Assembly (NCBI RefSeq): GCF_000337795.1
Contig: NZ_AOLP01000001.1
Coordinates: 62,001 to 126,000, forward strand
Reading direction: 5' to 3'
Length of the DNA stretch: 64,000 bases
Source of the DNA: Haloferax denitrificans ATCC 35960
Lineage (GTDB): Archaea > Halobacteriota > Halobacteria > Halobacteriales > Haloferacaceae
Below, in pieces: positions 1 through 64,000 of the stretch. How positions within the stretch are numbered: the stretch's first letter is position 1; the number at the start of each line of letters is the position of its first letter. A program made the position numbers and the translations under genes. The notes beneath the pieces are model-generated. The model was given only the letters and a program-made list of their open reading frames with translations, did no database searches and was not told the DNA's origin.

Positions 1-392
1 AAGAGTGCGACGACGCGGGGATTCCGCTCATCGTCGAGCCCACGCTCTGGGGCCAGCGCGCTGACGACGAGTTCGACACCGACTACCTCGTCAACGCCAA
101 CCGCCTGGGCTTCGAACTCGGCGCGGACATCCTGAAGACGCCGTACCCACCCACGGGCTTCGAGCGCATCGTCGACAACGCGCCGGTGCCGACGTACATC
201 GCCGGCGGCCCCACCGTCGAGACGGACCGAGAGGTACTGGAGATGGTCCACGGCGCCGTCGAGGCCGGTTCGCAGGGCGTGATGTTCGGCCGGAACGTCT
301 GGCAACGGGACGACCCCGCGGCCATCATCGACGCGCTCTCGGCCATCGTCCACGAGGGCGCGACTATCGAGGAGGCGGAGACGCTGTTATGA
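1..392 (+). CDS. DhnA-type class I aldolase (5' truncated by window edge)
   Basis: The reading frame enters at base 3 and ends at a TGA at 390-392, leaving the last 129 residues. The fragment is the C-terminal half of a TIM barrel: a strand ending in IVEP, then ADILKTPYP, whose lysine is in the position of the Schiff-base lysine of DhnA/LsrF-family class I fructose-bisphosphate aldolases, then a phosphate-binding YIAGGPT and a second MFGRNVW glycine motif. The family cleaves ketose bisphosphates through a Schiff base. In Haloferax such an enzyme accompanies the fructose PTS locus, and here it also lies beside PTS genes, so cleavage of a PTS-derived sugar phosphate is a reasonable inference. 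The substrate cannot be told from the fragment; LsrF-like or heptulosonate-synthase activities are alternatives. Confidence 0.85.
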   Translation, partial: ECDDAGIPLIVEPTLWGQRADDEFDTDYLVNANRLGFELGADILKTPYPPTGFERIVDNAPVPTYIAGGPTVETDREVLEMVHGAVEAGSQGVMFGRNVWQRDDPAAIIDALSAIVHEGATIEEAETLL

Positions 393-420
393 CTCCCCGA
401 GGGAGCCCCCGAACCCACCC

Positions 421-1098
421 ATGAATCTCCCGTACCCCCACTTTCAGGTCAACTTCAAGGTGTATCCGGACACGAGCGGCGAGGACGCGCTCGCGTTCGC
501 GCGGATGCTCGAAACGATAGAGGCGGAGACCGACGCGCGCTTCGTGTTGACGCCGCAACTGCCGGACATCCGGCTGATAACCGAACGCACCGACCTCGCC
601 GTCACCGCGCCCGCGATGGACGCCGTCGAGCCCGGTCGCGGGATGGGGAAAATCCTCCCGGAGACCGTCGCGGACGCGGGGGCCGACGGCGTCGTCATCA
701 ACCACGCGGAGAACCGCGACACGCTGTCCGACCTCGTGTGGAAAATCGAGCGCTGTCGCGACCTCGACCTCGACTCGGTCGTCTGCGTCGACAGCATCGA
801 GATGGGTCGCGCAGTCGCGGAGTTCGACCCCGACTCGATGATATACGAGATGCCCGAAGACATCTCGTCGGACCGCGCGATCACGCAGACCCACCCCGAC
901 CGCGTGCGCGACTTCATGTCGATGGTCGAGGCGGAGAACCCGCGCACTCGCGTCCTCGTCGGCGGCGGCATCTCGACCGCCGAAGACGTCCGCCTCGCGT
1001 TCGAACAGGGTGGCCACGCGACCGGTGCCGCATCGGCCGTGTCGCTCGCGTCGGACCCGGAGCCCCTCCTCCGCGACATCGCCGCGAGTTTCCCCTGA
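421..1098 (+). CDS. Triosephosphate isomerase paralogue
   Basis: This 225-residue protein matches archaeal triosephosphate isomerase in length and fold order. The catalytic set is visible: Asn11 and Lys13 in VNFK, His95 in INHAENR, and Glu143 in IYEMPE. Near the C-terminus are the phosphate-binding strands VLVGGGIS and ATGAASAV. The loop after the catalytic glutamate differs from the archaeal form: the usual PPELIGTG-like stretch reads MPEDISSD. It starts 28 bases after the aldolase stop and is probably cotranscribed with it. A haloarchaeon should have a housekeeping tpiA elsewhere, so this copy may be a pathway-specific isomerase for the sugar taken up by the adjoining PTS. That is inference; ordinary triosephosphate isomerase activity is the default. 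Confidence 0.82.
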   Translation: MNLPYPHFQVNFKVYPDTSGEDALAFARMLETIEAETDARFVLTPQLPDIRLITERTDLAVTAPAMDAVEPGRGMGKILPETVADAGADGVVINHAENRDTLSDLVWKIERCRDLDLDSVVCVDSIEMGRAVAEFDPDSMIYEMPEDISSDRAITQTHPDRVRDFMSMVEAENPRTRVLVGGGISTAEDVRLAFEQGGHATGAASAVSLASDPEPLLRDIAASFP

Positions 1099-1213
1099 GA
1101 CGGTCAGACGGTCGCCGACGGCGGACCGCCCCGTCTCGCTCCGCTCGGCGACTGCGGCGCGTCAGACCGGCGCAATCTTTTTAGTGGTCATCGATGATGT
1201 GCAATACACGACA

Positions 1214-1510
1214 ATGACAGCGAAAAACATCCTCGTAGTGTGTGGCACATCGGTCGCGACGTCGACGGTCGTCAAGGAAGCGCTGAAAGAGAAGCTCCCA
1301 GCGCGGGGCCTCGACATCGGGACCATCGCCAAGGCGAAGGCGACGGAAGCCCCCGGCAAGGTCTCGTCGGGGAACTTCGACCTCATCGTCACCACGACGC
1401 AACTCAACAAAGACAAGTTCGACATCCCGGTCATTCACACGACGGCGTTCATGACCGGTATCGGTCAAGACGAGGTCCTCGACGACATCGTCGCGGCGCT
1501 CGAAGACTGA
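1214..1510 (+). CDS. gatB: PTS galactitol-family EIIB component
   Basis: A 98-residue cytoplasmic protein. The N-terminus has VVCGTSVATST, the phosphocysteine loop of galactitol-type EIIB domains (normally CGTGVATST), with the phosphoacceptor at Cys10. It takes phosphate from EIIA and passes it to the sugar as EIIC moves it in. The frame stays open upstream to 1010, but similarity starts only at MTAKNILVV, and a T-rich element (CTTTTTAG, about 1178-1185) lies about 30 bases before this ATG, as expected for a haloarchaeal leaderless or near-leaderless transcript. It is followed by the EIIC gene after 91 bases. Sugar specificity cannot be deduced from family alone. Confidence 0.9.
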   Translation: MTAKNILVVCGTSVATSTVVKEALKEKLPARGLDIGTIAKAKATEAPGKVSSGNFDLIVTTTQLNKDKFDIPVIHTTAFMTGIGQDEVLDDIVAALED

Positions 1511-1601
1511 TTGACGCGTCGGCGACGCGGATTTTTCACGAACGATAGCAATGTTTATGTGGGCTCACTCTCATCCTGAGACAGGGTTGTGAGTTAATAG
1601 C

Positions 1602-3125
1602 ATGGCAGTACCAGAAGTACTCTTACAGAGTGGTGTGAGTTCCCTGTTGAATTCGATCAACAGCGTAATCCAATCGCTGGGCGTGAGCGTCCTCCTTCCG
1701 ATAATCATCTTCCTCATCGCGCTCGCGTTCCGGGTGGACGTGTTGAAGGCGGCGCGCTCGTCCATCCTCATCGGCATCGGCTTCATCGGCATCAATCTCG
1801 TCATCGGGCTGTTCAGCGAGAACATCAGCCCGCTGGCCCAACAGATGGTCGAGGTGACCGGCATCACGCTTCCTGCGGTCGACGTCGGCTGGCCCGCCGC
1901 CGCCGCCATCGCCTTCGGTATCGCGGAACTCGGCGTCTGGATGATTCCGCTGTTCGTGGTGATGAACCTCGTCCTCTTCGCTATCGGCTTTACCTACACG
2001 CTCAACGTGGACATCTGGAACTACTGGCACTTCGCCTTCATCGGCGGGCTGGTCTACATGAGCACGAACAACTGGCTGTACTCGGTGGCGGTCGGGCTGA
2101 CGCTGGGGCTGTTCGTCCTCGTGGCCGCGGACTGGACGCAACCGGCGGTCGAAGAGACGTTCGACACACCCGGTATCTCCATTCCGCACGGGACCTCGGC
2201 ACCCTACGCCGTCGCCGCGATTCCGATTCACTGGGCGGTGGATAAGACGCCGCTCGGGAACATCGAAGCCGACCCCGACGCGATTCAAGACCGGTTCGGT
2301 ATCCTCGGCGAACCAATCTTCGTCGGCCTCGCTATCGGGCTCGTCATCGGTATCGCCGCCTACAGTAACGCGCTCTTCGTCGCCGAGAGCTGGTACGCCA
2401 TCCTCACCGCCGGCATCTCGTTCGCCGCGGTGATGCACATCCTCCCAATGATGGTCGGTATCCTCATGGAGGGGCTGACGCCGCTTTCGGAGTCGATTCG
2501 GAACTACATGACCTCGCGGTTCGAAGACCGCGACATGGCGATCGGCCTCGACTCGGCCATCCTCATCGGCCACGAGTCGGTCATCGCGTCCAGCCTGCTC
2601 ATCGTTCCCATCGCCATCGTGATGTCGATCATCCTCCCCGGCAACGACGTCCTGTGGGGAATCGACCTGGCGACGTTCCCGTTCTTCTTCGCGCTGATGG
2701 TTCCCATCATGAACGGCAACATCGTGAAGATGGTCGTCACGGGGACCATCCTGCTCATCCCACTGCACTACATCTCCTCCGCGGTGGCTCCCCTCCTGAC
2801 GCAGGCGGCGGGGAGCGCGGGCTTCGACCTCGGTGGCCGCGGGCTCATCACGTCGCCCGTCGCTGACGCGGGGTCGCCCGCGACGGGCATCCTGGCTCTC
2901 ATCCCGGCACCGGTCGCCCTCGCGGTCGGACTCATCATCGTCCTCGGTATCTGGGTCGCGCTTCGGACGTGGCCCCAGCGGATGTACATGGTCGCCGGCG
3001 CGTCCGAAGAGAAAGCGCGGGAGACCGTCGAACGTCGTCACACCGGCAAGGGCGGCGGCCTCCTGCCCAACAAAATCGGCTCGACCGTCGACGCGACGAG
3101 CGCAGAGGGTCGCTCCGACGACTGA
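1602..3125 (+). CDS. gatC: PTS galactitol-family EIIC permease
   Basis: A 507-residue multi-spanning membrane protein with about 11-12 hydrophobic segments and the N-terminal arrangement of GatC permeases (VSVLLPIIIFLIALAFRV, then a second helix rich in Gly/Ile). Long loops around residues 190-235 are followed by a second hydrophobic half, and a short charged tail ends at residue 507. It forms the sugar channel of the EII complex with the EIIB upstream and the EIIA downstream. A TATA-like TTTATGT at about 1552-1558 lies too far from the ATG for a leaderless message, so a leader of about 20 bases or readthrough from gatB is likely. PTS permeases of this family are uncommon in archaea. The substrate is unknown: galactitol, another polyol, or a related sugar. 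Confidence 0.92.
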   Translation: MAVPEVLLQSGVSSLLNSINSVIQSLGVSVLLPIIIFLIALAFRVDVLKAARSSILIGIGFIGINLVIGLFSENISPLAQQMVEVTGITLPAVDVGWPAAAAIAFGIAELGVWMIPLFVVMNLVLFAIGFTYTLNVDIWNYWHFAFIGGLVYMSTNNWLYSVAVGLTLGLFVLVAADWTQPAVEETFDTPGISIPHGTSAPYAVAAIPIHWAVDKTPLGNIEADPDAIQDRFGILGEPIFVGLAIGLVIGIAAYSNALFVAESWYAILTAGISFAAVMHILPMMVGILMEGLTPLSESIRNYMTSRFEDRDMAIGLDSAILIGHESVIASSLLIVPIAIVMSIILPGNDVLWGIDLATFPFFFALMVPIMNGNIVKMVVTGTILLIPLHYISSAVAPLLTQAAGSAGFDLGGRGLITSPVADAGSPATGILALIPAPVALAVGLIIVLGIWVALRTWPQRMYMVAGASEEKARETVERRHTGKGGGLLPNKIGSTVDATSAEGRSDD

Positions 3126-3252
3126 CCGCGCAGTTACAGTTACAGTCACCCGTCGGCGCCCGCGACTCGACCGCGACGAGTCGCCGCGTTTCCCGGCACC
3201 GTCGGCGAACCGGTACCAACACTTTTCTCGGAGACCCGCGTACGACTCATCG

Positions 3253-3714
3253 ATGCGAACCGAAAGCCTCGAACTGACTGGCGAGACGGACGAAGCGGTC
3301 CTCACGGAACTCGGCGCGTACGCCTACGACCAAGGCTGGGCCGACAAGACCTACGCGGACGCCCTTCTGGAACGCGAAGCCGACTACCCGACGGGACTCG
3401 ACATCCCGACGATGGGGTTCGGCATCGCCATCCCCCACGCCGACCCCGACCACGTCTCCGAACAGGCCGTGCTCCTCGGACTGCCGCCCGCGGGCGAGTC
3501 GATAGCCTTCCGGAGCATGGACAACCCCGACGAGCGCGTCGAGGCCGAAGTCGTCGTGTTACTCCTCGTGACAGACACCGACGGCTACTCGTCGTTCCTC
3601 TCGAACCTCGCGAAACTCTTCCAGGCCGAGGAGTTCGCCGAGCTGACGAAGCGCCGCGACGCCGACGGCCTGCTCGACCTCGTCGTCGAGCGCTGTGTCG
3701 ATTTCGACGGCTGA
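3253..3714 (+). CDS. PTS EIIA component (fructose/mannitol-galactitol type)
   Basis: A 153-residue PTS EIIA type-2 domain. The active-site motif IAIPHAD is present with the phosphoacceptor His62. It accepts phosphate from HPr and passes it to the EIIB cysteine. The frame is open for more than 400 bases upstream, but the domain begins at MRTESLEL. An A/T-rich element (ACACTTTTC) ends about 27 bases before this ATG, which supports the start and a leaderless transcript. The gene follows EIIC by 127 bases and is convergent with the EI gene, whose stop lies 13 bases beyond its own. Confidence 0.9.
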   Translation: MRTESLELTGETDEAVLTELGAYAYDQGWADKTYADALLEREADYPTGLDIPTMGFGIAIPHADPDHVSEQAVLLGLPPAGESIAFRSMDNPDERVEAEVVVLLLVTDTDGYSSFLSNLAKLFQAEEFAELTKRRDADGLLDLVVERCVDFDG

Positions 3715-3727
3715 GAAGGTCCAGTTC

Positions 3728-5410
3728 TCAGTCGATGAGCGCTCGCACGTCCTCGCGAGTCTCGGCGTTGAGGGCCGCCTCGGCGAGCGCCGCCGCCGAC
3801 TCGTCGTCGACGTCCCGGACGCCCGCTTTCACGTCGGGAACCGTCACGGCGCTCATGCTCAGTTCGTCGAGGCCGAGCCCGACGAGCAGTTCGGTGAAGT
3901 CCGGGTCGCCGGCCATCTCGCCGCACATACCGACCCAGGCGTCGCCCTCGTGGGCCGCCTCGACCGTCCGTGCGATGGCGCGGAGGACCGGCGGGTGAAG
4001 CGGGTCGTGTAACGAGGCGACGCGGTCGTCGTCGCGGGCCGCGGCCATCACGTACTGCGTGAGGTCGTTCGTCCCGATACTGAGGAAGTCGAGGCGTTCG
4101 GCGAACTCGCGGGCGAGGAAGACCGACGCCGGCGTCTCGACCATCGCGCCGAGTTCGGGGACCGCGTAGTCGACGCCTTCCTCCTCCAGTTCCGCGGCGA
4201 TTGCGCTCACGTCGTCGAGGAGCGCGTCGAGTTCCGCAACCGTCGACACCAGCGGGAACATCACGGCGAGTTGCGCCGGGCCGGCGGCCGCGCGCAGAAT
4301 CGCGCGGACGTGTTCTTCGAACAGTTCGGGCCGCTCTCCCGGTGCGAACCGGACGCCGCGGACGCCGAGAAACGGGTTATCGCCGGGGTCGGAGTCGACG
4401 TACGGAATCGGCTTGTCGCCCCCGATATCGAGCGTTCGGACGACCACGCGCGACCCGGCGAACGTCTCGCACACCTCACAGAGCGCCCCGTACTGCTCGT
4501 CTTCGTCCGGCGGCGCCTCCCGGTCGAGAAAGAGGAACTCCGTTCGAAAGAGCCCGACGCCGTCCGCGCCGCGTTCGTCGGCCGCCACCGCTTCCCGCGG
4601 CGTTCCGACGTTCGCGGCGACTTCGACGTGCCGGCCATCGACCGTCGTGACGGGGTCGTGCCGAACCGTCGCGCCGCTCGATTCCCGCGCCGCGGCGACG
4701 GCGTCGGCGTCCGGGTCGACGGTCACGTCGCCCGTGGTGCCGTCGACGACGAGACGCGTGCCGTCGTCGAGGTCGAGCGCGTCGGCGTCGACGCCGACGA
4801 CTGCCGGAATCGCCAGCGACCGAGCCATGATGGCGGCGTGCGACGTGCGGCCTCCCTCGACCGTGACGAACCCGGCGACCGCGTCGGGGTCTAACTGTGC
4901 GGTGTCGCTCGGGGTGAGCCGCTCTGCGACGAGCACCGTTCCCTCGGGGAGCGCCGAGAGGTCGACCCGGTCGCGGTCGAGCAGAATACGGAGCAGTCGG
5001 TCGCGAACGTCGCGGAGGTCGTCCGCGCGCTCGGCGAACATCCCATCTGCCTCCTCGAACCTGGCGATTGGGTCCTCGAACGCCCGCGAGACGGCCCGCT
5101 CGGCGGTGAGACCATCTTCTCTGACCGCGGTTTCGACGCCGTCGGTGATCTGCGGGTCGGCAAGGAACTGCTGGTGTGCGTCGAATATCTCCGCTTCGTC
5201 CGCGCCGACGCGCTCGGCCGTCCGAGAGCGCTCGCGGGCGAGTTCGTCCGCCGCCGTCTCCCGTGCCTCTTCGAACCGCTGACGTTCGGTCTCGGGGTCG
5301 GCCGCCGACCGTTCGGTGTCGTCGAGGTCGACCGCGGAATCGTACTGGACGACCGTGCCGACACCGAGTAGCGGCGTCACCCCGACGCCCGAGATTCGGC
5401 GGTCGCTCAT
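3728..5410 (-). CDS. ptsI: PTS enzyme I (phosphoenolpyruvate-protein phosphotransferase)
   Basis: A 560-residue enzyme I of full length. The N-terminal helical HPr-binding region (about 20-140) precedes the swivelling phosphohistidine domain with GGRTSHAAIMAR, where His191 is the phosphorylated residue. The C-terminal PEP-binding barrel contains LFRTEFLFL, IGTNDLTQY and MCGEMAG with the catalytic Cys at about 496. It takes phosphate from PEP and passes it to HPr. The gene is on the opposite strand to the EII genes and divergent from ptsH across 117 bases, so the general proteins have their own control region. All key residues are intact. The protein is strongly acidic, as expected of a haloarchaeon. 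Confidence 0.97.
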   Translation of the reverse strand: MSDRRISGVGVTPLLGVGTVVQYDSAVDLDDTERSAADPETERQRFEEARETAADELARERSRTAERVGADEAEIFDAHQQFLADPQITDGVETAVREDGLTAERAVSRAFEDPIARFEEADGMFAERADDLRDVRDRLLRILLDRDRVDLSALPEGTVLVAERLTPSDTAQLDPDAVAGFVTVEGGRTSHAAIMARSLAIPAVVGVDADALDLDDGTRLVVDGTTGDVTVDPDADAVAAARESSGATVRHDPVTTVDGRHVEVAANVGTPREAVAADERGADGVGLFRTEFLFLDREAPPDEDEQYGALCEVCETFAGSRVVVRTLDIGGDKPIPYVDSDPGDNPFLGVRGVRFAPGERPELFEEHVRAILRAAAGPAQLAVMFPLVSTVAELDALLDDVSAIAAELEEEGVDYAVPELGAMVETPASVFLAREFAERLDFLSIGTNDLTQYVMAAARDDDRVASLHDPLHPPVLRAIARTVEAAHEGDAWVGMCGEMAGDPDFTELLVGLGLDELSMSAVTVPDVKAGVRDVDDESAAALAEAALNAETREDVRALID

Positions 5411-5527
5411 CGGTCCCTCGTAGCTATCGCTGAATACGCTGGGCTTGCGAACATCGCACGCGTCTAGTCCGCGTCCGCCGGCAAAAACACTCGCGAAGCG
5501 GTAAAGCCTTTAGTACCGGCGTGGGAA

Positions 5528-5821
5528 ATGATGGCACGGATGGCAGCGAAATCAGCGACAGTAGTCGTAGAGCACGAGACCGGTCTCCACGCACGCCCCG
5601 CGTCGATGTTCGTCCAGACGGCGTCGAAGTTCGAGACGGACATCTCCGTGCGGAAAGCCGGCGGAGAGACGGAAGTAGACGCCAAAAGCAGTATCGCCGT
5701 TCTCTCGCTCGGTGTCGGCCCGGACGAGGAAATCGTCATCACCGCCGACGGTAACGACGGCGAGCAGGCCGTCGAGCGACTCGTCGAACTCGTCCGGAAC
5801 GACTTCGATCTCGATTCGTAG
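5528..5821 (+). CDS. ptsH: PTS phosphocarrier protein HPr
   Basis: A small HPr-fold protein of 97 residues from the first ATG. The active-site motif is TGLHARPAS (His21 from this start). The region corresponding to bacterial Ser46 reads AKSSIAVLSLG, so a serine is present there, though no HPr kinase is seen here. It shuttles phosphate from enzyme I to EIIA. Three in-frame ATGs (5528, 5531, 5540) compete; a TATA-like CTTTAGTA at about 5506-5513 lies roughly 28-30 bases before the third, and that start would put the histidine at 17, nearer the family norm of 15, so 5540 may be the true start. It is divergent from ptsI. Confidence 0.93.
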   Translation: MMARMAAKSATVVVEHETGLHARPASMFVQTASKFETDISVRKAGGETEVDAKSSIAVLSLGVGPDEEIVITADGNDGEQAVERLVELVRNDFDLDS

Positions 5822-6388
5822 ACGACCGCTCGGACACGTCGTCGACCCGACGCCCGACGACGTGGGGGTCGCGACGAGTGACTACAAAGCCGCCTGCAAC
5901 CACGACGGCGAGTTCGACCGCGGAGGGGAACGGCCTCGCGGAATCGGTCGGGGTTCCCCCTCTCCGCAACCGAGTTTGGGAAAGAAATCTGATAATTTCT
6001 GGTATTATTCAGATATTCGATGATTTCAGCGGACATCCGAGAGTGCGCGAGATATCTCGGACACGCGCGCTGAGAGTGGATTCAACCGCCGGTTGAGATT
6101 TCAGGCGTTCAGAAATCGCAGTTTGGCGTTCGATAAAGAAAAACGAGTTTATCGTTGCTCTCGAACGCGTGTATCGGTGTTTTCGAATAGACACCACTAC
6201 ACCCACGACTTCAGCTTATCTTGATTACTGATATGTGTTTTTGACGAGGGAGTCTAGCGTCGAACCGGGGAGTCACGGGACGCGTCGCTAGCGAGGAACG
6301 AGTGACGTCGGGGACGTCGCGGCGCACCCGACGGTCAGGCGGTCAAAAAACGCGTGCCGAAGTGCGGCCTATCGGGAGGTCGGCGCGA
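5822..6388. other. Gene-free interval
   Basis: No open frame here has protein-like composition or recognisable motifs. The middle (about 5980-6240) is noticeably A+T-rich compared with the flanks. I see no tRNA, inverted repeats long enough for an insertion sequence, or clear promoter pair. Confidence 0.5.
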
Positions 6389-6538
6389 CTAGTGGAACAG
6401 CCGCCACACCAGACCGAGGAGGATGAACGGTGCGAACGGTATCATGAACACTGCAATCAAAGCGACGATGAGCGTTCCCATGAGCCCCATCTGGGTGTTC
6501 GAGTAGTCGGTTCGAACGGGGTTGACTGCGCGGGCCAT
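6389..6538 (-). CDS. Small 49-residue membrane protein
   Basis: A 49-residue open frame on the minus strand, read as MARAVNPVRTDY followed by one long hydrophobic stretch (about residues 17-45) with proline breaks, ending in VWRLFH. This looks like one hydrophobic hairpin or a single long membrane helix with a basic N-terminus. A TATA-like element (CGTTATGTATG on the minus strand, about 6560-6570) is centred about 27 bases before the ATG, the spacing of a haloarchaeal leaderless gene. Short membrane proteins of this kind are common and mostly uncharacterised in haloarchaea. No function is assigned. Confidence 0.68.
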   Translation of the reverse strand: MARAVNPVRTDYSNTQMGLMGTLIVALIAVFMIPFAPFILLGLVWRLFH

Positions 6539-6643
6539 ACGTAGTCGTCCGTTCCCCTCATACATAACGTGACTGGATAGTTAATATATAAATAGCCGCG
6601 AGAACGGAGCGGCTGTTGTGGGCGAAAACAGGACGTAACGGGG

Positions 6644-7852
6644 TTACGCCCGAGTCGGCTCAGGTGCCCGGAGCGCCAACAACACGCCGGCGACGGCGAC
6701 GCCGCCCGCGGCGAAGAACGCGGGTGCGTAGCCCGCGTAGTCGATAATCGCGCCGGCGGCGATGGGGGCGGCGAACGCCCCGAGGAGTCCGACGCTCGTC
6801 AGGAGCGAGACGGCCGTCGCCCGCACCGAGGGGGCGACGAGTTCGGCGATGTACGAGAAGATGAGTCCGGTCACGAGCTGGATGGCGAAGCCGACGACGA
6901 CGACCGCACCGACGACGAGGCCGAGCCGCGAGACGAACGCGAACGCGACGACCGCCGGCGTGGCGACGGCGAACGACGAGACGATGACGCGGCGGCGGCG
7001 ACCGCCGAACGCGCGGTCGGTAATCACGCCGCTTGTCGACCGCGCCACCGCGCCGATGGCGGGGAACAGGGCGGTCAGAAGGCCGCTGGCCGCCAGCGAG
7101 ATTTCGAACTCGCTTGCGAGGAAGCTCGGGAGCCACGTGTTGACGAACAGGTACAGCGAGTAGGCGAGAAAACAGAGCCCGCAGACGGTCCAGACCGCCC
7201 GACTCCCGAACAGTTCGCGGAGCGCCGCCCCGTCGGGGGACGGCGCGTCGACACCGGGGACGCGCCGGCGCGTCGCGGCCGCGAAGAACGCGACGCCGAC
7301 GACCGCGACCCCGGCGTACAGCGGGAGAATCGCGGGCCAGCCCGCCGCGTTCGCGATGAGCGGGCTCCCGAACTGTCCGAGGGCGAACCCGACGGGCGCG
7401 CTCGCGGTGAACACGCCGACCGCGGTCGCGCGCTGTCGCGGGGGGACGGCGTTGCCGACGACGTTCGCGCCCGCGTTCCAGAAGGTGACGTAGGCGAGGC
7501 CGCCGAGCACCCGCGAGGCGAGGAGCCAGCCGTACGCGCCGGCGGTGGCCGCGTACCAGCCCCAGCCGCCGGCGACGACGAGCGCGACGGTCGCCAGTCC
7601 GACCACGCGACGCACGGAAAACCGGTCGAGGACGACGCCGATGGGAACGCTCGTGACGACCGCCGTCGCGTACATGACGCTCACGAGCCAGCCCGCCGCG
7701 CTCGAACTCAGTCCGAGCGAGTCCTGAATGGCCGGAAAGACGCTCGCCGGGGCGATTTCGTAGGCCGCGGCCGCCGTCGAAAGCAGGAAGAAGCCGACGA
7801 CGATTCCCAGTGTCTCGCGTCGCGTGCCCGTCGTGTCGTCATTCGTACTCAC
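6644..7852 (-). CDS. Major facilitator superfamily transporter
   Basis: A 402-residue protein with about 12 hydrophobic segments and a central hydrophilic loop near residue 200, the standard MFS plan. The loop between helices 2 and 3 has the MFS signature GVVLDRFSVRR (about residues 72-82), and a weaker copy, GVITDRAFGGRRRR, occupies the matching place in the second half. The family moves small solutes by facilitated or ion-coupled transport across the cell membrane. Neighbours give no substrate clue: the gene stands alone, upstream of nothing on its strand except the small membrane protein. Drug or metabolite efflux is as likely as uptake. Confidence 0.88.
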   Translation of the reverse strand: MSTNDDTTGTRRETLGIVVGFFLLSTAAAAYEIAPASVFPAIQDSLGLSSSAAGWLVSVMYATAVVTSVPIGVVLDRFSVRRVVGLATVALVVAGGWGWYAATAGAYGWLLASRVLGGLAYVTFWNAGANVVGNAVPPRQRATAVGVFTASAPVGFALGQFGSPLIANAAGWPAILPLYAGVAVVGVAFFAAATRRRVPGVDAPSPDGAALRELFGSRAVWTVCGLCFLAYSLYLFVNTWLPSFLASEFEISLAASGLLTALFPAIGAVARSTSGVITDRAFGGRRRRVIVSSFAVATPAVVAFAFVSRLGLVVGAVVVVGFAIQLVTGLIFSYIAELVAPSVRATAVSLLTSVGLLGAFAAPIAAGAIIDYAGYAPAFFAAGGVAVAGVLLALRAPEPTRA

Positions 7853-7938
7853 GGTTTCGCTACCTGCTCGTCGGAGGAGTATGAAACCGCCTGATGTCGG
7901 TCCGGTTTCGTCTCGTGGTGACCGCGAGCGTCACCGAC

Positions 7939-8583
7939 TCAGTCGCCGCCCCGAAGCGCCCGCTCGATGGGCGTCTCGCCGCCCGTGAGGCGTATCGTCT
8001 CGCCGATGGTCCGGTCGATGTCGAGGCAGGCGACGACCGTCTGTGCGACGTCGGCCCGCGGAATCTCGGCCGTGTCGCCGCCGAGGCCGTCGGCGGCCAG
8101 CGAGACGGCCCCGGTCCCGTCCGCGTCGGTGAGCCTCGCGGGGCGGAGAACCGTCGCGTCGAGCGACGACTGTTCGAGGTGGTCGTCGGCGCATCGCTTG
8201 GCGACCAGATACGGCCGCAACGGCTCCGGCCCCGCGAGCGGGTCGCCCGCGCCGATGGAGCTAATCATCACGAAGCGGTCGATGCCCGCCTCGACACAGG
8301 CATCGACCACTCGCCGAGCGCCCCAGAGGTCGACCATGAGCGTCTTGTCCGCGCCCGTCGACCCCCCGGAACCGGCGGTGAAGACGACCGCGTCGGCCCC
8401 GTCGAGCGCCGCGTCGAAGTCGCCTTCGAGGTCGCCCAGTCGCGGCTCGCCGCCGCGGTCGCGGACCGCCTCGAACTGCGACTCGTCTCGCACGACACCG
8501 ACGGGGTCGTGGCCGGCGTCCGCGAGTCGCGGGAGAAGCTCGCGTCCGATACCGCCGTTCGCGCCGATGACTGCGACCTGCAT
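7939..8583 (-). CDS. NAD(P)-binding atypical SDR-family protein
   Basis: A 214-residue protein with the N-terminal nucleotide motif GANGGIGREL (residues 7-16), which binds NAD(P). An active-site-like SSIGAG follows near 108, and YLVAKRCADD near 125 has the Y-x3-K spacing of short-chain dehydrogenases. Proteins of this group (NAD(P)H-binding, YwnB/HSCARG-like) act as small redox enzymes or redox sensors. The ATG at 8583 is chosen because the Rossmann motif follows at once, although the frame is open far upstream on the antisense of the next gene. It is divergent from the oxidoreductase at 8749, with 165 bases between them. Confidence 0.85.
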   Translation of the reverse strand: MQVAVIGANGGIGRELLPRLADAGHDPVGVVRDESQFEAVRDRGGEPRLGDLEGDFDAALDGADAVVFTAGSGGSTGADKTLMVDLWGARRVVDACVEAGIDRFVMISSIGAGDPLAGPEPLRPYLVAKRCADDHLEQSSLDATVLRPARLTDADGTGAVSLAADGLGGDTAEIPRADVAQTVVACLDIDRTIGETIRLTGGETPIERALRGGD

Positions 8584-8748
8584 GGTTCGGCGGCGTGTAG
8601 TCGGGCCGGCGCAATAGGGGCTTGGTTCGGCGAAGGTGGCGAGGGGGCCCGCGCGACGGGAGCGCCGACGACCGACACCGAGTCCCGTCGAACCGGACGG
8701 TACTGCTGGAATCGTCACCGTCCTTGGTCCGCGGGCCCGCGTTCGGGT

Positions 8749-9762
8749 ATGCGCGATTCGAACCGCGAGTGGATTCTCGCCGAGCGACCCGAGGGAGAGC
8801 CGGACACGGACAGCTTCGAACTCCGCGAGGGGGAACGACCCGAACCGCGACACGGCGAACTCCTCGTTCGCGTGCGGTACCTCTCCGTCGACCCGTACAT
8901 GCGCGGTCGGATGCGAGACGCGGAGTCGTACGCCGAGCCGTGGTCGGTCGGCGACCCGATGCAGGGGGCCGTCGTCGGCGAGGTCGTCGAAAGCAAAAGC
9001 GACGCCTACGACGCGGGCGACCACGTGACCGGCAACGGGGCGTGGGCCGACTACAGCGTTCTCGACGCCAGCGAGGTCGCGCCCGTCGACCCGTCGGTCG
9101 CGGACCTCCCCGCCTACCTCGGCGTGCTCGGGATGCCCGGCCGGACGGCGTACTTCGGCCTGCTCGACGTGGGCGACCCCTCGCCCGGCGAGACGGTCGT
9201 GGTGTCCGGGGCGGCCGGCGCGGTCGGCTCCGTCGTCGGCCAGATTGCGAAGCTCAACGGCTGTCGCGTCGTCGGCTTCGCCGGCTCCGACGAGAAGGTG
9301 TCGTGGCTCACCGACGACCTCGGTTTCGACGCCGCAATCAACTACAAGCAGGTCGACGACTACCGGGCGGCCCTCGACGACGCCGCGCCCGACGGCGTCG
9401 ACGTCTACTTCGACAACGTCGGCGGCCCCATCACCGACGCGGTGTTCACCAAGCTGAACCTCGACGCCCGCGTCGCCGTCTGCGGGCAGATCGCTCACTA
9501 CAACGACGAGAGCGTCCCGACCGGGCCGCGAAAGCTCCCGCAACTCATCGCGCCGCGCGCGAAAGTGCAGGGACTCCTCATCGGCGACTACGCCACCCGG
9601 TTCGAACAGGCCAGCGAACGGCTCGGGTCGTGGGTCGCCTCCGGCGACCTCGAACACCGCGAGACCGTCGTCGACGGGCTGGAGAACGCGCCCGACGCGT
9701 TCCTCGGACTGTTCTCCGGCGACAACATCGGCAAGCAGGTCGTCGGCGTGTCCGAGCCCTAG
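8749..9762 (+). CDS. NADP-dependent oxidoreductase, curcumin reductase/leukotriene dehydrogenase type (MDR family)
   Basis: A 337-residue zinc-independent medium-chain reductase. The N-terminal GroES-like half contains VRYLSVDPYMRGRM, typical of YncB/CurA and prostaglandin reductases, and the Rossmann half has VVVSGAAGAVGSVVGQIAK for NADP binding, followed by VDVYFDNVGG. These enzymes reduce activated carbon-carbon double bonds of enones and aldehydes in the cytoplasm, often for detoxification. The ATG at 8749 gives the family's usual length of about 340; the frame is open further upstream but without similarity. The physiological substrate cannot be inferred. Confidence 0.93.
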   Translation: MRDSNREWILAERPEGEPDTDSFELREGERPEPRHGELLVRVRYLSVDPYMRGRMRDAESYAEPWSVGDPMQGAVVGEVVESKSDAYDAGDHVTGNGAWADYSVLDASEVAPVDPSVADLPAYLGVLGMPGRTAYFGLLDVGDPSPGETVVVSGAAGAVGSVVGQIAKLNGCRVVGFAGSDEKVSWLTDDLGFDAAINYKQVDDYRAALDDAAPDGVDVYFDNVGGPITDAVFTKLNLDARVAVCGQIAHYNDESVPTGPRKLPQLIAPRAKVQGLLIGDYATRFEQASERLGSWVASGDLEHRETVVDGLENAPDAFLGLFSGDNIGKQVVGVSEP

Positions 9763-9827
9763 CTCGGCGCGTGCTTCGGCCGTCAGTGGCAGGTCGCCCC
9801 ACGAACGCGACCGGTCGTGCGACTTCG

Positions 9828-9844
9828 TTTTAGCCCGGCCTAAA
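9828..9844. promoter_or_regulatory. DtxR/Idr-like iron box, upstream copy
   Basis: The interrupted palindrome TTTTAGCCCGGCCTAAA is centred about 49 bases before the ATG at 9885, just upstream of the TATA element. It resembles the TTAGG-n-CCTAA operators of DtxR-family metal-dependent repressors (Idr/SirR in haloarchaea). Confidence 0.72.
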
Positions 9845-9854
9845 TTTCGAAGCA

Positions 9855-9861
9855 CCTATAT
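9855..9861 (+). promoter_or_regulatory. TATA element of the iron-type binding-protein gene
   Basis: CTATATC is centred about 27 bases before the ATG at 9885, the spacing for a leaderless haloarchaeal message. It lies between the two iron boxes. Confidence 0.6.
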
Positions 9862-9865
9862 CGTT

Positions 9866-9879
9866 TTAGGTGAGCCTAA
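9866..9879. promoter_or_regulatory. DtxR/Idr-like iron box, downstream copy
   Basis: TTAGGTGAGCCTAA has perfect TTAGG/CCTAA arms and occupies the space between the TATA element and the ATG, where a bound repressor would block initiation. An in-frame GTG at 9870 falls inside this operator, which argues against that codon being the start. Confidence 0.75.
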
Positions 9880-9884
9880 TTCGT

Positions 9885-11129
9885 ATGTTGGACGACGACG
9901 AGAACGCGAGGCCGACGCGGAGAGACTACCTGACGTACGGTGGGGCGCTTCTCGGCGGCGGGGTGCTCGCGGGATGCGCCGGCCAGTCGGGCGACGACGC
10001 GACGGCGACGGCGACGACGACCGCGGCCGACGCGGCGACCGAAACCGAGACAGGGGCCACCGAGGCGGCGGCCGAGACAGCCGAATCGAGCTACGCGGCC
10101 GAGCTGTCGCCGGTCGGGACGGTCACGCTGGACGAGCCGCCGACGAACGTGTTCACCCACTTCCCGTGGTTCCCGGACATGGCGAGCGCGCTCGGGCAGG
10201 GCGATACCGTCAACAGCCTCTGGTGGGACGGCACCGTCGCGGGCCTCGAATACTTCACCGCCGGCTTCGACGGCTTCGAAATCGAGTGGGCGGACGCGGC
10301 GGGCGAGTACGGCTTCACGAAAGAGCGGCTGTACGAACTCGACAGCGACCTCCACCTCGTGGACCCCGCGTGGGTGACCACGCAGGACAACTGGAGCCGA
10401 GCCGACATCGACGAGGTCGCGGACAACGTCGCCCCGTGGTTCGGCAACTACTACAGCAACTTCAACGCCGCGCCCCCGGAGGAGTGGGCCGACGGCTACG
10501 AGTACTACGACCTCTGGGAGCTGTTCGACCGCGTCGCGTCGCTGTACGGCGAGCGCGAGCGCTACGAGGCGCTCCAGTCCGTCCACGACGACTCACTCGG
10601 CACCGTCGAGGGCGGACTGCCGCCGGAGTCCGAGCGCCCGACTGCCGCGTACCTCTCGGTCTCGACGGACCTGTCGAGCATCTACCTGCTCCGGCTGAAC
10701 GCGCCCGGCTACTGGAACGCCCACACCCGACCGCTCGGCGCGGTCGACGCCTTCGCCGACGCGGAGTTCACGGGGCCGTTCCAAGAAGTCGACATGGAGG
10801 CGCTGTTAGAGGCCGACCCCGACGTGATTCTCGCGTTGTGGACGGTCACGGAGACGTTCGACTTCGACGGGCTGAAGCGGAACCTCCGAGACGACCCCGT
10901 CGGCCGCGAACTGGCCGCCGTCCAGAACGACCGCGTCTACCCGCAGGGGACGCGGTGGCAGGGGCCGCTGATGAACCTGTTCCAACTGGAGATGACGGCC
11001 AAACAGCTCTATCCCGAGCGGTTCGGCGCGTGGCCGACCTACGAGGACGGCGACGACTACCCCGACTTCGGGACCGACGAGCAGTTGTTCGACCACGAGC
11101 GGGTCGAGGAAATCGTCACAGACGGCTAG
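9885..11129 (+). CDS. Iron/siderophore-type ABC transporter substrate-binding lipoprotein
   Basis: A 414-residue exported lipoprotein. Residues 12-31 hold a twin-arginine signal (TRRDYLTYGG) ending in the lipobox LAGC with Cys31 as the lipid anchor. A Thr/Ala/Glu-rich linker follows, then a two-lobed FecB/BtuF-like binding domain from about residue 70 to the end, with VNSLWWDGTVAG and the typical PDVILALWTVT. It would capture a ferric chelate or similar ligand outside the cell. The start at 9885 is set by the TATA spacing and by the iron boxes. No permease or ATPase gene adjoins, so it must work with a transporter encoded elsewhere. Haem or cobalamin are alternative ligands, but the promoter boxes favour iron. 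Confidence 0.88.
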   Translation: MLDDDENARPTRRDYLTYGGALLGGGVLAGCAGQSGDDATATATTTAADAATETETGATEAAAETAESSYAAELSPVGTVTLDEPPTNVFTHFPWFPDMASALGQGDTVNSLWWDGTVAGLEYFTAGFDGFEIEWADAAGEYGFTKERLYELDSDLHLVDPAWVTTQDNWSRADIDEVADNVAPWFGNYYSNFNAAPPEEWADGYEYYDLWELFDRVASLYGERERYEALQSVHDDSLGTVEGGLPPESERPTAAYLSVSTDLSSIYLLRLNAPGYWNAHTRPLGAVDAFADAEFTGPFQEVDMEALLEADPDVILALWTVTETFDFDGLKRNLRDDPVGRELAAVQNDRVYPQGTRWQGPLMNLFQLEMTAKQLYPERFGAWPTYEDGDDYPDFGTDEQLFDHERVEEIVTDG

Positions 11130-11349
11130 CCCGTCACAGCCTGTCGTTCCCGTCAATCAGTGGTAGTGTCAGAAAGGATAAATTTTGAGGGCTGGTAGCG
11201 GGAGCTGAGTTCGACGCCCGTGGAGTTTTCAGATTCTGTCCGCGTGAACCCGGCCGACCAGCCACTCTGTGGTTTGACAGAGACGACATCTGTTCCAGAC
11301 GAAACAAATCCGACAAACGAATAGACGACGCATCCGTCTCGGGAGCGTC

Positions 11350-13026
11350 TCAACGGTCAGCGGCGGCGTCCGGTCGGTTCAGTCGGATTCGGACTTGCGT
11401 GCCGGAGTCGGACGCTTCCACGCTCAGCGTCCCGTCCGAGCGAGAGACGATCCAGTACACCAGCCACAGGCCGATGCCGGAGCCGTGTTCGAGGTCCGTC
11501 TCCTCGCCGGCTTCCAAGACGGCGAACTCGGATGGCGGGAGGCCCGGTCCGTTGTCCTCGACGATAATCGTCACTTCCGACGGGGACACATCGGTCGTGA
11601 CGCGCACAGCGATCGGTTCGTCGCCGGAGTGGTGAGAAACGGCGTTCTCGATTAACTCGGCGAGTGCGAGGTCGAATCGGGGATGTGCGTCGACGACGAC
11701 GTCATCGACGTCGAACGAGACGGATTTCAGAAACTCGGCCGGAACGTTTTGTTTCACCTTGAGTAGATATTCGTTGAGCGAACGGCTGTCCGTCTCGGAA
11801 TACGACAGCACGGTCTCGATTTTCCTCGCTTTGGCCGCTTGTTCGACGACTTTCATCGCACGCGTATGTATGCGACCCGCCGACTGAGCGGTCTCACCAC
11901 CCGTCGAGTCTCGGATGATGGCCGCAAAGCCCGCAATCACGTTGAGGTCGTTTCGAATGTTATGACGGAAGATACGCGACAGGACTTGTTTGAGGAGGTC
12001 CAGTTCTTCCTCGCGCTCTTTGAGGGCCGTAATGTCGCTCAACACGACGATTTTCCCGGTCACTCCCCGGCCATAGGAAATCGCCGACGTCTCGATCGAG
12101 AACGTTCGCGTTCCACCGTTTACCGCTAACTTGATGACGTCGGTGGTCTCTTCGTCCGAAAGCACCGAAGCGTCGCAGATGAACTCCTCGAGTTTGGCAC
12201 CGATGAGACGCCGTTCTGACAGTTGGTGTCCCGATTGGTTCGCATCAACGATGTAGCCCGCGGAGTTGACCACGAAGATGGGGTCGGTGATCTCTTCGAA
12301 CGTCTGCTCCCGAGCGACGGGAACGAACTTCAGCAAGCCGTGTTCCCGAATCGAATACGCGAAAAAGAGCCCGGAACACGAGTACAGAACTGACGTGGGG
12401 TCGAAATAAATCGGGACGAGTCCCACGACTTTCACTATCGTCGAGCCGACGAGCATCGAGAACACGACTAAGAGATAGACGGTCTGTCGACGTTGCGTGC
12501 CGCTCGTCCGGAGCAGTTCTCCGACGAACATACCGGCCGCCAGAGACACGAGCAGGTAGCCGTAGACCTTCGTCACGAGGACCTTCAGCGGGCCATCGAG
12601 AAGTGGAAAGTGTAAGATGCCATCCGGGGTCGCGTAGTATGCACTCGTAAACACCAGTTCGTACGGATTAACCCACGAGATGACAAACAGAAGCAGTATC
12701 GGGCTGAACAGGACGTAAACGACGGTCCGGGAGACGGTCTGTTTGAAGACGAACTCGTAGGCGAGTAAGAAAAGCGTCACTGCGGCGGTCGGAATCATCA
12801 CCCAGAAGAAGTTCGCAACCGCTAACGTGAGCTGTGGGTCCGGAATGAGCGTGAACGTCGCGAACAGCAACGACCAGAGACCGCCGGTGGCCATCGAGAG
12901 GATAAACCAGATGACGCCCGGTTTATCGCGTTCTTGCCAGAGGAGATGGCAGTTCACGACCGATGGAATCACCCCAAGGTACATCAGGACGACAGCGATT
13001 TCAGGGGTGAGCCATCGGTCAAACAC
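11350..13026 (-). CDS. Membrane sensor histidine kinase (7TM-PAS-HisKA-HATPase)
   Basis: A 558-residue kinase with four parts. Seven hydrophobic segments in residues 8-228 match the 7TM N-terminal domain of haloarchaeal histidine kinases. A PAS domain covers about 238-335 (DPIFVVNSAGYIVDANQSG). A dimerisation helix contains RIFRHNIRNDLNVI with the phosphorylated His355. An ATPase domain has the N-box ELIENAVSHH, the G1 box VEDNGPGLP and GSGIGLWLVYWIV. It should autophosphorylate in response to a membrane or cytoplasmic signal. No response regulator is adjacent, so the partner is unknown. It is convergent with the binding-lipoprotein gene across 220 bases. Confidence 0.95.
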   Translation of the reverse strand: MFDRWLTPEIAVVLMYLGVIPSVVNCHLLWQERDKPGVIWFILSMATGGLWSLLFATFTLIPDPQLTLAVANFFWVMIPTAAVTLFLLAYEFVFKQTVSRTVVYVLFSPILLLFVISWVNPYELVFTSAYYATPDGILHFPLLDGPLKVLVTKVYGYLLVSLAAGMFVGELLRTSGTQRRQTVYLLVVFSMLVGSTIVKVVGLVPIYFDPTSVLYSCSGLFFAYSIREHGLLKFVPVAREQTFEEITDPIFVVNSAGYIVDANQSGHQLSERRLIGAKLEEFICDASVLSDEETTDVIKLAVNGGTRTFSIETSAISYGRGVTGKIVVLSDITALKEREEELDLLKQVLSRIFRHNIRNDLNVIAGFAAIIRDSTGGETAQSAGRIHTRAMKVVEQAAKARKIETVLSYSETDSRSLNEYLLKVKQNVPAEFLKSVSFDVDDVVVDAHPRFDLALAELIENAVSHHSGDEPIAVRVTTDVSPSEVTIIVEDNGPGLPPSEFAVLEAGEETDLEHGSGIGLWLVYWIVSRSDGTLSVEASDSGTQVRIRLNRPDAAADR

Positions 13027-13351
13027 GTATTCTATACCAGCATTATCGAGCTAATTATTCTTTTGGGAGATCTGTAATATAATCCACAATTCATGCTGGA
13101 GCGCCCATCCAGTGACGCCAGTATGGCGACAGGAACGGCGATTCTACCCCTTCTCACTACGGGGAGCGCCCGCATCCGCGCTCACGTCTCGAAGCACTCG
13201 CCCGGGGTCCCCTGAGGTCTCCTGTAGACCGGTGACCCAACAAGTATAGTACGAGCGGCGAGATTGCTCTGAGAGATGAACGGTACGGACTGGTTCCCAC
13301 GACGGCAGTCTCCGATCTGTCACCTCCGCTCTCGGGGAGGAGCATACTGAG
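13027..13351. other. Divergent intergenic region
   Basis: This is the divergent control region between the histidine kinase and the prenyltransferase. It holds an A/T-rich patch next to the kinase start (about 13050-13090). I see no credible open frame or structured RNA. Confidence 0.5.
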
Positions 13352-14152
13352 ATGAGGGTAGCCGACGCACGATTCCTGTTTTTTCAGTTGAACATCTGGC
13401 TGTGTTTGCTCTCGGCCGCGATGGTCGGGGTCTCGGGGCTAGCGATGGGTGTCGACCCCCGCTCAATCGGGAGCGGGCTCCTGCTCGCGCCACTCCTGTT
13501 TTATTTCATATACGTCGAAGACCGACGCGGGGGGACGGCCGAAGACGAGATAAACCAACCGCACCGGACGAGGCTCGTCCGGCGGTACCAGCGGGGACTG
13601 TTCGTGACGGAACTGCTCGCGTTAGTCGGCTACGAACTGGTGGTCTGCCTGCTGGTGTTTCAGGCGGGAACCGCGACTGCCAGCGACTTACTGTTCGCCC
13701 AGATTCCCCTCGTCGTACTCGGAAGCTACGGGTGGCTGAAGCGCTATCCGACGCTCGATTCCATCGGCGTCGGGTTCACTTGGGCGTTCGTGGCCGTCTT
13801 TTCGGTCGTCGCGGCGACACCCCTGCAGTATTCGCTCGACGGCGCGGCCGTCTTCTTCGGGTGGTTTCTGATTACCGCCGCCGGAGTCGAGTCCCGCAAC
13901 ATCCAGGACATCTCCGGCGACACACACGCGAATAAGACCACGCTCGCGGGCTACTTAGGACCCCGAACGGCGTCGGTGTTCGTTCGACTCCTGAAAGCGG
14001 GCGGCGTGGCCGTGTTCTTGGCCGTTTCCGGGCCGCTCGTCGCCGGCCTCGTCGTCTGCTACTTGCTTTCGCTCTCGGTGTTCCGCCATCTCACGCGGCT
14101 ACACAGGCGGGGCCCGTCGTCTGAGACGAGTCAGAGCACCGCCCGCGGGTGA
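13352..14152 (+). CDS. UbiA-superfamily prenyltransferase-like membrane protein
   Basis: A 266-residue protein with about seven to eight hydrophobic segments. The second aspartate-rich motif is well kept (NIQDISGDTHANKTT, near residue 188), and the tail of the first motif is recognisable as EINQPHR (near 68). The first motif is abnormal: the usual NDxxDxxxD is replaced by YVEDRRGGTAEDEIN, which has extra residues and no leading Asn-Asp. UbiA enzymes attach prenyl chains to aromatic or lipid acceptors, and in haloarchaea they serve menaquinone and archaeal lipid synthesis. Because the first metal site is altered, catalytic activity is uncertain. No pathway neighbours are present. Confidence 0.75.
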   Translation: MRVADARFLFFQLNIWLCLLSAAMVGVSGLAMGVDPRSIGSGLLLAPLLFYFIYVEDRRGGTAEDEINQPHRTRLVRRYQRGLFVTELLALVGYELVVCLLVFQAGTATASDLLFAQIPLVVLGSYGWLKRYPTLDSIGVGFTWAFVAVFSVVAATPLQYSLDGAAVFFGWFLITAAGVESRNIQDISGDTHANKTTLAGYLGPRTASVFVRLLKAGGVAVFLAVSGPLVAGLVVCYLLSLSVFRHLTRLHRRGPSSETSQSTARG

Positions 14153-14220
14153 CGTGATGCGACGCGACGCGACACGACGTTGCGCGACGTGATGCGACGC
14201 CACGTGATGCGACGTGACGC
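14151..14220. repeat. Degenerate ACGTGATGCGACG direct repeat
   Basis: A 70-base low-complexity run begins at the stop codon of the UbiA gene. The 13-mer ACGTGATGCGACG occurs three times exactly, at 14152, 14187 and 14202, with degenerate GACGC copies between. The unit is too short and irregular for CRISPR. Confidence 0.8.
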
Positions 14221-14224
14221 CGCG

Positions 14225-14247
14225 GACCCCGCTTTGCGGCGGGGGTC
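14225..14247 (-). terminator. Hairpin just after the ABC permease gene
   Basis: GACCCCGC pairs with GCGGGGGTC (one extra G) around a short loop, directly downstream of the minus-strand permease stop at 14248. There is no clear T-run, so it may be a transcript-end or processing structure. Confidence 0.4.
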
Positions 14248-15390
14248 TCAGCCTCTCAACGCGTCGACCGGCCGGTCGTTCGCCGCTTTCCACGCGGGGT
14301 AGATCCCGCTGAGGATGCTCGCGACGACGGCGAAGCCGAACCCGTACACCAGATACTGGAAACCGCTCCACTGCAACGCCCCGAGCGGGTCTCCTGTGAT
14401 CATCTGGAAGATGACGAGCCCCGCCGCAAGCGAGAGGAGCACGCCGATGAGCCCTCCGAGCGCGCCCATCAGGGCGGCCTCCGTCAGAATCATCCGGAGC
14501 ACTTCGGACCGCCGAATCCCGACCGCACGGAGGACGCCGATTTCGCCGCGGCGTTCGACCGTACTCATCAGCATCACGTTGAGGATGGCGACGCTCGCGA
14601 CGACGAGCGAGATGCCGCCGATTGCCAGCAGGGCGAGCGAAAGCGTCTCCAAGAACCCGCCGACTTGGCCGGCGTTGCCGAACGTGTTGATGCTGAGTTC
14701 CTCTTCGTCTTCGGTGTTGAAGTACTCGTCTAACTCCCCGCCGATTTCGGTCGCGGTCGCGCTATCCGCGGCGACAATCGTCACGACGTTGTAGTGGTTC
14801 TGCTCGGAGAGGGCGGACTCCGGCAACACGAGTTCGCCGCCGCCGAAGCCGAACGCGTTTTCTTCCTCGATTAAGCCCTGTACGCGGTACAGTTGGCCGT
14901 CGTACTCGACGGGGTCACCCTCCTCGATGCCGAGGGTGGTCGCGGTGCTGTTGCTGAGGAGTGCGCCGCTCAACAGCCGGGTGGGCGCTTCACCCGAGGT
15001 GAGGTTGTACAGCGCCGCCGCGTTCGTCACCCCGGTGACGCTCACCCGCACCTCCCGTCCGTTTCGCGACGAGACAGTCGTCGAGTTCGTCTTCTGGGGG
15101 ACCACCTCCGCGTCGGTCACCAGATTCCGCATCGTATCGACCTGGTCGTCGGTCACCCCGTCCGTGTCGCTGTCCTGACCGGACGTTATCGACACCTCGT
15201 TGCCGATGCTCCCCAGTTGCGACGTCGCTTGTTGCTGGATTGCGGCCGTCGCCATCCCGAGCGAACAGATGGAGACCACGCCGATGATGATGCCGAGCGC
15301 GGCTAACACCGTCCGCAGTTTGTTCCGGCCGAGGTTCCGCCACGCCATCTGGACGCTGGGGAACCGCCAGAGGAAATCGACGACGCTCAT
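14248..15390 (-). CDS. MacB/FtsX-type ABC transporter permease
   Basis: A 380-residue permease with the MacB topology: one N-terminal membrane helix (about 25-48, after [13 protein letters not shown]), a large extracellular domain (about 50-250) and three C-terminal helices (about 250-275, 300-325, 345-370). The FtsX motif [20 protein letters not shown] precedes the third helix. These permeases are mechanotransmitters coupling ATP hydrolysis to release or export of envelope substrates. The start overlaps the stop of the ATPase gene by four bases (ATGA), showing translational coupling. It is the third gene of the operon that begins with the CARDB protein at 17259. The substrate is unknown. Confidence 0.93.
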
Positions 15391-16064
15391 CGCCCGGAGA
15401 CCTCCGTGACGACGCCGTCGACGAGTCGGACGGTGCTGTCGGTGTACTCCAGCATCTGTTCGTCGTGGGTGACCGCGACAATCGCGACGTTTTCGTCCTC
15501 CTTTAACCGAGTCAACTCGGTCAGAATCGTCTCTCCGGTGTCTTGGTCGAGGTTCCCCGTCGGCTCGTCGGCGAGGAGAATGTCCGGCTCGTTAATCAGC
15601 GCCCGCGCGATGGCGACGCGCTGTCGCTGTCCGCCCGACAGCTGGTCGGGTCTGTGGTTGAGCCGGTCGCCGAGCCCCACCCGCTGTAGGAGGTCCTGCG
15701 CGCGGTCGTGCCGGTCGACCGAGGTGTCCCACATCGAGGGAAGCTCGACGTTTTCGGTCGCGGTCAGCATCGGCAACAGGTGAAAGTCCTGAAACACGAA
15801 CCCGATACCGGACCGCCGCTCTTCGGTCAGCTCGTCCTCGGTGAAGTCGGTCACGTTGCGACCGTCGAGGTGGACCGTCCCCTCCGTCGGCGTGTCGAGC
15901 AACCCGATCATGTTCAGCATGGTACTCTTCCCGGAGCCCGACGGGCCGATGATCGTCACCATCTCACCGCGGTCGGCTTGGAAGTCGACGTGGTCGAGCG
16001 CGGCGATGACCTCCTCGCCGTTCTGGTAGCGTTTCACGACGTCAGTGAGTTCGATGACACTCAT
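15387..16064 (-). CDS. MacB/LolD-type ABC transporter ATP-binding protein
   Basis: A 225-residue ATPase with all motifs intact: Walker [10 protein letters not shown] (near 40), Q-loop VFQDFHLLP, signature [15 protein letters not shown], Walker [13 protein letters not shown] and switch histidine in VAVTHDEQ. The length and the TGNLD ending are typical of the LolD/MacB/FtsE group, which pairs with FtsX-like permeases such as the one it overlaps. The ATG at 16064 gives the standard N-terminus ([14 protein letters not shown]). It follows the CARDB gene with a single base between stop and start, so the three form one transcription unit. Confidence 0.95.
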
Positions 16065-16065
16065 G

Positions 16066-17259
16066 CTAGTGCTGGCGCCAGCGATAGATGCCAACTCCGC
16101 CGAGGACGACGACCACCAGCACGCCCCCGATAACGGGCAACGAAAGTGGGAGACCACCCGACGACCCGCCCGAGCCCTGACCCCGGTTGGACTGGGGACC
16201 GCCGGCGGCGGGCGTGACGCCGGTGCCACTCGAATCGATCGGCACCTCCTGTGTCGTCGTCACGCGGTCGCCGTCCACGATGTAGGACACCTCGATGGGG
16301 ACGGTGGTCGGCTCGCCGCTGAGCTGTGCGGTCAGGTCGAACGTGGCGAACTCGCTCCCCTCTACGCGCCCGACGAAGTAGCCGCCGGACGGCGAGCCGT
16401 GGGACACGTTTTCCGTCTCCTTGACAGTCAGCAAGACCGAGCTCGCGTCCGTGTTCCCGATGTTCGCGGCGTCGCCCTGTATCGTCACGGAGCCGGTTGT
16501 TCGCGTGGTCTCGATGCTCGTCAGTCGAATCTCGCCGGGGACCGACTCGTCGTCTATCTCCTTCGACAGCGAGGTCGTGTACGTCTCTCCGTCGACGGTG
16601 TACGTCGCGGTGAACAGCACGACCTGGTCGCTCATATCGGCGGTGTCGAACACGACAGAGCGGTTCGTGTCCGGGCCGAGGTTCGCAGTGTACCGCTGGG
16701 CGACCTGGGAGTCGTTTACCGACGCGGTGATTTCGACGTTCGAGAGGTTCGTGTTCCCGTAGTTGGTCAACTCCACGTCGACGGTGTCGTTCGTCTGCTC
16801 GGTCACGGAGAGCCCGGCTCGCACGTCCCGTTCTTCGACCGTCACGATGACCGGGTACTCGACGTTGATGACGTTCCCGTTCTCGTGGCGGCCGGAGACG
16901 TGGACTCTGAGCCGTTTCTCTCCGGCGCTCGTGAACGTGGTCGACAGCGGCACGTCGACGGACCCACCCGGTCCGAGCGTTCCGAGGTTGTTCGCTTCAG
17001 CGACGATGCTCCCGCCCGAACGGAGCGTGATCTCTTTGAGGTCCACGCCGCCGGAACTGCTCTCGAAGTTCGAGACGGTCGCACGAACCGTGACCGACTC
17101 GCCGACGTACGGCTCACTCGGCTCGACTGTCGTCGAGTTGACCACGATTTGCCCCGACTGCGCGCTCACCGCCGGGAGGCCCGCGACGAGCACGCTCGTG
17201 ACGGCAACCAGCGCGACTGCACCCGCGACAGCGGGCCGAACACCGCGACTCCGCGTCAT
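16066..17259 (-). CDS. Secreted, membrane-anchored CARDB/COG1361-type protein of the ABC operon
   Basis: A 397-residue protein with a Sec signal peptide (residues 1-33, ending AVSA-QSG), a series of Ig-like CARDB-type beta domains over about 35-345, a Gly/Ser/Pro-rich stalk, and a C-terminal membrane helix (about 372-393) followed by RWRQH. It should sit on the outer face of the membrane. The frame is open to 17454, but the signal peptide places the start at 17259. As the first gene of an operon with a MacB-like ATPase and permease, it may be an extracellular adaptor or substrate-binding part, in the position MacA holds in bacteria. This role is inference. It is clearly paralogous to the protein at 39530-40738. 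Confidence 0.85.
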   Translation of the reverse strand: MTRSRGVRPAVAGAVALVAVTSVLVAGLPAVSAQSGQIVVNSTTVEPSEPYVGESVTVRATVSNFESSSGGVDLKEITLRSGGSIVAEANNLGTLGPGGSVDVPLSTTFTSAGEKRLRVHVSGRHENGNVINVEYPVIVTVEERDVRAGLSVTEQTNDTVDVELTNYGNTNLSNVEITASVNDSQVAQRYTANLGPDTNRSVVFDTADMSDQVVLFTATYTVDGETYTTSLSKEIDDESVPGEIRLTSIETTRTTGSVTIQGDAANIGNTDASSVLLTVKETENVSHGSPSGGYFVGRVEGSEFATFDLTAQLSGEPTTVPIEVSYIVDGDRVTTTQEVPIDSSGTGVTPAAGGPQSNRGQGSGGSSGGLPLSLPVIGGVLVVVVLGGVGIYRWRQH

Positions 17260-17581
17260 GCGCCCGACCCGAACGCCACACTCGGTTGACGCCCGCCGTC
17301 GGTTCGCCCGCCGTCGGTTCGCCTGCCGGGCCGAACCGACCGCGTCAGCGGTGTCTGCTTCTTGGAGGGCCGATCGATCAGTGGGACCATCTGGTTGCGT
17401 CGCTCCATTTCTACAGAACAAATCAGCGAGCCAAGAATAAATGAGTCTTTTCACTACTTAGACCCAAATCACCCATAGATACCGTCGCAGTCGGTGAATC
17501 TGATACCCGTTTGTCGGTTTCAACACGCCGCCGACGTCTCGGGAAAAAGCCGGACGCTCGAACAGACGCCCCGACGAGGCG

Positions 17582-20500
17582 TCAGGTCCGAGTCGCGACG
17601 AGATACGCGATGGCGGTGAGTCCGACCCAAAGCGCGCCGGCGACGCCGGCAACGAAAACGAGCCGTGTCGACCCGACGACTCCGGCGACGAGCCAGACCA
17701 GAATCCCGACCCCGGCGAGTAGCTGGACGAACAATCCGCGCAGGGGAACGGGTTGGCTTCGAACCGTCCGAACCATTCCGTACCCGCCGAAGAAGAGCGC
17801 GGACAGGAAACAGCCACCGCCGAGGAGGCCCCACGCGGAGAGCAGGCCGGACCCGGAGGCCGCCCCCGGTTCAGGCTCGGTCAGGGCCGCGGCGGTCTCG
17901 GTGGAATCCGCTGACTCCGAGCCGGTCGCCGGTACCGGGCGAATCCGTGCCGTCGCGGATTCGTTGCTGTCGATTCCGAGGCCGTCTTCGACGCTGAGTG
18001 CGACCGTAAGCGTCTCGTTCGGCATGCGGAGGCTGAGTCCGGCGCGCTCCCGCGTCGTGTGGCTCGTCCCGTTAACGACGAAATGGTACTCCGAGACCGA
18101 GCCGGTCTCCGCCGCGCTTTCGGCCCCCGAGAGCTGGATTTGACTCCCCGCGACCGCAGTCGACGGCGTACTGAGCCGCGGGGTCGGCCGTCGGTACCGT
18201 TGCCCGATCGGGGCGTCCGCGACCGGGATGAAGTCGACCCAGCCGTTGGTAATCGTGATTTCGTCGCCGTCGCCTTCCGGCAGGATAGAGGAGTGATACG
18301 GCCCGCTCGCGGCCCCCCAGTAGTTCGACTCCGCGTTGACGGTCCGTATCGAGTCGGTGACGATTCGCGCCGTCGCGTTCGCCGTGACGAGCCGGGAGAT
18401 GTTGATATCCATCCCGGTGTCGTGGCCGTAGACGTCGTTGTTAGCGATTCGGTAGCGGTCGGCGTCCGCCTCGCCGTACGAGAGCTCGATACCCGTCGGC
18501 AGTGAGTCGTCGACACGGCGGATATCGACCGCGCCCTCGGCCGTCGACCGGGTGTGGCTCACGCCGTCGGTGCGAAGGACGGCGACCGTATCGTCCCAGA
18601 GCGTCGCGATTTCGATCTGTTGCCGGAGTTGCGGGTTCGCAACGAGCTCCTCGAACGGGGCGTCGACGTCGCTCTGGTCGAGAATCGCACCGCGGGACCC
18701 CTCGGCGACGTAGAGCCCGGTTCCGGGGGCGACGCCGTCGAGTGCTGGCGGTCGGACGTGCGTATTCGTGTTGAACACGATGTCGTTGTTCCGAACCGTC
18801 GCGTTCAGGGTGCCGCGGGACACGAGCCCGTAGCCGTTCGCGGCGATGACGTTGTCCGACACGGTGAGTTGGCCGCTGTGGGTGAGCGGACTGGAAACGA
18901 GAACCCCGGCACCGCCGTTGTTCGCGAGGCGGTTCCCCGCGACGGTAACGCGGTGCACGAGGAGGTCCGAGCGCACCGTCAGCGCGTGGCCGCGGTTGTC
19001 GACAATCGTGTTGTTGGTCGCGACGAAATCACGGGCCAATGCGCGCACGAACACGTCGAGACCGTCGCCGCCGTTCTCGGCGATTCGGTTTCGTGACAGC
19101 GTGACGTTTCGGACCACGTGGCTGTTGACCGCGACTCCGTCCTCACCGTTGTTGAGAACTCGGTTCCCGGTCACCCGACCGTTCCTGATCGCCCAGTTGG
19201 AGAGCGCGACCCCGTGTTCTCCGTTTTCGCTGATGACGTTGTCCGTGAGCCACAGTTCGCCCTCGCTCGTTTCGGACTGGATTTCGAGCCCGTTGCGGTC
19301 GTTGTCGACCAACTCGTTCCCGCGAAGCGTCACTCGCGTGACGCCACGGTCACGCCGCTCGGACTGCCGAACGCGAATCCCGGTCTCCGACTCCGAAATC
19401 CGGTTTTCGTTTGCGACCAGCGTCGTCTGCGTCCGCGTCTCGACGTGGATTCCCGCGTCGCCGGCGTGCAAGCTGTTACCTCGGAAACTGCCTTCGCTCT
19501 GGGCGGCCCGTATCGCCACGCCGTCTCCCCGCACGTCGGTGAACCGACTGTCGCTGACCCGGATGCCGGTCGCGATATCCGCGTCGGCGAACAGCCCCGC
19601 GCCATCGATATCCTCGAACTCGGAGTCGCTGACGGTGATTCCCCGGACGCGTGTGAGGTCGGTCGGCGGCGCGTACGCGTACGGCGTCGTCTCCGCTCCG
19701 ACGACGTACATCGCGTGGACCCCGTCGGACAACTGCGGAACCCGGCGTTCGAGCAGGCTGACCCCGACCGGGTACACCCCGCGCGTCCGCGGGTTCACGA
19801 CCCCATCGTACTCGACGATGAGTCGGTCCCGACTCGATACGTACGTCGAGTGCGATAGCGAGATTTCGACGTGACGCCCGCTGACCGACACGTCCGAAAC
19901 GTCGTCGTCGAACGACTGGTCGATATCTCCGTCGTTGTCGGTATCGAGGCCGATGCGACGAAGCGACCCAGTCTCGATGTCGGCCACCGACCGCTCGGTC
20001 GGATACCGCAAGCGAATCGTCTCCATCGAGACGCCGACGCCGGGGGCGAGCCTGAGCGTGTGCCGTGCGGTCCGGTTCCGGCGTCGGTCCGTCGAGTCGA
20101 GTTCGACCTCTTCGACGGCCCCGATCGACGGGCTCGCGCGAATCGCGTGGCCGCCGATTTCGGAAAGCGTCGACCGCGTTATCGTCACCGGGGGCGTCGT
20201 CGTGCCGTTCGCGGAGAGCCCGGCCACAGAGAAGTTTTGCAGACGCGAGTCGGTGACGGCGACTGCCCCCTCCCCGCTCGTGGTCGTAATCCCGCTTCGA
20301 CCGCCTCGTAACGTGGTATTTCGCAACGAGAGCGTCGACGACTCGGAGCCGTTGTAGCGAATCGTCTCCCATCTGAGGTCCCGCCCGGAGGCCGCACTCT
20401 GCGTAATCAGCACGGGCCGCGTTTCGGTGCCGGTCGCGCGCAACGACCCCCGGACCGTGAGCGAGACGCCCTCCGCGAGTTGGACCTCCGTCCCGGGGCG

Positions 20501-20713
20501 GATAGTCAGCGTCGCGCCGGGCTCGACAGCGACATTCCGGATGAGGCGATAGGGACCGCCGTCTTCGGTCCACGTCGTGTCGGACTGGATCGGTGATTCG
20601 ACGAACGTGACCCCAGAGGGTGCCGCCATGGCCGACGCGCTCAACATGGGGGCGAAAAGCGTACAGACGACAGCGAGCGCCACAGCCCACGGGATCAGTT
20701 TGTTAGTCACCAC
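17582..20713 (-). CDS. Secreted right-handed parallel beta-helix surface protein with C-terminal membrane helices
   Basis: A 1043-residue protein starting at GTG (20713). A signal peptide (1-30) is followed by about 600 residues of parallel beta-helix repeats, rich in N-x-I/V...N-x-G steps such as NRIAENGGDG and ENGEHGVAL, as in NosD/PbH1 and pectate-lyase-like folds. An inserted region near residues 250-330 (IGLDTDNDGDID ... VVNPRTRG) interrupts them. After an Ig-like domain (about 855-935), three hydrophobic segments (about 950-1040) anchor it in the membrane. Such proteins bind or modify surface polysaccharide or serve as adhesins; no catalytic residues can be named. It stands alone, downstream of the divergent region before 20976. 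Confidence 0.85.
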   Translation of the reverse strand: MVTNKLIPWAVALAVVCTLFAPMLSASAMAAPSGVTFVESPIQSDTTWTEDGGPYRLIRNVAVEPGATLTIRPGTEVQLAEGVSLTVRGSLRATGTETRPVLITQSAASGRDLRWETIRYNGSESSTLSLRNTTLRGGRSGITTTSGEGAVAVTDSRLQNFSVAGLSANGTTTPPVTITRSTLSEIGGHAIRASPSIGAVEEVELDSTDRRRNRTARHTLRLAPGVGVSMETIRLRYPTERSVADIETGSLRRIGLDTDNDGDIDQSFDDDVSDVSVSGRHVEISLSHSTYVSSRDRLIVEYDGVVNPRTRGVYPVGVSLLERRVPQLSDGVHAMYVVGAETTPYAYAPPTDLTRVRGITVSDSEFEDIDGAGLFADADIATGIRVSDSRFTDVRGDGVAIRAAQSEGSFRGNSLHAGDAGIHVETRTQTTLVANENRISESETGIRVRQSERRDRGVTRVTLRGNELVDNDRNGLEIQSETSEGELWLTDNVISENGEHGVALSNWAIRNGRVTGNRVLNNGEDGVAVNSHVVRNVTLSRNRIAENGGDGLDVFVRALARDFVATNNTIVDNRGHALTVRSDLLVHRVTVAGNRLANNGGAGVLVSSPLTHSGQLTVSDNVIAANGYGLVSRGTLNATVRNNDIVFNTNTHVRPPALDGVAPGTGLYVAEGSRGAILDQSDVDAPFEELVANPQLRQQIEIATLWDDTVAVLRTDGVSHTRSTAEGAVDIRRVDDSLPTGIELSYGEADADRYRIANNDVYGHDTGMDINISRLVTANATARIVTDSIRTVNAESNYWGAASGPYHSSILPEGDGDEITITNGWVDFIPVADAPIGQRYRRPTPRLSTPSTAVAGSQIQLSGAESAAETGSVSEYHFVVNGTSHTTRERAGLSLRMPNETLTVALSVEDGLGIDSNESATARIRPVPATGSESADSTETAAALTEPEPGAASGSGLLSAWGLLGGGCFLSALFFGGYGMVRTVRSQPVPLRGLFVQLLAGVGILVWLVAGVVGSTRLVFVAGVAGALWVGLTAIAYLVATRT

Positions 20714-20815
20714 GTTTGTCTTACACCCTGATAGGTCAGGATACGGATTTAGTTTTCCCTTCCCCGAGTATCCGTCGCCGGCCCGAGGTCGAGACCGCTA
20801 CCTCGACGATTAATG

Positions 20816-20825
20816 TATTCGAATA
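20816..20825. promoter_or_regulatory. Palindrome TATTCGAATA in the divergent control region
   Basis: A 10-base perfect palindrome within a longer near-dyad (TGTATTCGAATATACA, 20814-20829). It lies between the beta-helix gene and the first CARDB-RND pair, in an A/T-rich patch, and could be an operator or promoter element. Confidence 0.35.
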
Positions 20826-20925
20826 TACAAAATAAATCTTATAGAACGACCGTTCGATAGAGTTTTACACCTCAACGAATCACGTCTCAGATGTGAAGTC
20901 GAACGTCGGAGACAGTGAGGACTCG

Positions 20926-20939
20926 GTCGGTCGACCGAC
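20926..20939. promoter_or_regulatory. Perfect 14-base palindrome upstream of the first CARDB-RND pair
   Basis: GTCGGTCGACCGAC is self-complementary over its full length and ends 36 bases before the ATG at 20976. A second dyad, GTTAG-acaa-CTAAC, follows at 20949-20962. Both are candidate operators; their protein partner is unknown. Confidence 0.4.
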
Positions 20940-20975
20940 GAGCCAGCAGTTAGACAACTAACACAGATCACCAAG

Positions 20976-22598
20976 ATGGTACGGAACAAATCAGCGATAC
21001 TCCTTTGTGTGCTAGTAGTAACGTCAATCGCGGCAGTTCCCGTGTCGGCCGAGAGTTCGGTGTACGGCAATCCGGAGCTCTCGCTGAGCGTGTCGGACAA
21101 CACCTACCGGTCGAGTGAGTCCGCGACGCTGTCGATCGTCGCAAGTAACAACGGACGGCTCGAACAGGGTGGGCCAGCGCAGTACGAACAGGAGGTTCAG
21201 ACCGCACAGAGCGTCCAGATGGAGGTTCTCGAAGACCAGATCGACGCGCCGATCGACGTGAAAACGGGGACCGTGACGGCGGGCGCAATCCCGGATTCGG
21301 GAACCGCTCGATTCGATTTCAACGTCGAAATCGGTGCCGCCGAGCCGGGGACCTACGAGATTCCCGTCGAGGTACAGTACAAGTACGTCCGGATGGTCAC
21401 GTACGGCGACGTCGACGGCCCGGAATACGTGTGGCGGACGGTCACGAAAAAGAAGTCGGTGACGGTCGAGGTCGAAGACCGTCCGCAGTTCGAGGTCGTG
21501 AACGACGAGAATAACGCGGTGTTCGCCGGTGACACCGGCCGGCTCTCGTTCACGCTCGAAAACACGGGGACGCGAACCGCCACGTCGTCTTCGGTCCAGG
21601 TCACGACGCAGTCGCCGACGGTTTTCTTCGGAACGACGCAGAACCCGCAGTCGTCGACGAGCCTGTACGTCCCGTCGCTTCAGCCGGGTGAGCGGACGAA
21701 CCTCTCTGTCCAAGTCGGTGCGGCGGCAGAAACCCAAGCCGGGTCGTACCCCATCAACCTCGCCGTGTCGTACGAGAACCAAAACGGTGTTACCGAGACC
21801 TCGGATACGCTGACGACCGGAGTCACGGTCAAACCCGAGCGGACGTTCGAGATCAGAGACATCGAAACGAAACGCTTCAGAGTCGACGAAGGCGAGGCGA
21901 AGATCGACGCACAGGTCGTGAACACGGGCGGTGGGTCCGTGAGCAACGTCGCCGTCCGTATCGGCAACACGGCCGTTGTGACGCCGACGAACGGCGAGTC
22001 CGCGATCGGTGACCTCGAACCGGGCGAGTCCCAACCGGTCTCCTTTACCGTCTCGATTCCGGCGAGCGCCGAGCCGGGGACGAACACGTTCCCGTTCATC
22101 GTCGAATACGAGAACCAAGACGGCGACGTGAGGACGTCCTCGCCGATTCGCAAGTCGATATCGATCGGGGCGGAACAGGACCCGTTTTCGGTCGTGAACG
22201 TCAGCACGAGCGTCTCGCCGGGGACGACGAAGACGGTTGACGTCGAGGTGCAGTACAACGGTGAAGAGCCGGTCTCGGCGGCCAACGCCAAGCTCTTCGT
22301 GAGCGACCCGATTTCGACGTCCGACGACGGCGCGTATCTCGGCGAGATGCAACCGGGAGAAACGAAGACGGCGACGTTCACCATCAGCGCCGGTTCGGAA
22401 GCGATCGTCAAAGCCTACGACGCCTCGGTCGAGGTCCGGTACGACGAGGCCGACGGCGACACGAAATACACTGACGGCCTGCCGGTCGGCATTGCCCTGT
22501 CCCCGTCGAGCGGTGGACTCCCGATTCCGATGTCGGTCATCGGTGTTCTCGCACTCCTCGGGATTGGAGCGATAGCCGTCGTCTACCGCCGTCGATGA
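20976..22598 (+). CDS. Secreted COG1361/CARDB-type protein paired with RND transporter 1
   Basis: A 540-residue exported protein with a signal peptide (1-25, ending PVSA-ESS), repeated Ig-like CARDB-type domains across about 30-500, and a C-terminal membrane helix (about 515-535) closed by YRRR. Conserved signatures include NTGTRTAT near 205 and LEPGESQPVSFTVSIP near 350. It should be tethered outside the cell. It is followed 28 bases later by an RND-family transporter, and the same two-gene unit is found again at 33021-37178, so the two products very probably work together. The role (extracellular adaptor, substrate capture or envelope contact) is unproven. Confidence 0.88.
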   Translation: MVRNKSAILLCVLVVTSIAAVPVSAESSVYGNPELSLSVSDNTYRSSESATLSIVASNNGRLEQGGPAQYEQEVQTAQSVQMEVLEDQIDAPIDVKTGTVTAGAIPDSGTARFDFNVEIGAAEPGTYEIPVEVQYKYVRMVTYGDVDGPEYVWRTVTKKKSVTVEVEDRPQFEVVNDENNAVFAGDTGRLSFTLENTGTRTATSSSVQVTTQSPTVFFGTTQNPQSSTSLYVPSLQPGERTNLSVQVGAAAETQAGSYPINLAVSYENQNGVTETSDTLTTGVTVKPERTFEIRDIETKRFRVDEGEAKIDAQVVNTGGGSVSNVAVRIGNTAVVTPTNGESAIGDLEPGESQPVSFTVSIPASAEPGTNTFPFIVEYENQDGDVRTSSPIRKSISIGAEQDPFSVVNVSTSVSPGTTKTVDVEVQYNGEEPVSAANAKLFVSDPISTSDDGAYLGEMQPGETKTATFTISAGSEAIVKAYDASVEVRYDEADGDTKYTDGLPVGIALSPSSGGLPIPMSVIGVLALLGIGAIAVVYRRR

Positions 22599-22626
22599 CG
22601 GATTATGGACGGGACAAGGAGTAACC

Positions 22627-24879
22627 ATGGATAAGCTACGCGAGGTATTCAGCACGGTCGGAAGACAGGTCCAACAGCGGCCGGTCGCAGTGCTGCTCCT
22701 CGCAGTCCTGCTGATCTTCACCGCGTTCGGCGGTGCTGCGCAGATCACGAGCGTCACTGGCGACGCTGCGTTCGTTGCGGACAACCCAACGTTCGACGCG
22801 TTTACGGAATCGTTTGACCGAGGCAGCATTGCCGTTCTCGTACGGGGTGATATTTCGGAACCGCAGACACTCCACGCGATCGACCGCGTCGACCGGCAGA
22901 TGTCGACGAAGGCGAACGTCCATACCGTAACGAGTCCGGCAGATCAGGTCCGCCAAGAGTACGGTCGAATCCCCGACTCGGAGGCGAAGATTCGAAGCGT
23001 TATCGGGTCACCGGACTACACGGTCGTCCAGATCGTCTTCGATACGGGGCTCTCTCAGCAGGACGAACGGCCCATCTACACGCAGGCCGTAGAAGCGACT
23101 GACTGGGCGGAGTTCCCCGCCGGAACGACAGTAACCGTCACTGGCAGTGCCGCGTTCTCTGCACAGCTCTCGACGCTCATTCAGCAGAGTACACAGCAGT
23201 TGCTCGGTCTCGCGATCGGGCTCATGGTCCTGGCGCTGTTCTTCCTGTTCCGCGGCGTCCGCCTTCGTCTCCTCCCGATTGTCGCCGTCTTCGTCGGCGT
23301 CATCTACACCTTTGGGGCGATCGGGTACGCTGGAGTCCCCAACTCGACGATGACCAGCGCGGTCTTCCCCATCTTGATCGGGCTGGGCATCGACTACTCC
23401 GTCCAGTTCCACGAGCGGTACGAGGAGGAACTGGAGAACCATCCGCCGCGCGAGGCGCTTCCGCAAGCGCTTGGCGGGATCGGTCCACCGGTCTTCGTCG
23501 CTATGCTCGCCGCCGCCCTGGGGTTCGGAGCGACGTGGGTGTCGACGTCGTCGCCGTCGATTATCTGGTTCGCCCAGACCTCGATCTTCGGCGTGCTTCT
23601 CACCTTCGTCGCGGGGATTCTCGTTCTCCTCCCGCTTCTCACCCTCTGGGTTCGCCGGCGGGGCGACTCGACGGACGAAACGCCGACCGAAGACGACGCT
23701 CCGACGACGGCCACAGCGTCGCAGTCCCAAGGCGACTCAGATCGCGTCGGCCTCGTTGGAGAACTGCTCGGCCGTTCGGCGCGGACACTCGCGAGTCATC
23801 CAGTGCTCGTCCTCAGCATCGCGCTGCTGATCGCTCTCGTGGGCTTTCAGGCTGGCGGGTCACTCGACACGCTCGCGGATACGGAAGGGTTCATCCCGCA
23901 GGACCTCCCCGCGTACACCGACCTCCAGCAGTTCCGCTCTGTTGCCGGGGGCGGTTCGAGCACGAGTTACGACGTGCTCGTGACCGGGACGAATCTCAAA
24001 CACCCGACAACATTGCAGTGGATGCTTGACTTCGAGCACGTCGCAACACAGACCCCACTGGTACAAGGCGTCGATTCGCCAGCGACGCTGATTAAACAGT
24101 ACAACGGGGGCCAAATCCCCCAAACCGAGAGTGGCGTCAAGCGCGTGCTCGAAACCATCCCCGAGAGACAGAAACTCCAGTATTACAACGATGGGCGTGC
24201 GCACATCATGGTCTACTCCGAACAGGATATGACCACCCAGCAGGCCCTCTCGTTCCTTGAGAACACGCGCGAGTCGATCGCGTACAGTAGCCCGCCGCCC
24301 GGAGTGACGGCGGACATCACGGGAACTGCCGCGATTGCGACGCCCTCCATCGTGGAGCAGATCAACTCACGAAACGTGACGACCGGACTGGGAGTCCTGT
24401 TCGTGTTCGTCCTGCTCCTCCTGTACTATCGCAATCTGGTGAAGGCCGTCGCGCCGCTCATCCCGATGGTGTTCGTCATCGGCTGGCAGAACATCTATAT
24501 GTATCTGCTGAACATCCCGGTTTCGCCACTCGGTGCGAGTCTCGGGGCGATGACTGTCGGCATCGGTGCGGAGTACACCATCATCGTGATGGACCGATAC
24601 TACCAAGAGAAACAGCAGGCGGGCGTCAGTCGACTCGACGCCGTCCAAACGGCGGCCACGCGGGTCGGGAAGGCAATCAGCGTGTCGGGCATGACGACGG
24701 TGTTCGGCTTTTCGGCGCTGGTGTTGTCGCCGTTCCCGATTCTCAGCGGGTTCGGGTTCCTGACCGTCGGCGTCGTGTTCCTGACGCTCATCGCGTCGCT
24801 GGCGACGCTCCCCCCGACGCTCGTCCTCTTGGACTCGATCGCCGAGCGCGTGACCGCCATCCGCTCCTCCGGCGGGTGA
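22627..24879 (+). CDS. RND/MMPL-family transporter 1 (HAE3-like)
   Basis: A 750-residue transporter with the duplicated RND plan: helix 1 (about 18-40), a large outer loop (about 42-180), five more helices to about 335, a charged linker (about 340-380), helix 7, a second outer loop (about 415-570) and the last five helices. The helix-4 motif GLGIDYSVQFHERY carries Asp256. The corresponding helix-10 motif reads GIGAEYTIIVMDRY, with Glu649 in place of the usual Asp. The family uses ion gradients to export lipids, hydrophobic compounds or envelope precursors. It is cotranscribed with the CARDB protein upstream. The substrate is unknown; MMPL-like lipid or isoprenoid movement is one possibility. 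Confidence 0.93.
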   Translation: MDKLREVFSTVGRQVQQRPVAVLLLAVLLIFTAFGGAAQITSVTGDAAFVADNPTFDAFTESFDRGSIAVLVRGDISEPQTLHAIDRVDRQMSTKANVHTVTSPADQVRQEYGRIPDSEAKIRSVIGSPDYTVVQIVFDTGLSQQDERPIYTQAVEATDWAEFPAGTTVTVTGSAAFSAQLSTLIQQSTQQLLGLAIGLMVLALFFLFRGVRLRLLPIVAVFVGVIYTFGAIGYAGVPNSTMTSAVFPILIGLGIDYSVQFHERYEEELENHPPREALPQALGGIGPPVFVAMLAAALGFGATWVSTSSPSIIWFAQTSIFGVLLTFVAGILVLLPLLTLWVRRRGDSTDETPTEDDAPTTATASQSQGDSDRVGLVGELLGRSARTLASHPVLVLSIALLIALVGFQAGGSLDTLADTEGFIPQDLPAYTDLQQFRSVAGGGSSTSYDVLVTGTNLKHPTTLQWMLDFEHVATQTPLVQGVDSPATLIKQYNGGQIPQTESGVKRVLETIPERQKLQYYNDGRAHIMVYSEQDMTTQQALSFLENTRESIAYSSPPPGVTADITGTAAIATPSIVEQINSRNVTTGLGVLFVFVLLLLYYRNLVKAVAPLIPMVFVIGWQNIYMYLLNIPVSPLGASLGAMTVGIGAEYTIIVMDRYYQEKQQAGVSRLDAVQTAATRVGKAISVSGMTTVFGFSALVLSPFPILSGFGFLTVGVVFLTLIASLATLPPTLVLLDSIAERVTAIRSSGG

Positions 24880-24902
24880 CCGCCACCCGATTTTCTGTAC
24901 GT

Positions 24903-24925
24903 CCCCCGCGCTAACGCGCGAGGGG
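24903..24925 (+). terminator. Strong hairpin after RND transporter 1
   Basis: CCCCCGCGC pairs with GCGCGAGGGG (nine pairs, one bulged A, loop TAAC), starting 24 bases after the transporter stop. No T-run follows, so it may stabilise the 3' end rather than act as a classical terminator. Confidence 0.5.
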
Positions 24926-25015
24926 TCCACCGTTGGGGTCGGAGACCGACTCTCGGAGGCAAAAACGGTGTGAGCAACGCCAGTCCCCACGGCGCATCGG
25001 CGATACTCGCTCGGG

Positions 25016-26593
25016 TCACGCCCCGAGAGACTCGCCCCGCGTAACTGTCGAAATCAGGTTTCTGACCGCCTCGACGAGTGTGCCGATGAGTCCGCCAGAC
25101 GAGGACTCCGAGGGGACGCTGGGTAACGGCGTGTTCGTTCGCACCGAGCCGGCTGGAGTCGGTGTCGACGCGTTCGGTTCGTCGGCCGTTGCGTTCGGTG
25201 GTGCGACCTGAACCGTCTCGATATGCTCTCTCCCGGTCGAATCGGTCACACGGACCCGAACACGCGCCGGGTACCCGTCCAGTTGAAGCGTTTCGTTGAT
25301 GCTAACGTCGCTGGTCACGCCCCCACCGTAAATCTGCGCTAAATCGATGGTGTCGCCGGTCGGTCCGACCGTCTCGGCGTACACGCTGGTAACGCGGCCA
25401 TCGTACACGCGACCTTCGACGTGGACCCGGTCATCGCTGACCGCAATCGTGTCCGGCTGGAGTTCGATCGCCGGTCGCACGAGCTGCGTGACGTTCACCT
25501 CAAGTTCGCGTGTCGTCGCGTTGCCGGTGCCGTCGTCCGCAACGATGGTTATGTTTCGACTGTCCCCCACGAGCGGGACCGTCTTCGTGAACGTGTGTTC
25601 GATTGGCCGCGCGCCGATTGGCTTCGGCTGAATCTCGTAGTTCAATCCCGACCCGTCCGCAGAGCCGCGACGAACACCGACCGAACGGATGCCGACCGCA
25701 TCCGTCACCCGAATCGTCAACCGAACCGCCGAGCGTGTTTTGACGAGGCTCTGGTTGAGTATCTCAATCGACGGCGGCGTCTCGTCTTTGACGTAGATGT
25801 CGACATCGTATTGACGGCGGTGGCCGCGCGAATCGAGCACCGTAATCTTGAGACTGTTTTGGCCAGCGCCCACGCTGTCGTCGAACGGCCCCAGCCGAAG
25901 CGGTTTCGAAATCGACGTGTTCGGATCGTCGATCACGACCCGTTTTCGGAATCCCCAGGGAGTATCGATACCCTGGCCGTGATAGCGCAGTTCGATCGAC
26001 ACCTGCTCGACGTCCGAGTGGTCGTAGAGCGTCCCGTCGAGGCTGATTCGAGACCGATTGATCGTATAGTTGTTCTCGGGGGTTTCGTAGATACTGGTGT
26101 TGCCCGTCCGGAACGGCGACGTGAACACCAACGCCGGGGCGATCGAATCCTCGATTATCGTTGCCCTGTGGGTCGTGGTTCTCCCGCCCTCCTTTACGAG
26201 AACCTCCAGCGCGTGCTCGCCAGCGGTCACATCGAGCGTTGCCGTTTCCTGGACCGCGGTGCTGTTCGGCGTATATATCCGTCGGCTGTCTCCGTCCACG
26301 CGGACGACGAGCAGTTCGATTGCCGCCGAACCGTTCGCTCGAACCGTGAGTTCGGGGTTGTCGCCGGTCGTAACCGTGTCCCCGTCGGCTACAGTCCGGT
26401 TTTCGATAACCAGCGTCAGACTCGGCTCTGAACGGTCGGTCGAATTGTTCCGTTCGACCTGCTGGTGTGTGTCCGAAACATCGATAGCCACGTCTCCAGT
26501 TGTCGTCGATGGCTCCGCCGCGGCGGTTACTCCTGCAGTAAAAGAGAGTATCAGTAGAACTGCGGCCGCCCAACCCACGTGCTTGGAGTCCAT
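25016..26593 (-). CDS. Secreted protein with repeated Ig-like domains
   Basis: A 525-residue protein with a signal peptide (1-26, ending GVTAAAEP), a Ser/Thr/Asn-rich segment, and at least three Ig-like or cadherin-like modules marked by SIAPALVFTSP, DETPPSIEILNQS and VRPAIELQPDTI. Many N-x-S/T sequons occur (for example NNST, NRT, NTS, NYT), so N-glycosylation is likely. A Thr/Pro/Ser-rich stalk (about 465-500) leads to a short amphipathic C-terminus without a clear membrane helix or PGF-CTERM tail. ATG 26593 is preferred over an in-frame GTG at 26605. It is convergent with the RND transporter. A surface-structural or adhesive role is the most that can be said. Confidence 0.8.
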   Translation of the reverse strand: MDSKHVGWAAAVLLILSFTAGVTAAAEPSTTTGDVAIDVSDTHQQVERNNSTDRSEPSLTLVIENRTVADGDTVTTGDNPELTVRANGSAAIELLVVRVDGDSRRIYTPNSTAVQETATLDVTAGEHALEVLVKEGGRTTTHRATIIEDSIAPALVFTSPFRTGNTSIYETPENNYTINRSRISLDGTLYDHSDVEQVSIELRYHGQGIDTPWGFRKRVVIDDPNTSISKPLRLGPFDDSVGAGQNSLKITVLDSRGHRRQYDVDIYVKDETPPSIEILNQSLVKTRSAVRLTIRVTDAVGIRSVGVRRGSADGSGLNYEIQPKPIGARPIEHTFTKTVPLVGDSRNITIVADDGTGNATTRELEVNVTQLVRPAIELQPDTIAVSDDRVHVEGRVYDGRVTSVYAETVGPTGDTIDLAQIYGGGVTSDVSINETLQLDGYPARVRVRVTDSTGREHIETVQVAPPNATADEPNASTPTPAGSVRTNTPLPSVPSESSSGGLIGTLVEAVRNLISTVTRGESLGA

Positions 26594-27103
26594 GTTCGAA
26601 TACACTAGCCAGTGGGCGTTTCGAAGATAAATCTACAGACCCAACTATCATCGTTGAAATTCAGAGGAGGACTAACCGAGATGGCTCCAAGGATACGGGG
26701 CAATACGGTCCCGAATCGGGAGCCGCCGACCCAAGATGGAGTGGTACTGGCCTGTCGTTACGAGTAAGCAAATTGGTGTAGATTACTCGCATTTCAGCCA
26801 TCAAACAACTGGCCACTAACACGACTAGTTGGGTCGATCCGATGACTGCCCATACAGAGGCTGGCTTGACGCCAACCTTTCTTACTCTCAAATCCATCGA
26901 TACTAATCTATTTCGGTCTCAAGCCGCCTCTCGGGGAATTCTCGCTCTGTCGAGGGACGATTGAACGACCTGAGATGACGTACTAGGTCCCTCTCGCAAG
27001 CGAAGCCTCTTCCGCATCCATGTGGGTGTCCCCGTAACGAAAGAGCGGAATCAAGAGAGACAAATACCCAAACCGCTACCACTCTCCGAGAGGAACTCTA
27101 GCC
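26594..27103. other. Gene-free interval before the TrmB-type regulator
   Basis: No convincing open frame. The last 20 bases hold a short dyad (CTCTCCGAGAG) followed by a purine-rich GAGAGG that may act as a ribosome-binding site for the regulator. Base composition is closer to average than the flanking genes. Confidence 0.45.
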
Positions 27104-27859
27104 ATGGACAACAGCGAAGCGATCGATGCGCTCATCGAGCTCGGTCTGTCTACGTATGAAGCCCGGGTGTTTACCGCACTGATCGAACTCGGCGAGGGAA
27201 CGGCGCGCGAGGTTGCGAAGACGTCGGACGTCCCGCGGTCACAGGTGTATACGACGGCCAAAGAGCTGCAGTCGCGAGGGTTCATTAGCGTCCAACAGGC
27301 GAACCCACAGGTGTTCCAACCGATATCGCTGTCCGAGGTCGAGTCCCAACTCAGTCGCGAATTCGAATCCAAGCGTGACACGGCGTTCGATCGGCTCAAG
27401 ACGCTCGAACGACAGACCGCTCCGGCGGCCGAACAGAATGAAGACGTGTGGACGATCACGGGCACGCCGGCGATTATCGGCCGGGCCAGTCAACTCATCG
27501 ACGAAGCCGAAACGCGAGTGATCTACGGTGCCAAGAGCCTCGGGCATCCGGATGCCGAACTCCTGAGTACAGTCCGCTCGTGCTGTTCACGCGATGTCTC
27601 GGTACACCTGCTTCAGGATAGTGACCAAGAGATTTCGGACCAGTGGCGAGAGAACGAGTGTGTGTCCGTCGTGTCGATCCCACCGCAACAGGCCAAAGGT
27701 GACCACGCAGTTCGGCTGTTACTCGTCGATTCGGATAGCTTCCTGCTGAGTGTCCGTAGCAACCGATCGGCACCCGAAATCGCGATTTGGAGCGCAAACA
27801 CGACGTTCGCCGAGGCGTTCTCACAGCTCCTCACGAGCAGTCTCCCCGTTCCCGAGTGA
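27104..27859 (+). CDS. TrmB-family transcriptional regulator
   Basis: A 251-residue regulator with an N-terminal winged helix-turn-helix (about 8-75; LGLSTYEARVFTALIELGEGTAREVAKTS, with recognition helix SQVYTTAKELQSRG). A coiled linker (about 85-110, EFESKRDTAFDRLKTLERQ) leads to a C-terminal domain of about 130 residues that starts near VWTITGTPAIIGR. The TrmB family binds DNA through the wHTH, and many members sense sugars. It lies between a secreted Ig-like protein and the S-layer gene, so control of surface genes is possible but not shown. The C-terminal domain lacks the long sugar-binding region of the classical maltose regulators. Confidence 0.9.
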   Translation: MDNSEAIDALIELGLSTYEARVFTALIELGEGTAREVAKTSDVPRSQVYTTAKELQSRGFISVQQANPQVFQPISLSEVESQLSREFESKRDTAFDRLKTLERQTAPAAEQNEDVWTITGTPAIIGRASQLIDEAETRVIYGAKSLGHPDAELLSTVRSCCSRDVSVHLLQDSDQEISDQWRENECVSVVSIPPQQAKGDHAVRLLLVDSDSFLLSVRSNRSAPEIAIWSANTTFAEAFSQLLTSSLPVPE

Positions 27860-28206
27860 GAACCGACTGTCCATCCTGCCGACTCGCTTACCGCTGACGC
27901 CGTTCGCTGTTTGACAGTGTCGTGAACAGTCTCCGAGTTCTGACTGCGACCCAGAATTCGCGACTACTGGGCGTGCGATGTGCTACGACACGCCTTCCAG
28001 ACAGGTGCGACGAACACACCAGCTACCCGTTCAGAACCGGCTTTGAGACTACGGTCTCCACCTCGGTGCCGTCGGTGGCGACTCCTGCTCGTCAGAAGTG
28101 TCTCTTCGGGTTGGTGGGATAAAATAAAAAGACCGGAACGAATCCGGTTGGTTACTCGTCTGCTGTCGTCACGTCCTCGTCGGAGTGACGAGGAGGGGCG
28201 GCGGCG
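27860..28206. other. Convergent intergenic region
   Basis: The region lies between the 3' ends of the TrmB gene and csg. Apart from the csg terminator hairpin it holds no supported feature. Confidence 0.5.
28118..28149 (-). terminator. Terminator of the S-layer gene
   Basis: Read on the minus strand, ACCGGA and TCCGGT form a six-pair stem with a five-base loop (28132-28148), immediately followed by TCTTTTTATTTTAT. A stem plus a T-rich run 60 bases after the csg stop is the clearest terminator in the window, as expected for a very highly expressed gene. Confidence 0.8.
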
Positions 28207-30675
28207 TTAGTTCTCGCGGCGGAGTGCGAGAAGGGCCGCGCCGACGAGTGCGACGAGAGCGACTGCGATACCGAAGCCGGGCGTGTTGGAGGACGTGGTG
28301 GTCTCCTCAGTCGGCTCTTCGGTGGTCTCAGTCGGCTCTGCGGTCGTGGTCGTTTCCGTGGGTTCTTCCGTGGTCGTCGTCGTCTCGGTCTCCTCAGAGG
28401 ACGTCGTCGTGGTGTCCTCACGCTCGGAGACGACTTCGACGTTCACGGTGTCCGTGCTGTCGCCGTCGTCGGCTTCCACGGTGTACGTGCCAGTCTCGAA
28501 GTCAGTGGTGTCAACTTCGACCATCCACATGCCGTCGTTCTCCCACGAATCAGTGTCTTCGAGTGCGACGGACGTACCGTCTTCACTCGTCACTTCGACA
28601 CTGACGGTGTTGTCGTCGGGCTTGAGGTTCGTCGAGCCAGCGATGACCATCGTTTCACCGGTTGCGACCGGGTTGATGCCAGCCGCTTCAGCGGCGTCCG
28701 GGTAGATCGAGTCGATGGACGTCGAGGACTCGGCCAGACGGAACGTCTCGGTGACGATCAGGTCGTCGCTCGCCGTCTCGTCAACCGTTTCGGAGGCGAT
28801 GAGTTCGTTGACCTGTTCACCGCTGTTAGTACCGCCGTCAAGGGTGGCGAGATAGCTCTCCAGATCATCAAGGTTTGCCCCCGAGGACTCGGAGGGCAGC
28901 GAGCCGTCACCAACGTTACTGTCACGACCAACCGAGAGGATGTGGGCAGTGATCTGACCCTGTGCGAGGGAATCACCATCAACGTCATCGATGTTCAGGT
29001 CATCCTCCTCGAAGGTACTATCGCTGTCTACACTCACTCGCTGGTATCCAACGGATCCGCGCTCGTCAACAAAGATGACGAGGACGGAGTCAGCGCCAGA
29101 GGCAGAACCGTTAACGTCAACGGTTCCGTCCGTAGTGGCAACCTGGCCGTTGATCGTAGTGAACTGACCCGAGAGAGCCTGATCGGTTACACGGATCGAG
29201 TTACTGCTGCTCACACCACTCGTGAACTCCGACGTCGTGAGAGTGGAATCAACGCCGCTAGGCGAGTCAATGTCGGCGTCTTCCGCGTCAATGACGCCGA
29301 TGCGGTAGGTACCCGTCAGCGACAGGATGTTGTTAGCGGACGAGAGCTGAACGTCTTCTTCTTCGAACGTGTCGTCAGAGTCGACGCTAATCGTGTTGTC
29401 GCCGCCGTCGATTTCGAGGAGCTCCCAGTCGCCATCGTCGCGGACGTAGATTGCGACGTCGTCGGAGCTGGTAGCCGTCCCGTTAATATCAACTTCCGAG
29501 CCGACAACGTACTGGCCGGTCGGGTTCGAGAGCGTCGCGCCGCCCTCTTCGACGGTGAGCGTGATGTCGTTCACCGAATCGAAGTCGCCGCTGGCAGCCT
29601 CGGTGGCGTTCACGCCAACGTCGTACACTTCGATGTCGATGTCGCTGTCGTCAAGATACTGTGTTTCGATGCCACCAACGGCACTCGCGCCGTCGATTTC
29701 AACGACCGCGTACGCGATAGTCGCGTTGTCAGCCGTCGCGTTTTCCGACGTATCTGCGTTCGCAATGCCGACTTCCGAGGTGTCGCCGATGTTACGGAAG
29801 ACGCCCTCTGCCTGGGCAGTCGTGACATCGCTGTCACGGAGGTCGTTGGTGTCGATAGCGACAACGTGTTCGTTGCCGTCGATACCGTTCGTGACGGTGT
29901 ACTGAACGTCAGTACCCTGCGTCACGGACTCGCTGTCGAGTTCGATGCCGACCTCGTCCTGCGACGAGATCGTGAGGGTCAGCGTCTCGGAGGCCTCACC
30001 GAAGTCGAGGTCCTCAGCGCCTTCGACGATAATCGTGTACTCGCCGGCGTCCTGACCGGACATGTCGAGCTCGGCACCGACCTGTGCGTCGTCGTCAGCA
30101 TCAGCCGTTCCGTCGTCGATCACGTCGCTACCCTGAACAACCTCGTTGGAGATGTCCGTCCCACTTGGGTCTTCAACGGTAACTGTGACCTTCTCGGCGT
30201 CTTCGAAGTTGTAGTTAGCGCGGACGTAGAGTTCGCCAGCGTCGCCCGAGCTGAGGGCGGAGCCGGTGACGTCGCCACCACTGGCCGTCAGGATTTCGCT
30301 GGAAGTGATGCGCGGCGCGAGAACCGTGACACCGGGGGCACTGCTCGAACCATTAGTAGTGTACGCACCAACTGGCTGGGCATCCGAACTCTGTGGGATG
30401 GGTGAGTTCAGATCCAGGGTGACACCTTCTGCGCTGCCTGCGACACCCGTCAGAATCGAGTTGTTCTCTGCGAATCCGGCAGAGGTGTTAATGTCCTCAC
30501 CGAGGAAGACACGGTCTCCGGATTCGATTGTCTTGTTGAACGTTTCGTTGTCTGCGTCGAGATCTCCACGCTCCGCGGCGGCACTTCCCGTAAACGCGAT
30601 GGCTCCCGCAAAGACGGAGGTTACCATCAGCGCGGCGAGAAGTATCGCACGCGTTTGATTTTTGATCGTTGTCAT
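28207..30675 (-). CDS. csg: S-layer glycoprotein (major cell-surface glycoprotein)
   Basis: An 822-residue precursor of the protein that forms the cell wall lattice. The 34-residue signal peptide ([14 protein letters not shown] ... GSAAA) cleaves before ERGD. The mature start, the [12 protein letters not shown] region, [12 protein letters not shown] and the long stretch [20 protein letters not shown] match what I recall of Haloferax volcanii Csg closely. Ten N-x-S/T sequons are visible, including NKT at mature Asn13, a glycosylation site in H. volcanii. A Thr-rich linker (about 735-795), the O-glycosylation region, precedes the PGF-CTERM tail (TPGFG, a hydrophobic helix, RREN), which archaeosortase ArtA processes before lipid attachment. 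It has its own promoter and terminator and is monocistronic. Confidence 0.98.
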
Positions 30676-30699
30676 AGTGTACTTGTAGCGCCAGTATTT

Positions 30700-30725
30700 T
30701 CCGCGCAGTTTCGCTATAACGCGGA
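30700..30725 (-). promoter_or_regulatory. Hairpin in the csg leader
   Basis: TCCGCG and CGCGGA form a six-pair stem around a 14-base loop, 25-50 bases before the csg ATG. If transcription starts from the TATA box at 30763-30771, the hairpin lies in the 5' untranslated leader and could stabilise the message. Confidence 0.45.
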
Positions 30726-30762
30726 TCCCTACTAGCGGGGGATGGGCAGGGGTACGGTAGAA

Positions 30763-30771
30763 CCATATAAG
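30763..30771 (-). promoter_or_regulatory. TATA box of csg
   Basis: On the minus strand CTTATATGG is the best TATA element upstream of csg; it predicts a start near 30740 and a leader of about 65 bases. A second candidate, GTTATAGC near 30711-30719, lies inside the leader hairpin and would give a much shorter leader. Confidence 0.6.
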
Positions 30772-31129
30772 CGGCCTTGGTAAATGCTTTCTGTTTCTGT
30801 TGCATGTTCGGTCCTGTCCCCGTTGCCGTCTCGCAGTTGGTGTCCGGACGTAATCCCCGCCCACACGTGACAACGTTGGAGGTTAGGCGAACGGTGCCGG
30901 CCAACTCTCGGAGGCAGACGACCGAAAAAACGAGCTCCAGCGGAGTATCGAACCAATCAAGCCACCAACAACGACACGACGAGAACAGTCACGACGACGA
31001 TGGCTACCTCATCCTCGACAGGCCAACAAGACGCAAGGACAGAGACCACAACCGCCGAGACGGGCAGACCGGGAGTCCGCGGACAAGTCATGACTTCAGT
31101 CGCGAGTCGGCGGCAGTGCCACGTAGTCG
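30772..31129. other. Gene-free interval upstream of csg
   Basis: No credible gene. It contains upstream promoter sequence of csg and the 3' flank of the surface-protein gene at 31130. No T-rich terminator is obvious. Confidence 0.45.
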
Positions 31130-32707
31130 TTATTCGCGAGTGGTCACGTTCGATTCGATTTCTATCTCTTTCGGCCCCGCGACGATGGTGTCGTTGTAGC
31201 TAATCGAGACGTTCGCGGCCCCGGTTCTTGGCGGCGCGAAGTCACAGGCGATGACACCGTTCTGGCCGACGGTCGTCAGACACCGGGAGAAATAGGTGGT
31301 GCCCTCCTGTGACATCGTGAGGTCGATGTCCATCTTGGTCTGTGGGGCGAGGTTGGTCCGTGCCGAGACGTTAAGCTTCGTGCCGGACATGGTCGCCGTG
31401 AGATTGTCCACCGACGGTTCGGCGACCGTGAACGACTCGGTCAGTACGACCCGCTCCCCATCGGCGTGGATCTCGCTGTCGACCACGACGGACACGTTGT
31501 ACGTCCCGGTTTCCAAGCGCGTGGAGTCAGCGACGACGTTGAGCGTGTCAGTCTCCGCGTCGTATGCGACATCGAACACCGTCTGCGGGGAGACGAAGTC
31601 CATCTCGGAACTCTCGACGCGGAGATCGACGCCGGGGCCCACGTTACCGAGGGGACTCGACGCGTATTCGAGACGGCTCTGGGCGGTCTCCCCTCCGAAC
31701 GACACCGAAACAGCGCCCGTTCCCTCCGTACGGGGGTTGACAACGTGGTATTCGAACAGCAGCGTCTCGTTATCCGCGACCGAGATCGGCTCGTCGAATG
31801 CGACTGTCAGCCCGCCACTGGATGTGACCTGATATCGATTGACGGCAGTTCTGAGCGACCGGTCGATCTCACCGTCGGCATCCGTATCAATTCCGATGTG
31901 CTCGATCAGCTGCGAGCTGTGGAGGGACGGCGACGTCCCCTCGCGGTAGTTGATTCGGAGCGTTTGGCTCGTACGGACATCCGTCTGTGGCGACCACTGT
32001 ACAACGTGTGTCGTGTGCGCGCCCGTGGACGCGTTCCGCGCGAACACCGACTGCGTGCCCGGAGCGGGCCGCTGAACGGCGCTTTCGAGCCCACTCACGT
32101 GGTACTGCACGACTGCGTCGTCACCGACCGCGACGACGGGAGCGGACCCACTCCCGCGCGATCGGTCAGCACAGTCGACGGCACTGGGCTGCTGGGTGGC
32201 TGGTACCGAACACGCCGCGCTCCCTCGGACCGATGGGGGCTCAATCCAGAGACGGTCCGCAATCCGGGTCTGGCCGGCGGAGGCGATTACGTTGTACCGG
32301 CCGGTCGGAAGTGCTTCAGGGGCGGCCGCGTTCGGGCGCGTGAGGACGGAGACAGTATCGTTTGCGTCCGCCGTCCGGAATGCGGTGTCGGGGTCGTTCG
32401 CGTTCGCCGTGTCGAACACCACGGTGACAACGCCGTCGCCAGAGCCGTCGGTCGCTAAGACTGTCGCCGAGAAGTCGCCTTCCGCAGATGAGATTTGGAG
32501 TCTAGCCTCGTCGGTGTTGTTGAGGACCAGCGTGCGTTTTACGAAGTCGCCTTGCTGCTCAACCCGCTGGGCGTCGGCGAACCGCACCGTTTCGTCTGTC
32601 GGGTCCGACGCGTGCACAGCCATTGCGCCGCCCGGAATCGCCGTCAGCCCGAGAATCAACAAGAAGATAACAGATAATGTTCGTATCGAGCGGGTCCGTG
32701 GACTCAT
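31130..32707 (-). CDS. Secreted S-layer-like protein
   Basis: A 525-residue exported protein: signal peptide (1-31, ending GAMAVHA), then beta-rich modules to the end. Residues near 420-450 (TRLETGTYNVSVVV ... ESFTVAEP) resemble the module before the Thr-rich linker of Csg ([13 protein letters not shown]). The middle region (IGIDTDADGEID ... HVVNPRTEGTGAVSVSF, about 270-345) resembles a region of the beta-helix protein at 17582-20713. Four cysteines occur (ACSV, DCAD, RCLT, ACDF), unusual for a haloarchaeal surface protein and able to form two disulfides. There is no C-terminal membrane helix or PGF-CTERM tail. It lies upstream of csg on the same strand but with 454 bases between, so it is not in the same unit. 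Confidence 0.82.
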   Translation of the reverse strand: MSPRTRSIRTLSVIFLLILGLTAIPGGAMAVHASDPTDETVRFADAQRVEQQGDFVKRTLVLNNTDEARLQISSAEGDFSATVLATDGSGDGVVTVVFDTANANDPDTAFRTADANDTVSVLTRPNAAAPEALPTGRYNVIASAGQTRIADRLWIEPPSVRGSAACSVPATQQPSAVDCADRSRGSGSAPVVAVGDDAVVQYHVSGLESAVQRPAPGTQSVFARNASTGAHTTHVVQWSPQTDVRTSQTLRINYREGTSPSLHSSQLIEHIGIDTDADGEIDRSLRTAVNRYQVTSSGGLTVAFDEPISVADNETLLFEYHVVNPRTEGTGAVSVSFGGETAQSRLEYASSPLGNVGPGVDLRVESSEMDFVSPQTVFDVAYDAETDTLNVVADSTRLETGTYNVSVVVDSEIHADGERVVLTESFTVAEPSVDNLTATMSGTKLNVSARTNLAPQTKMDIDLTMSQEGTTYFSRCLTTVGQNGVIACDFAPPRTGAANVSISYNDTIVAGPKEIEIESNVTTRE

Positions 32708-33020
32708 ACCCCAGACTATCTGGTCTGGCAGTAAGTACTTTCTGTCACAGTCACTATCCTCAAACGCCTGTAGGTAGCTTGCACATCAGTTGAGAGACCA
32801 GTTTTGGGTTGCGTGCTGTCACCGCCCGTCACTAGCCCCGATAACCGTCCGTTTGACGTGGTTTCACTCGTCAAATGACTGGTTTTCTGTTGATTCACCG
32901 ACCAGTGTCCACAAAAGATATTAGTTGTGTGTCGCTACTGTTAGTAGAGATGTATACACAGGTGTTGCCTCGGTCGTCTTGTCCACTCAGTGCCCTCCCC
33001 TACACGTCTGAAACGTACTG
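32708..33020. other. Divergent control region before the second CARDB-RND pair
   Basis: No gene. A short dyad CTACT-gtt-AGTAG lies at 32935-32947, about 75 bases before the ATG at 33021. A/T-rich elements near 32915-32925 (AAAAGATATTAG) could be promoter sequence. Confidence 0.45.
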
Positions 33021-34655
33021 ATGTTCAGAGACACACTCCGTTCTACGCTTCTGACTCTCTGTCTCGTCTCCGTGCTGACTACCTCGATGGTCACCCCAGT
33101 CGTCGCCCAGACCGCGAGTTCGGGGCAAGTGTACGGGTCGCCCGACATCGACGTGTTCACCTCGACAAGCGAGTTCGAGCCCGGAACGCAGTCGGAGCTC
33201 AGGCTCACACTCCGAAACAACGGCCAGATCGACCAATCGGGTCCCGAACGCTACGAGAGCCGCGTGACGACTGCCCGCGGCGTCACGGTCGAAGCGAAGT
33301 CGGGAGACGCGCCCATCGAGATTAACACCGGCACTATCGGGGCCGGAAACGTCCCGACGGGCACGGTCGACCTTGCGCCGATCGATATCACGGTCTCCGA
33401 GAATGCGACCCCCGGAACGTATCGGATTCCGATCGAGGTGTCGTACACGTACACCCGACTCGTCGATTACGACCCGTCGGGTGCCGAGTACACGGACAAC
33501 ACGCGAACGAGAACCCACTACGTGACGGTTCGCGTCCGCGATCAGCCACGGTTCGAAGTCGTCGAGACGTCGTCGACCGCGCAGGTCGGGAACACTGGCG
33601 ACCTCTCCGTGACGATCGAAAACACCGGCACCCGAGCCGCGACCGAAGCGAGCGTCACGGCGACCTCGCGGAGCGACGAACTCGTGTTCGGGACGGCCTC
33701 GGCGAGTTCGACCGCGCAGGTCGGCCGCTGGGCCGTCGGCGAGCGTCGGACGGTCAATTACACCGTTTCGCTCGCCGAAGACGCAACGGTTCGCGGCTAC
33801 ACCGTTAATCTCGACGTCGACTACACCGATACGGACGGCATCGCTCGAACGTCGCGAACGATGAACATCGGCGTCACCCCCGCTGAAGAACAGAGCTTCG
33901 CCCTCGAAAACGTCTCTACGAACCTCCGTGTCGGCGCGGACGGAACGGTCTCGGGGACGGTCGTCAACAACGGGCCGAAACGCGTCGACGACCCCGTGCT
34001 CCGGCTCAGGTCGAGCAACCCGAACATCAACGTCGAGACGTCCGAATACGCGCTCCCGGACCTCGAACCGGGCGACAGTGCCACGTTCGAGTACGAGGTC
34101 GGCGTTAGCGACGCCGCGAGCGCGAACGTCCAACAGCTCAACCTCACGGTGGAGTACCGCAACAGCCGTGGGAACATCCGAGTCAGCGACGGGCTCACGA
34201 CCAACGCCGAAATCGCGCCGCACCGGGACCGCTTCGTCGTCGAGGTGGTCAACGACACGATCGAAGCAGGTAGTGACACCGCACTCCGCGTGCGGGTCAC
34301 TAACAACGGCGACGAGCCGCTCAGAAACATCGAAGCGAAAGCGTTCGTCCGCGACCCCCTCAGTAGTGACAACGACGAGGGCATCATCGGCGAACTCCAG
34401 CCGGGCGAATCCGAAGAGTTCACCATTGCGCTGAGCGCCGGGGCCGGCGCGTTGCCGAAGCGCTATCCGGTCTCCTTCGACTTCCAGTACGAGATGCCGG
34501 ACGGAGACACGGAAGTGTCGCAAACGTACACCGTGCCCATCGAAGTAATCGAGTCACAGGGCGGCGGCCTCCCGATCGGGCTGATCGTCGGTGCGGTCGT
34601 CGTTATCGGCGTGCTCGGTGTGTTCGGCTGGCGGCGCTTCAACACGGACGAGTAA
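33021..34655 (+). CDS. Secreted COG1361/CARDB-type protein paired with RND transporter 2
   Basis: A 544-residue paralogue of the protein at 20976-22598 with the same plan: signal peptide (1-31, ending VVAQ), an N-terminal module containing VYGSPDIDV (compare VYGNPELSL), CARDB-type modules with NTGTRAAT and LEPGDSATFEYEV, a C-terminal membrane helix (about 515-535) and a short tail RRFNTDE. It ends three bases before the transporter ATG. The matching order and lengths of the two loci show a duplicated functional unit. The protein should be displayed outside the membrane beside its transporter; its ligand is unknown. Confidence 0.88.
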   Translation: MFRDTLRSTLLTLCLVSVLTTSMVTPVVAQTASSGQVYGSPDIDVFTSTSEFEPGTQSELRLTLRNNGQIDQSGPERYESRVTTARGVTVEAKSGDAPIEINTGTIGAGNVPTGTVDLAPIDITVSENATPGTYRIPIEVSYTYTRLVDYDPSGAEYTDNTRTRTHYVTVRVRDQPRFEVVETSSTAQVGNTGDLSVTIENTGTRAATEASVTATSRSDELVFGTASASSTAQVGRWAVGERRTVNYTVSLAEDATVRGYTVNLDVDYTDTDGIARTSRTMNIGVTPAEEQSFALENVSTNLRVGADGTVSGTVVNNGPKRVDDPVLRLRSSNPNINVETSEYALPDLEPGDSATFEYEVGVSDAASANVQQLNLTVEYRNSRGNIRVSDGLTTNAEIAPHRDRFVVEVVNDTIEAGSDTALRVRVTNNGDEPLRNIEAKAFVRDPLSSDNDEGIIGELQPGESEEFTIALSAGAGALPKRYPVSFDFQYEMPDGDTEVSQTYTVPIEVIESQGGGLPIGLIVGAVVVIGVLGVFGWRRFNTDE

Positions 34656-34658
34656 CTA

Positions 34659-37178
34659 ATGGACTTCCAGATCGATTACCAGCACTACATCGACGTTGTC
34701 GACGGTTGGATAGTCGACCAGCCGAAGACAGTACTCCTCGCGTTCCTACTGCTTTCGGCGGGGTTTTCCGCCGGGCTCGGACAGTCTGGAACCTCGTCTG
34801 GAACCAGTCAGTTTACTGAAGACGTCCCCGCGTATCAGGCGTTCGAAGAGGTCAACGACAACTTCGAGCGGGTGACGTTCGAAGAAGACACCGGCACGAC
34901 ACAGCTCATCCAATCGGGGACGAACGTCCTGTCGAAGCCCGAGCTACTTCGGATGCTCAGGGCGCAACAGCGGTTGCAAGCGAATCCCGAGCTGTCGGTC
35001 GTACAGACGACGAGCGTCGCCCGGGCCGTCGCCAGAGTCATAGACCCATCGGCCACGACGCTCGCTGAAGAGATCGACGCCGTCGAACAGGCGACGCCGA
35101 CGGAGATCGACCGCGCAGTCCAAGTCGCCGTCGAACAGAACCCCGCGATTCGGGCGAGTCTGAGCGAGGACTTCAACGCGCGTTCCGCGTCCGCGTCCGC
35201 GACGATCGGTATCGTCACTCACTCGCTTAGCGGAGAAGTGTCCGACTCGGCGGGGACGGGCGGCGACAGCCCGCTGACGGAGATCCAACGTCACGCCGAG
35301 TTCATCGTCGGCTCCGTCGGCGGGGATATCCGGGTCTTCGGGAGCGGAATCCTCTCCGAAGAGTTCAACTCGGTGATCGGCGACTCCCTCGCGCTCGTCG
35401 TGCCCGCGGCGGTCGTTCTGATTCTGTTCTTCTTGGTGTTCGCCTACCGCGACCCGATCGACCTCCTGATCGGGGTCGTCTCCCTCGCGATGGCCGTCCT
35501 CTGGACGTTCGGGTTTATGGGCCTCGCAGGAATCGCGTTCTCGCAGATGCTGATTGCGGTGCCGCCGCTCCTCCTCGCGGTCGGTATCGACTTCGGGATC
35601 CACGCCATCAACCGCTACCGCGAAGAGCGGACCGAGGGCTTCGGCATCCACGAGTCGATGCGGACGGCGACTGACCAGCTTCTCGTCGCGTTCACTATCG
35701 TGACGGGAACGACCGTAATCGGCTTCGCGGCCAACGCGTCGAGCGACCTCGGGCCGATTCGGGACTTCGGTATCGTCGCGGCCGTCGGCATCGTGTTCAC
35801 CTTCCTCATCTTCGGCATCTTCCTGCCGGCGGCGAAGGTGTATCTGGACAGCCTCCGAGAGCGGGTCGGCTTCCCCGAATTCGGGTCCGAGCCACTCGGT
35901 GCAGAGGACACGGTGCTCGGGAAGGTCCTCCCCGTCGGGATTCACATCGCTCGTATCGCCCCGAAGGCGTTCCTCGTCATGCTGGTCGTGAGTACCGCGT
36001 GGATGGGGTACTACGGGTCGGGCGTCGAAAGTCGCTTCACGCAGGACTCGTTTCTCCCGCCGGAGGACAACCCGGAGTATCTCGAACTGTTCCCCCAACA
36101 ACTGCAACCGCGTGACTACACGGTGACGGAGACCACGAACTTCCTCGAAGACAACTTCCAGACGGGTGAAGAAGACGTCACGACGGTGTACGTAGAGGGC
36201 TCGCTCACGGACGGTGGTACCTTAGAGTCCATCTGGCGGGCCGGGAACAGCCCACCCGACAGCTTCGTCGTCGACGACGGCCACGCGCGGGAGACGAGTA
36301 TCATCACCGTCATCCAGAGCTACGCGGAGCGGGACCCCGAGTTCGCGGCGCTCGTCGCTCGGAACGACCGCGACGCGAACGGCATCCCCGACGACAACCT
36401 CAAGCAGATCTACGACGCGCTCCTCGACTCGCCCGCGCGCGGTCAGGCGCTCAACTACATCACCGACGATTACACCTCCGCGCGCGTCGAGTACGCGGTC
36501 GAATCCGACGCCAGTCAGGCCGACGTGACCGAAGACACGCGCGCGGTCGCGGACCGCTACCGCGTGGAGGCGACCGCCACCGGCAACGTCGTCATTCTGA
36601 AGGCCGTCTCGGACGTCATCGCGCAGTCGGCGTTCATCAGCCTCGTGCTCGCGCTCGGCGGCTCCGCGGTCTTCCTCATCATCATCTATGCCCTGCTCGA
36701 AGGCCGGCCCTCGCTCGGCGTCGTGAATCTGGTCCCGATCGTCGTGACTGTCGCCGCCATCGCCGCGACGATGCGGTATCTCGACATCCCGTTTAACGTG
36801 ATGACCGGGACGATCCTGTCTATCGGTATCGGCCTCGGAATCGACTACTCGGCGCACCTCGTCCACCGGTTCGCCGAGGAGTACGACGAGGGCACGGACG
36901 TCTTCGTCGCGCTGACCGACTCGGTGCGCGGGACCGGTGGCGCGCTCACCGGCAGTATGCTGACGACGGTGACCGGGATCGGCGTTCTCGTCATCGCGAT
37001 CACACCGATTCTCGGCCAGTTCGGGCTCCTGACCGGGGTCTCGATTCTGTACTCGTACGTGGCCTCGCTTGTCGTGTTGCCGCCGGCGCTCGTCGTCTGG
37101 GCGCGCTTCGTCCACGGCGAGAACGCAGAGACTGCCGGGACGGCGAGTGACCCGGACGGCGCGGGCGGTGCGGCGTGA
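34659..37178 (+). CDS. RND/MMPL-family transporter 2 (HAE3-like)
   Basis: An 839-residue transporter with the duplicated 12-helix RND plan and two large outer loops (about 45-235 and 460-660). Helix 4 has AVGIDFGIHAINRY with Asp311, and helix 10 has GIGLGIDYSAHLVHRF with Asp729, so both ion-relay aspartates are present, unlike transporter 1. The second loop contains an extra acidic stretch (RNDRDANGIPDDN) that could bind calcium. It starts three bases after the CARDB gene and must be cotranscribed. Export of lipids or envelope components is the family expectation. A cluster of Gly/Asp/Ala ends the protein. Confidence 0.93.
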   Translation: MDFQIDYQHYIDVVDGWIVDQPKTVLLAFLLLSAGFSAGLGQSGTSSGTSQFTEDVPAYQAFEEVNDNFERVTFEEDTGTTQLIQSGTNVLSKPELLRMLRAQQRLQANPELSVVQTTSVARAVARVIDPSATTLAEEIDAVEQATPTEIDRAVQVAVEQNPAIRASLSEDFNARSASASATIGIVTHSLSGEVSDSAGTGGDSPLTEIQRHAEFIVGSVGGDIRVFGSGILSEEFNSVIGDSLALVVPAAVVLILFFLVFAYRDPIDLLIGVVSLAMAVLWTFGFMGLAGIAFSQMLIAVPPLLLAVGIDFGIHAINRYREERTEGFGIHESMRTATDQLLVAFTIVTGTTVIGFAANASSDLGPIRDFGIVAAVGIVFTFLIFGIFLPAAKVYLDSLRERVGFPEFGSEPLGAEDTVLGKVLPVGIHIARIAPKAFLVMLVVSTAWMGYYGSGVESRFTQDSFLPPEDNPEYLELFPQQLQPRDYTVTETTNFLEDNFQTGEEDVTTVYVEGSLTDGGTLESIWRAGNSPPDSFVVDDGHARETSIITVIQSYAERDPEFAALVARNDRDANGIPDDNLKQIYDALLDSPARGQALNYITDDYTSARVEYAVESDASQADVTEDTRAVADRYRVEATATGNVVILKAVSDVIAQSAFISLVLALGGSAVFLIIIYALLEGRPSLGVVNLVPIVVTVAAIAATMRYLDIPFNVMTGTILSIGIGLGIDYSAHLVHRFAEEYDEGTDVFVALTDSVRGTGGALTGSMLTTVTGIGVLVIAITPILGQFGLLTGVSILYSYVASLVVLPPALVVWARFVHGENAETAGTASDPDGAGGAA

Positions 37179-37357
37179 GTCTGCCGGCCATCCCTCGGTG
37201 AAAGGTGGGGCGGGGGTTCACCCTGCGCGTTCGAGACGCGCGGCCACGGCGGGCCAAACGCCGGCCGAAACGCACCGACACCCCCAACGACGCCCGTGCG
37301 CTCAGCCGCGGGAGACCGGGATTTTTTTCGCTTGGTGAGTAACAGAGCAGACTATCA

Positions 37358-38464
37358 ATGAACGTGTTCTGCTTCGGAGCAGGGAAGGCAGGGGGGAACG
37401 TCGTCGAGCAACTTCTTCGCTACGAGCGCCAGCTAAAGACGGATTTCATCGTCGGCGCGGCGGCGTGTGATACGACCGCCGCAGACCTCGACGCCTTAAC
37501 GCTGATTCCCGAGGACGCGCGCGTGCTGTTCGGCGCGGCCGAAACCAACGGGGACGGATTCGAGGGCGACGCCGCCCGCGGTGCCGAGGCCGCCAAACGG
37601 GAACACCGACAGCTCCTCGAACCGACCGACACCGCCCCGATTGCAACGAGCGACGCCTTCGTCGTCTGTGCCGGTCTCGGCGGCGGGACCGGTGGCCCGA
37701 CTGCCGCGGTTATCGCCGAACAGCTCTCCGAACTGTACGACCAGCCGGTCTACGGAGTCGCCACCTTCTCGACGTCGACGACGGACCCGCAGTGCGCTTC
37801 GAACACCCTGCGGTCGCTCCGGCAACTTGTATCGGCCACCGACCACGTCTTCGGGTTCGACACCGCCTCGTGGGTCAAAGACGAGCCGGTATCCGAGGAG
37901 CAGTACGACACGCTCGACGCGGAACTCGCACGGCGGCTCGGCGCGCTCTTCGCGGCGGGCGAGGTCACGACCGCCGACGACGTCGGCGCGAGCGTCGTCG
38001 ACGCCTCCGAAATCATGAACACGCTTCGCGGTGGGGGGCTCGCGACGCTCGGCTATTCCGAACGCCCGCTCCCGCCCCGCGACACGAGCGTTCGCGGGCG
38101 TCTCAAGCGACTCATCGGCGACGACACCGAGTCGGTCGACCAGATCGACTCGCTGAACCGAATCACGACGCAGACGCGAGAGGCCGTCCGCGGACAGCTG
38201 ACGCTCCCCTGTGACATCGAGACGGCGTCGAGAGGGTTGCTCGTGATTACTGGGCGACCGGCGTGGCTCAACCGCGACGCCATAAGCCAGAACCAAGGCT
38301 GGCTCGAAGAGCAGACCGGGAGTTTGGAGGTTCGCAACGGCGACGACCCGCGGCCGGATGCGGACGCTCTCAGCGTGTTAGTCGTCCTCGGCGGGGTCGC
38401 TCCGCCCGAGCGACTGACCGCGCTCCAGGCAGTCGCGGACGGTGACGACTCGACCGACGCGTGA
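37358..38464 (+). CDS. cetZ: CetZ-family tubulin-like GTPase (divergent)
   Basis: A 368-residue member of the FtsZ/tubulin superfamily. The N-terminus ([20 protein letters not shown]) provides the first nucleotide-binding loop, and the tubulin signature appears as [11 protein letters not shown] near residue 108. The stretch [11 protein letters not shown] near 218 fits the catalytic T7 region of CetZ rather than the NVDFADV of FtsZ. CetZ proteins polymerise under the membrane and govern cell shape and motility in Haloferax. The C-terminal domain is short and poorly conserved, so this is one of the minor paralogues rather than CetZ1. It stands alone between the RND gene and a TetR regulator; a T-run at 37322-37328 lies just upstream. 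Confidence 0.88.
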
Positions 38465-38513
38465 ACGCACCACCCCCGTCGCTTCGACGAGCGGGTACGT
38501 CGGGACCGCCGGC

Positions 38514-38590
38514 GAGACGAGACGAGACGAGACGAGACGGGTCGAGACGAGACGGGTCGAGACGAGACGGGTCGAGACGAGACGGGTCGA
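38514..38590. repeat. Tandem repeat of GAGAC/15-base units
   Basis: Five-base GAGAC steps grow into a 15-base unit, GTCGAGACGAGACGG, present as three exact adjacent copies (38541-38585) with a partial copy before them. It begins 50 bases after the cetZ stop. It is a slippage-type minisatellite, not CRISPR. Confidence 0.9.
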
Positions 38591-38678
38591 CGACGCCGTG
38601 CGTTCGAGGCTCGCGGCTCGGCGCAACGGAGCGACGCGCGGTCGGCACACAGCGGTCGACCCCAGCCAGAGACATCGT

Positions 38679-38701
38679 TAAGTACACTTCGGCACTACTT
38701 A
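38679..38701. promoter_or_regulatory. Inverted repeat before the TetR gene
   Basis: TAAGTA and TACTTA are separated by 11 bases and end 34 bases before the ATG at 38736. A dyad just before a TetR gene commonly serves as its own operator. Confidence 0.5.
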
Positions 38702-38735
38702 CGCTAGAACCCTCGCGCTGACGACCCCAGAATAC

Positions 38736-39356
38736 ATGACTCACTTCTCGGATTCAGCAGACGCAGATCGCCATCAGACACAACAGGCCATCCTCGAAGC
38801 GACGCACCAGATCTTACTTGAGTCCGGTTACAACGGGATTTCAATCTCGCGAATCGCCGACCGAGTCGGCATTAGCAAATCGGTTATCTACCATTACTAC
38901 GACAACAAGGAGTCGTTACTGGCGGAGCTCTTAGACGTCGTACATCGACGGTTCCTCGCGAAGACATTCGAACAGGAGGACACGACACCGCGCGAAGAGC
39001 TCGAACGCTTTCTGACGCTGTTCGTCGCCGCGCCGTCGATGAGTTGCCAGCCGGAGGCCGAACTGACACAGCTGGCGAAGGCGTTCGTCGAACTGCGAAC
39101 GCAGTCGATTTCGAACCCGGACTACCGCTCGATTTTCACCGAGTCGGAAAACAGGGTCAAACGACGGCTCACCGAGACGATCGAAGAAGGAATCGAACGG
39201 GGCGAGTTCAAGCCGGTCAACCCCGAGCGAACGAGCGAACACATCCTCACGTTCGTCGCCGGGGTGCTGTTTCGGCAAGCGACGACCGACTCGGTCGACG
39301 GCGAGCACCTGTACAGCGAGATTCAAGAGCACCTCGCCGACCGGATTTACCTCTGA
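38736..39356 (+). CDS. TetR/AcrR-family transcriptional regulator
   Basis: A 206-residue repressor. The N-terminal DNA-binding domain (about 12-65) has the TetR helix-turn-helix SISRIADRVGISKSVIYHYYDNKESLL. The C-terminal helical ligand domain starts near 75 (PREELERFLTLFVAAPS) and contains SENRVKRRLTETIEEGIERGEF, typical of the AcrR/TetR_C dimer core. Such proteins release DNA on binding small hydrophobic ligands and often control RND pumps. Two RND transporters lie within 16 kb, so one or both may be targets, besides autoregulation through the dyad at 38679-38701. No direct evidence links them. Confidence 0.92.
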   Translation: MTHFSDSADADRHQTQQAILEATHQILLESGYNGISISRIADRVGISKSVIYHYYDNKESLLAELLDVVHRRFLAKTFEQEDTTPREELERFLTLFVAAPSMSCQPEAELTQLAKAFVELRTQSISNPDYRSIFTESENRVKRRLTETIEEGIERGEFKPVNPERTSEHILTFVAGVLFRQATTDSVDGEHLYSEIQEHLADRIYL

Positions 39357-39529
39357 GGGCCGCTCGGCGAGGCGGCGAACGCCGCCGAGAACGGACCCAC
39401 GCTATCGATACGGCGGGACGAGTGCAGACTCTGGTCAGCCGGTGCGGTGGTCACTCGGGGAGGTGAGAGACGAGAGCCGTCAGAAAAGCGGCGGTGGGGC
39501 GGGGACCGACGACAATCGATTATGGGTAC

Positions 39530-40738
39530 TCAGTCGTTTTTGAACCACCGACGGCCGGTGAACAGGAGCGCGGTCACTACGAGACCACCGAAAAAGCCGC
39601 TGAGTAGGAACGTCGACGAGTTCGAGGGGTCCGTACTACCGAGGTCCACCGCGAGTGCGTTCGTTCCCGAGGTGGTCGCCGACGAATCGAACTGGACCGA
39701 CTGCGTCGCCCGGCCGGACGTCTCGCCGACGTCGTACGTCGCGGCGACCGTTGCGGTGTCCGACGGCCAGCCGTTGACATCGACGACGACCGTCTCCGAG
39801 GTCGCGGCGTCGACCGACCGAAGCGAGGTCGTCGGCAGTTCCGACTGGTCCGACGCGCCCGAGATGACGACGTTGTCGATCGGTGCGTTCCCGTGGTTGG
39901 TGACGCGATACCGAACGGAGACCGAGTCGTTCTCCTCGAAGGCGGTCGCGTAGACCGACACGTCGTCCCGAATCGATTCGACCTGCATGGTTTCGAACGC
40001 TTCGACGGTTTCGCCGTCGTTGTAGCGGAGCGTCGCCTTGAGCGCGGTCTCGCCCGCCGCCGACGGTTCGACCGTGAACTCGTAGGTCGTCGAGTTCTCC
40101 GCGGCGAGGACCGGGGTGAGCGCGGTCTGGGCCTGCATCTCTCCGGTAACCGAGTCGAGCCGAAGCGCCAGGTCCGTCAGCGCCGCGTCGTCGCCGTTCG
40201 ACACCGTGACGGCGACGGTGGTTTCGGTCTCGGCGACCGCTTGGTGGGTCTCGATTTGGACGCGGGGCGGAACCGTCGTCGACGTGCTCGGTTCCGAGAC
40301 CGTGACGAACACCGGATGCTTGAGGTGGACGATCTCCGACGTCGCACCGTCGGAGTCGTAGTAGCGACCGCGGACGTGGACGGTCAGTCGCTTGTCACCG
40401 GCGGTGGCGAAGCGCGCGCTCACCGGCACTTCGGCCGTGTCGCCGGCACCGAGCACGCCGATCTGGTTCGCCTCGCTGTGTTTCGTTCCGGAGCTATCCA
40501 CGACCGTCACCTCCGTGACTTCGAAACTGCCGCTCCCCGAGCTGGAATGACTAATTGTCGGAGTTATTATAATACGGTCGCCGGTTTCGGGGTCGTCGTC
40601 GGACACGCTCACTCCGGTTACTGCGGTATGCGCGGGCGACGCCGCCGCACCCCCCACGGTACTTCCGACAGCGAGTAAACAAACAACCGTTACTAATCCA
40701 ACTAATACGCCGTTCTTCGGGCCGAGTTTCGATGTCAT
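39530..40738 (-). CDS. Iron-box-controlled secreted CARDB-type protein with C-terminal membrane anchor
   Basis: A 402-residue paralogue of the ABC-operon protein at 16066-17259. It shares AGDKRLTVHVRGR (there AGEKRLRVHVSGR) and the following HPVFVTV (YPVIVTV). A signal peptide (1-34, ending GAAASPAH) precedes CARDB-like modules; a C-terminal helix (about 378-397) and RRWFKND anchor it outside the membrane. Unlike its paralogue it has no adjoining transporter genes. Two iron-repressor-type palindromes flank its TATA element, and the ATG lies 27 bases after that element, so it should be leaderless and induced by iron shortage. It may help an iron-linked transporter or present a metal ligand; this is inference. 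Confidence 0.82.
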   Translation of the reverse strand: MTSKLGPKNGVLVGLVTVVCLLAVGSTVGGAAASPAHTAVTGVSVSDDDPETGDRIIITPTISHSSSGSGSFEVTEVTVVDSSGTKHSEANQIGVLGAGDTAEVPVSARFATAGDKRLTVHVRGRYYDSDGATSEIVHLKHPVFVTVSEPSTSTTVPPRVQIETHQAVAETETTVAVTVSNGDDAALTDLALRLDSVTGEMQAQTALTPVLAAENSTTYEFTVEPSAAGETALKATLRYNDGETVEAFETMQVESIRDDVSVYATAFEENDSVSVRYRVTNHGNAPIDNVVISGASDQSELPTTSLRSVDAATSETVVVDVNGWPSDTATVAATYDVGETSGRATQSVQFDSSATTSGTNALAVDLGSTDPSNSSTFLLSGFFGGLVVTALLFTGRRWFKND

Positions 40739-40744
40739 GCAGAC

Positions 40745-40760
40745 TTTAGGCTCGCCTAAA
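40745..40760. promoter_or_regulatory. DtxR/Idr-like iron box, ATG-proximal copy
   Basis: TTTAGGCTCGCCTAAA has seven-base arms TTTAGGC/GCCTAAA. It lies between the TATA element (minus strand TTTTATTT, about 40762-40770) and the ATG at 40738, where binding would block transcription. Confidence 0.8.
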
Positions 40761-40781
40761 CAAATAAAAACCCATTGGTTT

Positions 40782-40795
40782 TTAGGCCGGCCTAA
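40782..40795. promoter_or_regulatory. DtxR/Idr-like iron box, ATG-distal copy
   Basis: TTAGGCCGGCCTAA is a perfect 14-base palindrome just upstream of the TATA element. It is centred 36 bases from the proximal box, the same spacing as the pair at 9828-9879. Confidence 0.8.
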
Positions 40796-40897
40796 TACTC
40801 GGGTATTGGAGTCCCGCTAGCGAGGCGCATAAATGACAGTTCACAAACATTAACGCACTGACCGACCGTCCGCGACGGGTTGCTTTCGAACGGTACC

Positions 40898-41182
40898 TCA
40901 GGGGAAGAGTCGGCCGGTGTGCCACTCCCAGACCAGTTCTGTCCCCAGCCAGACGAGCAACCAGACGGTTACGAGGACGAAGACGAGGGCGGTAATCGAC
41001 AACTGCTGGAACGGTCGCGTAACCGCGAGCAAAAGCGGGTAAAACAGAAGCAGTACCCCAGCCACGGTACCGAGGCCGATCAGGCTACAGACGTACCGCT
41101 CGGTGGCGTCGATCTCCGCGGGTTGGGTCACTTGCTGTGTCGGTTGGTCGTCGTCGGGTGCCGACCCGTGTTGGTTGTACAT
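40898..41182 (-). CDS. Small two-helix membrane protein
   Basis: A 94-residue protein. The first 30 residues are hydrophilic and Gln-rich (DDDQPTQQVTQPAEID). Two hydrophobic segments follow (about 31-53 and 62-82; GLGTVAGVLLLFYPLLL and ITALVFVLVTVWLLVWLG), ending with VWEWHTGRLFP. A TATA-like TTTATAATGA (minus strand, about 41218-41227) lies upstream. No family is recognised. It is divergent from the Tat-exported protein at 41309. Confidence 0.65.
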   Translation of the reverse strand: MYNQHGSAPDDDQPTQQVTQPAEIDATERYVCSLIGLGTVAGVLLLFYPLLLAVTRPFQQLSITALVFVLVTVWLLVWLGTELVWEWHTGRLFP

Positions 41183-41308
41183 CCGTTTGTTCCCCCTCGG
41201 CTATACTACACTAATAATCATTATAAAGGTAGCGTCGGAGACGACACGACAGCAGATAGATAGTCGTCTGACAAAATCTTGATTAGCGTCGTCAGAGTGG
41301 ACAGTACA

Positions 41309-41806
41309 ATGCCACTGTCAAATTCGCCGGACGAATCGACAGCCGACCGGGCGAAGTCTGACTCTCGCGGCGGGGTCACACGCCGACGGGTGTTGCAAGC
41401 GTCGGCCGGGACGGGCGCGCTCCTCCTGGCCTCGGGGACAGCCGCCGCCAACGGCAAAGGCGGCCAAGCGATCGTCAGGGAAGACGAGTACTACCCGGAC
41501 GAGACGTTCGTCATCCTCGAAGCCGAATCGTGCGATAACCAGACGCAGTACGGCTCCTGTCGCGACGACTCGCTCCCGTTCCGGTGTGAGGGGCAGGGCG
41601 GGCGGTTCCCCCCGGGCAAAGGCGGCGCGCTTCCGTTCCCGTGGTGGAACTTCAAATACGAGAGCGGCCCGCTCGAAGGGGAACTGCTTCGAATCTACAC
41701 GCGGGACAACAGCATCGACACCGACAGCACCTATCGCTGGACGCGGAAGGAAAAAGACTGCCCCGAAACGCCCGACTACTACCAAGTCGGGTTCGCCCGC
41801 GACTGA
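41309..41806 (+). CDS. Small Tat-exported protein with four mature cysteines
   Basis: A 165-residue protein with a twin-arginine signal peptide (residues 24-47; TRRRVLQASAGTGALLLASG, then AAAN). The mature part of about 118 residues is rich in Gly, Tyr and acidic residues. It has four cysteines (SCDNQ, GSCRD, FRCEG, KDCPE) that could form two disulfides after folding in the cytoplasm, consistent with Tat export. No lipobox follows the signal, so it is probably secreted or non-covalently surface-bound. The ATG at 41309 is chosen because it gives a normal Tat n-region. No function is recognised. Confidence 0.75.
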   Translation: MPLSNSPDESTADRAKSDSRGGVTRRRVLQASAGTGALLLASGTAAANGKGGQAIVREDEYYPDETFVILEAESCDNQTQYGSCRDDSLPFRCEGQGGRFPPGKGGALPFPWWNFKYESGPLEGELLRIYTRDNSIDTDSTYRWTRKEKDCPETPDYYQVGFARD

Positions 41807-42005
41807 GAAACCCCAGGGGCGCGCTCCGAGACGCGACCCGAAGCGTCTGTCGACGAGAGGCATTCGAGCGACCGAGACCCGCCTTTTCTCCGTGGCGTGT
41901 GCGAAGACTGTCACCAACAGCTTCCGGGTTGAAACCGCCGAAACGACAGCACACGAGCGGTAGTCCGCCTAGAAACACTTTTCAGCGTCAGATTAGATAG
42001 AAGAC

Positions 42006-42101
42006 ATGATGACTGACATGAACGAGTCCACCTATCGCGGTACCCGGTCGGTGCCCGCGGTGCGAACGGCCGACGCGAGTTGTACCCAAACCGATGAGTG
42101 A
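42006..42101 (+). CDS. Possible 31-residue leader ORF
   Basis: A short open frame (MMTDMNESTYRG ... CTQTDE) whose stop overlaps the start of the next ORF by eight bases in an ATGAGTGA arrangement. It follows A/T-rich sequence (ACACTTTTC, about 41975-41983) that fits a promoter. It may be a coupling leader or chance. Confidence 0.3.
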   Translation: MMTDMNESTYRGTRSVPAVRTADASCTQTDE

Positions 42102-42252
42102 GTCGACGTTCCTCGAACAGACCAGAGTCCATCTCCACAAAGCGCTCGAAACGGACGACCCCGACGAGAAGAACTTTCATCTCCGGAATGCGCTTCAGCT
42201 CTGTGCGTGGGACGACCTGACCGACCGAGCCGAACAGAACGACGCCGACTGA
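42094..42252 (+). CDS. Small acidic haloarchaeal protein, 52 residues
   Basis: An open frame of 52 residues reading MSESTFLEQTRVHLHKALET, then DDPDEKNFHLRNALQL, ending EQNDAD. It is acidic and predicted mainly helical. I recall similar conserved short proteins with a K-N-F-H-I/L-R motif in haloarchaeal genomes, but no function is known to me. The ATG overlaps the stop of a preceding 31-residue frame, which suggests translational coupling. Its length is below most gene-calling limits. Confidence 0.6.
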   Translation: MSESTFLEQTRVHLHKALETDDPDEKNFHLRNALQLCAWDDLTDRAEQNDAD

Positions 42253-42944
42253 CGCTCTTCTCGCCACCGGTTCCGCATACTCGAGACTCGCTTAGGGACG
42301 AGTAGCCGAACCCACCGTCGATTCGCCTCGCGTTGGAGAAACAGTCGTCTCGACAGTCCGAATGATAGTACCTGTAGAATATATGTTTCAAATATAGTCT
42401 GTTTTCTTATGAAAGTCTCGTCTGCCCGTGTTGATGTGATTGTCGAAGGAGTTGTGCTTACAAACAGAAAATATCCGAAATTAAGTTCTTATTTCTCATA
42501 TCTCCCGCATTAAATTCCAGTATTATAGATTTTTGTAGAGGGGCCGTTCTATTCGTTTTCAATGTTACTAGCTTAGAGTTATGTATTGGTATCTGACTAA
42601 TTCTGCATTCGCGTGTTCGCGCTCACGGTCGTGGCTCCGCCGGAGATGGCTGTCTCGACGCGAGTCGGCTCGGTGACGAATCAGAATCAGTCGTAGCTCC
42701 GCGGCCGTTGCGAACGGACCGCTGGGAAGGACTGTCCGTGCTATGTGACTGTCGCACAATCTAGCTTTAATAGCACCCCCGGCGAACGACTAGGTAAGCC
42801 CTCGCAGGCGGTTCGCACGCAGTCGACCGGTGTCGCACCCGATGCCGCGTTTCGACTGTCGTCACGGTGTTGTTCCCGATGCCGCGTTTCGGGTCGTCAT
42901 CACCCACCGATTGCCACCCACCTGTCCGGGTACAGGAGATTCCA
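42253..42944. other. Long gene-free region upstream of the pilin
   Basis: No convincing protein gene. The stretch 42370-42600 is strikingly A+T-rich. A TATA-like CTTTAATAG at 42765-42773 is the best candidate promoter for the pilin and would give a leader of about 150 bases. Confidence 0.5.
42838..42891. repeat. 17-base direct repeat in the pilin leader
   Basis: CCCGATGCCGCGTTTCG occurs at 42838-42854 and again at 42875-42891, 37 bases apart start to start and about 55-105 bases before the pilin ATG. It is either a recent local duplication or a pair of regulatory sites. Confidence 0.7.
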
Positions 42945-43382
42945 ATGCAACTTACAACCCTCTTCAACGACGATTCCGCCGTCTCACCGGTTATCGGTGT
43001 GATTCTGATGGTCGCGATTACGGTCATCCTCGCGGCCGTCATCGGTACGTTCGTCCTCGGCCTCGGCGATCAGGTCGGCGACACCGCTCCGCAAGCGAGT
43101 TTCAGTTTCGACTACAACAGCACGTCGGGTGATCTTACGATCACCCACGAAAGTGGGACCTCGATTGATGCAGACAGCGTCTCTATCTCGGGGCCTGTCG
43201 GCGATGACGGAGACACCTGGGCAGACATCGACGGTTCGGCAACCGAGATCTCCGCAGGGAGTTCGATTACCGTCACTTCGAACACCACCCCATTTGCCTC
43301 CGGTGAAACCGTCCGCGTCGTCTGGACCTCCGAGTCCGGCTCCAGCTCGTCAACGCTACAGAGCTGGACGTACAACGGCTGA
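42945..43382 (+). CDS. pilA: Type IV pilin (PilA family)
   Basis: A 145-residue prepilin. A short charged leader (MQLTTLFNDDSA) precedes the class III cleavage region and the H-domain VSPVIGVILMVAIT ... GTFVLGLGDQVG, which is the conserved hydrophobic domain of Haloferax PilA adhesion pilins. PibD-like peptidase would cut just before the hydrophobic helix. The remaining 95 residues are Ser/Thr/Asp-rich with sequons NST and NTT, so it is a likely glycoprotein. The protein assembles into adhesive pili using machinery encoded elsewhere. An AGGAG at 42934-42938 sits six bases before the ATG, so translation uses a Shine-Dalgarno site. By position next to a surface-glycan locus it corresponds to PilA2 of H. 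volcanii, from memory. Confidence 0.93.
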   Translation: MQLTTLFNDDSAVSPVIGVILMVAITVILAAVIGTFVLGLGDQVGDTAPQASFSFDYNSTSGDLTITHESGTSIDADSVSISGPVGDDGDTWADIDGSATEISAGSSITVTSNTTPFASGETVRVVWTSESGSSSSTLQSWTYNG

Positions 43383-43968
43383 GCAAACACTCCTTACGAC
43401 CGCAAGGACGGCCCTCACCTTCCGAGTCGGGGGACGCACACAGGCTTTGGGTGCCGACCACACGACCACCAGTCCCGCCTCGGCCCAACGAACGTCCCGA
43501 GGGTGACGACTGACCAGTCGAAGACGGTCAGGCCCGCGACCAGAAGGAAGACAGTACCAAGAAACAACAGGGTGGCACGTGTCGGAATCGCTCTGTCGGA
43601 GCGCCAGTGACATTGATCGTAGTCTAGTCAAGACACGCCTGGTCAGAGTTTCTTTCTACCCTACCGTACCGCAGATGTAGCGGTCCTAAGACGACATTTG
43701 TACGGTGGCAGAGTGTTTCCAAGTTTTGTGTTGATATTCTAGATGAGGGACAGCACTACAGAATAGTTGTGGGACTAGGAAACTATAAACACAGCTTTGG
43801 TTGTGGGGCAGTGAGATAGCGAATTTTGGAGTTTAATAGGTGTATGAGTAGTCTCACGAGGTAAAACAACTATCTATGAGTCTATGATTAATGAAACCGT
43901 GTCGAGTCGGGCGACAGGAAATTTAATGTTAGCAAAGACCTGTATAGTAGATGTCATAGCTGAGAGTA
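43383..43968. other. Transition region between the pilin and the glycan locus
   Basis: No supported gene. The first half is G+C-rich and contains, on the minus strand, a hydrophobic stretch without start codon (around 43440-43580) that may be a gene remnant. From about 43640 the sequence becomes A+T-rich and continues so into the glycosyltransferase block. Confidence 0.5.
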
Positions 43969-45147
43969 ATGTCACTGAACACATCTCAAATGGATCTGCT
44001 CGTTGTATCGCACTCATATGCAACATTTACCAAAGGCCAAATTGACGTTCTATCGGAACACTTTGACAGTATTACTGTTTTAGTTCGTTACAATCCCCTT
44101 GCTGAAATAAGCGAGTATCTCCCGATTTCAAGATTTGAACAGTTCACAAAGGATGCAAAAGTCAACCAGGCAGACATTCCTGAGAATGTGGGCGTACATC
44201 TTAGTCCAATTGTCTATCTACCAACTAGCAGGGGATATCGTCGCCTGGGAGATCGACATTATTCAAAGGTTAAAGACCAGATTGTAGCTGAGGATATAGA
44301 CTTTGACATAGTTCACGCTCACTTCGCATGGACGTCTGGCTACGTCGCCACCCAACTGTCTGAAGAATATGATGTCCCTTCAATTGTGACGATACATGCA
44401 AATCAGGATAGGCTCTCCCGAGAGATGGACTCGAAGGATAGTTTAGTTGAGGATGTTTGGAGAGATGCAGATGCACTGATCCGCGTCAACGAAAAAGACG
44501 TGCCTAAGCTGTCAAAATACAACCAAGATGTCCATTCAATCCCCAACGGGTATTCCCGCAGTCGATTCAGAGTACTGGATAAATCGGAGGCGAGAGAAAA
44601 CCTGGGTATCGATTCAGAGACACAGTTAGTATTCTCTCTTGGCCAATTAATCGAAAGAAAGGGATACAAGTACTTAGTTGAGGCAATCGACTCGGTTGAT
44701 GATGATCGAGACCTAATATGTGCGATTGGTGGCCATGGAAAACAGAAAAAAGAGTTAGAGAACAAAATCACATCGCTTGGTCTTAGCGACAAGGTACAAC
44801 TCCTCGGATACATTCCTGAAGAAAATCTTGATTTGTGGATGAATGCTTGTGATATATTCGTCTTGTCAAGCAAAGCCGAGGGCAACCCAACGGTGATGTT
44901 CGAAGCTCTTGGCTGTGGTAAACCGTATATTGGTTCCGCTGTTGGTGGGGTTGATGAAATAATAACAGAGGGAATTCATGGCTATACATGTGAACCAGAG
45001 AACATCAAAAAACTCACAGAATCCATTGAGCGAGGGCTATCAACGGATTGGGACCGGGAAATGATTCTAGAATACGGAAAGAACTTCACATGGGAGAAAA
45101 TCGTTGATAAGACCCTAAAGGTGTATGATAAAGCTTACGAGAGATAG
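43969..45147 (+). CDS. GT4-family glycosyltransferase
   Basis: A 392-residue GT-B enzyme of family GT4. The acceptor domain opens with MDLLVVSHSY, and DFDIVHAHFAWTSGY lies near 105. The donor domain contains FSLGQLIERKGYKYLVEA and the E-x7-E motif in EGNPTVMFEALGCGKPYIG (about 300). It should transfer a sugar from a nucleotide donor to a lipid-linked glycan at the inner membrane face. The DNA is clearly A+T-richer than neighbouring genes, with many A/T-ending codons. It begins a four-gene plus-strand block ending with a flippase. Confidence 0.93.
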   Translation: MSLNTSQMDLLVVSHSYATFTKGQIDVLSEHFDSITVLVRYNPLAEISEYLPISRFEQFTKDAKVNQADIPENVGVHLSPIVYLPTSRGYRRLGDRHYSKVKDQIVAEDIDFDIVHAHFAWTSGYVATQLSEEYDVPSIVTIHANQDRLSREMDSKDSLVEDVWRDADALIRVNEKDVPKLSKYNQDVHSIPNGYSRSRFRVLDKSEARENLGIDSETQLVFSLGQLIERKGYKYLVEAIDSVDDDRDLICAIGGHGKQKKELENKITSLGLSDKVQLLGYIPEENLDLWMNACDIFVLSSKAEGNPTVMFEALGCGKPYIGSAVGGVDEIITEGIHGYTCEPENIKKLTESIERGLSTDWDREMILEYGKNFTWEKIVDKTLKVYDKAYER

Positions 45148-45233
45148 TCTTGTAAGCAGATACATCATCAAAACCACATGGAATGCACCCGTTAAGAGGA
45201 TACGCCTGTGATTGAAAATTGAGAAAGATATAG

Positions 45234-47114
45234 ATGACTAAGCGAAATATCGAAGCCGTGTTTGATCGCTTACTCATAGTTCTACCGCCAATTGTTGCTA
45301 TTTCCTCAGTAGTCCTCTTATACTCTTTCCAAATGACAGATATGCTAGTTAATAGTTTCTATATCTCCATACCACTGTTATTAGCTCCACCCGTATATCT
45401 CGCTCTTCAAAAAAAAGATAATCAGCGCCCCAAAGAGATAATAAACAAAAAGCCAGCAATAGTCTTGTTTATTTTTCTCATTTCAGTCTCAACATTTGTC
45501 TCAGTGAGTGCAGTAGGACGGAGTATTTTGTTCTATGCGCCAGTATCTGCGGCGATATTGTTGGTTGTATTTCAAATAATATACCACGACTTCAATCAGA
45601 GATATTCATTCGTCGTCTTACTCCAGCAGAGCGCCATTATTCTATTGCTAGCGTGGAGTGTGAATATAGACCATGCGTTATATTTTGGAGGGACCGACCT
45701 CTTAGCTCACCGCTGGTATACACAATCACTTCTTAGTGCACACCACGTTAATGAAAACTTAGGTCAGTACTCTGGGTTCCCATTATTCCATATTTTGGTT
45801 AGTTCTCTCATCACAGTAATTAACTCTAACTCAATCATAGACATTATGTTCCTCGCATCAGGAATCATTTATATTAGTCTTCCATTGTCGGTTTTCTTAT
45901 TCTCTAGCAAATTCTTTGGCAAGAAAATATCCCTCTTGGCTTCACTGTGCTCAGTGCTGTTCCCGTTTTATATCTACTATGGGCAGTACGCAATCCCTCG
46001 AAGTATAATTCCAATATTCTTCATTCAGTCGATCTGGCTGTGGGAATCAAAAGAGAGGGACAAGCATCTTATTGGGTTATTGTATCTGGTCGCAATAACA
46101 CTGTTTCATGCTAGTAGCGGTCCGTTCATCCTAGTAACAATAGTAGGGTATATAGGGTTCAGACTCATTGATGTGAGAAGTCGAAATAGAGCAGCAGTTT
46201 CAGGGTACGCGGTTTATACTGCATCACTTTTGCTACTCGTAGTCACGCATTGGATATTTGTCGAAATAAGTCTCATAACATCAATCACCTCGCTACTTTC
46301 CACGGTCGGGGCAACGGGAAGTACTGGGCTATCATCACAGGCAACTAGTAGACTCAATCCGCTGAATAATTTTTACTGGGCGTTTTGGATCTTCTTTGGC
46401 TTGATTGGAACATATTTTGCTAGAGAGTATTCACAAAAAAAGTACGGGTGGCCTCTAGTACTATTCGGCGCATCGTTAATGGCTGTTGGAATACCAGGGC
46501 CACTCACTTCAATTGGGGTATTCGACAGCCTCAATTTTGACAGGTGGGGCCTTTATTCTGGAGTATTTATTGCAATTTCCACATCTGTTGGAATAATTGG
46601 AATGTTTAGAAAAACAGCCGGTGCAAAGCGAGCTCTCTTATTAGTTGGGATTGGGTTATTCATATTCTCCCAGATAGCCAATCCTCTAGTAGCATCAGGC
46701 GACCCCCTCTTCGGTGATCAAAAAGAGAAGCACTTCTCGAAGAGTGAATTGAATACGCTCAGATTTACTCTTACAAAAAGTTCAGATCCAGTCGTTGTTG
46801 ATTACCTTACGGGGAGGTATATCCGGTTCACAGAGTACAGTCAGAGGAGGTATCTATTACAAGTCGATGCAACCGATAGAGGTATCGTTTGTCCACCAAT
46901 GCAATCTAAGCTTGTGATTCGGTCTGAAGACCTGAAGACATCCGGTATTTCGGTCAGGCCATCAGTCACCGGCGAGTTTTCGTACACACGGGGTGGAACG
47001 ACATTTGCCAACTTTAATCCGGATATTTCTACATGGAATGAATTGGAGAAAAAGAGCAAGATATATACAACGGGGGCAACAGACGTATATCAAACCGGAG
47101 GTAGCCGTTGCTAA
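45234..47114 (+). CDS. Large multi-spanning membrane protein, GT-C-like
   Basis: A 626-residue protein with roughly 13-14 hydrophobic segments over residues 12-490 and an outer C-terminal domain of about 130 residues. The first large loop holds YFGGTDLLAHRWYTQ (near 150), reminiscent of the acidic loop of GT-C glycosyltransferases, and helix-flanking SGFPLFHI follows. Polyprenyl-phosphate-sugar-dependent transferases and O-antigen-type polymerases share this plan, so a role in adding the last sugar on the outer face, or in polymerisation, is plausible. It lies between two GT4 genes and ends three bases before the second. Composition is A+T-rich, suggesting transfer. The exact family is not recognised. 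Confidence 0.72.
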   Translation: MTKRNIEAVFDRLLIVLPPIVAISSVVLLYSFQMTDMLVNSFYISIPLLLAPPVYLALQKKDNQRPKEIINKKPAIVLFIFLISVSTFVSVSAVGRSILFYAPVSAAILLVVFQIIYHDFNQRYSFVVLLQQSAIILLLAWSVNIDHALYFGGTDLLAHRWYTQSLLSAHHVNENLGQYSGFPLFHILVSSLITVINSNSIIDIMFLASGIIYISLPLSVFLFSSKFFGKKISLLASLCSVLFPFYIYYGQYAIPRSIIPIFFIQSIWLWESKERDKHLIGLLYLVAITLFHASSGPFILVTIVGYIGFRLIDVRSRNRAAVSGYAVYTASLLLLVVTHWIFVEISLITSITSLLSTVGATGSTGLSSQATSRLNPLNNFYWAFWIFFGLIGTYFAREYSQKKYGWPLVLFGASLMAVGIPGPLTSIGVFDSLNFDRWGLYSGVFIAISTSVGIIGMFRKTAGAKRALLLVGIGLFIFSQIANPLVASGDPLFGDQKEKHFSKSELNTLRFTLTKSSDPVVVDYLTGRYIRFTEYSQRRYLLQVDATDRGIVCPPMQSKLVIRSEDLKTSGISVRPSVTGEFSYTRGGTTFANFNPDISTWNELEKKSKIYTTGATDVYQTGGSRC

Positions 47115-47117
47115 TTT

Positions 47118-48323
47118 ATGGATAATAGTGACAATAAGCAAAACAAAAGAATGCTGATGGTTTCTTCTTTAAATATAAAGCCATTTGGGAAGAAAGGAAG
47201 CACTCCAGCAATCGAAGAGGCTGTCCAGCAATACCATGAAAATGGGTGGAAGATTACGTTTATCGGAGGCTTCAACACGACTGATAAGGAGTTTGATTTC
47301 GACGTTAAAGCGTACGGACTTCCGCTTGGATGGTTTCGGGGGTTGAGTGCCTATGCGAGTATTGGATGGCTCATCCGAATCTGTTATTGGGTTCTGTTCC
47401 AGATTCTTGGTTCCGTTTTGATAGTTCGCTCATTGCATAAAGAAGAGATTGACCTGATATACAGTTGGGACGTCTATGCTGTCTCAATGTGCAAGCTATG
47501 GTCAGTCGTTTTCAATAAGCCTGTAGTATCCAGAATTCTCGGCACGTGGGATTACTATACTAAGTGTGACTCTATTTTCTGGCGGTTGTGGTACTGGCCG
47601 CTTACCGTCGGTTTGCAGGTTCCTGTTGACCTGATTATACCGACCAATGATGGCACCAGGACAGACAAGGTGCTTGACTACTTAGGTGTGAGTTCAAATC
47701 TGTTGTTCCTCCGGAATGGAATTGACAAAGACGCCTTTGTGGAGAGTATTCCAACCAGATCATATTCAAATAAGAAGGCGTTAGCGCTCTCTAGGCTTGA
47801 ATCTGGAAAAGGAATAGAATTGGCTATCAAAGCAATGCCAGAGGTATTAGAAGAACATCCAGAGGCAGAGCTGGTGATTGTCGGCGATGGGTCCCTCCGA
47901 GATGATCTTGAACGTCTTTGTCGCAAACTAGGTGTTAAGAGTCACGTTGATTTCAAGGGTCGCGTTCCGCATGATAGAGTCCAGGATTTCTATGCCAACT
48001 CGCAGGTCTTCTTATCACTTCAGCAAGTTTCCAACGTAGGGAATACACTGATTGAAGCCATGTACACTGCGTCTTGTATAATAACAATAAATAACGGTGG
48101 TACCGGGGAACTGATTTCAGATGACAAAAATGGGATGCTAATACCGACCCACGATATGCAGTTAAACCTCACCTCCAAAATCATTGAAGCACTACATACC
48201 CCATCGAAGTGCGCTGAATTAGGTGAAAATGCGTATCAATCTGCTCAAGAAGAGATACCAACCTGGGAAGAGCGAATGGATCAAGAGATAACCACTGTGA
48301 ATCAGATTGTCAATGAGAACTAA
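47118..48323 (+). CDS. GT4-family glycosyltransferase
   Basis: A 401-residue GT4 enzyme. The donor-binding half contains LALSRLESGKGIELAIKAMPEV (about 218), ELVIVGDGSLRDDLE (about 252), and VPHDRVQDFYANSQVFLSL. The usual second glutamate motif appears as QQVSNVGNTLIEAM, with the first Glu of E-x7-E replaced by Gln or Val. Residues 75-100 (IGWLIRICYWVLFQILGSVL) form a hydrophobic stretch likely to sit in the membrane surface. It begins three bases after the membrane protein and is translationally linked to it. A+T-rich composition matches the block. Confidence 0.9.
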   Translation: MDNSDNKQNKRMLMVSSLNIKPFGKKGSTPAIEEAVQQYHENGWKITFIGGFNTTDKEFDFDVKAYGLPLGWFRGLSAYASIGWLIRICYWVLFQILGSVLIVRSLHKEEIDLIYSWDVYAVSMCKLWSVVFNKPVVSRILGTWDYYTKCDSIFWRLWYWPLTVGLQVPVDLIIPTNDGTRTDKVLDYLGVSSNLLFLRNGIDKDAFVESIPTRSYSNKKALALSRLESGKGIELAIKAMPEVLEEHPEAELVIVGDGSLRDDLERLCRKLGVKSHVDFKGRVPHDRVQDFYANSQVFLSLQQVSNVGNTLIEAMYTASCIITINNGGTGELISDDKNGMLIPTHDMQLNLTSKIIEALHTPSKCAELGENAYQSAQEEIPTWEERMDQEITTVNQIVNEN

Positions 48324-48409
48324 GCTCAAGGAACAAGTGAGAACCCTTCTTCACGTAGTGCATGTGCGTGGATTGTTTTCGTGGCCTCACTGTATCATTC
48401 AAGCATTGA

Positions 48410-49867
48410 ATGAGTTCTAAAACAAGCTTATTCAGCCGAATACTGTCAATCTTGTCAGCCAATGTTGGCAAGATGATTGTGGGTATCTTGATGACTCCAA
48501 TTCTAGTTAGATACCTGGGAAGCGAGGGTTACGGAGAACTCTCGTTTCTCCTCTCAATCTATAGTTATCTTATACTTTTTTCTGGGTCAGGATTGGCGGC
48601 AAGTGTTCAAAAGCACATACCAGAGGCAAGAGATATTAAAAACTGGAAGGAGATGTTAGTCAAATACCACTTATTGACTTCCTTGAAAATAATTAGTACT
48701 TTTGTCATTTTCATACTACTTGTAACGTCAGTAGACCTAACACCACTGTTTGAAATAAAAGCAAGTTCACTATTGTGGCTTCTAATCGGGTACGTAGCCA
48801 TTGAGTCTCTTTTTCTCGTTACGAGGAGCTCAGTTATGGCCGTTGGAGCAGAGAAAGTGTCTGAACCCATATATGTATTTAGATACATATTATACTTCGT
48901 TCTCTGTATCGTATTTCTGAGTCGTGGGTTAGGGGTTGCCGCACCTCTACTCGCTCATATGCTCTCTATTTTGATCTCACTCACGCTACTCTTTGTTAAG
49001 TTCGACAGATACATTCCAGTACGCCGTATCTTGTTTTCGGACACTAAGGGACTCCCAACAGGTGAACTTGTGTCTTTCTCGTCGTCAAGTATATTTTTGT
49101 CATTTGCAATGATATCATTGTACAATACTGACCTTATAATTTTGAAAATAGTAGAAAATTCAACAACAGTTGGATATTATAAGTCAGCACTAGTGATTGT
49201 TGAATTCCTTTGGTTCATTCCGATAGCAATCCAAACTGCCTATCTACACTCTACATCTCAGCTCTGGTCAGAAAACAAAACTAAAGATTTAGAGCGAATT
49301 GCGTCAACGACAACACGGACCGTCCTATCTCTGAGTCTAGTGATGGCAGTCGGAATTATGTCACTTTCGGATCAATTTATCGGTCTATACTATGGGCTTG
49401 AATTCCTCAATGCAAAAACAGCGTTACTAATACTACTTCCTGGCGCAATCGGATTTGCAGTTGCTAGGCCGCTCTACGCCATCTGTTTAGCAGGGAACCA
49501 GACCAGGCACCTTCGATACTTTATCGGTGGTTGTGCTCTGCTAAATGGAGTACTAAATATAATACTCATACCTCAATATGGTATGGCAGGGGCGGCGGTG
49601 GCGACCAGTGCTACTTACGGACTCATGTTTGTACTTATGACAATGTCATTACGTTTAAATGGTGTCGAAGTGAAAAACCTAATGCTGGAATCACAGATAG
49701 TTGCGATTTTCATTACCACAGTAGTGATTTACGGGTTCAAGTCAATTCTCTCGTCCAACATCGCACAACTAATCATTATACCGCCAGTTGGGTTCGTGAT
49801 CCACACCACAATGTGCCACAGACTAGGGATTCTGGATGTGAAATCGATATACAAGAAGGTCACATAG
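48410..49867 (+). CDS. Wzx/MOP-superfamily polysaccharide flippase
   Basis: A 485-residue protein with about 14 hydrophobic segments and the N-terminal signature of Wzx/RfbX flippases (RYLGSEGYGELSFLLSIYSYL near 35). It should move a lipid-linked oligosaccharide across the cell membrane, the job done by Agl15 in the low-salt N-glycosylation pathway of Haloferax volcanii. The ATG at 48410 sits in A+T-rich sequence 86 bases after the glycosyltransferase. It ends the plus-strand A+T-rich block and is convergent with the minus-strand operon across 39 bases. Confidence 0.93.
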   Translation: MSSKTSLFSRILSILSANVGKMIVGILMTPILVRYLGSEGYGELSFLLSIYSYLILFSGSGLAASVQKHIPEARDIKNWKEMLVKYHLLTSLKIISTFVIFILLVTSVDLTPLFEIKASSLLWLLIGYVAIESLFLVTRSSVMAVGAEKVSEPIYVFRYILYFVLCIVFLSRGLGVAAPLLAHMLSILISLTLLFVKFDRYIPVRRILFSDTKGLPTGELVSFSSSSIFLSFAMISLYNTDLIILKIVENSTTVGYYKSALVIVEFLWFIPIAIQTAYLHSTSQLWSENKTKDLERIASTTTRTVLSLSLVMAVGIMSLSDQFIGLYYGLEFLNAKTALLILLPGAIGFAVARPLYAICLAGNQTRHLRYFIGGCALLNGVLNIILIPQYGMAGAAVATSATYGLMFVLMTMSLRLNGVEVKNLMLESQIVAIFITTVVIYGFKSILSSNIAQLIIIPPVGFVIHTTMCHRLGILDVKSIYKKVT

Positions 49868-49906
49868 GATATAGTACAACAGCGAGAATTAGTTCAACTA
49901 ATCCCA

Positions 49907-50959
49907 TTAGACGTTCAATCGAAAGTCTCGACTATCACTGTTCAGCTTGTCAGCCAACTCCAGAACGTGTTCAGAAACATCGATTTTGTCGTCAAGCAAC
50001 GCCTTTCGTCTCGCGTTCCATGTGTCGTCGGACGTATCGAGCAGTCCCTCAATCACGCCCAGTAGCTCGTCGTACGCACAGTCCGGTGGAAGTTGCGAAC
50101 AAAGCTGGTACTCGTGTTCCACTTCGTCGAGGACGCCAGCCGAGAGCGACGAGACGAATATCGACGGCGTCCCGAGGACGGCACTTTCGATAGCCATCGT
50201 CCCACTCTCGCCTAAGAGCAAGTCAGCGTAGTATATCAGGTCGTGCATCTTGTGGACTGGAAGGTTCACACGGCAATGCTCGACACTCGAAGGCAGGTCC
50301 GCCTCCGATGTGATAAGAACACGAACACCCTGTGCTTCGAGGTCTGTGACCAGCTTGGCGACCCTATCCAACCCTTTGTTCCCGATGTCGTGGACAGCTT
50401 CCCAAGACACCAACCGAAGGATGACCGCTGTGTCGTCGGGGTCAAGACCGACCTTGTCGAGAACCGCTGGGTCCGGCGAAAATTCGTTCGGGTGGAGGTA
50501 CGATAGTTCGTGGAAGCCGGGATACCGAAGCTGTTTTTCGCCGAGGTCCTCGGTGTATGTTTCGGGAGTACAGACGTAATCTGCAAACGGGAACGTAATC
50601 GAGTTTTGGAGCGTGGCGTGTTCCGTGTCGGTGAAGACGATGCTCGTACCACCGACTAACGTTCCCGCATGTGCAATCGAGGGTTCGCCGATTGCGAGGA
50701 GTAAGTCGGGGCTGAACGTCCGCGCCTGCTGGATGATATGATACTCGTATTTGAGTTGGTTCAATAGCAGGCTGACCATCGACGTTGGCTTTTTTGCCAC
50801 TAAATCGTAGTCGAGTTCGTAGCTGTCGAGGAGGTCCTCGACGATATCTTTTCCCCGAGCCAAGATTCTCACGTCGTCACCATTCCGGTCGAGCTTCTCG
50901 ACAATCGGTCGGAAGAAGTGGACGTGTGCCGGATGTTGGATGGTGATGAGAACTTTCAT
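49907..50959 (-). CDS. DUF354 (COG1817) GT-B-fold glycosyltransferase-like protein
   Basis: A 350-residue protein with the DUF354 start KVLITIQHPAHVHFFRPIVEKL and later LLLAIGEPSIAHAG, IVFTDTEHA, and a C-terminal half with YYADLLLGESGTMAIESAVLGTPSIFVSS, which matches the donor-binding loop of UDP-GlcNAc 2-epimerase and MurG-like GT-B proteins. Two roles are possible: a glycosyltransferase, or a UDP-sugar 2-epimerase-like enzyme completing a 2,3-diamino-uronate pathway. Its ATG overlaps the stop of the GT2 gene by four bases. It is the last gene of the six-gene minus-strand operon. Confidence 0.85.
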   Translation of the reverse strand: MKVLITIQHPAHVHFFRPIVEKLDRNGDDVRILARGKDIVEDLLDSYELDYDLVAKKPTSMVSLLLNQLKYEYHIIQQARTFSPDLLLAIGEPSIAHAGTLVGGTSIVFTDTEHATLQNSITFPFADYVCTPETYTEDLGEKQLRYPGFHELSYLHPNEFSPDPAVLDKVGLDPDDTAVILRLVSWEAVHDIGNKGLDRVAKLVTDLEAQGVRVLITSEADLPSSVEHCRVNLPVHKMHDLIYYADLLLGESGTMAIESAVLGTPSIFVSSLSAGVLDEVEHEYQLCSQLPPDCAYDELLGVIEGLLDTSDDTWNARRKALLDDKIDVSEHVLELADKLNSDSRDFRLNV

Positions 50960-52011
50960 TCGCGGATTTGAATTTCCTTACTCTCGTTCACTCGCATATC
51001 GAACAGCATCGCGAACATCAAAAAGAGACTCCCGGTCATAAAGAGCATCAGGCTGATCGACCCGCGGAGGAAAAGCGAGTCGCCCCACGCGAGTTTAGCG
51101 TACACCGACCAGCCTGCACCGAGAAGGCTGACGAGCGTGGTCAGAGCCCCGAACACGTAGAACAACGCGAGCGGGTGGAAGTCCAGTATCAGGTACTTCA
51201 CCTTCAACCGCCACAGGAAGTTCGCAAGCAACATGCCGGAGACCTTGCGGATGTACGCGGAGTATTTGATACTGCTTTCTTCGTCGCCGTAGACGGCGGG
51301 CATCGCAACGTCGGCGATGCGCATCCCCTTCGCGTTCAGTTTGACGAGGAGGTCGTTACAGTAGCCGTAGTACTCGTACATGTTCTCGATTCCGACGTTC
51401 TCTAAGGCGTACTGTGAAATCGCGGTGTACCCATTTTGCGGGTCCATCATCTTCCAGTAGCCGCTTGCAACCTTCGTCAGGAACGTCAGGATGGAGTTGC
51501 CGAAAAATCGCCACTTCGACATCCCCTCGCGGAACTCCCGGTACAGGAGGCGATTGCCCTTCGTGTAGTCGGCGTCGCCCTCAATGATGGGGTCCAAGAA
51601 GCGGTCCAAGATGTCGGGGTCCATCTGGCCGTCGCCACCCATGACGGCGGTGATGTCCACCTCGTCTTCGAGTGCGCGACGGTAGCCGGTCTTGAGTGCC
51701 CCGCCGACGCCCCGGTTTTCCTCGTGTTGAATCGGGACGACGCGGTTCGCGAAGACAGTCCCACCGTCGCTGATCGGTTCGGGAGTCTCTTCTCGAAACG
51801 AGAACGTCTCGGAGTCGGGTTCGGTCTCGGGAGCCGAGTCGTTGACCTTCGCCGCGTATTCCTGAATCTCCGTCCACGTGTCGTCGGTCGAGCAGTCGTC
51901 GATGACGTACATGCGGTCGACGTAATCGGGCATCGTGTCGATGACCTCCCCCACGAATCCGGCCTCGTTGTAGGCGGGGACGACGACGCCGATGGTGTGG
52001 TCCCTATACAT
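50956..52011 (-). CDS. GT2-family glycosyltransferase with C-terminal membrane helices
   Basis: A 351-residue enzyme. The GT-A domain starts with VVVPAYNEAGFVGEVIDTMP and YVIDDCSTDDTW, and the metal-binding region is VMGGDGQMDPDIL (about 123). An acidic insert of about 30 residues (55-85) separates the first two motifs. Two membrane helices lie at about 280-340. The layout resembles dolichyl-phosphate-sugar synthases and other polyprenol GT2 enzymes that load sugars on lipid carriers. ATG 52011 is chosen because the GT2 motif starts seven residues later. It overlaps the dehydrogenase stop by eight bases and the DUF354 start by four. Confidence 0.93.
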   Translation of the reverse strand: MYRDHTIGVVVPAYNEAGFVGEVIDTMPDYVDRMYVIDDCSTDDTWTEIQEYAAKVNDSAPETEPDSETFSFREETPEPISDGGTVFANRVVPIQHEENRGVGGALKTGYRRALEDEVDITAVMGGDGQMDPDILDRFLDPIIEGDADYTKGNRLLYREFREGMSKWRFFGNSILTFLTKVASGYWKMMDPQNGYTAISQYALENVGIENMYEYYGYCNDLLVKLNAKGMRIADVAMPAVYGDEESSIKYSAYIRKVSGMLLANFLWRLKVKYLILDFHPLALFYVFGALTTLVSLLGAGWSVYAKLAWGDSLFLRGSISLMLFMTGSLFLMFAMLFDMRVNESKEIQIRE

Positions 52012-53377
52012 ATCCTCCTCCGATGGTGTAGACGCGGTGGTCAGTGTCCGAGAGGTCAAGCGTGTCGCGGCCGTCGATAACGACGAGTTGGCCGTCCGAC
52101 CGGGAGACATCGTCCCACCGAATCGTATCGAAGTCGTCGTGGTGAGTGACCATGACGACGGCGTCGAACGACCGGTCGTAAATTTCAGAGTGGTCGAGAC
52201 GCGTGAGGTCGAACGCGTCCGTCTCGTCCAACATCGGATCAACGCCGTAGACGTCCGCGCCGAGGTCGGAACTAATCGACGCGATGTCAAGGGCGGGCGA
52301 CGCTCGAATCTCCTCGACGCCGGGACGGTAGGTCAGTCCCAAAAGGAGCACGGACGCGTCTTCGAACGCCAGCCTCTCGGCGTCGAACTCTTCACGGAGT
52401 TTGTTCACGGTGAACTGCGGCATAGAGTCGTTGACTGCGCGCGCAGTTTCCAAAAGCGGTGTCTCCGTCTCGAACGGCTTGATGACGAAGTACGGATAAA
52501 ACGGGATGCAGTGACCGCCGACACCCGGGCCGGGGTCGTGGATGTTACAGAACGGTTGGGTGTTCGCAACTTCGATAGCCTCGTTCACGTCGATTCCGAG
52601 TTCGTCGGTCAGCGTTGCGAGTTCGTTTGCGAGGCCAATGTTCACGTCTCGGTACAGCCCTTCGAAGACTTTCACGGCCTCGGCAGTCGTCGCGTCCGAA
52701 ACTGGAAGGACGCCCTCGGCGTTGATTTCCTCGTAGATGAGCGTCGCGGCGCGCGTGCTCTCGTCGTCAATGCCACCGACGACCTTCGGATACGCACCGC
52801 GGATGTCTTCAAGCGCCCGCCCGCTTGACGTTCGTTCCGGACAGAACGCGAGACCGAACTCGCCGTGTTCGAGGGCGGAGTTGGCTTTGAGCGCCGCTCC
52901 GACACGTTGTTCCGTCGTCTGCGGCGGGACCGTACACTCGATGACGACGAGGTCGCCCGCCGACAGGCCGGTTGCGATGTCTTCGACCACTGCATCCAAG
53001 ATTGCGAGGTCTGGTTCGTGGTCGTCGGTGATCGGCGTCGGGACGATAACCACGTGCACGCTCGCTTGGGCAGCGGCGTCTCGCGGCTCGGTCGTCACGG
53101 TGAGCGCGTCATCGGCCACGAGGTCGGAGACGAGCGTTTCTAACCCCGGCTCGCGCTTAACGTGACAGCTGCCGTTGGAGATCGTCTCGACGACCTCAGG
53201 GTCAATATCTGCGCCGATGACGTTTCCGGTCGTCTCTGCGTAGACGGACGCGAGCGGCAGGCCCATCTTCCCCAATCCGTAGACGGCAACAGGTATCTCA
53301 CCATTCGTGAGGGCGTCGCGCTGTGCGGCTTCGTCGTGGTCTGAGTCGTAGATTCGGTCGATGAGTTTCGTGCTCAT
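52004..53377 (-). CDS. UDP-N-acetyl-hexosamine 6-dehydrogenase (WbpA/WecC type)
   Basis: A 457-residue member of the UDP-glucose/UDP-ManNAc dehydrogenase family. The Rossmann motif is VYGLGKMGLPLA (about 32), followed by GADID. VIECTVPPQTT (about 145), AFCPERTSSGRAL (about 177) and the catalytic loop GPGVGGHCIPFYP with Cys290 are all intact. The family oxidises C6 of UDP-sugars twice, giving a uronic acid. The VPTPI and CPER signatures fit the N-acetyl-hexosamine branch. With the following oxidoreductase, aminotransferase and acetyltransferase it matches the WbpA-B-E-D order, so UDP-GlcNAc is the likely substrate. Confidence 0.93.
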   Translation of the reverse strand: MSTKLIDRIYDSDHDEAAQRDALTNGEIPVAVYGLGKMGLPLASVYAETTGNVIGADIDPEVVETISNGSCHVKREPGLETLVSDLVADDALTVTTEPRDAAAQASVHVVIVPTPITDDHEPDLAILDAVVEDIATGLSAGDLVVIECTVPPQTTEQRVGAALKANSALEHGEFGLAFCPERTSSGRALEDIRGAYPKVVGGIDDESTRAATLIYEEINAEGVLPVSDATTAEAVKVFEGLYRDVNIGLANELATLTDELGIDVNEAIEVANTQPFCNIHDPGPGVGGHCIPFYPYFVIKPFETETPLLETARAVNDSMPQFTVNKLREEFDAERLAFEDASVLLLGLTYRPGVEEIRASPALDIASISSDLGADVYGVDPMLDETDAFDLTRLDHSEIYDRSFDAVVMVTHHDDFDTIRWDDVSRSDGQLVVIDGRDTLDLSDTDHRVYTIGGGYV

Positions 53378-54354
53378 TGTACTGCGTCGAATGTCAGTTG
53401 CTGTTCAGTCGCGGTGTCGTCTATCGTCCGTGCGAGTTCCAGCGCCGCAAGTCCGTCTTCGACGGTGACGACGGGTGTCGAGTTGGTTGCAACGGCATCG
53501 ACGAACGATTCGAGCTCGTTTTTCAGCGGTTCGCCGCGGTTGACCGTCGGGCGCTCGACGATACTTTCGTGACGGTATTTGATGTCGCCGTTGTTTTCGA
53601 TATACTCGGGGACCGACTGGCGGTGAATTTCTATCGACTGGTCCATGTAGTCCACCTCGACGACGCACTCTTCGGCGGTGACGACGAGTCGCCGCACCTT
53701 TCGCTGTGTCAGTCGGCTGGCCGTCAGATTCGCAATCGTGCCGGATTCGAATTTGATTGTCGCGGTCGCGTGGCGGTTGTCCCGCACGCCGGCGCTGTGA
53801 ACATCGACCGGGTCGGTATCAACGAGCGAGAGGACGATGTCAAGGTCGTGAATCATCAGGTCCAAGACGGCACTGTCGTCTATCGTCCGCTCCGGCGGCG
53901 GGCCGAGGCGCTCGGCCGTGATGCTCAGGACGTTCAGGCCGGGGATGATGTCGATGAGCGCCCGAATCGCGGGGTTGAATCGTTCGATGTGACCGACCTG
54001 AATCAGCGTGTCAGCCGCCTCGCGCGCCGAGAGCAACTCGTCTCCCTCCGAGCGGTCTTCGACGACCGGCTTTTCGATGAGCGGGGCGACGCCCGCGGAC
54101 AGGCACGCTTTGGCGGTCGAAAGGTGGTACTGCGTCGGAACGACGACGGAGACCGCGTTGGCGCGGTCGAGCAGGTCGTCAATGTCGAGCGCGTCGGTCT
54201 CGTGTTTGCTGGCCACCGTCTGGGCCAGTTCCGTATCGACATCCGAGACGCCGACGAGGTTCGCGTTCGAAAGTTCGCTGTATACGCGTGCGTGGTGGCG
54301 ACCCATCGAACCGACACCGATGACGCCAACGTCGAGTGGAGATTGCTTACTCAT
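53374..54354 (-). CDS. Gfo/Idh/MocA-family oxidoreductase (WbpB type)
   Basis: A 326-residue NAD-dependent oxidoreductase with the Rossmann motif GVIGVGSMGRHHARVY (residues 9-24), the conserved EKP (about 94) and DLMIHDLDIV (about 170) that carries the catalytic histidine of the family. In the bacterial pathway for 2,3-diacetamido uronates the corresponding enzyme oxidises C3 of UDP-GlcNAcA to the 3-keto sugar. Its gene overlaps the dehydrogenase by four bases and the aminotransferase by eight, placing it in the middle of the pathway operon. The specific reaction is inferred from this order. Confidence 0.92.
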   Translation of the reverse strand: MSKQSPLDVGVIGVGSMGRHHARVYSELSNANLVGVSDVDTELAQTVASKHETDALDIDDLLDRANAVSVVVPTQYHLSTAKACLSAGVAPLIEKPVVEDRSEGDELLSAREAADTLIQVGHIERFNPAIRALIDIIPGLNVLSITAERLGPPPERTIDDSAVLDLMIHDLDIVLSLVDTDPVDVHSAGVRDNRHATATIKFESGTIANLTASRLTQRKVRRLVVTAEECVVEVDYMDQSIEIHRQSVPEYIENNGDIKYRHESIVERPTVNRGEPLKNELESFVDAVATNSTPVVTVEDGLAALELARTIDDTATEQQLTFDAVQ

Positions 54355-55423
54355 AGCTGTGGACTGCGTCGATGATTTGGTCGAGGTCCGAGTCGTCGAG
54401 TTCAGGGTGAACGGGAAGCGACAGCACTTCGCTTGCGACCCGTTCGCCGACCGGAGCCGTGTGGTCGATATGTTCGTACACGGGCTGTTCGTGCATGCAC
54501 GTTGGGTAGTAGACGCCGGAGCCGACGTCGTGCGCTTCGAGATGTGATTTGAGTGCGTCGCGGTCGTCGGCGCGGACGGTGTACTGGTGGTAGACGTGCG
54601 TACTGCCGTCCGGTTCGACCGGAAGCGTCAGCGACGTTGATGACAGTCCTTCGGTCAGTCGCTCGGCGTTCGCCCGGCGCGCTTCGATGTACGACGGGAG
54701 GCGTTCCAGTTGCGCCCGTCCGATTGCGGCACCGATGCTGGTCAGCCGGAAGTTGTGGCCGACCTCGGAGTGGCCGTATTTCGCCGTCCGACCGTGGTTC
54801 ACGAACCGAGCGGTTCGGTCGGCGATGTCGGCGTTATCAGTAGTAACCATCCCACCCTCGCCAGTGGTCATATTCTTCGTCGGGTAAAACGAGAAGCAGC
54901 CGACATCGCCGATAGAGCCGACGCGGTCGCCGTCGTAGACCGCACCGTGGGCTTGGGCGGCGTCTTCGACGAGCGGAATGTCGTATTCGTTGGCCAGTTC
55001 GGACAGTCGGTCGAGGTCGCAAGGAAGTCCGTAGAGGTGAACCACGAGAATCGCGTCGATTTCGTCGCTCGACTCGCGGAGCACTGCTTCGGCGGCGTCC
55101 GGGTCGAGGTTGTAGGTCGCCGGGTCGATATCGGCGAAGACTGGCGTCCCGCCCGCCAGCCGAATCGCGTTGGCCGTGGCGATAAACGAAAACGGCGTCG
55201 TGAGAACCCGGTCACCGGGGCCAATGCCAACGCCTTTGAGCGCAGCGTGGAGCGCGGTTGTTCCGTTCGACGTCGCCACGGCTTCGTCGGTGCCGCAGTA
55301 GTCGGAAAACTCGTCTTCGAACGCCCGAACTTCGGGGCCATCTGCGAGCATCCCACTTTCCATCACGTCGAGGACGCGGTCTTTTTCTGCCTGTCCCATC
55401 TGTGGGTTTGCAATCGGGATCAT
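54347..55423 (-). CDS. DegT/DnrJ/EryC1-family sugar aminotransferase (WbpE type)
   Basis: A 358-residue PLP enzyme. [12 protein letters not shown] (51-62) binds the cofactor phosphate, [10 protein letters not shown] (151-160) gives the pyridine-nitrogen aspartate, and [16 protein letters not shown] places the Schiff-base Lys183. The family transaminates keto-sugar nucleotides using glutamate. Next to a Gfo/Idh dehydrogenase it most likely forms the 3-amino group of a UDP-2-acetamido-3-amino uronate. The gene overlaps its upstream neighbour by four bases. All catalytic residues are present. Confidence 0.94.
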
Positions 55424-56007
55424 CGAATCAGATTTGGTCCATCTAGCTTTGCTGGCAGTTCCTCGTGGCTGGTGGGGACGCCTACCGCGAGCGTGTGCGG
55501 CGGTACGTCGTGGGTGACGACCGCACCCGCCGCGACGAACGAGCCTTCTCCGACGGTCACACCAGGGAGGACCGTCGCGTTCGCCCCGATCGAGACATCG
55601 TCTTCGATTGTCGGACCATCCATATCGACCTCGGCCCGTACAGGAACGGGGTCGTTGGTGAAAACGGCATGCGGGCCGATGAAGACGTCATCGCCAATCG
55701 TAGTGTGCGTCGGAATGTATACGCCTGTCTGGAGGCTCACACCAGACCCGATTTCAACCCGGCCGTCGATGACAGTGTTCGTGCCGACGAGCACGTCATC
55801 ACCGATATCCGTCAATTCGCGGACGAGCGCGTTGTGGCCAGTACTGAACCGATCACCAATCACAACGTCATCGTAAACGATTGTGCCAGCTCGAATTGTA
55901 CATTCGTCGCCGATGACCGGCGGCTCTGTGTCGGAGTGGTAGGCGTGACCAACCGTGGCATTCGCTGCGATGTCACAACCGTTACCGACAATTGGAGCGA
56001 CAGTCAT
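55420..56007 (-). CDS. Left-handed beta-helix sugar N-acetyltransferase (WbpD type)
   Basis: A 195-residue hexapeptide-repeat protein. Repeats such as [21 protein letters not shown] and [27 protein letters not shown] build a left-handed beta-helix over most of the length, and the usual acetyltransferase ending [11 protein letters not shown] follows. It should acetylate the amino group introduced by the neighbouring aminotransferase using acetyl-CoA. It is the first gene of the operon. Its length is close to WbpD-like enzymes (about 190-200). An O-acetyltransferase role is the main alternative. Confidence 0.92.
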
Positions 56008-56265
56008 GCAGCTACGCCCTCCTAAATTTCTGTACTTGAGGGTAGTTCACGTTATCTCGTAACTCTACATCATCTGTAAAGAATATGTCGGCTATGCCGA
56101 GATATTCAACGTGAAATCTAAATAGGCTCATGAAGACCTACCGTGGGTCAAAACCCGGATATTACCTTCATCCATCTCATACTATACACGTTATAATCAT
56201 GTAGAAGAAAATGGCGTGTCGTGCAAGTACTGGGGTTGATATAAGTCGAGTCTGAACGGGGAGTT

Positions 56266-57429
56266 ATGAAGGCCGTGATTCTGGCCGCCGGAGAGGGAGT
56301 CCGGCTTGACCCACTTACAGCGACGCGACCCAAGGGAATGCTCCCTATCGGCGGGAAACCACTTTTACAACACATCATCGAATCGGTCGCGGCGACGGGA
56401 ATCAACGACATCGTCCTCGTCGTCGGCCACAAACGAGAGCGGATCCAGAGTCACTTTAAAAATGGTGGTGACTGGGGAGTCAACATCCAATACGTTGTCC
56501 AAGAAAATCCACGAGGGACCGGAGACGCACTCCTCGAAGCAGAACATGTCGTCAGCGGCGAATGCATCGTCATCAACGGAGATCGAATCGTCGAACCAGA
56601 CCTCATAAAACGACTGATTGAACGTCATCAAACGAACGGCCAAGCGTGTCTCGCAATCACCGAAGTTGAAGACCCGACCCAATACGGGGCGGTCATGATT
56701 GAGGGCAACCGTGTTATCGACATCAAAGAGAAACCGAAGGAACACGAGATCCAGTCGAATCTCGTCAACGTAGGGGTCTACGCGTTTGGCCCGGATATCT
56801 TCGCAGCCATCCGCCGAACTAACCACTACGGTGAGCTCAAACTGACTGACACGCTCAGAGAGTTCATTGACGACCACCTACTTCACGCGGTTCACTACGA
56901 CGGGATGTGGCTTGAACTCTCACGACCATGGGACCTCTTGTCCGTCAACAGTGGTATTCTCGCTCAAACCGACTCAGTAATCGCCGACCCAGCAGTTGTA
57001 AGCAAAGGCGCAACCCTCGGTGACCCTGTTGTCGTTGGCGAACACTCCCGTATCCAACCCGGTGCACGGATCTTTCGAGATGTCGTGATCGGGGACAACG
57101 TGACGATTGGCGCGAATACCGTCATTACGAATGCGATCATCTTCGAAGACGCGGTCATTGAACCCGGGTCAGTCATCTCTGACTGCATTATTGGTTCGGG
57201 AACGACCATCGGCCCGCTGAATTCGATCGAAGGTGGTCGAACTGATGTCCGCGTTGACGACGAACTGTATACAGATGTGAAATTCGGTGGTCTTGTCGGT
57301 GACAACGTTGAAACCGCTGGGAATGTGACAATCGAACCGGGGACGATTATCGGAAACAACGTCTCTGTCGAAAGTGGCTCAACACTAACTGGTCGCATTC
57401 CGGAGAACGCACACGTCTTCCGAGGGTAG
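56266..57429 (+). CDS. Bifunctional-type sugar-1-phosphate nucleotidylyltransferase with beta-helix domain
   Basis: A 387-residue protein. The nucleotidyltransferase domain (1-230) begins ILAAGEGVRLDPLTATRPKG and has INGDRIVEPDLI (about 103) for metal binding and IKEKPKEHE (about 150). A left-handed beta-helix (about 240-385) follows, with repeats like VVIGDNVTIGANTVI. It is homologous to the GlmU-like enzyme at 60611 and to AglF-type enzymes, which make UDP- or dTDP-sugars. Having two such genes beside GlmS and GlmM suggests one supplies UDP-GlcNAc and the other a different activated sugar. It is divergent from the six-gene operon. Confidence 0.92.
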   Translation: MKAVILAAGEGVRLDPLTATRPKGMLPIGGKPLLQHIIESVAATGINDIVLVVGHKRERIQSHFKNGGDWGVNIQYVVQENPRGTGDALLEAEHVVSGECIVINGDRIVEPDLIKRLIERHQTNGQACLAITEVEDPTQYGAVMIEGNRVIDIKEKPKEHEIQSNLVNVGVYAFGPDIFAAIRRTNHYGELKLTDTLREFIDDHLLHAVHYDGMWLELSRPWDLLSVNSGILAQTDSVIADPAVVSKGATLGDPVVVGEHSRIQPGARIFRDVVIGDNVTIGANTVITNAIIFEDAVIEPGSVISDCIIGSGTTIGPLNSIEGGRTDVRVDDELYTDVKFGGLVGDNVETAGNVTIEPGTIIGNNVSVESGSTLTGRIPENAHVFRG

Positions 57430-57570
57430 CTAGATAAAACAGGCATACGACTGTTTACCAACCGCGCATTGTATAATCTAGATGTATATTCAGGTTCGAA
57501 TTAGTCGCTCCAATAACACTAAATAGTTTCATTCTGAAATGACAGTATCAACCGACTTGGTGAGTGAACT

Positions 57571-57594
57571 GCTAGCGGGAAGGCTACCGCTAGC
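57571..57594 (+). promoter_or_regulatory. Perfect hairpin upstream of glmS
   Basis: GCTAGCGG and CCGCTAGC form an eight-pair perfect stem with the loop GAAGGCTA, ending 33 bases before the glmS ATG. It may be an operator, a 5' leader structure, or the terminator of the preceding gene; no T-run follows it. It does not resemble the bacterial glmS ribozyme in size. Confidence 0.5.
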
Positions 57595-57627
57595 TACCTC
57601 AGCACCAAAGGGGAGAATACGTCCACA

Positions 57628-59427
57628 ATGTGCGGAATCACCGGCTACATCGGCGACAACGAGAGCGCATCAGTTCTCTCTGCAGGATTGAAGAATCTAG
57701 AATACCGTGGGTACGACTCCGCAGGGATTGCCCTCATTGGTGACGACGTCACCGTCCACAAACAAGAGGGGACGATTGATGGGTTGACGATCCCGTCGAA
57801 CGCAGACGCAACACACGGCATCGGTCACACTCGTTGGTCGACCCACGGCGAGCCGACTGACGCAAACGCCCACCCACATACCGATTGTAGTGGGGATGTT
57901 GCAGTCGTCCACAATGGAATTCTCGCCAACTACCACGAACTCAAAGAAGAACTCAATGGCCACATCTTCGAGAGTGAAACCGATACAGAAGTCATTCCAC
58001 ATCTCATCGAAGAGGCAATCGCTGATGGTGCAGATCTTCGTGCAGCGGTGATGCGAGCGCTTGACCGTCTCGAAGGCAGCTTCGCGATTGCTGCAACGCA
58101 CGCTGACTACGAAGGAATCGTCGCAGCACGCCAAGACAGTCCGCTCGTCATCGGACACGGCGACGAAGGGATGTACCTCGGAAGCGACGTCACGGCATTC
58201 GTCGAGTACACTCGCCAGGTATCGTTCCTCGAAGACGGCGACGTAGCCCATCTCTACGACGACGATATCGAGATCTTCAATGATGGCGAGCGCGTCACTC
58301 GTGAGGTCCAGACTGTTGACTGGGACGCATCTGCCGCTGGGAAAGCTGGTCATGACCACTACATGCACAAGGAGATTCATGAGCAGCCGACTGCGCTCCG
58401 GCAAGCAATTTCAGGTCGTGTCGATGATCTCGCTGGTAACGCATCGCTCAACATCGACCTCGACGACGGCTTTCTCCAGACGATTGATGAAATCCACATC
58501 GCTGCGTGCGGAACGTCGTACCACGCTGGTCTCTACGCAAAGGAATTGATCGAACCGCTGGTCGATATTTCGGTTCGTGTCGATCTTGCGAGTGAGTACG
58601 AGGTCTACGATGGCCACAACACCCAGGATACGCTTGTCGTCGCAGTCACGCAGTCTGGTGAGACAGCAGATACGCTCTCGGCAATTCGACGTGCAAAGGC
58701 ATCGGGAATGACGACGTTCGCGGTGACCAACACTGTCGGTAGTACGATTACCCGTGAAGTCGACGACTCGCTGTTTATCAAGGCTGGGCCGGAGATTGGT
58801 GTCGCAGCGACGAAGACGTTTGTCTCGCAAGTAACTGCACTCGCGTTGTTCGCAACGTATCTCGGCCGGCTCCGGGGGACGATTTCCGCCGATGAAGGCG
58901 CAGACATCCTCGAAGATATTCGGCAACTCCCGAGTGCTGTCCAGGCGATTCTCGATGAAGAAGCACAGATTCGGCGCTTGGCCGCACAGTACAGCGATAG
59001 TAAGGCGTTCTTCTTCATCGGCCGCGGACTTGCACAACCGGTCGCACTCGAGAGCGCCCTGAAACTCAAAGAGATCTCGTACGCCCACGCAGAGGGATTC
59101 GCTGCGGGTGAGTTGAAACACGGCCCGCTCGCACTCGTCACAGAAAATACGCCTGTCCTCGCGTTCTTGAACCAGAGTGCCGCTCCCGAGGAGACGCGGA
59201 ATAACGTCAAAGAAGTTGAATCTCGGGGTGCCCCCGTTATCGGTCTGGCGACCGACGGTGCTGACGAGTCGTTCTGCAAGCACACGATCGACATCCCTGA
59301 ACTGGGTCGACTCGAACCGCTTGTTGCGAATGTCGCACTCCAGCTGTTCGCCTATCACGTCGCCAACGAGATGGGTCGTCCAATCGACAAACCGCGGAAT
59401 TTGGCGAAATCGGTGACTGTGGGGTAG
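57628..59427 (+). CDS. glmS: Glutamine-fructose-6-phosphate aminotransferase
   Basis: A full-length 599-residue GlmS. The N-terminal glutaminase domain starts MCGITGYIG, with the nucleophilic Cys2 exposed after Met removal, and contains LEYRGYDSAGIA and GHTRWSTHG. Two SIS isomerase domains follow, marked by ACGTSYHAGLYAKE (about 295), VAVTQSGETADTL (about 345) and EISYAHAEGFAAGELKHGPLAL (about 488). The end NLAKSVTVG matches the family. It converts fructose-6-phosphate and glutamine to glucosamine-6-phosphate, the first step to UDP-GlcNAc. GlmM (62099) and the GlmU-like enzyme (60611) lie close by. Confidence 0.98.
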   Translation: MCGITGYIGDNESASVLSAGLKNLEYRGYDSAGIALIGDDVTVHKQEGTIDGLTIPSNADATHGIGHTRWSTHGEPTDANAHPHTDCSGDVAVVHNGILANYHELKEELNGHIFESETDTEVIPHLIEEAIADGADLRAAVMRALDRLEGSFAIAATHADYEGIVAARQDSPLVIGHGDEGMYLGSDVTAFVEYTRQVSFLEDGDVAHLYDDDIEIFNDGERVTREVQTVDWDASAAGKAGHDHYMHKEIHEQPTALRQAISGRVDDLAGNASLNIDLDDGFLQTIDEIHIAACGTSYHAGLYAKELIEPLVDISVRVDLASEYEVYDGHNTQDTLVVAVTQSGETADTLSAIRRAKASGMTTFAVTNTVGSTITREVDDSLFIKAGPEIGVAATKTFVSQVTALALFATYLGRLRGTISADEGADILEDIRQLPSAVQAILDEEAQIRRLAAQYSDSKAFFFIGRGLAQPVALESALKLKEISYAHAEGFAAGELKHGPLALVTENTPVLAFLNQSAAPEETRNNVKEVESRGAPVIGLATDGADESFCKHTIDIPELGRLEPLVANVALQLFAYHVANEMGRPIDKPRNLAKSVTVG

Positions 59428-59497
59428 CTACCGAACTACGACACCAGTTGCTTCTCTTTCGATACACCTTATGCTTCGCTTTGTGTAGCCCTCGTTA

Positions 59498-60007
59498 ATG
59501 CTCACCACACGAGGTCAGAGGGTTGCTGGTGTCGTCGTGCTGCTCCTGTGTCTCGGTGGGTTATTGGTCTGGTTCGGCTCACTTGCACCGAACCCTGCAG
59601 TCGGTGCATATCCGGGTGATGACGAACTCGGGGCAAACTATGACGCGTACCTCGACGAGCCGGTCGCTGTTGGTGGGACAGTCATCGAGGTGGAACCGCT
59701 GACAATTGTCGTTGAGTACGGTGCTGGCGAGGTGATAGAACTCCGTCTTGTAGACGAAGACTCACAACTCACAGCGTCCCACGGAGACCATGTTACACTC
59801 TTCGGGACGGTGAAACCCGACCGGACGATCCTCGTTGAACACGCCTACGCCGTTCCGGGAGGGCAGTATCTCTACATGTATCTCGTTTCATTTGGCGGCG
59901 GCCTCTGGGTACTTGCTCGACTTATCCGAACCTGGCGTTTCGATTGGGACACATGGGCACTCATTCCTGACGATGAAAATTCCATGACACGAGGCGACGA
60001 TGCCTGA
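59498..60007 (+). CDS. Membrane protein with extracytoplasmic beta domain
   Basis: A 169-residue protein with a membrane helix near the N-terminus (about 9-30), a small beta-rich domain (about 45-125; VAVGGTVIEVEPLTIVVEYG, LRLVDEDSQLT, VTLFGTVKPDRTILVEHAYAV) that looks like an OB-fold, a second helix (about 128-145) and a short tail. The OB-like part should lie outside the membrane. I do not recognise the family by function. Its stop overlaps the start of the next gene by eight bases, so the two are coupled. Confidence 0.75.
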   Translation: MLTTRGQRVAGVVVLLLCLGGLLVWFGSLAPNPAVGAYPGDDELGANYDAYLDEPVAVGGTVIEVEPLTIVVEYGAGEVIELRLVDEDSQLTASHGDHVTLFGTVKPDRTILVEHAYAVPGGQYLYMYLVSFGGGLWVLARLIRTWRFDWDTWALIPDDENSMTRGDDA

Positions 60008-60491
60008 TCTGCTTTCACATGCGCTCATCGCCTATAGTCTCGCGACGATTGCGTCGTGGCGATACGACTGGATTACTCGCCCCTATGTGACGGCTGCGAT
60101 GGCTAGCGCGTTCATTCCCGATATGGCGAAAGCAGCACTCGTTATCCCGAGCGCACGAGTTGCACAACTCATCGGAATGCCGTTTGACTGGTTCGGGCTC
60201 CACACCCTCGGTGCCGTCGTTTGTTCTGTACTGATTGGGGTGGTCCTCATCAGCCAGCACGAGCGCCGTCGTGTTGGGTTACTGCTGAGCCTTGGTGCGA
60301 GTTCGCATCTTCTCGCAGATGCGCTTCTCCGCAAACCGACTGGGCTCTCCTATCCACTCCTGTGGCCACTCTCTCGTGTGTATCCACCAACTCCTGGGCT
60401 CTACCTGAGCACGGATATCTGGCCTGCAGTCGTGTTGAGCATTGTCGCAGCCGTCGTTTGGAGCGTCGATAAACGTCTGGCACCCACCTAG
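60000..60491 (+). CDS. DUF457-like membrane-bound metal-dependent hydrolase
   Basis: A 163-residue protein with about four hydrophobic segments and the scattered motif of the YdjM/DUF457 family: MPDLLSHALIAY at the start, FIPDMAK (about 39), GLHTLGAV (about 63) and GASSHLLADAL (about 101), whose His and Asp residues could bind a metal. The family is annotated as inner-membrane metal-dependent hydrolases, but reactions are largely unknown. Overlapping translation with the OB-like membrane protein suggests a two-protein unit between glmS and the glmU-like gene. Confidence 0.78.
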   Translation: MPDLLSHALIAYSLATIASWRYDWITRPYVTAAMASAFIPDMAKAALVIPSARVAQLIGMPFDWFGLHTLGAVVCSVLIGVVLISQHERRRVGLLLSLGASSHLLADALLRKPTGLSYPLLWPLSRVYPPTPGLYLSTDIWPAVVLSIVAAVVWSVDKRLAPT

Positions 60492-60610
60492 GTCTCTGTT
60501 GAGTCGTAACGACTGTCTGTCTGTGACCTGCCGTCTGGTTCAGTCTTCGCCGTGACTGATTTTCAACTGAGAGTCACAACTATTTTCGTTCAACTTTCAG
60601 AGTACTACCC

Positions 60611-61807
60611 ATGCAGACAATCCTCCTTGCCGCCGGCCAAGGAACGCGGATGCGTCCGCTAACTGAGCAGCGTGCCAAGCCGATGCTTCCTGTCGTCGAC
60701 AAGCCACTTGCAGCCCATACTGCAACGACAGCCGTCAACGCAGGCGCAAGCCGTCTCATCATCGTCGTCGGCTACGAATCCGAAGCCGTACGCGAGTACT
60801 TCGGAGACGAGTACGCTGGTGTTCCCGTCGACTACGCAGTCCAGTCCGAACAACGCGGAACTGCAGATGCAGTCCGAGCCGCCGAACCACAGCTTGACGA
60901 CGGGCCGTTTGCCGTCCTGAATGGTGACGCCCTCTACGATGAAGCCTCTCTCACACAGCTCTTCGAAAATGCACCCGCAGTCGGGTCGTATCGAGTCGAT
61001 GATCCCACGCAGTACGGCGTCCTCTACACCGACGAGGACGATACCCGCGCAACAGGTGTCATCGAAAAGCCGGCAGACCCACCATCGAACCTCATTAACA
61101 CGGGGGCGTACGTGTTCCCGGCTGCGGCCCAGTCATGGCTCGAAGTCGGCGAAAGTGAACGCGGCGAACTCGAACTCACGGACGTACTCGAACGTGCTTG
61201 TACTGAAACGACTGTCTCTGCGGTACCGTTCGAGCGCTGGTTAGACGTCGGCCGTCCGTGGGAGCTCCTCGAGGCAAACGAATGGAAACTTGAGGGAGTC
61301 AGCCGGTCGCTTGACGGCGAGATACATGAGGATGCCAACATTCGCGGAAATGTCGTCGTTGAGGAAGGGGCGACTGTCGACGCGGGCGTGGTAATCGAAG
61401 GCCCGGCGCTTATCCGCGAGGGTGCAACCGTTGGCCCGAACGCGTACGTCCGTGGGCACACGCTCATCGCTCGGAACGCAACAGTCGGCCATAGCGTCGA
61501 AGTCAAAAACAGTATTCTCATGGACGGGGCGACGGTTGGTCATCTCTCGTATGTCGGCGACAGTATTCTCGGTCGTGATGTGAATTTCGGCGCGAACACT
61601 ACAGTTGCGAACCTCCGTCACGACGACGAATCTGTGCGTGTCCAGGTCAAAGGTGAAGAGACGACAACCGGACGCCGAAAGTTCGGTGTCGTTTGCGGTG
61701 ATGATGTGAAGACGGGGATTCAAACCAGCTTGAACGTAGGCGTCAAGCTCGCGAGTGGTGCTCGAACGAAACCTGGTGAGGTTGTCTTAGAAGAGAACCG
61801 GAATTAA
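60611..61807 (+). CDS. glmU: GlmU-like bifunctional enzyme (glucosamine-1-phosphate acetyltransferase / UDP-GlcNAc pyrophosphorylase)
   Basis: A 398-residue two-domain protein. The N-terminal nucleotidyltransferase (1-225) has LLAAGQGTRMRPLTEQRAKP, LNGDALYDE (about 101) and VIEKPADPPSN (about 148). The C-terminal left-handed beta-helix (about 240-395) has repeats such as NATVGHSVEVKNSIL and VNFGANTTVANLRHD, then RRKFGVVCGDDVKTGIQTSLNVG, which matches the archaeal ST0452-type acetyltransferase site. It should acetylate glucosamine-1-phosphate and uridylylate the product to UDP-GlcNAc. Placed with GlmS and GlmM it completes this pathway. It has its own upstream gap of 119 bases. Confidence 0.92.
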   Translation: MQTILLAAGQGTRMRPLTEQRAKPMLPVVDKPLAAHTATTAVNAGASRLIIVVGYESEAVREYFGDEYAGVPVDYAVQSEQRGTADAVRAAEPQLDDGPFAVLNGDALYDEASLTQLFENAPAVGSYRVDDPTQYGVLYTDEDDTRATGVIEKPADPPSNLINTGAYVFPAAAQSWLEVGESERGELELTDVLERACTETTVSAVPFERWLDVGRPWELLEANEWKLEGVSRSLDGEIHEDANIRGNVVVEEGATVDAGVVIEGPALIREGATVGPNAYVRGHTLIARNATVGHSVEVKNSILMDGATVGHLSYVGDSILGRDVNFGANTTVANLRHDDESVRVQVKGEETTTGRRKFGVVCGDDVKTGIQTSLNVGVKLASGARTKPGEVVLEENRN

Positions 61808-61970
61808 TGCCAGCGCTCGTTGCCCCACAGCGGGCTTCGGCCTCACTGATGTAACTCACATGAACGACTTTCTCGGTCGTTTCGACCGATAGCTCACCAA
61901 CTTCGTCTTCAACCGTGTGTTCGTCATCACTCTCTGATTCCTGAGTGTCTTCGAAATCGTCGCTTTCCAT
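61743..61970 (-). CDS. Possible small acidic protein
   Basis: A 75-residue minus-strand frame. The first 45 residues are very acidic (ESDDFEDTQESESDDEHTVEDEVGEL in parts), as in real haloarchaeal proteins, followed by KVVHVSYISEAEARCG. The last third runs antisense over the end of glmU and is unlike a protein. The acidic half may be a genuine small gene whose 3' end is displaced by a frameshift, or chance. Confidence 0.35.
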   Translation of the reverse strand: MESDDFEDTQESESDDEHTVEDEVGELSVETTEKVVHVSYISEAEARCGATSAGINSGSLLRQPHQVSFEHHSRA

Positions 61971-62098
61971 AGCGCTCGGTACGAAGGTCCGGTAGATAAC
62001 CGTTACTGGGAATTACGCTTGCATGTGCAATGATTCAATTAAAAATAGTCACGAGACCAAGAATGACGACTAAACGAAGCGAACTAACTATGAAAGGG

Positions 62099-63424
62099 CT
62101 ACTCTCTTTCGGTCTTCTCAACGACGTCACGTGCAGTCTCAAGTAACGCATCAGCCTGCTTTTCAGATCGCGCCTCGGACGTGAGCCGAATCAATGGCTG
62201 TGTGCCGCTCGCACGGACGAGGATCCAACCATCGTCGTGCTCGACGCGAACGCCGTCAAGCGTGGAGACCGCCGTCGAATCGTACTGTTCGAGCAGTGAC
62301 GAGCGGACGGCTTCCATTATACCGTGCTTCTGGTCAACTTCGAGGTCTGTCCGACGAAGCGGATACGACGTGAGCTCGGAACGCTGGGTTGCAAGCGAGC
62401 CACGTTGTTCAACGAGTTCGACAAGTTTACACGCCGCAAGCGGGCCATCGGGACACAGCGTTTCGTCGGGCCAGATCCACGCACCACTCGGTTCACCGCC
62501 GAAGACTACGTCATTGTCCTGTGTCGCTTCGGCGACGAACACATCACCCACTTTCGTCCGCGTGAGCGATGCACCCTGTGACTCAAGCACGTCGTCGACG
62601 AGGAGACTCGTATTCAGTGGGGCAGCGACACGCTCACCAGCAGAAACCACATCACGGCCGAAGAGTGCGAGTAGTTCGTCGCCCTCAACGAACGACCCCG
62701 TTTCGTCAACTGCCATCATTCGGTCTGCATCACCATCGTGGGCGATTCCGAGGTCAGCACCAGTTGCTTCAACGACGGAACACAACGTTGCACACGTCTC
62801 TGCTGTCGGTTCACTTGGCCGTCCGGGGAACCGACCGTCTGGCGTTGCATTAAGCGTCTGAACATCACAGCCCATCTCCAGTAGCGCGTCAACGGTTGCA
62901 CCACCCATCCCGTTTCCAATGTCGACGACAACAGAGACATCGCCATCGATATCGACTGCGTCACATAATTGACTGACGTGAGATTCTGTAAGGTCTGAGA
63001 CGGTCGTTTCGTTGCCAACAGAGTCCCACGAAGCGGTAATCTCGTCATCTGCTTCAAGTGCGCCCTCAATTGCGTCACGACGTGGTTCGTTGAATGCTTG
63101 TCCCGACGGCGACCAGAGTTTGAATCCGTTATCTGCCGGTGGATTGTGTGAGGCGGTGACCATCAGGCCCGCGTCGGCGTCAGTCACCGACACACCGCGC
63201 GCAAGCGTCGGTGTTGCGACACGGCCAGCACGGATGACATCGACACCTGCCCCACGAAGTGCCGAACTCGCGGCGTCTGCGAGGAGCGGACTCGTTGTCC
63301 GTGCGTCGCGACCGATGACAATACGGCCGTAGTTACAGGCGGCAAGCGCGTGCCCGAGCGATGCGGCGAACTCAGGAGTGATGGTGTCTCCGAATCGACC
63401 TCGAACCCCACTCGTTCCGAACAT
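62099..63424 (-). CDS. glmM: Phosphoglucosamine mutase
   Basis: A 441-residue alpha-D-phosphohexomutase. The phosphoserine loop is VTASHNPPADNGFKLW (about 90), the metal-binding loop GIAHDGDADRMMAV (about 227), the sugar-binding loop GGEPSGAWIW (about 312) and the phosphate-binding loop VRASGTQPLIRL (about 403). The start MFGTSGVRGRFG is typical of archaeal GlmM-type enzymes. It converts glucosamine-6-phosphate to glucosamine-1-phosphate between GlmS and GlmU. Phosphomannomutase activity cannot be excluded, but the neighbours favour GlmM. It is divergent from the final glycosyltransferase. Confidence 0.94.
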   Translation of the reverse strand: MFGTSGVRGRFGDTITPEFAASLGHALAACNYGRIVIGRDARTTSPLLADAASSALRGAGVDVIRAGRVATPTLARGVSVTDADAGLMVTASHNPPADNGFKLWSPSGQAFNEPRRDAIEGALEADDEITASWDSVGNETTVSDLTESHVSQLCDAVDIDGDVSVVVDIGNGMGGATVDALLEMGCDVQTLNATPDGRFPGRPSEPTAETCATLCSVVEATGADLGIAHDGDADRMMAVDETGSFVEGDELLALFGRDVVSAGERVAAPLNTSLLVDDVLESQGASLTRTKVGDVFVAEATQDNDVVFGGEPSGAWIWPDETLCPDGPLAACKLVELVEQRGSLATQRSELTSYPLRRTDLEVDQKHGIMEAVRSSLLEQYDSTAVSTLDGVRVEHDDGWILVRASGTQPLIRLTSEARSEKQADALLETARDVVEKTERE

Positions 63425-63563
63425 ACAGACAGATTCACATATTTCGCAATGAACGCTTCGTCTCTCAGATCATGTTCATTTTAATAACTAGGTTGTGACT
63501 GAGAATGTAGGATCATTCGGTGCGTTCAAGTTGATGTCATTGAATGTGTGTGCAAACCAGAAC

Positions 63564-64000
63564 ATGAACCTCACCTTCGTCTCGAACGTCGTTTATCCCT
63601 ACATCACTGGTGGCGCAGAAAAGCGTATTCACGAAATCGCCACCCGACTCTCACAGAACGGCCACGACGTGACCATCTACGGCCGCCACTTCTGGGACGG
63701 CCCGAAAGAGACGACCCACGAGGGCGTCACCCTCCGTGCAGTCGCCCCCGAAACAGAACTCTACACCGACGACCGTCGCTCGATCACCGAAGCGCTCGAT
63801 TTCGCCGCCCGTCTCGCCTACCCACTCGCCAAACGACTCCACAACGAGAATCACGACCTCGTCGTCGCCTCCGTCTTTCCGTACTTCCCTGTGCTCTCCT
63901 CGAAGCTCGCCGCCCTCGGGACCGACGTGCCCGTCGTCACGACCTGGCACGAAGTGTGGGGCGACTACTGGGACGACTACCTCGGCGTGCTCGCCCCCTT
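63564..64000 (+). CDS. GT4-family glycosyltransferase (3' truncated by window edge)
   Basis: The first 145 residues of a GT4-like protein. It starts MNLTFVSNVVYPYITGGAEKRIHEIA, the acceptor-domain opening typical of GT4 enzymes (the GGAE-x-H loop), then LAYPLAKRLHNENHDLVVASVFPYFPVLSS and VVTTWHEVWGDYW. The donor domain lies beyond the window. ATG 63564 is supported by the motif only a few residues later. It is divergent from glmM and extends the surface-glycan locus to the right. G+C-rich composition resembles native genes rather than the A+T-rich block. Confidence 0.9.
   Translation, partial: MNLTFVSNVVYPYITGGAEKRIHEIATRLSQNGHDVTIYGRHFWDGPKETTHEGVTLRAVAPETELYTDDRRSITEALDFAARLAYPLAKRLHNENHDLVVASVFPYFPVLSSKLAALGTDVPVVTTWHEVWGDYWDDYLGVLAP

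Follow-up and report, generated by a model that had tools for sequence, protein, structure and literature searches.

In bacterial O-antigen (wzx/wzy) clusters, an AT-rich assembly core of flippase, polytopic enzyme and glycosyltransferases lies between conserved flanks, and why surface-glycan loci stay AT-rich is an old question. Among haloarchaea, the closest described system is the alternative N-glycosylation cluster (agl5-agl15) linked to pilA2, which the available part of Shalev et al. 2018 (PMC5867893) presents as low in G+C, highly variable and near Orc1/Cdc6, with agl6 missing from isolates 24N and 47N. In H. volcanii, this cluster builds an N-linked tetrasaccharide, with Agl15 as the flippase (PMC3871713). 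Haloferax denitrificans ATCC 35960 is itself among the genomes of Shalev et al., and its locus may, as far as the accessible part of that paper goes, already stand in Figure 5 (PMC5867893). Here, we describe this locus in a window of 64,000 nucleotides, the whole stretch of DNA analysed, from a genome of 3,825,973 bp in 21 contigs.

Like agl5-agl15, as portrayed in the part of PMC5867893 at hand, our locus sits beside pilA2, carries a flippase and glycosyltransferases, has a G+C content far below that of the genome, varies between strains and lies close to Orc1/Cdc6; it differs in having wbp-like and glm genes in place of agl6 and rmlABCD, and its assembly proteins are not orthologous. The region LVR2 of Haloferax gibbonsii LR2-5 likewise combines pilA2, a glycosylation cluster and orc genes, and variable regions there tend to low GC, but it was handled as one 195-kb region and has other gene content (PMC7921747). 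The cell-wall replacement flexible genomic island of Haloquadratum walsbyi also has surface genes at a fixed site diversified by homologous recombination, in a different host and with different genes, and there mobile elements and viruses contribute too (PMC4535781). With the O-antigen clusters our block shares the core plan between conserved flanks, but a dolichol carrier is expected here, there is no lipid A core and the polymerase is only putative. The locus is thus a well-resolved example of a phenomenon already described, comparable to bacterial O-antigen switching; new, and absent from the available portion of the text of PMC5867893, are a nested exchange with mapped breakpoints, a swap that seems to reach into the pilin, a recent operon transfer and a GT-C family without a Pfam model. 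The AT-rich block is very probably a replaceable assembly module of the pilA2-linked surface-glycan locus, swapped by homologous recombination.

An AT-rich block inside a larger variable cassette

The block (43,640–49,950) has 42% G+C, and its 6-kb value of 0.424 is the lowest in the 168 kb of the same contig that served, in overlapping 6-kb windows, as composition background; the 300 windows outside the block average 0.607 (sd 0.047, minimum 0.516). Across the four genes of the block, GC is 0.41–0.44 and GC3 0.41–0.47; the 57 surrounding ORFs of at least 150 aa average 0.72 in GC3 (sd 0.11), and a single one of them, at 69871 and outside the window, falls below 0.55. The sharp shift to A/T with A/T-ending codons claimed in the initial annotation is therefore borne out, and its left start, given as about 43640, proves exact, being the point where a gene remnant homologous to another Haloferax genome (G010) ends. 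The right end, given as about 49870, was close, but the edge itself lies inside the next gene, at 49,945–49,951 (about 49,950) and 12–14 codons into the DUF354 frame (Table 1). Three of the four genes are recognized by Pfam (Glycos_transf_1/Glyco_transf_4 at 43969, Glycos_transf_1 at 47118 and Polysacc_synt/MatE/MurJ at 48410), in agreement with the proposed order of GT4, GT-C-like membrane protein, GT4 and flippase; the 626-aa protein at 45234 has no Pfam match and owes its GT-C assignment to a predicted fold.

Table 1. Features of the pilA2-linked locus, in window coordinates
Feature	Position	Strand	Basis and remarks
PilA2-kind type IV pilin, 145 aa	42945..43382	+	Alignment; exposed C-terminal part variable
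Remnant of 215 bp, 5' end of a 433-aa membrane-protein gene adjoining the G010 cassette	43421..43635	-	DNA match; 86%, frameshifted
GT4 glycosyltransferase, GC 0.43	43969..45147	+	Pfam; about 42–43% identical to GT4 of G010 cassette
626-aa polytopic protein, predicted GT-C fold	45234..47114	+	Predicted structure; G-x-T-D-x3-H loop; family without Pfam model
GT4 glycosyltransferase, GC 0.44	47118..48323	+	Pfam
Polysacc_synt flippase (Wzx/Agl15-like), GC 0.41	48410..49867	+	Pfam; best relative 39%
DUF354 protein (UDP-sugar epimerase/GT-B-like)	49907..50959	-	Pfam; carries right breakpoint near 49,950
GT2 with C-terminal TM segments, weakly AglJ-like	50956..52011	-	66 bits (family cut-off 325); start placed at internal ATG
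Nucleotide-sugar dehydrogenase, WbpA-like	52004..53377	-	Exceeds TIGR03026 cut-off
Gfo/Idh oxidoreductase, WbpB-like	53374..54354	-	Best NCBIfam match archaeal UDP-GlcNAc 3-dehydrogenase, under cut-off
DegT/DnrJ aminotransferase, WbpE-like	54347..55423	-	Family match
Hexapeptide acetyltransferase, WbpD-like	55420..56007	-	Family match
Archaeal GlmU-type nucleotidylyltransferase	56266..57429	+	Exceeds TIGR03992 cut-off
GlmS-like glutamine:fructose-6-P aminotransferase	57628..59427	+	Name from sequence
Second GlmU-like nucleotidylyltransferase	60611..61807	+	30% identical to protein at 56266
GlmM-like phosphohexomutase	62099..63424	-	Name from sequence
GT4, running on to 64712 past the window	63495..64000	+	90% identical to GT4 of G008 pilA2 cassette

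The block is nested in a larger variable region. A genome of the same species (G001) is collinear with ours up to 43,113, inside the pilin gene, and shows no homology by blastn from there to 70,740, which delimits a variable cassette of about 27.6 kb ending beyond the window. The left flank is conserved, as the initial annotation had it, but the operon at 49,907 and the glm genes, which it had counted with the conserved flanks, belong to the variable region that extends to about 70,740; the operon as right limit of variability is ruled out, since homology to G001 resumes only there. Homology also stops at 43113 in G009, whose agl6–rml–flippase gene order marks it as probable H. volcanii. Different cassettes occupy the same place in G001 (17 kb) and G009 (24 kb), and in G003, G008, G011 and G014 the pilin is followed by further unrelated gene sets. 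No two of these cassettes are alike, yet every one encodes a flippase and one or more additional polytopic proteins. The locus of G013, a contig fragment with several pilins, was left out of this reading. Conservation of the block in close relatives, which would have spoken against transfer, is not seen: G001 and 13 other Haloferax genomes have collinear flanks and no orthologues of it. The G+C content of the assembly block is nonetheless 0.416–0.450 in all eight Haloferax blocks examined, with unrelated genes.

Gene content at the pilA2-linked locus thus differs between close relatives, with several glycosyltransferases and a flippase present, and gene sets of like function differ at one site in conspecific genomes, as in a replacement island. 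An agl6-family GT2 stands in the agl6 position in G001, G009, G003, G011, G014 and G008, but no agl6 homologue lies beside our pilin, and rmlABCD (agl11-14) are likewise missing from our locus, which has the wbp-like and glm genes instead. The GT2 of the downstream operon is a candidate for the dolichol-carrier charging enzyme replacing the missing Agl6. Apart from the dehydrogenase and GlmU, the family matches of the operon enzymes fall under the equivalog cut-offs.

Some further features of these cassettes may be recorded here. One to several proteins like the sulfatase/alkaline-phosphatase superfamily, named from sequence, occur in the cassettes of G001, G003, G008, G009, G011 and G014 (L013-L014, L052-L055, L018, L058, L059), and none in the cassette of the window. 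A pair of genes for small membrane proteins is present in two copies, at 59498-60491 and, beyond the window, at 64783-65806 in window coordinates, with 52% and 73% identity between the copies; they flank the GlmU/GlmM/GT4 genes, and similar pairs lie near glmS in G010, G007, G005, G012, G002 and G004. An Orc1/Cdc6-like gene, so named from its sequence, is located at 67479-68708, also beyond the window and close to where the variable region ends on the right.

Breakpoints, route of exchange and source of the block

The sharpest view of the exchange comes from G010, a genome from a distant Haloferax branch (92.8% identity at the rpo locus) with a cassette of the same plan and no pilA2-type pilin in the 40 kb around it. 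Two stretches match it: the 215-bp remnant, at 86%, whose source gene directly adjoins the G010 cassette, and the operon from 49,951 to 55,900, whose DNA is about 93.5% identical. Followed in 25-bp steps, the match breaks off abruptly at both edges, with identity going from 0.80 to 0.36 at 43,636 and from 0.92 to 0.36 at 49,951. No DNA homology to G010 is found between these two edges, although G010 encodes proteins of the same kinds, which are 43% (GT4), 28% (GT-C) and 24% (flippase) identical to ours. As 93.5% identity directly beside zero DNA homology is impossible by common descent, one of the two blocks has been exchanged, and the comparison shows that, relative to an otherwise matching G010-like cassette, this block alone was replaced between matching edges. 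The same pattern would result from a later swap in the lineage of G010, and G010 is a relative of one contributor, not the donor.

The operon itself has also moved, and recently. Divergence from G010 at four-fold sites is 0.12–0.22 in five of its six genes and 0.28 in the acetyltransferase, compared with 0.22–0.31 in the rpo genes (taken as frames of 635, 498 and 489 aa; the remaining long frames are wrong-frame ORFs) and 0.46–0.53 in glmU and glmS, so that the operon was transferred between the species after their split and vertical inheritance is ruled out.

In the outer flanks, identity to G001 behaves as homologous recombination predicts. Away from the locus it is mostly 96–99%, and in the flanks mostly 88–99%; between 40 and 43 kb it drops to 0.88 and then 0.80, and on the right it forms a patchwork between 71 and 116 kb before returning to about 96–97%, so that divergence rises toward the cassette from 1-4% to 12-20%. 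The pilin gene appears to carry the outer left breakpoint. Its first ~56 residues are nearly invariant across the genus, and the whole protein is 66–68% identical to those of G003, G008, G011 and G014 versus 62% to its conspecific counterpart in G001; the difference sits in the C-terminal part, which ends TLQ-x-WTYNG in the other species and TLHSQTAPQ in G001. An invariant start joined to a C-terminal part resembling other species places the breakpoint most likely inside this gene, in which case the exposed pilin part would change together with the cassette. Divergence gradient and breakpoints together lend indirect support to exchange by homologous recombination in the flanks, and the initial proposal of an O-antigen-like cassette swap in conserved flanks is supported by the lack of conservation, by the gradient and by the G010 edges. 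We would refine it to a nested exchange within a cassette of ~27 kb, with an outer left breakpoint inside the pilin and a recently transferred wbp-like operon.

Elsewhere in the window, identity to the same-species genome dips a second time at 22000-33000, to 83-93%, over a likely S-layer glycoprotein gene with a PGF-type C-terminal anchor (28207-30873, minus strand, named from sequence); an island at 33-37 kb that is 97-99% identical separates this dip from the cassette.

Searches for a source of the block found no donor, the nearest relatives of the four proteins being 28–42% identical. For the second GT4 (47118), none of 292 other Halobacteriales genomes yields a relative at E<=1e-30; the best relative of the flippase (48410) is 39% identical and a scan of the genome contigs with it found none; relatives of the GT-C protein are scattered over 34 of 293 genomes and 22 of 87 genera, the best of them, at 29%, coming from another family. 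It might be held that nothing was exchanged, and that membrane-rich glycan-assembly genes are AT-rich for reasons of function or expression and were simply retained in the lineage, and the G+C content of the eight Haloferax blocks is indeed oddly uniform for random imports of unrelated genes. This reading is hardly credible: the conspecific genome lacks the block, contradicting retention in the lineage, the soluble GT4 genes are as AT-rich as the membrane genes, and members of the same GT-C family elsewhere span GC values of 0.31–0.74, mostly like their hosts, so that the proteins themselves do not dictate AT-richness and an intrinsic bias of the families is ruled out. The 42–45% shared by the Haloferax blocks is most simply read as steady import from a pool of AT-rich DNA, and selection for low GC may be another reading. 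Arrival by a mobile element, whether plasmid, integrase island or IS pair, is in turn very unlikely. An Orc1/Cdc6-like gene does lie close to the outer right border (67.5-68.7 kb), as the available part of Shalev 2018 (PMC5867893) reports by such clusters, and related flippases at 32-36% identity occur on haloarchaeal plasmids, but the block borders have no terminal or IS-like repeats and no tRNA and its ORFs include no integrase or transposase gene, as the initial annotation had noticed for integrase, tRNA and IS borders, and the breakpoints fall within shared coding DNA flanked by a divergence gradient. Homologous recombination remains the reading we prefer.

The 626-aa protein and the proposed pathway

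An AlphaFold model of the protein at 45234, built from an alignment of 24 relatives, has a pTM of 0.83, and its fold matches in the PDB at E <0.001 are all GT-C enzymes or complexes containing them. STT3/PglB rank first (E about 1e-4, TM 0.41–0.49) and AftA next, with archaeal AglB, ALG9 and ArnT at weaker E-values; searching the PDB sequences with the GT-C profile gave no hit. The protein is accordingly predicted to belong to the GT-C superfamily, with a GT-C transmembrane fold and an acidic residue in an outer loop, where D155 and H159 are invariant and G-x-T-D-x3-H occurs in nearly all members. While STT3/PglB/AglB are the closest of the solved structures, the TM-scores stay below 0.5, the C-terminal domain is short, the WWDYG motif of STT3/AglB is absent (the genome's own AglB, at C18, has it) and ArnT, AftA and ALG9 match too. 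When profiles are compared, polytopic proteins from the G001, G003 and G008 cassettes emerge as remote relatives (99.5, 98.3 and 97.4% probability) and G009/G011 give a partial match (82%); G014 gives no match, and neither do two unrelated membrane proteins that served as controls. Family members occur in haloarchaea, methanogens, Clostridia and an Anaerolineaceae MAG (L109-L135). Bearing on whether it is a Wzy-type polymerase are the lack of a Pfam hit and the predicted GT-C fold.

Judged by gene families, the block most likely serves as assembly module in a second, agl15-like pathway for a lipid-linked surface glycan. GlmS-, GlmU- and GlmM-like enzymes and the WbpA/B/E/D-like enzymes would supply UDP-GlcNAc and, from there on, a diacetamido-uronic-acid nucleotide sugar; the AglJ-like GT2 would load dolichol phosphate with the first sugar, both GT4s would extend the chain and the flippase would turn the lipid-linked glycan outward. 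The GT-C-fold protein might add a carrier-borne sugar or polymerize or transfer the glycan, and attachment to surface proteins would fall to it or to AglB, whose gene is present elsewhere in the genome (C18). The initial description of the genes as 'polymer assembly' infers more than this, and the product may be an oligosaccharide for N-glycosylation. That the locus makes an exopolysaccharide or capsule-like polymer and no N-glycan is a doubtful alternative: a flippase beside a GT-C-fold polytopic protein without the STT3 motif recalls Wzx/Wzy loci, yet the equivalent agl5-agl15 locus of H. volcanii builds an N-linked glycan (PMC3871713), an AglJ-like GT2 is present and no chain-length or export genes were seen.

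Exchange and its consequences

Cell fusion is known in Haloferax, and cassette replacement would probably follow it, by homologous recombination in shared DNA, namely the conserved 5' half of the pilin gene, the operon end that carries DUF354 and the region near 70.7 kb; pressure from viruses and mating could keep the cassettes diverse. A further and unlikely possibility is that such loci consist of separately exchangeable layers, the AT-rich core (kept at ~42-45% G+C regardless of gene content) swapping alone while the sugar-nucleotide operon stays, with the fast-evolving GT-C protein as a dedicated ligase or polymerase of the second pathway.

For archaeal surface-glycan switching, the comparison provides breakpoints near base level. 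The uniform G+C content of blocks with unrelated genes gives the question of AT-rich loci a concrete form, and the GT-C family without a Pfam model becomes a testable candidate for an unassigned step in the second glycosylation pathway of Haloferax. The swap is also suggested to bring the exposed pilin half with it, in which case a single event would alter both the pilus surface and the sugar coat.
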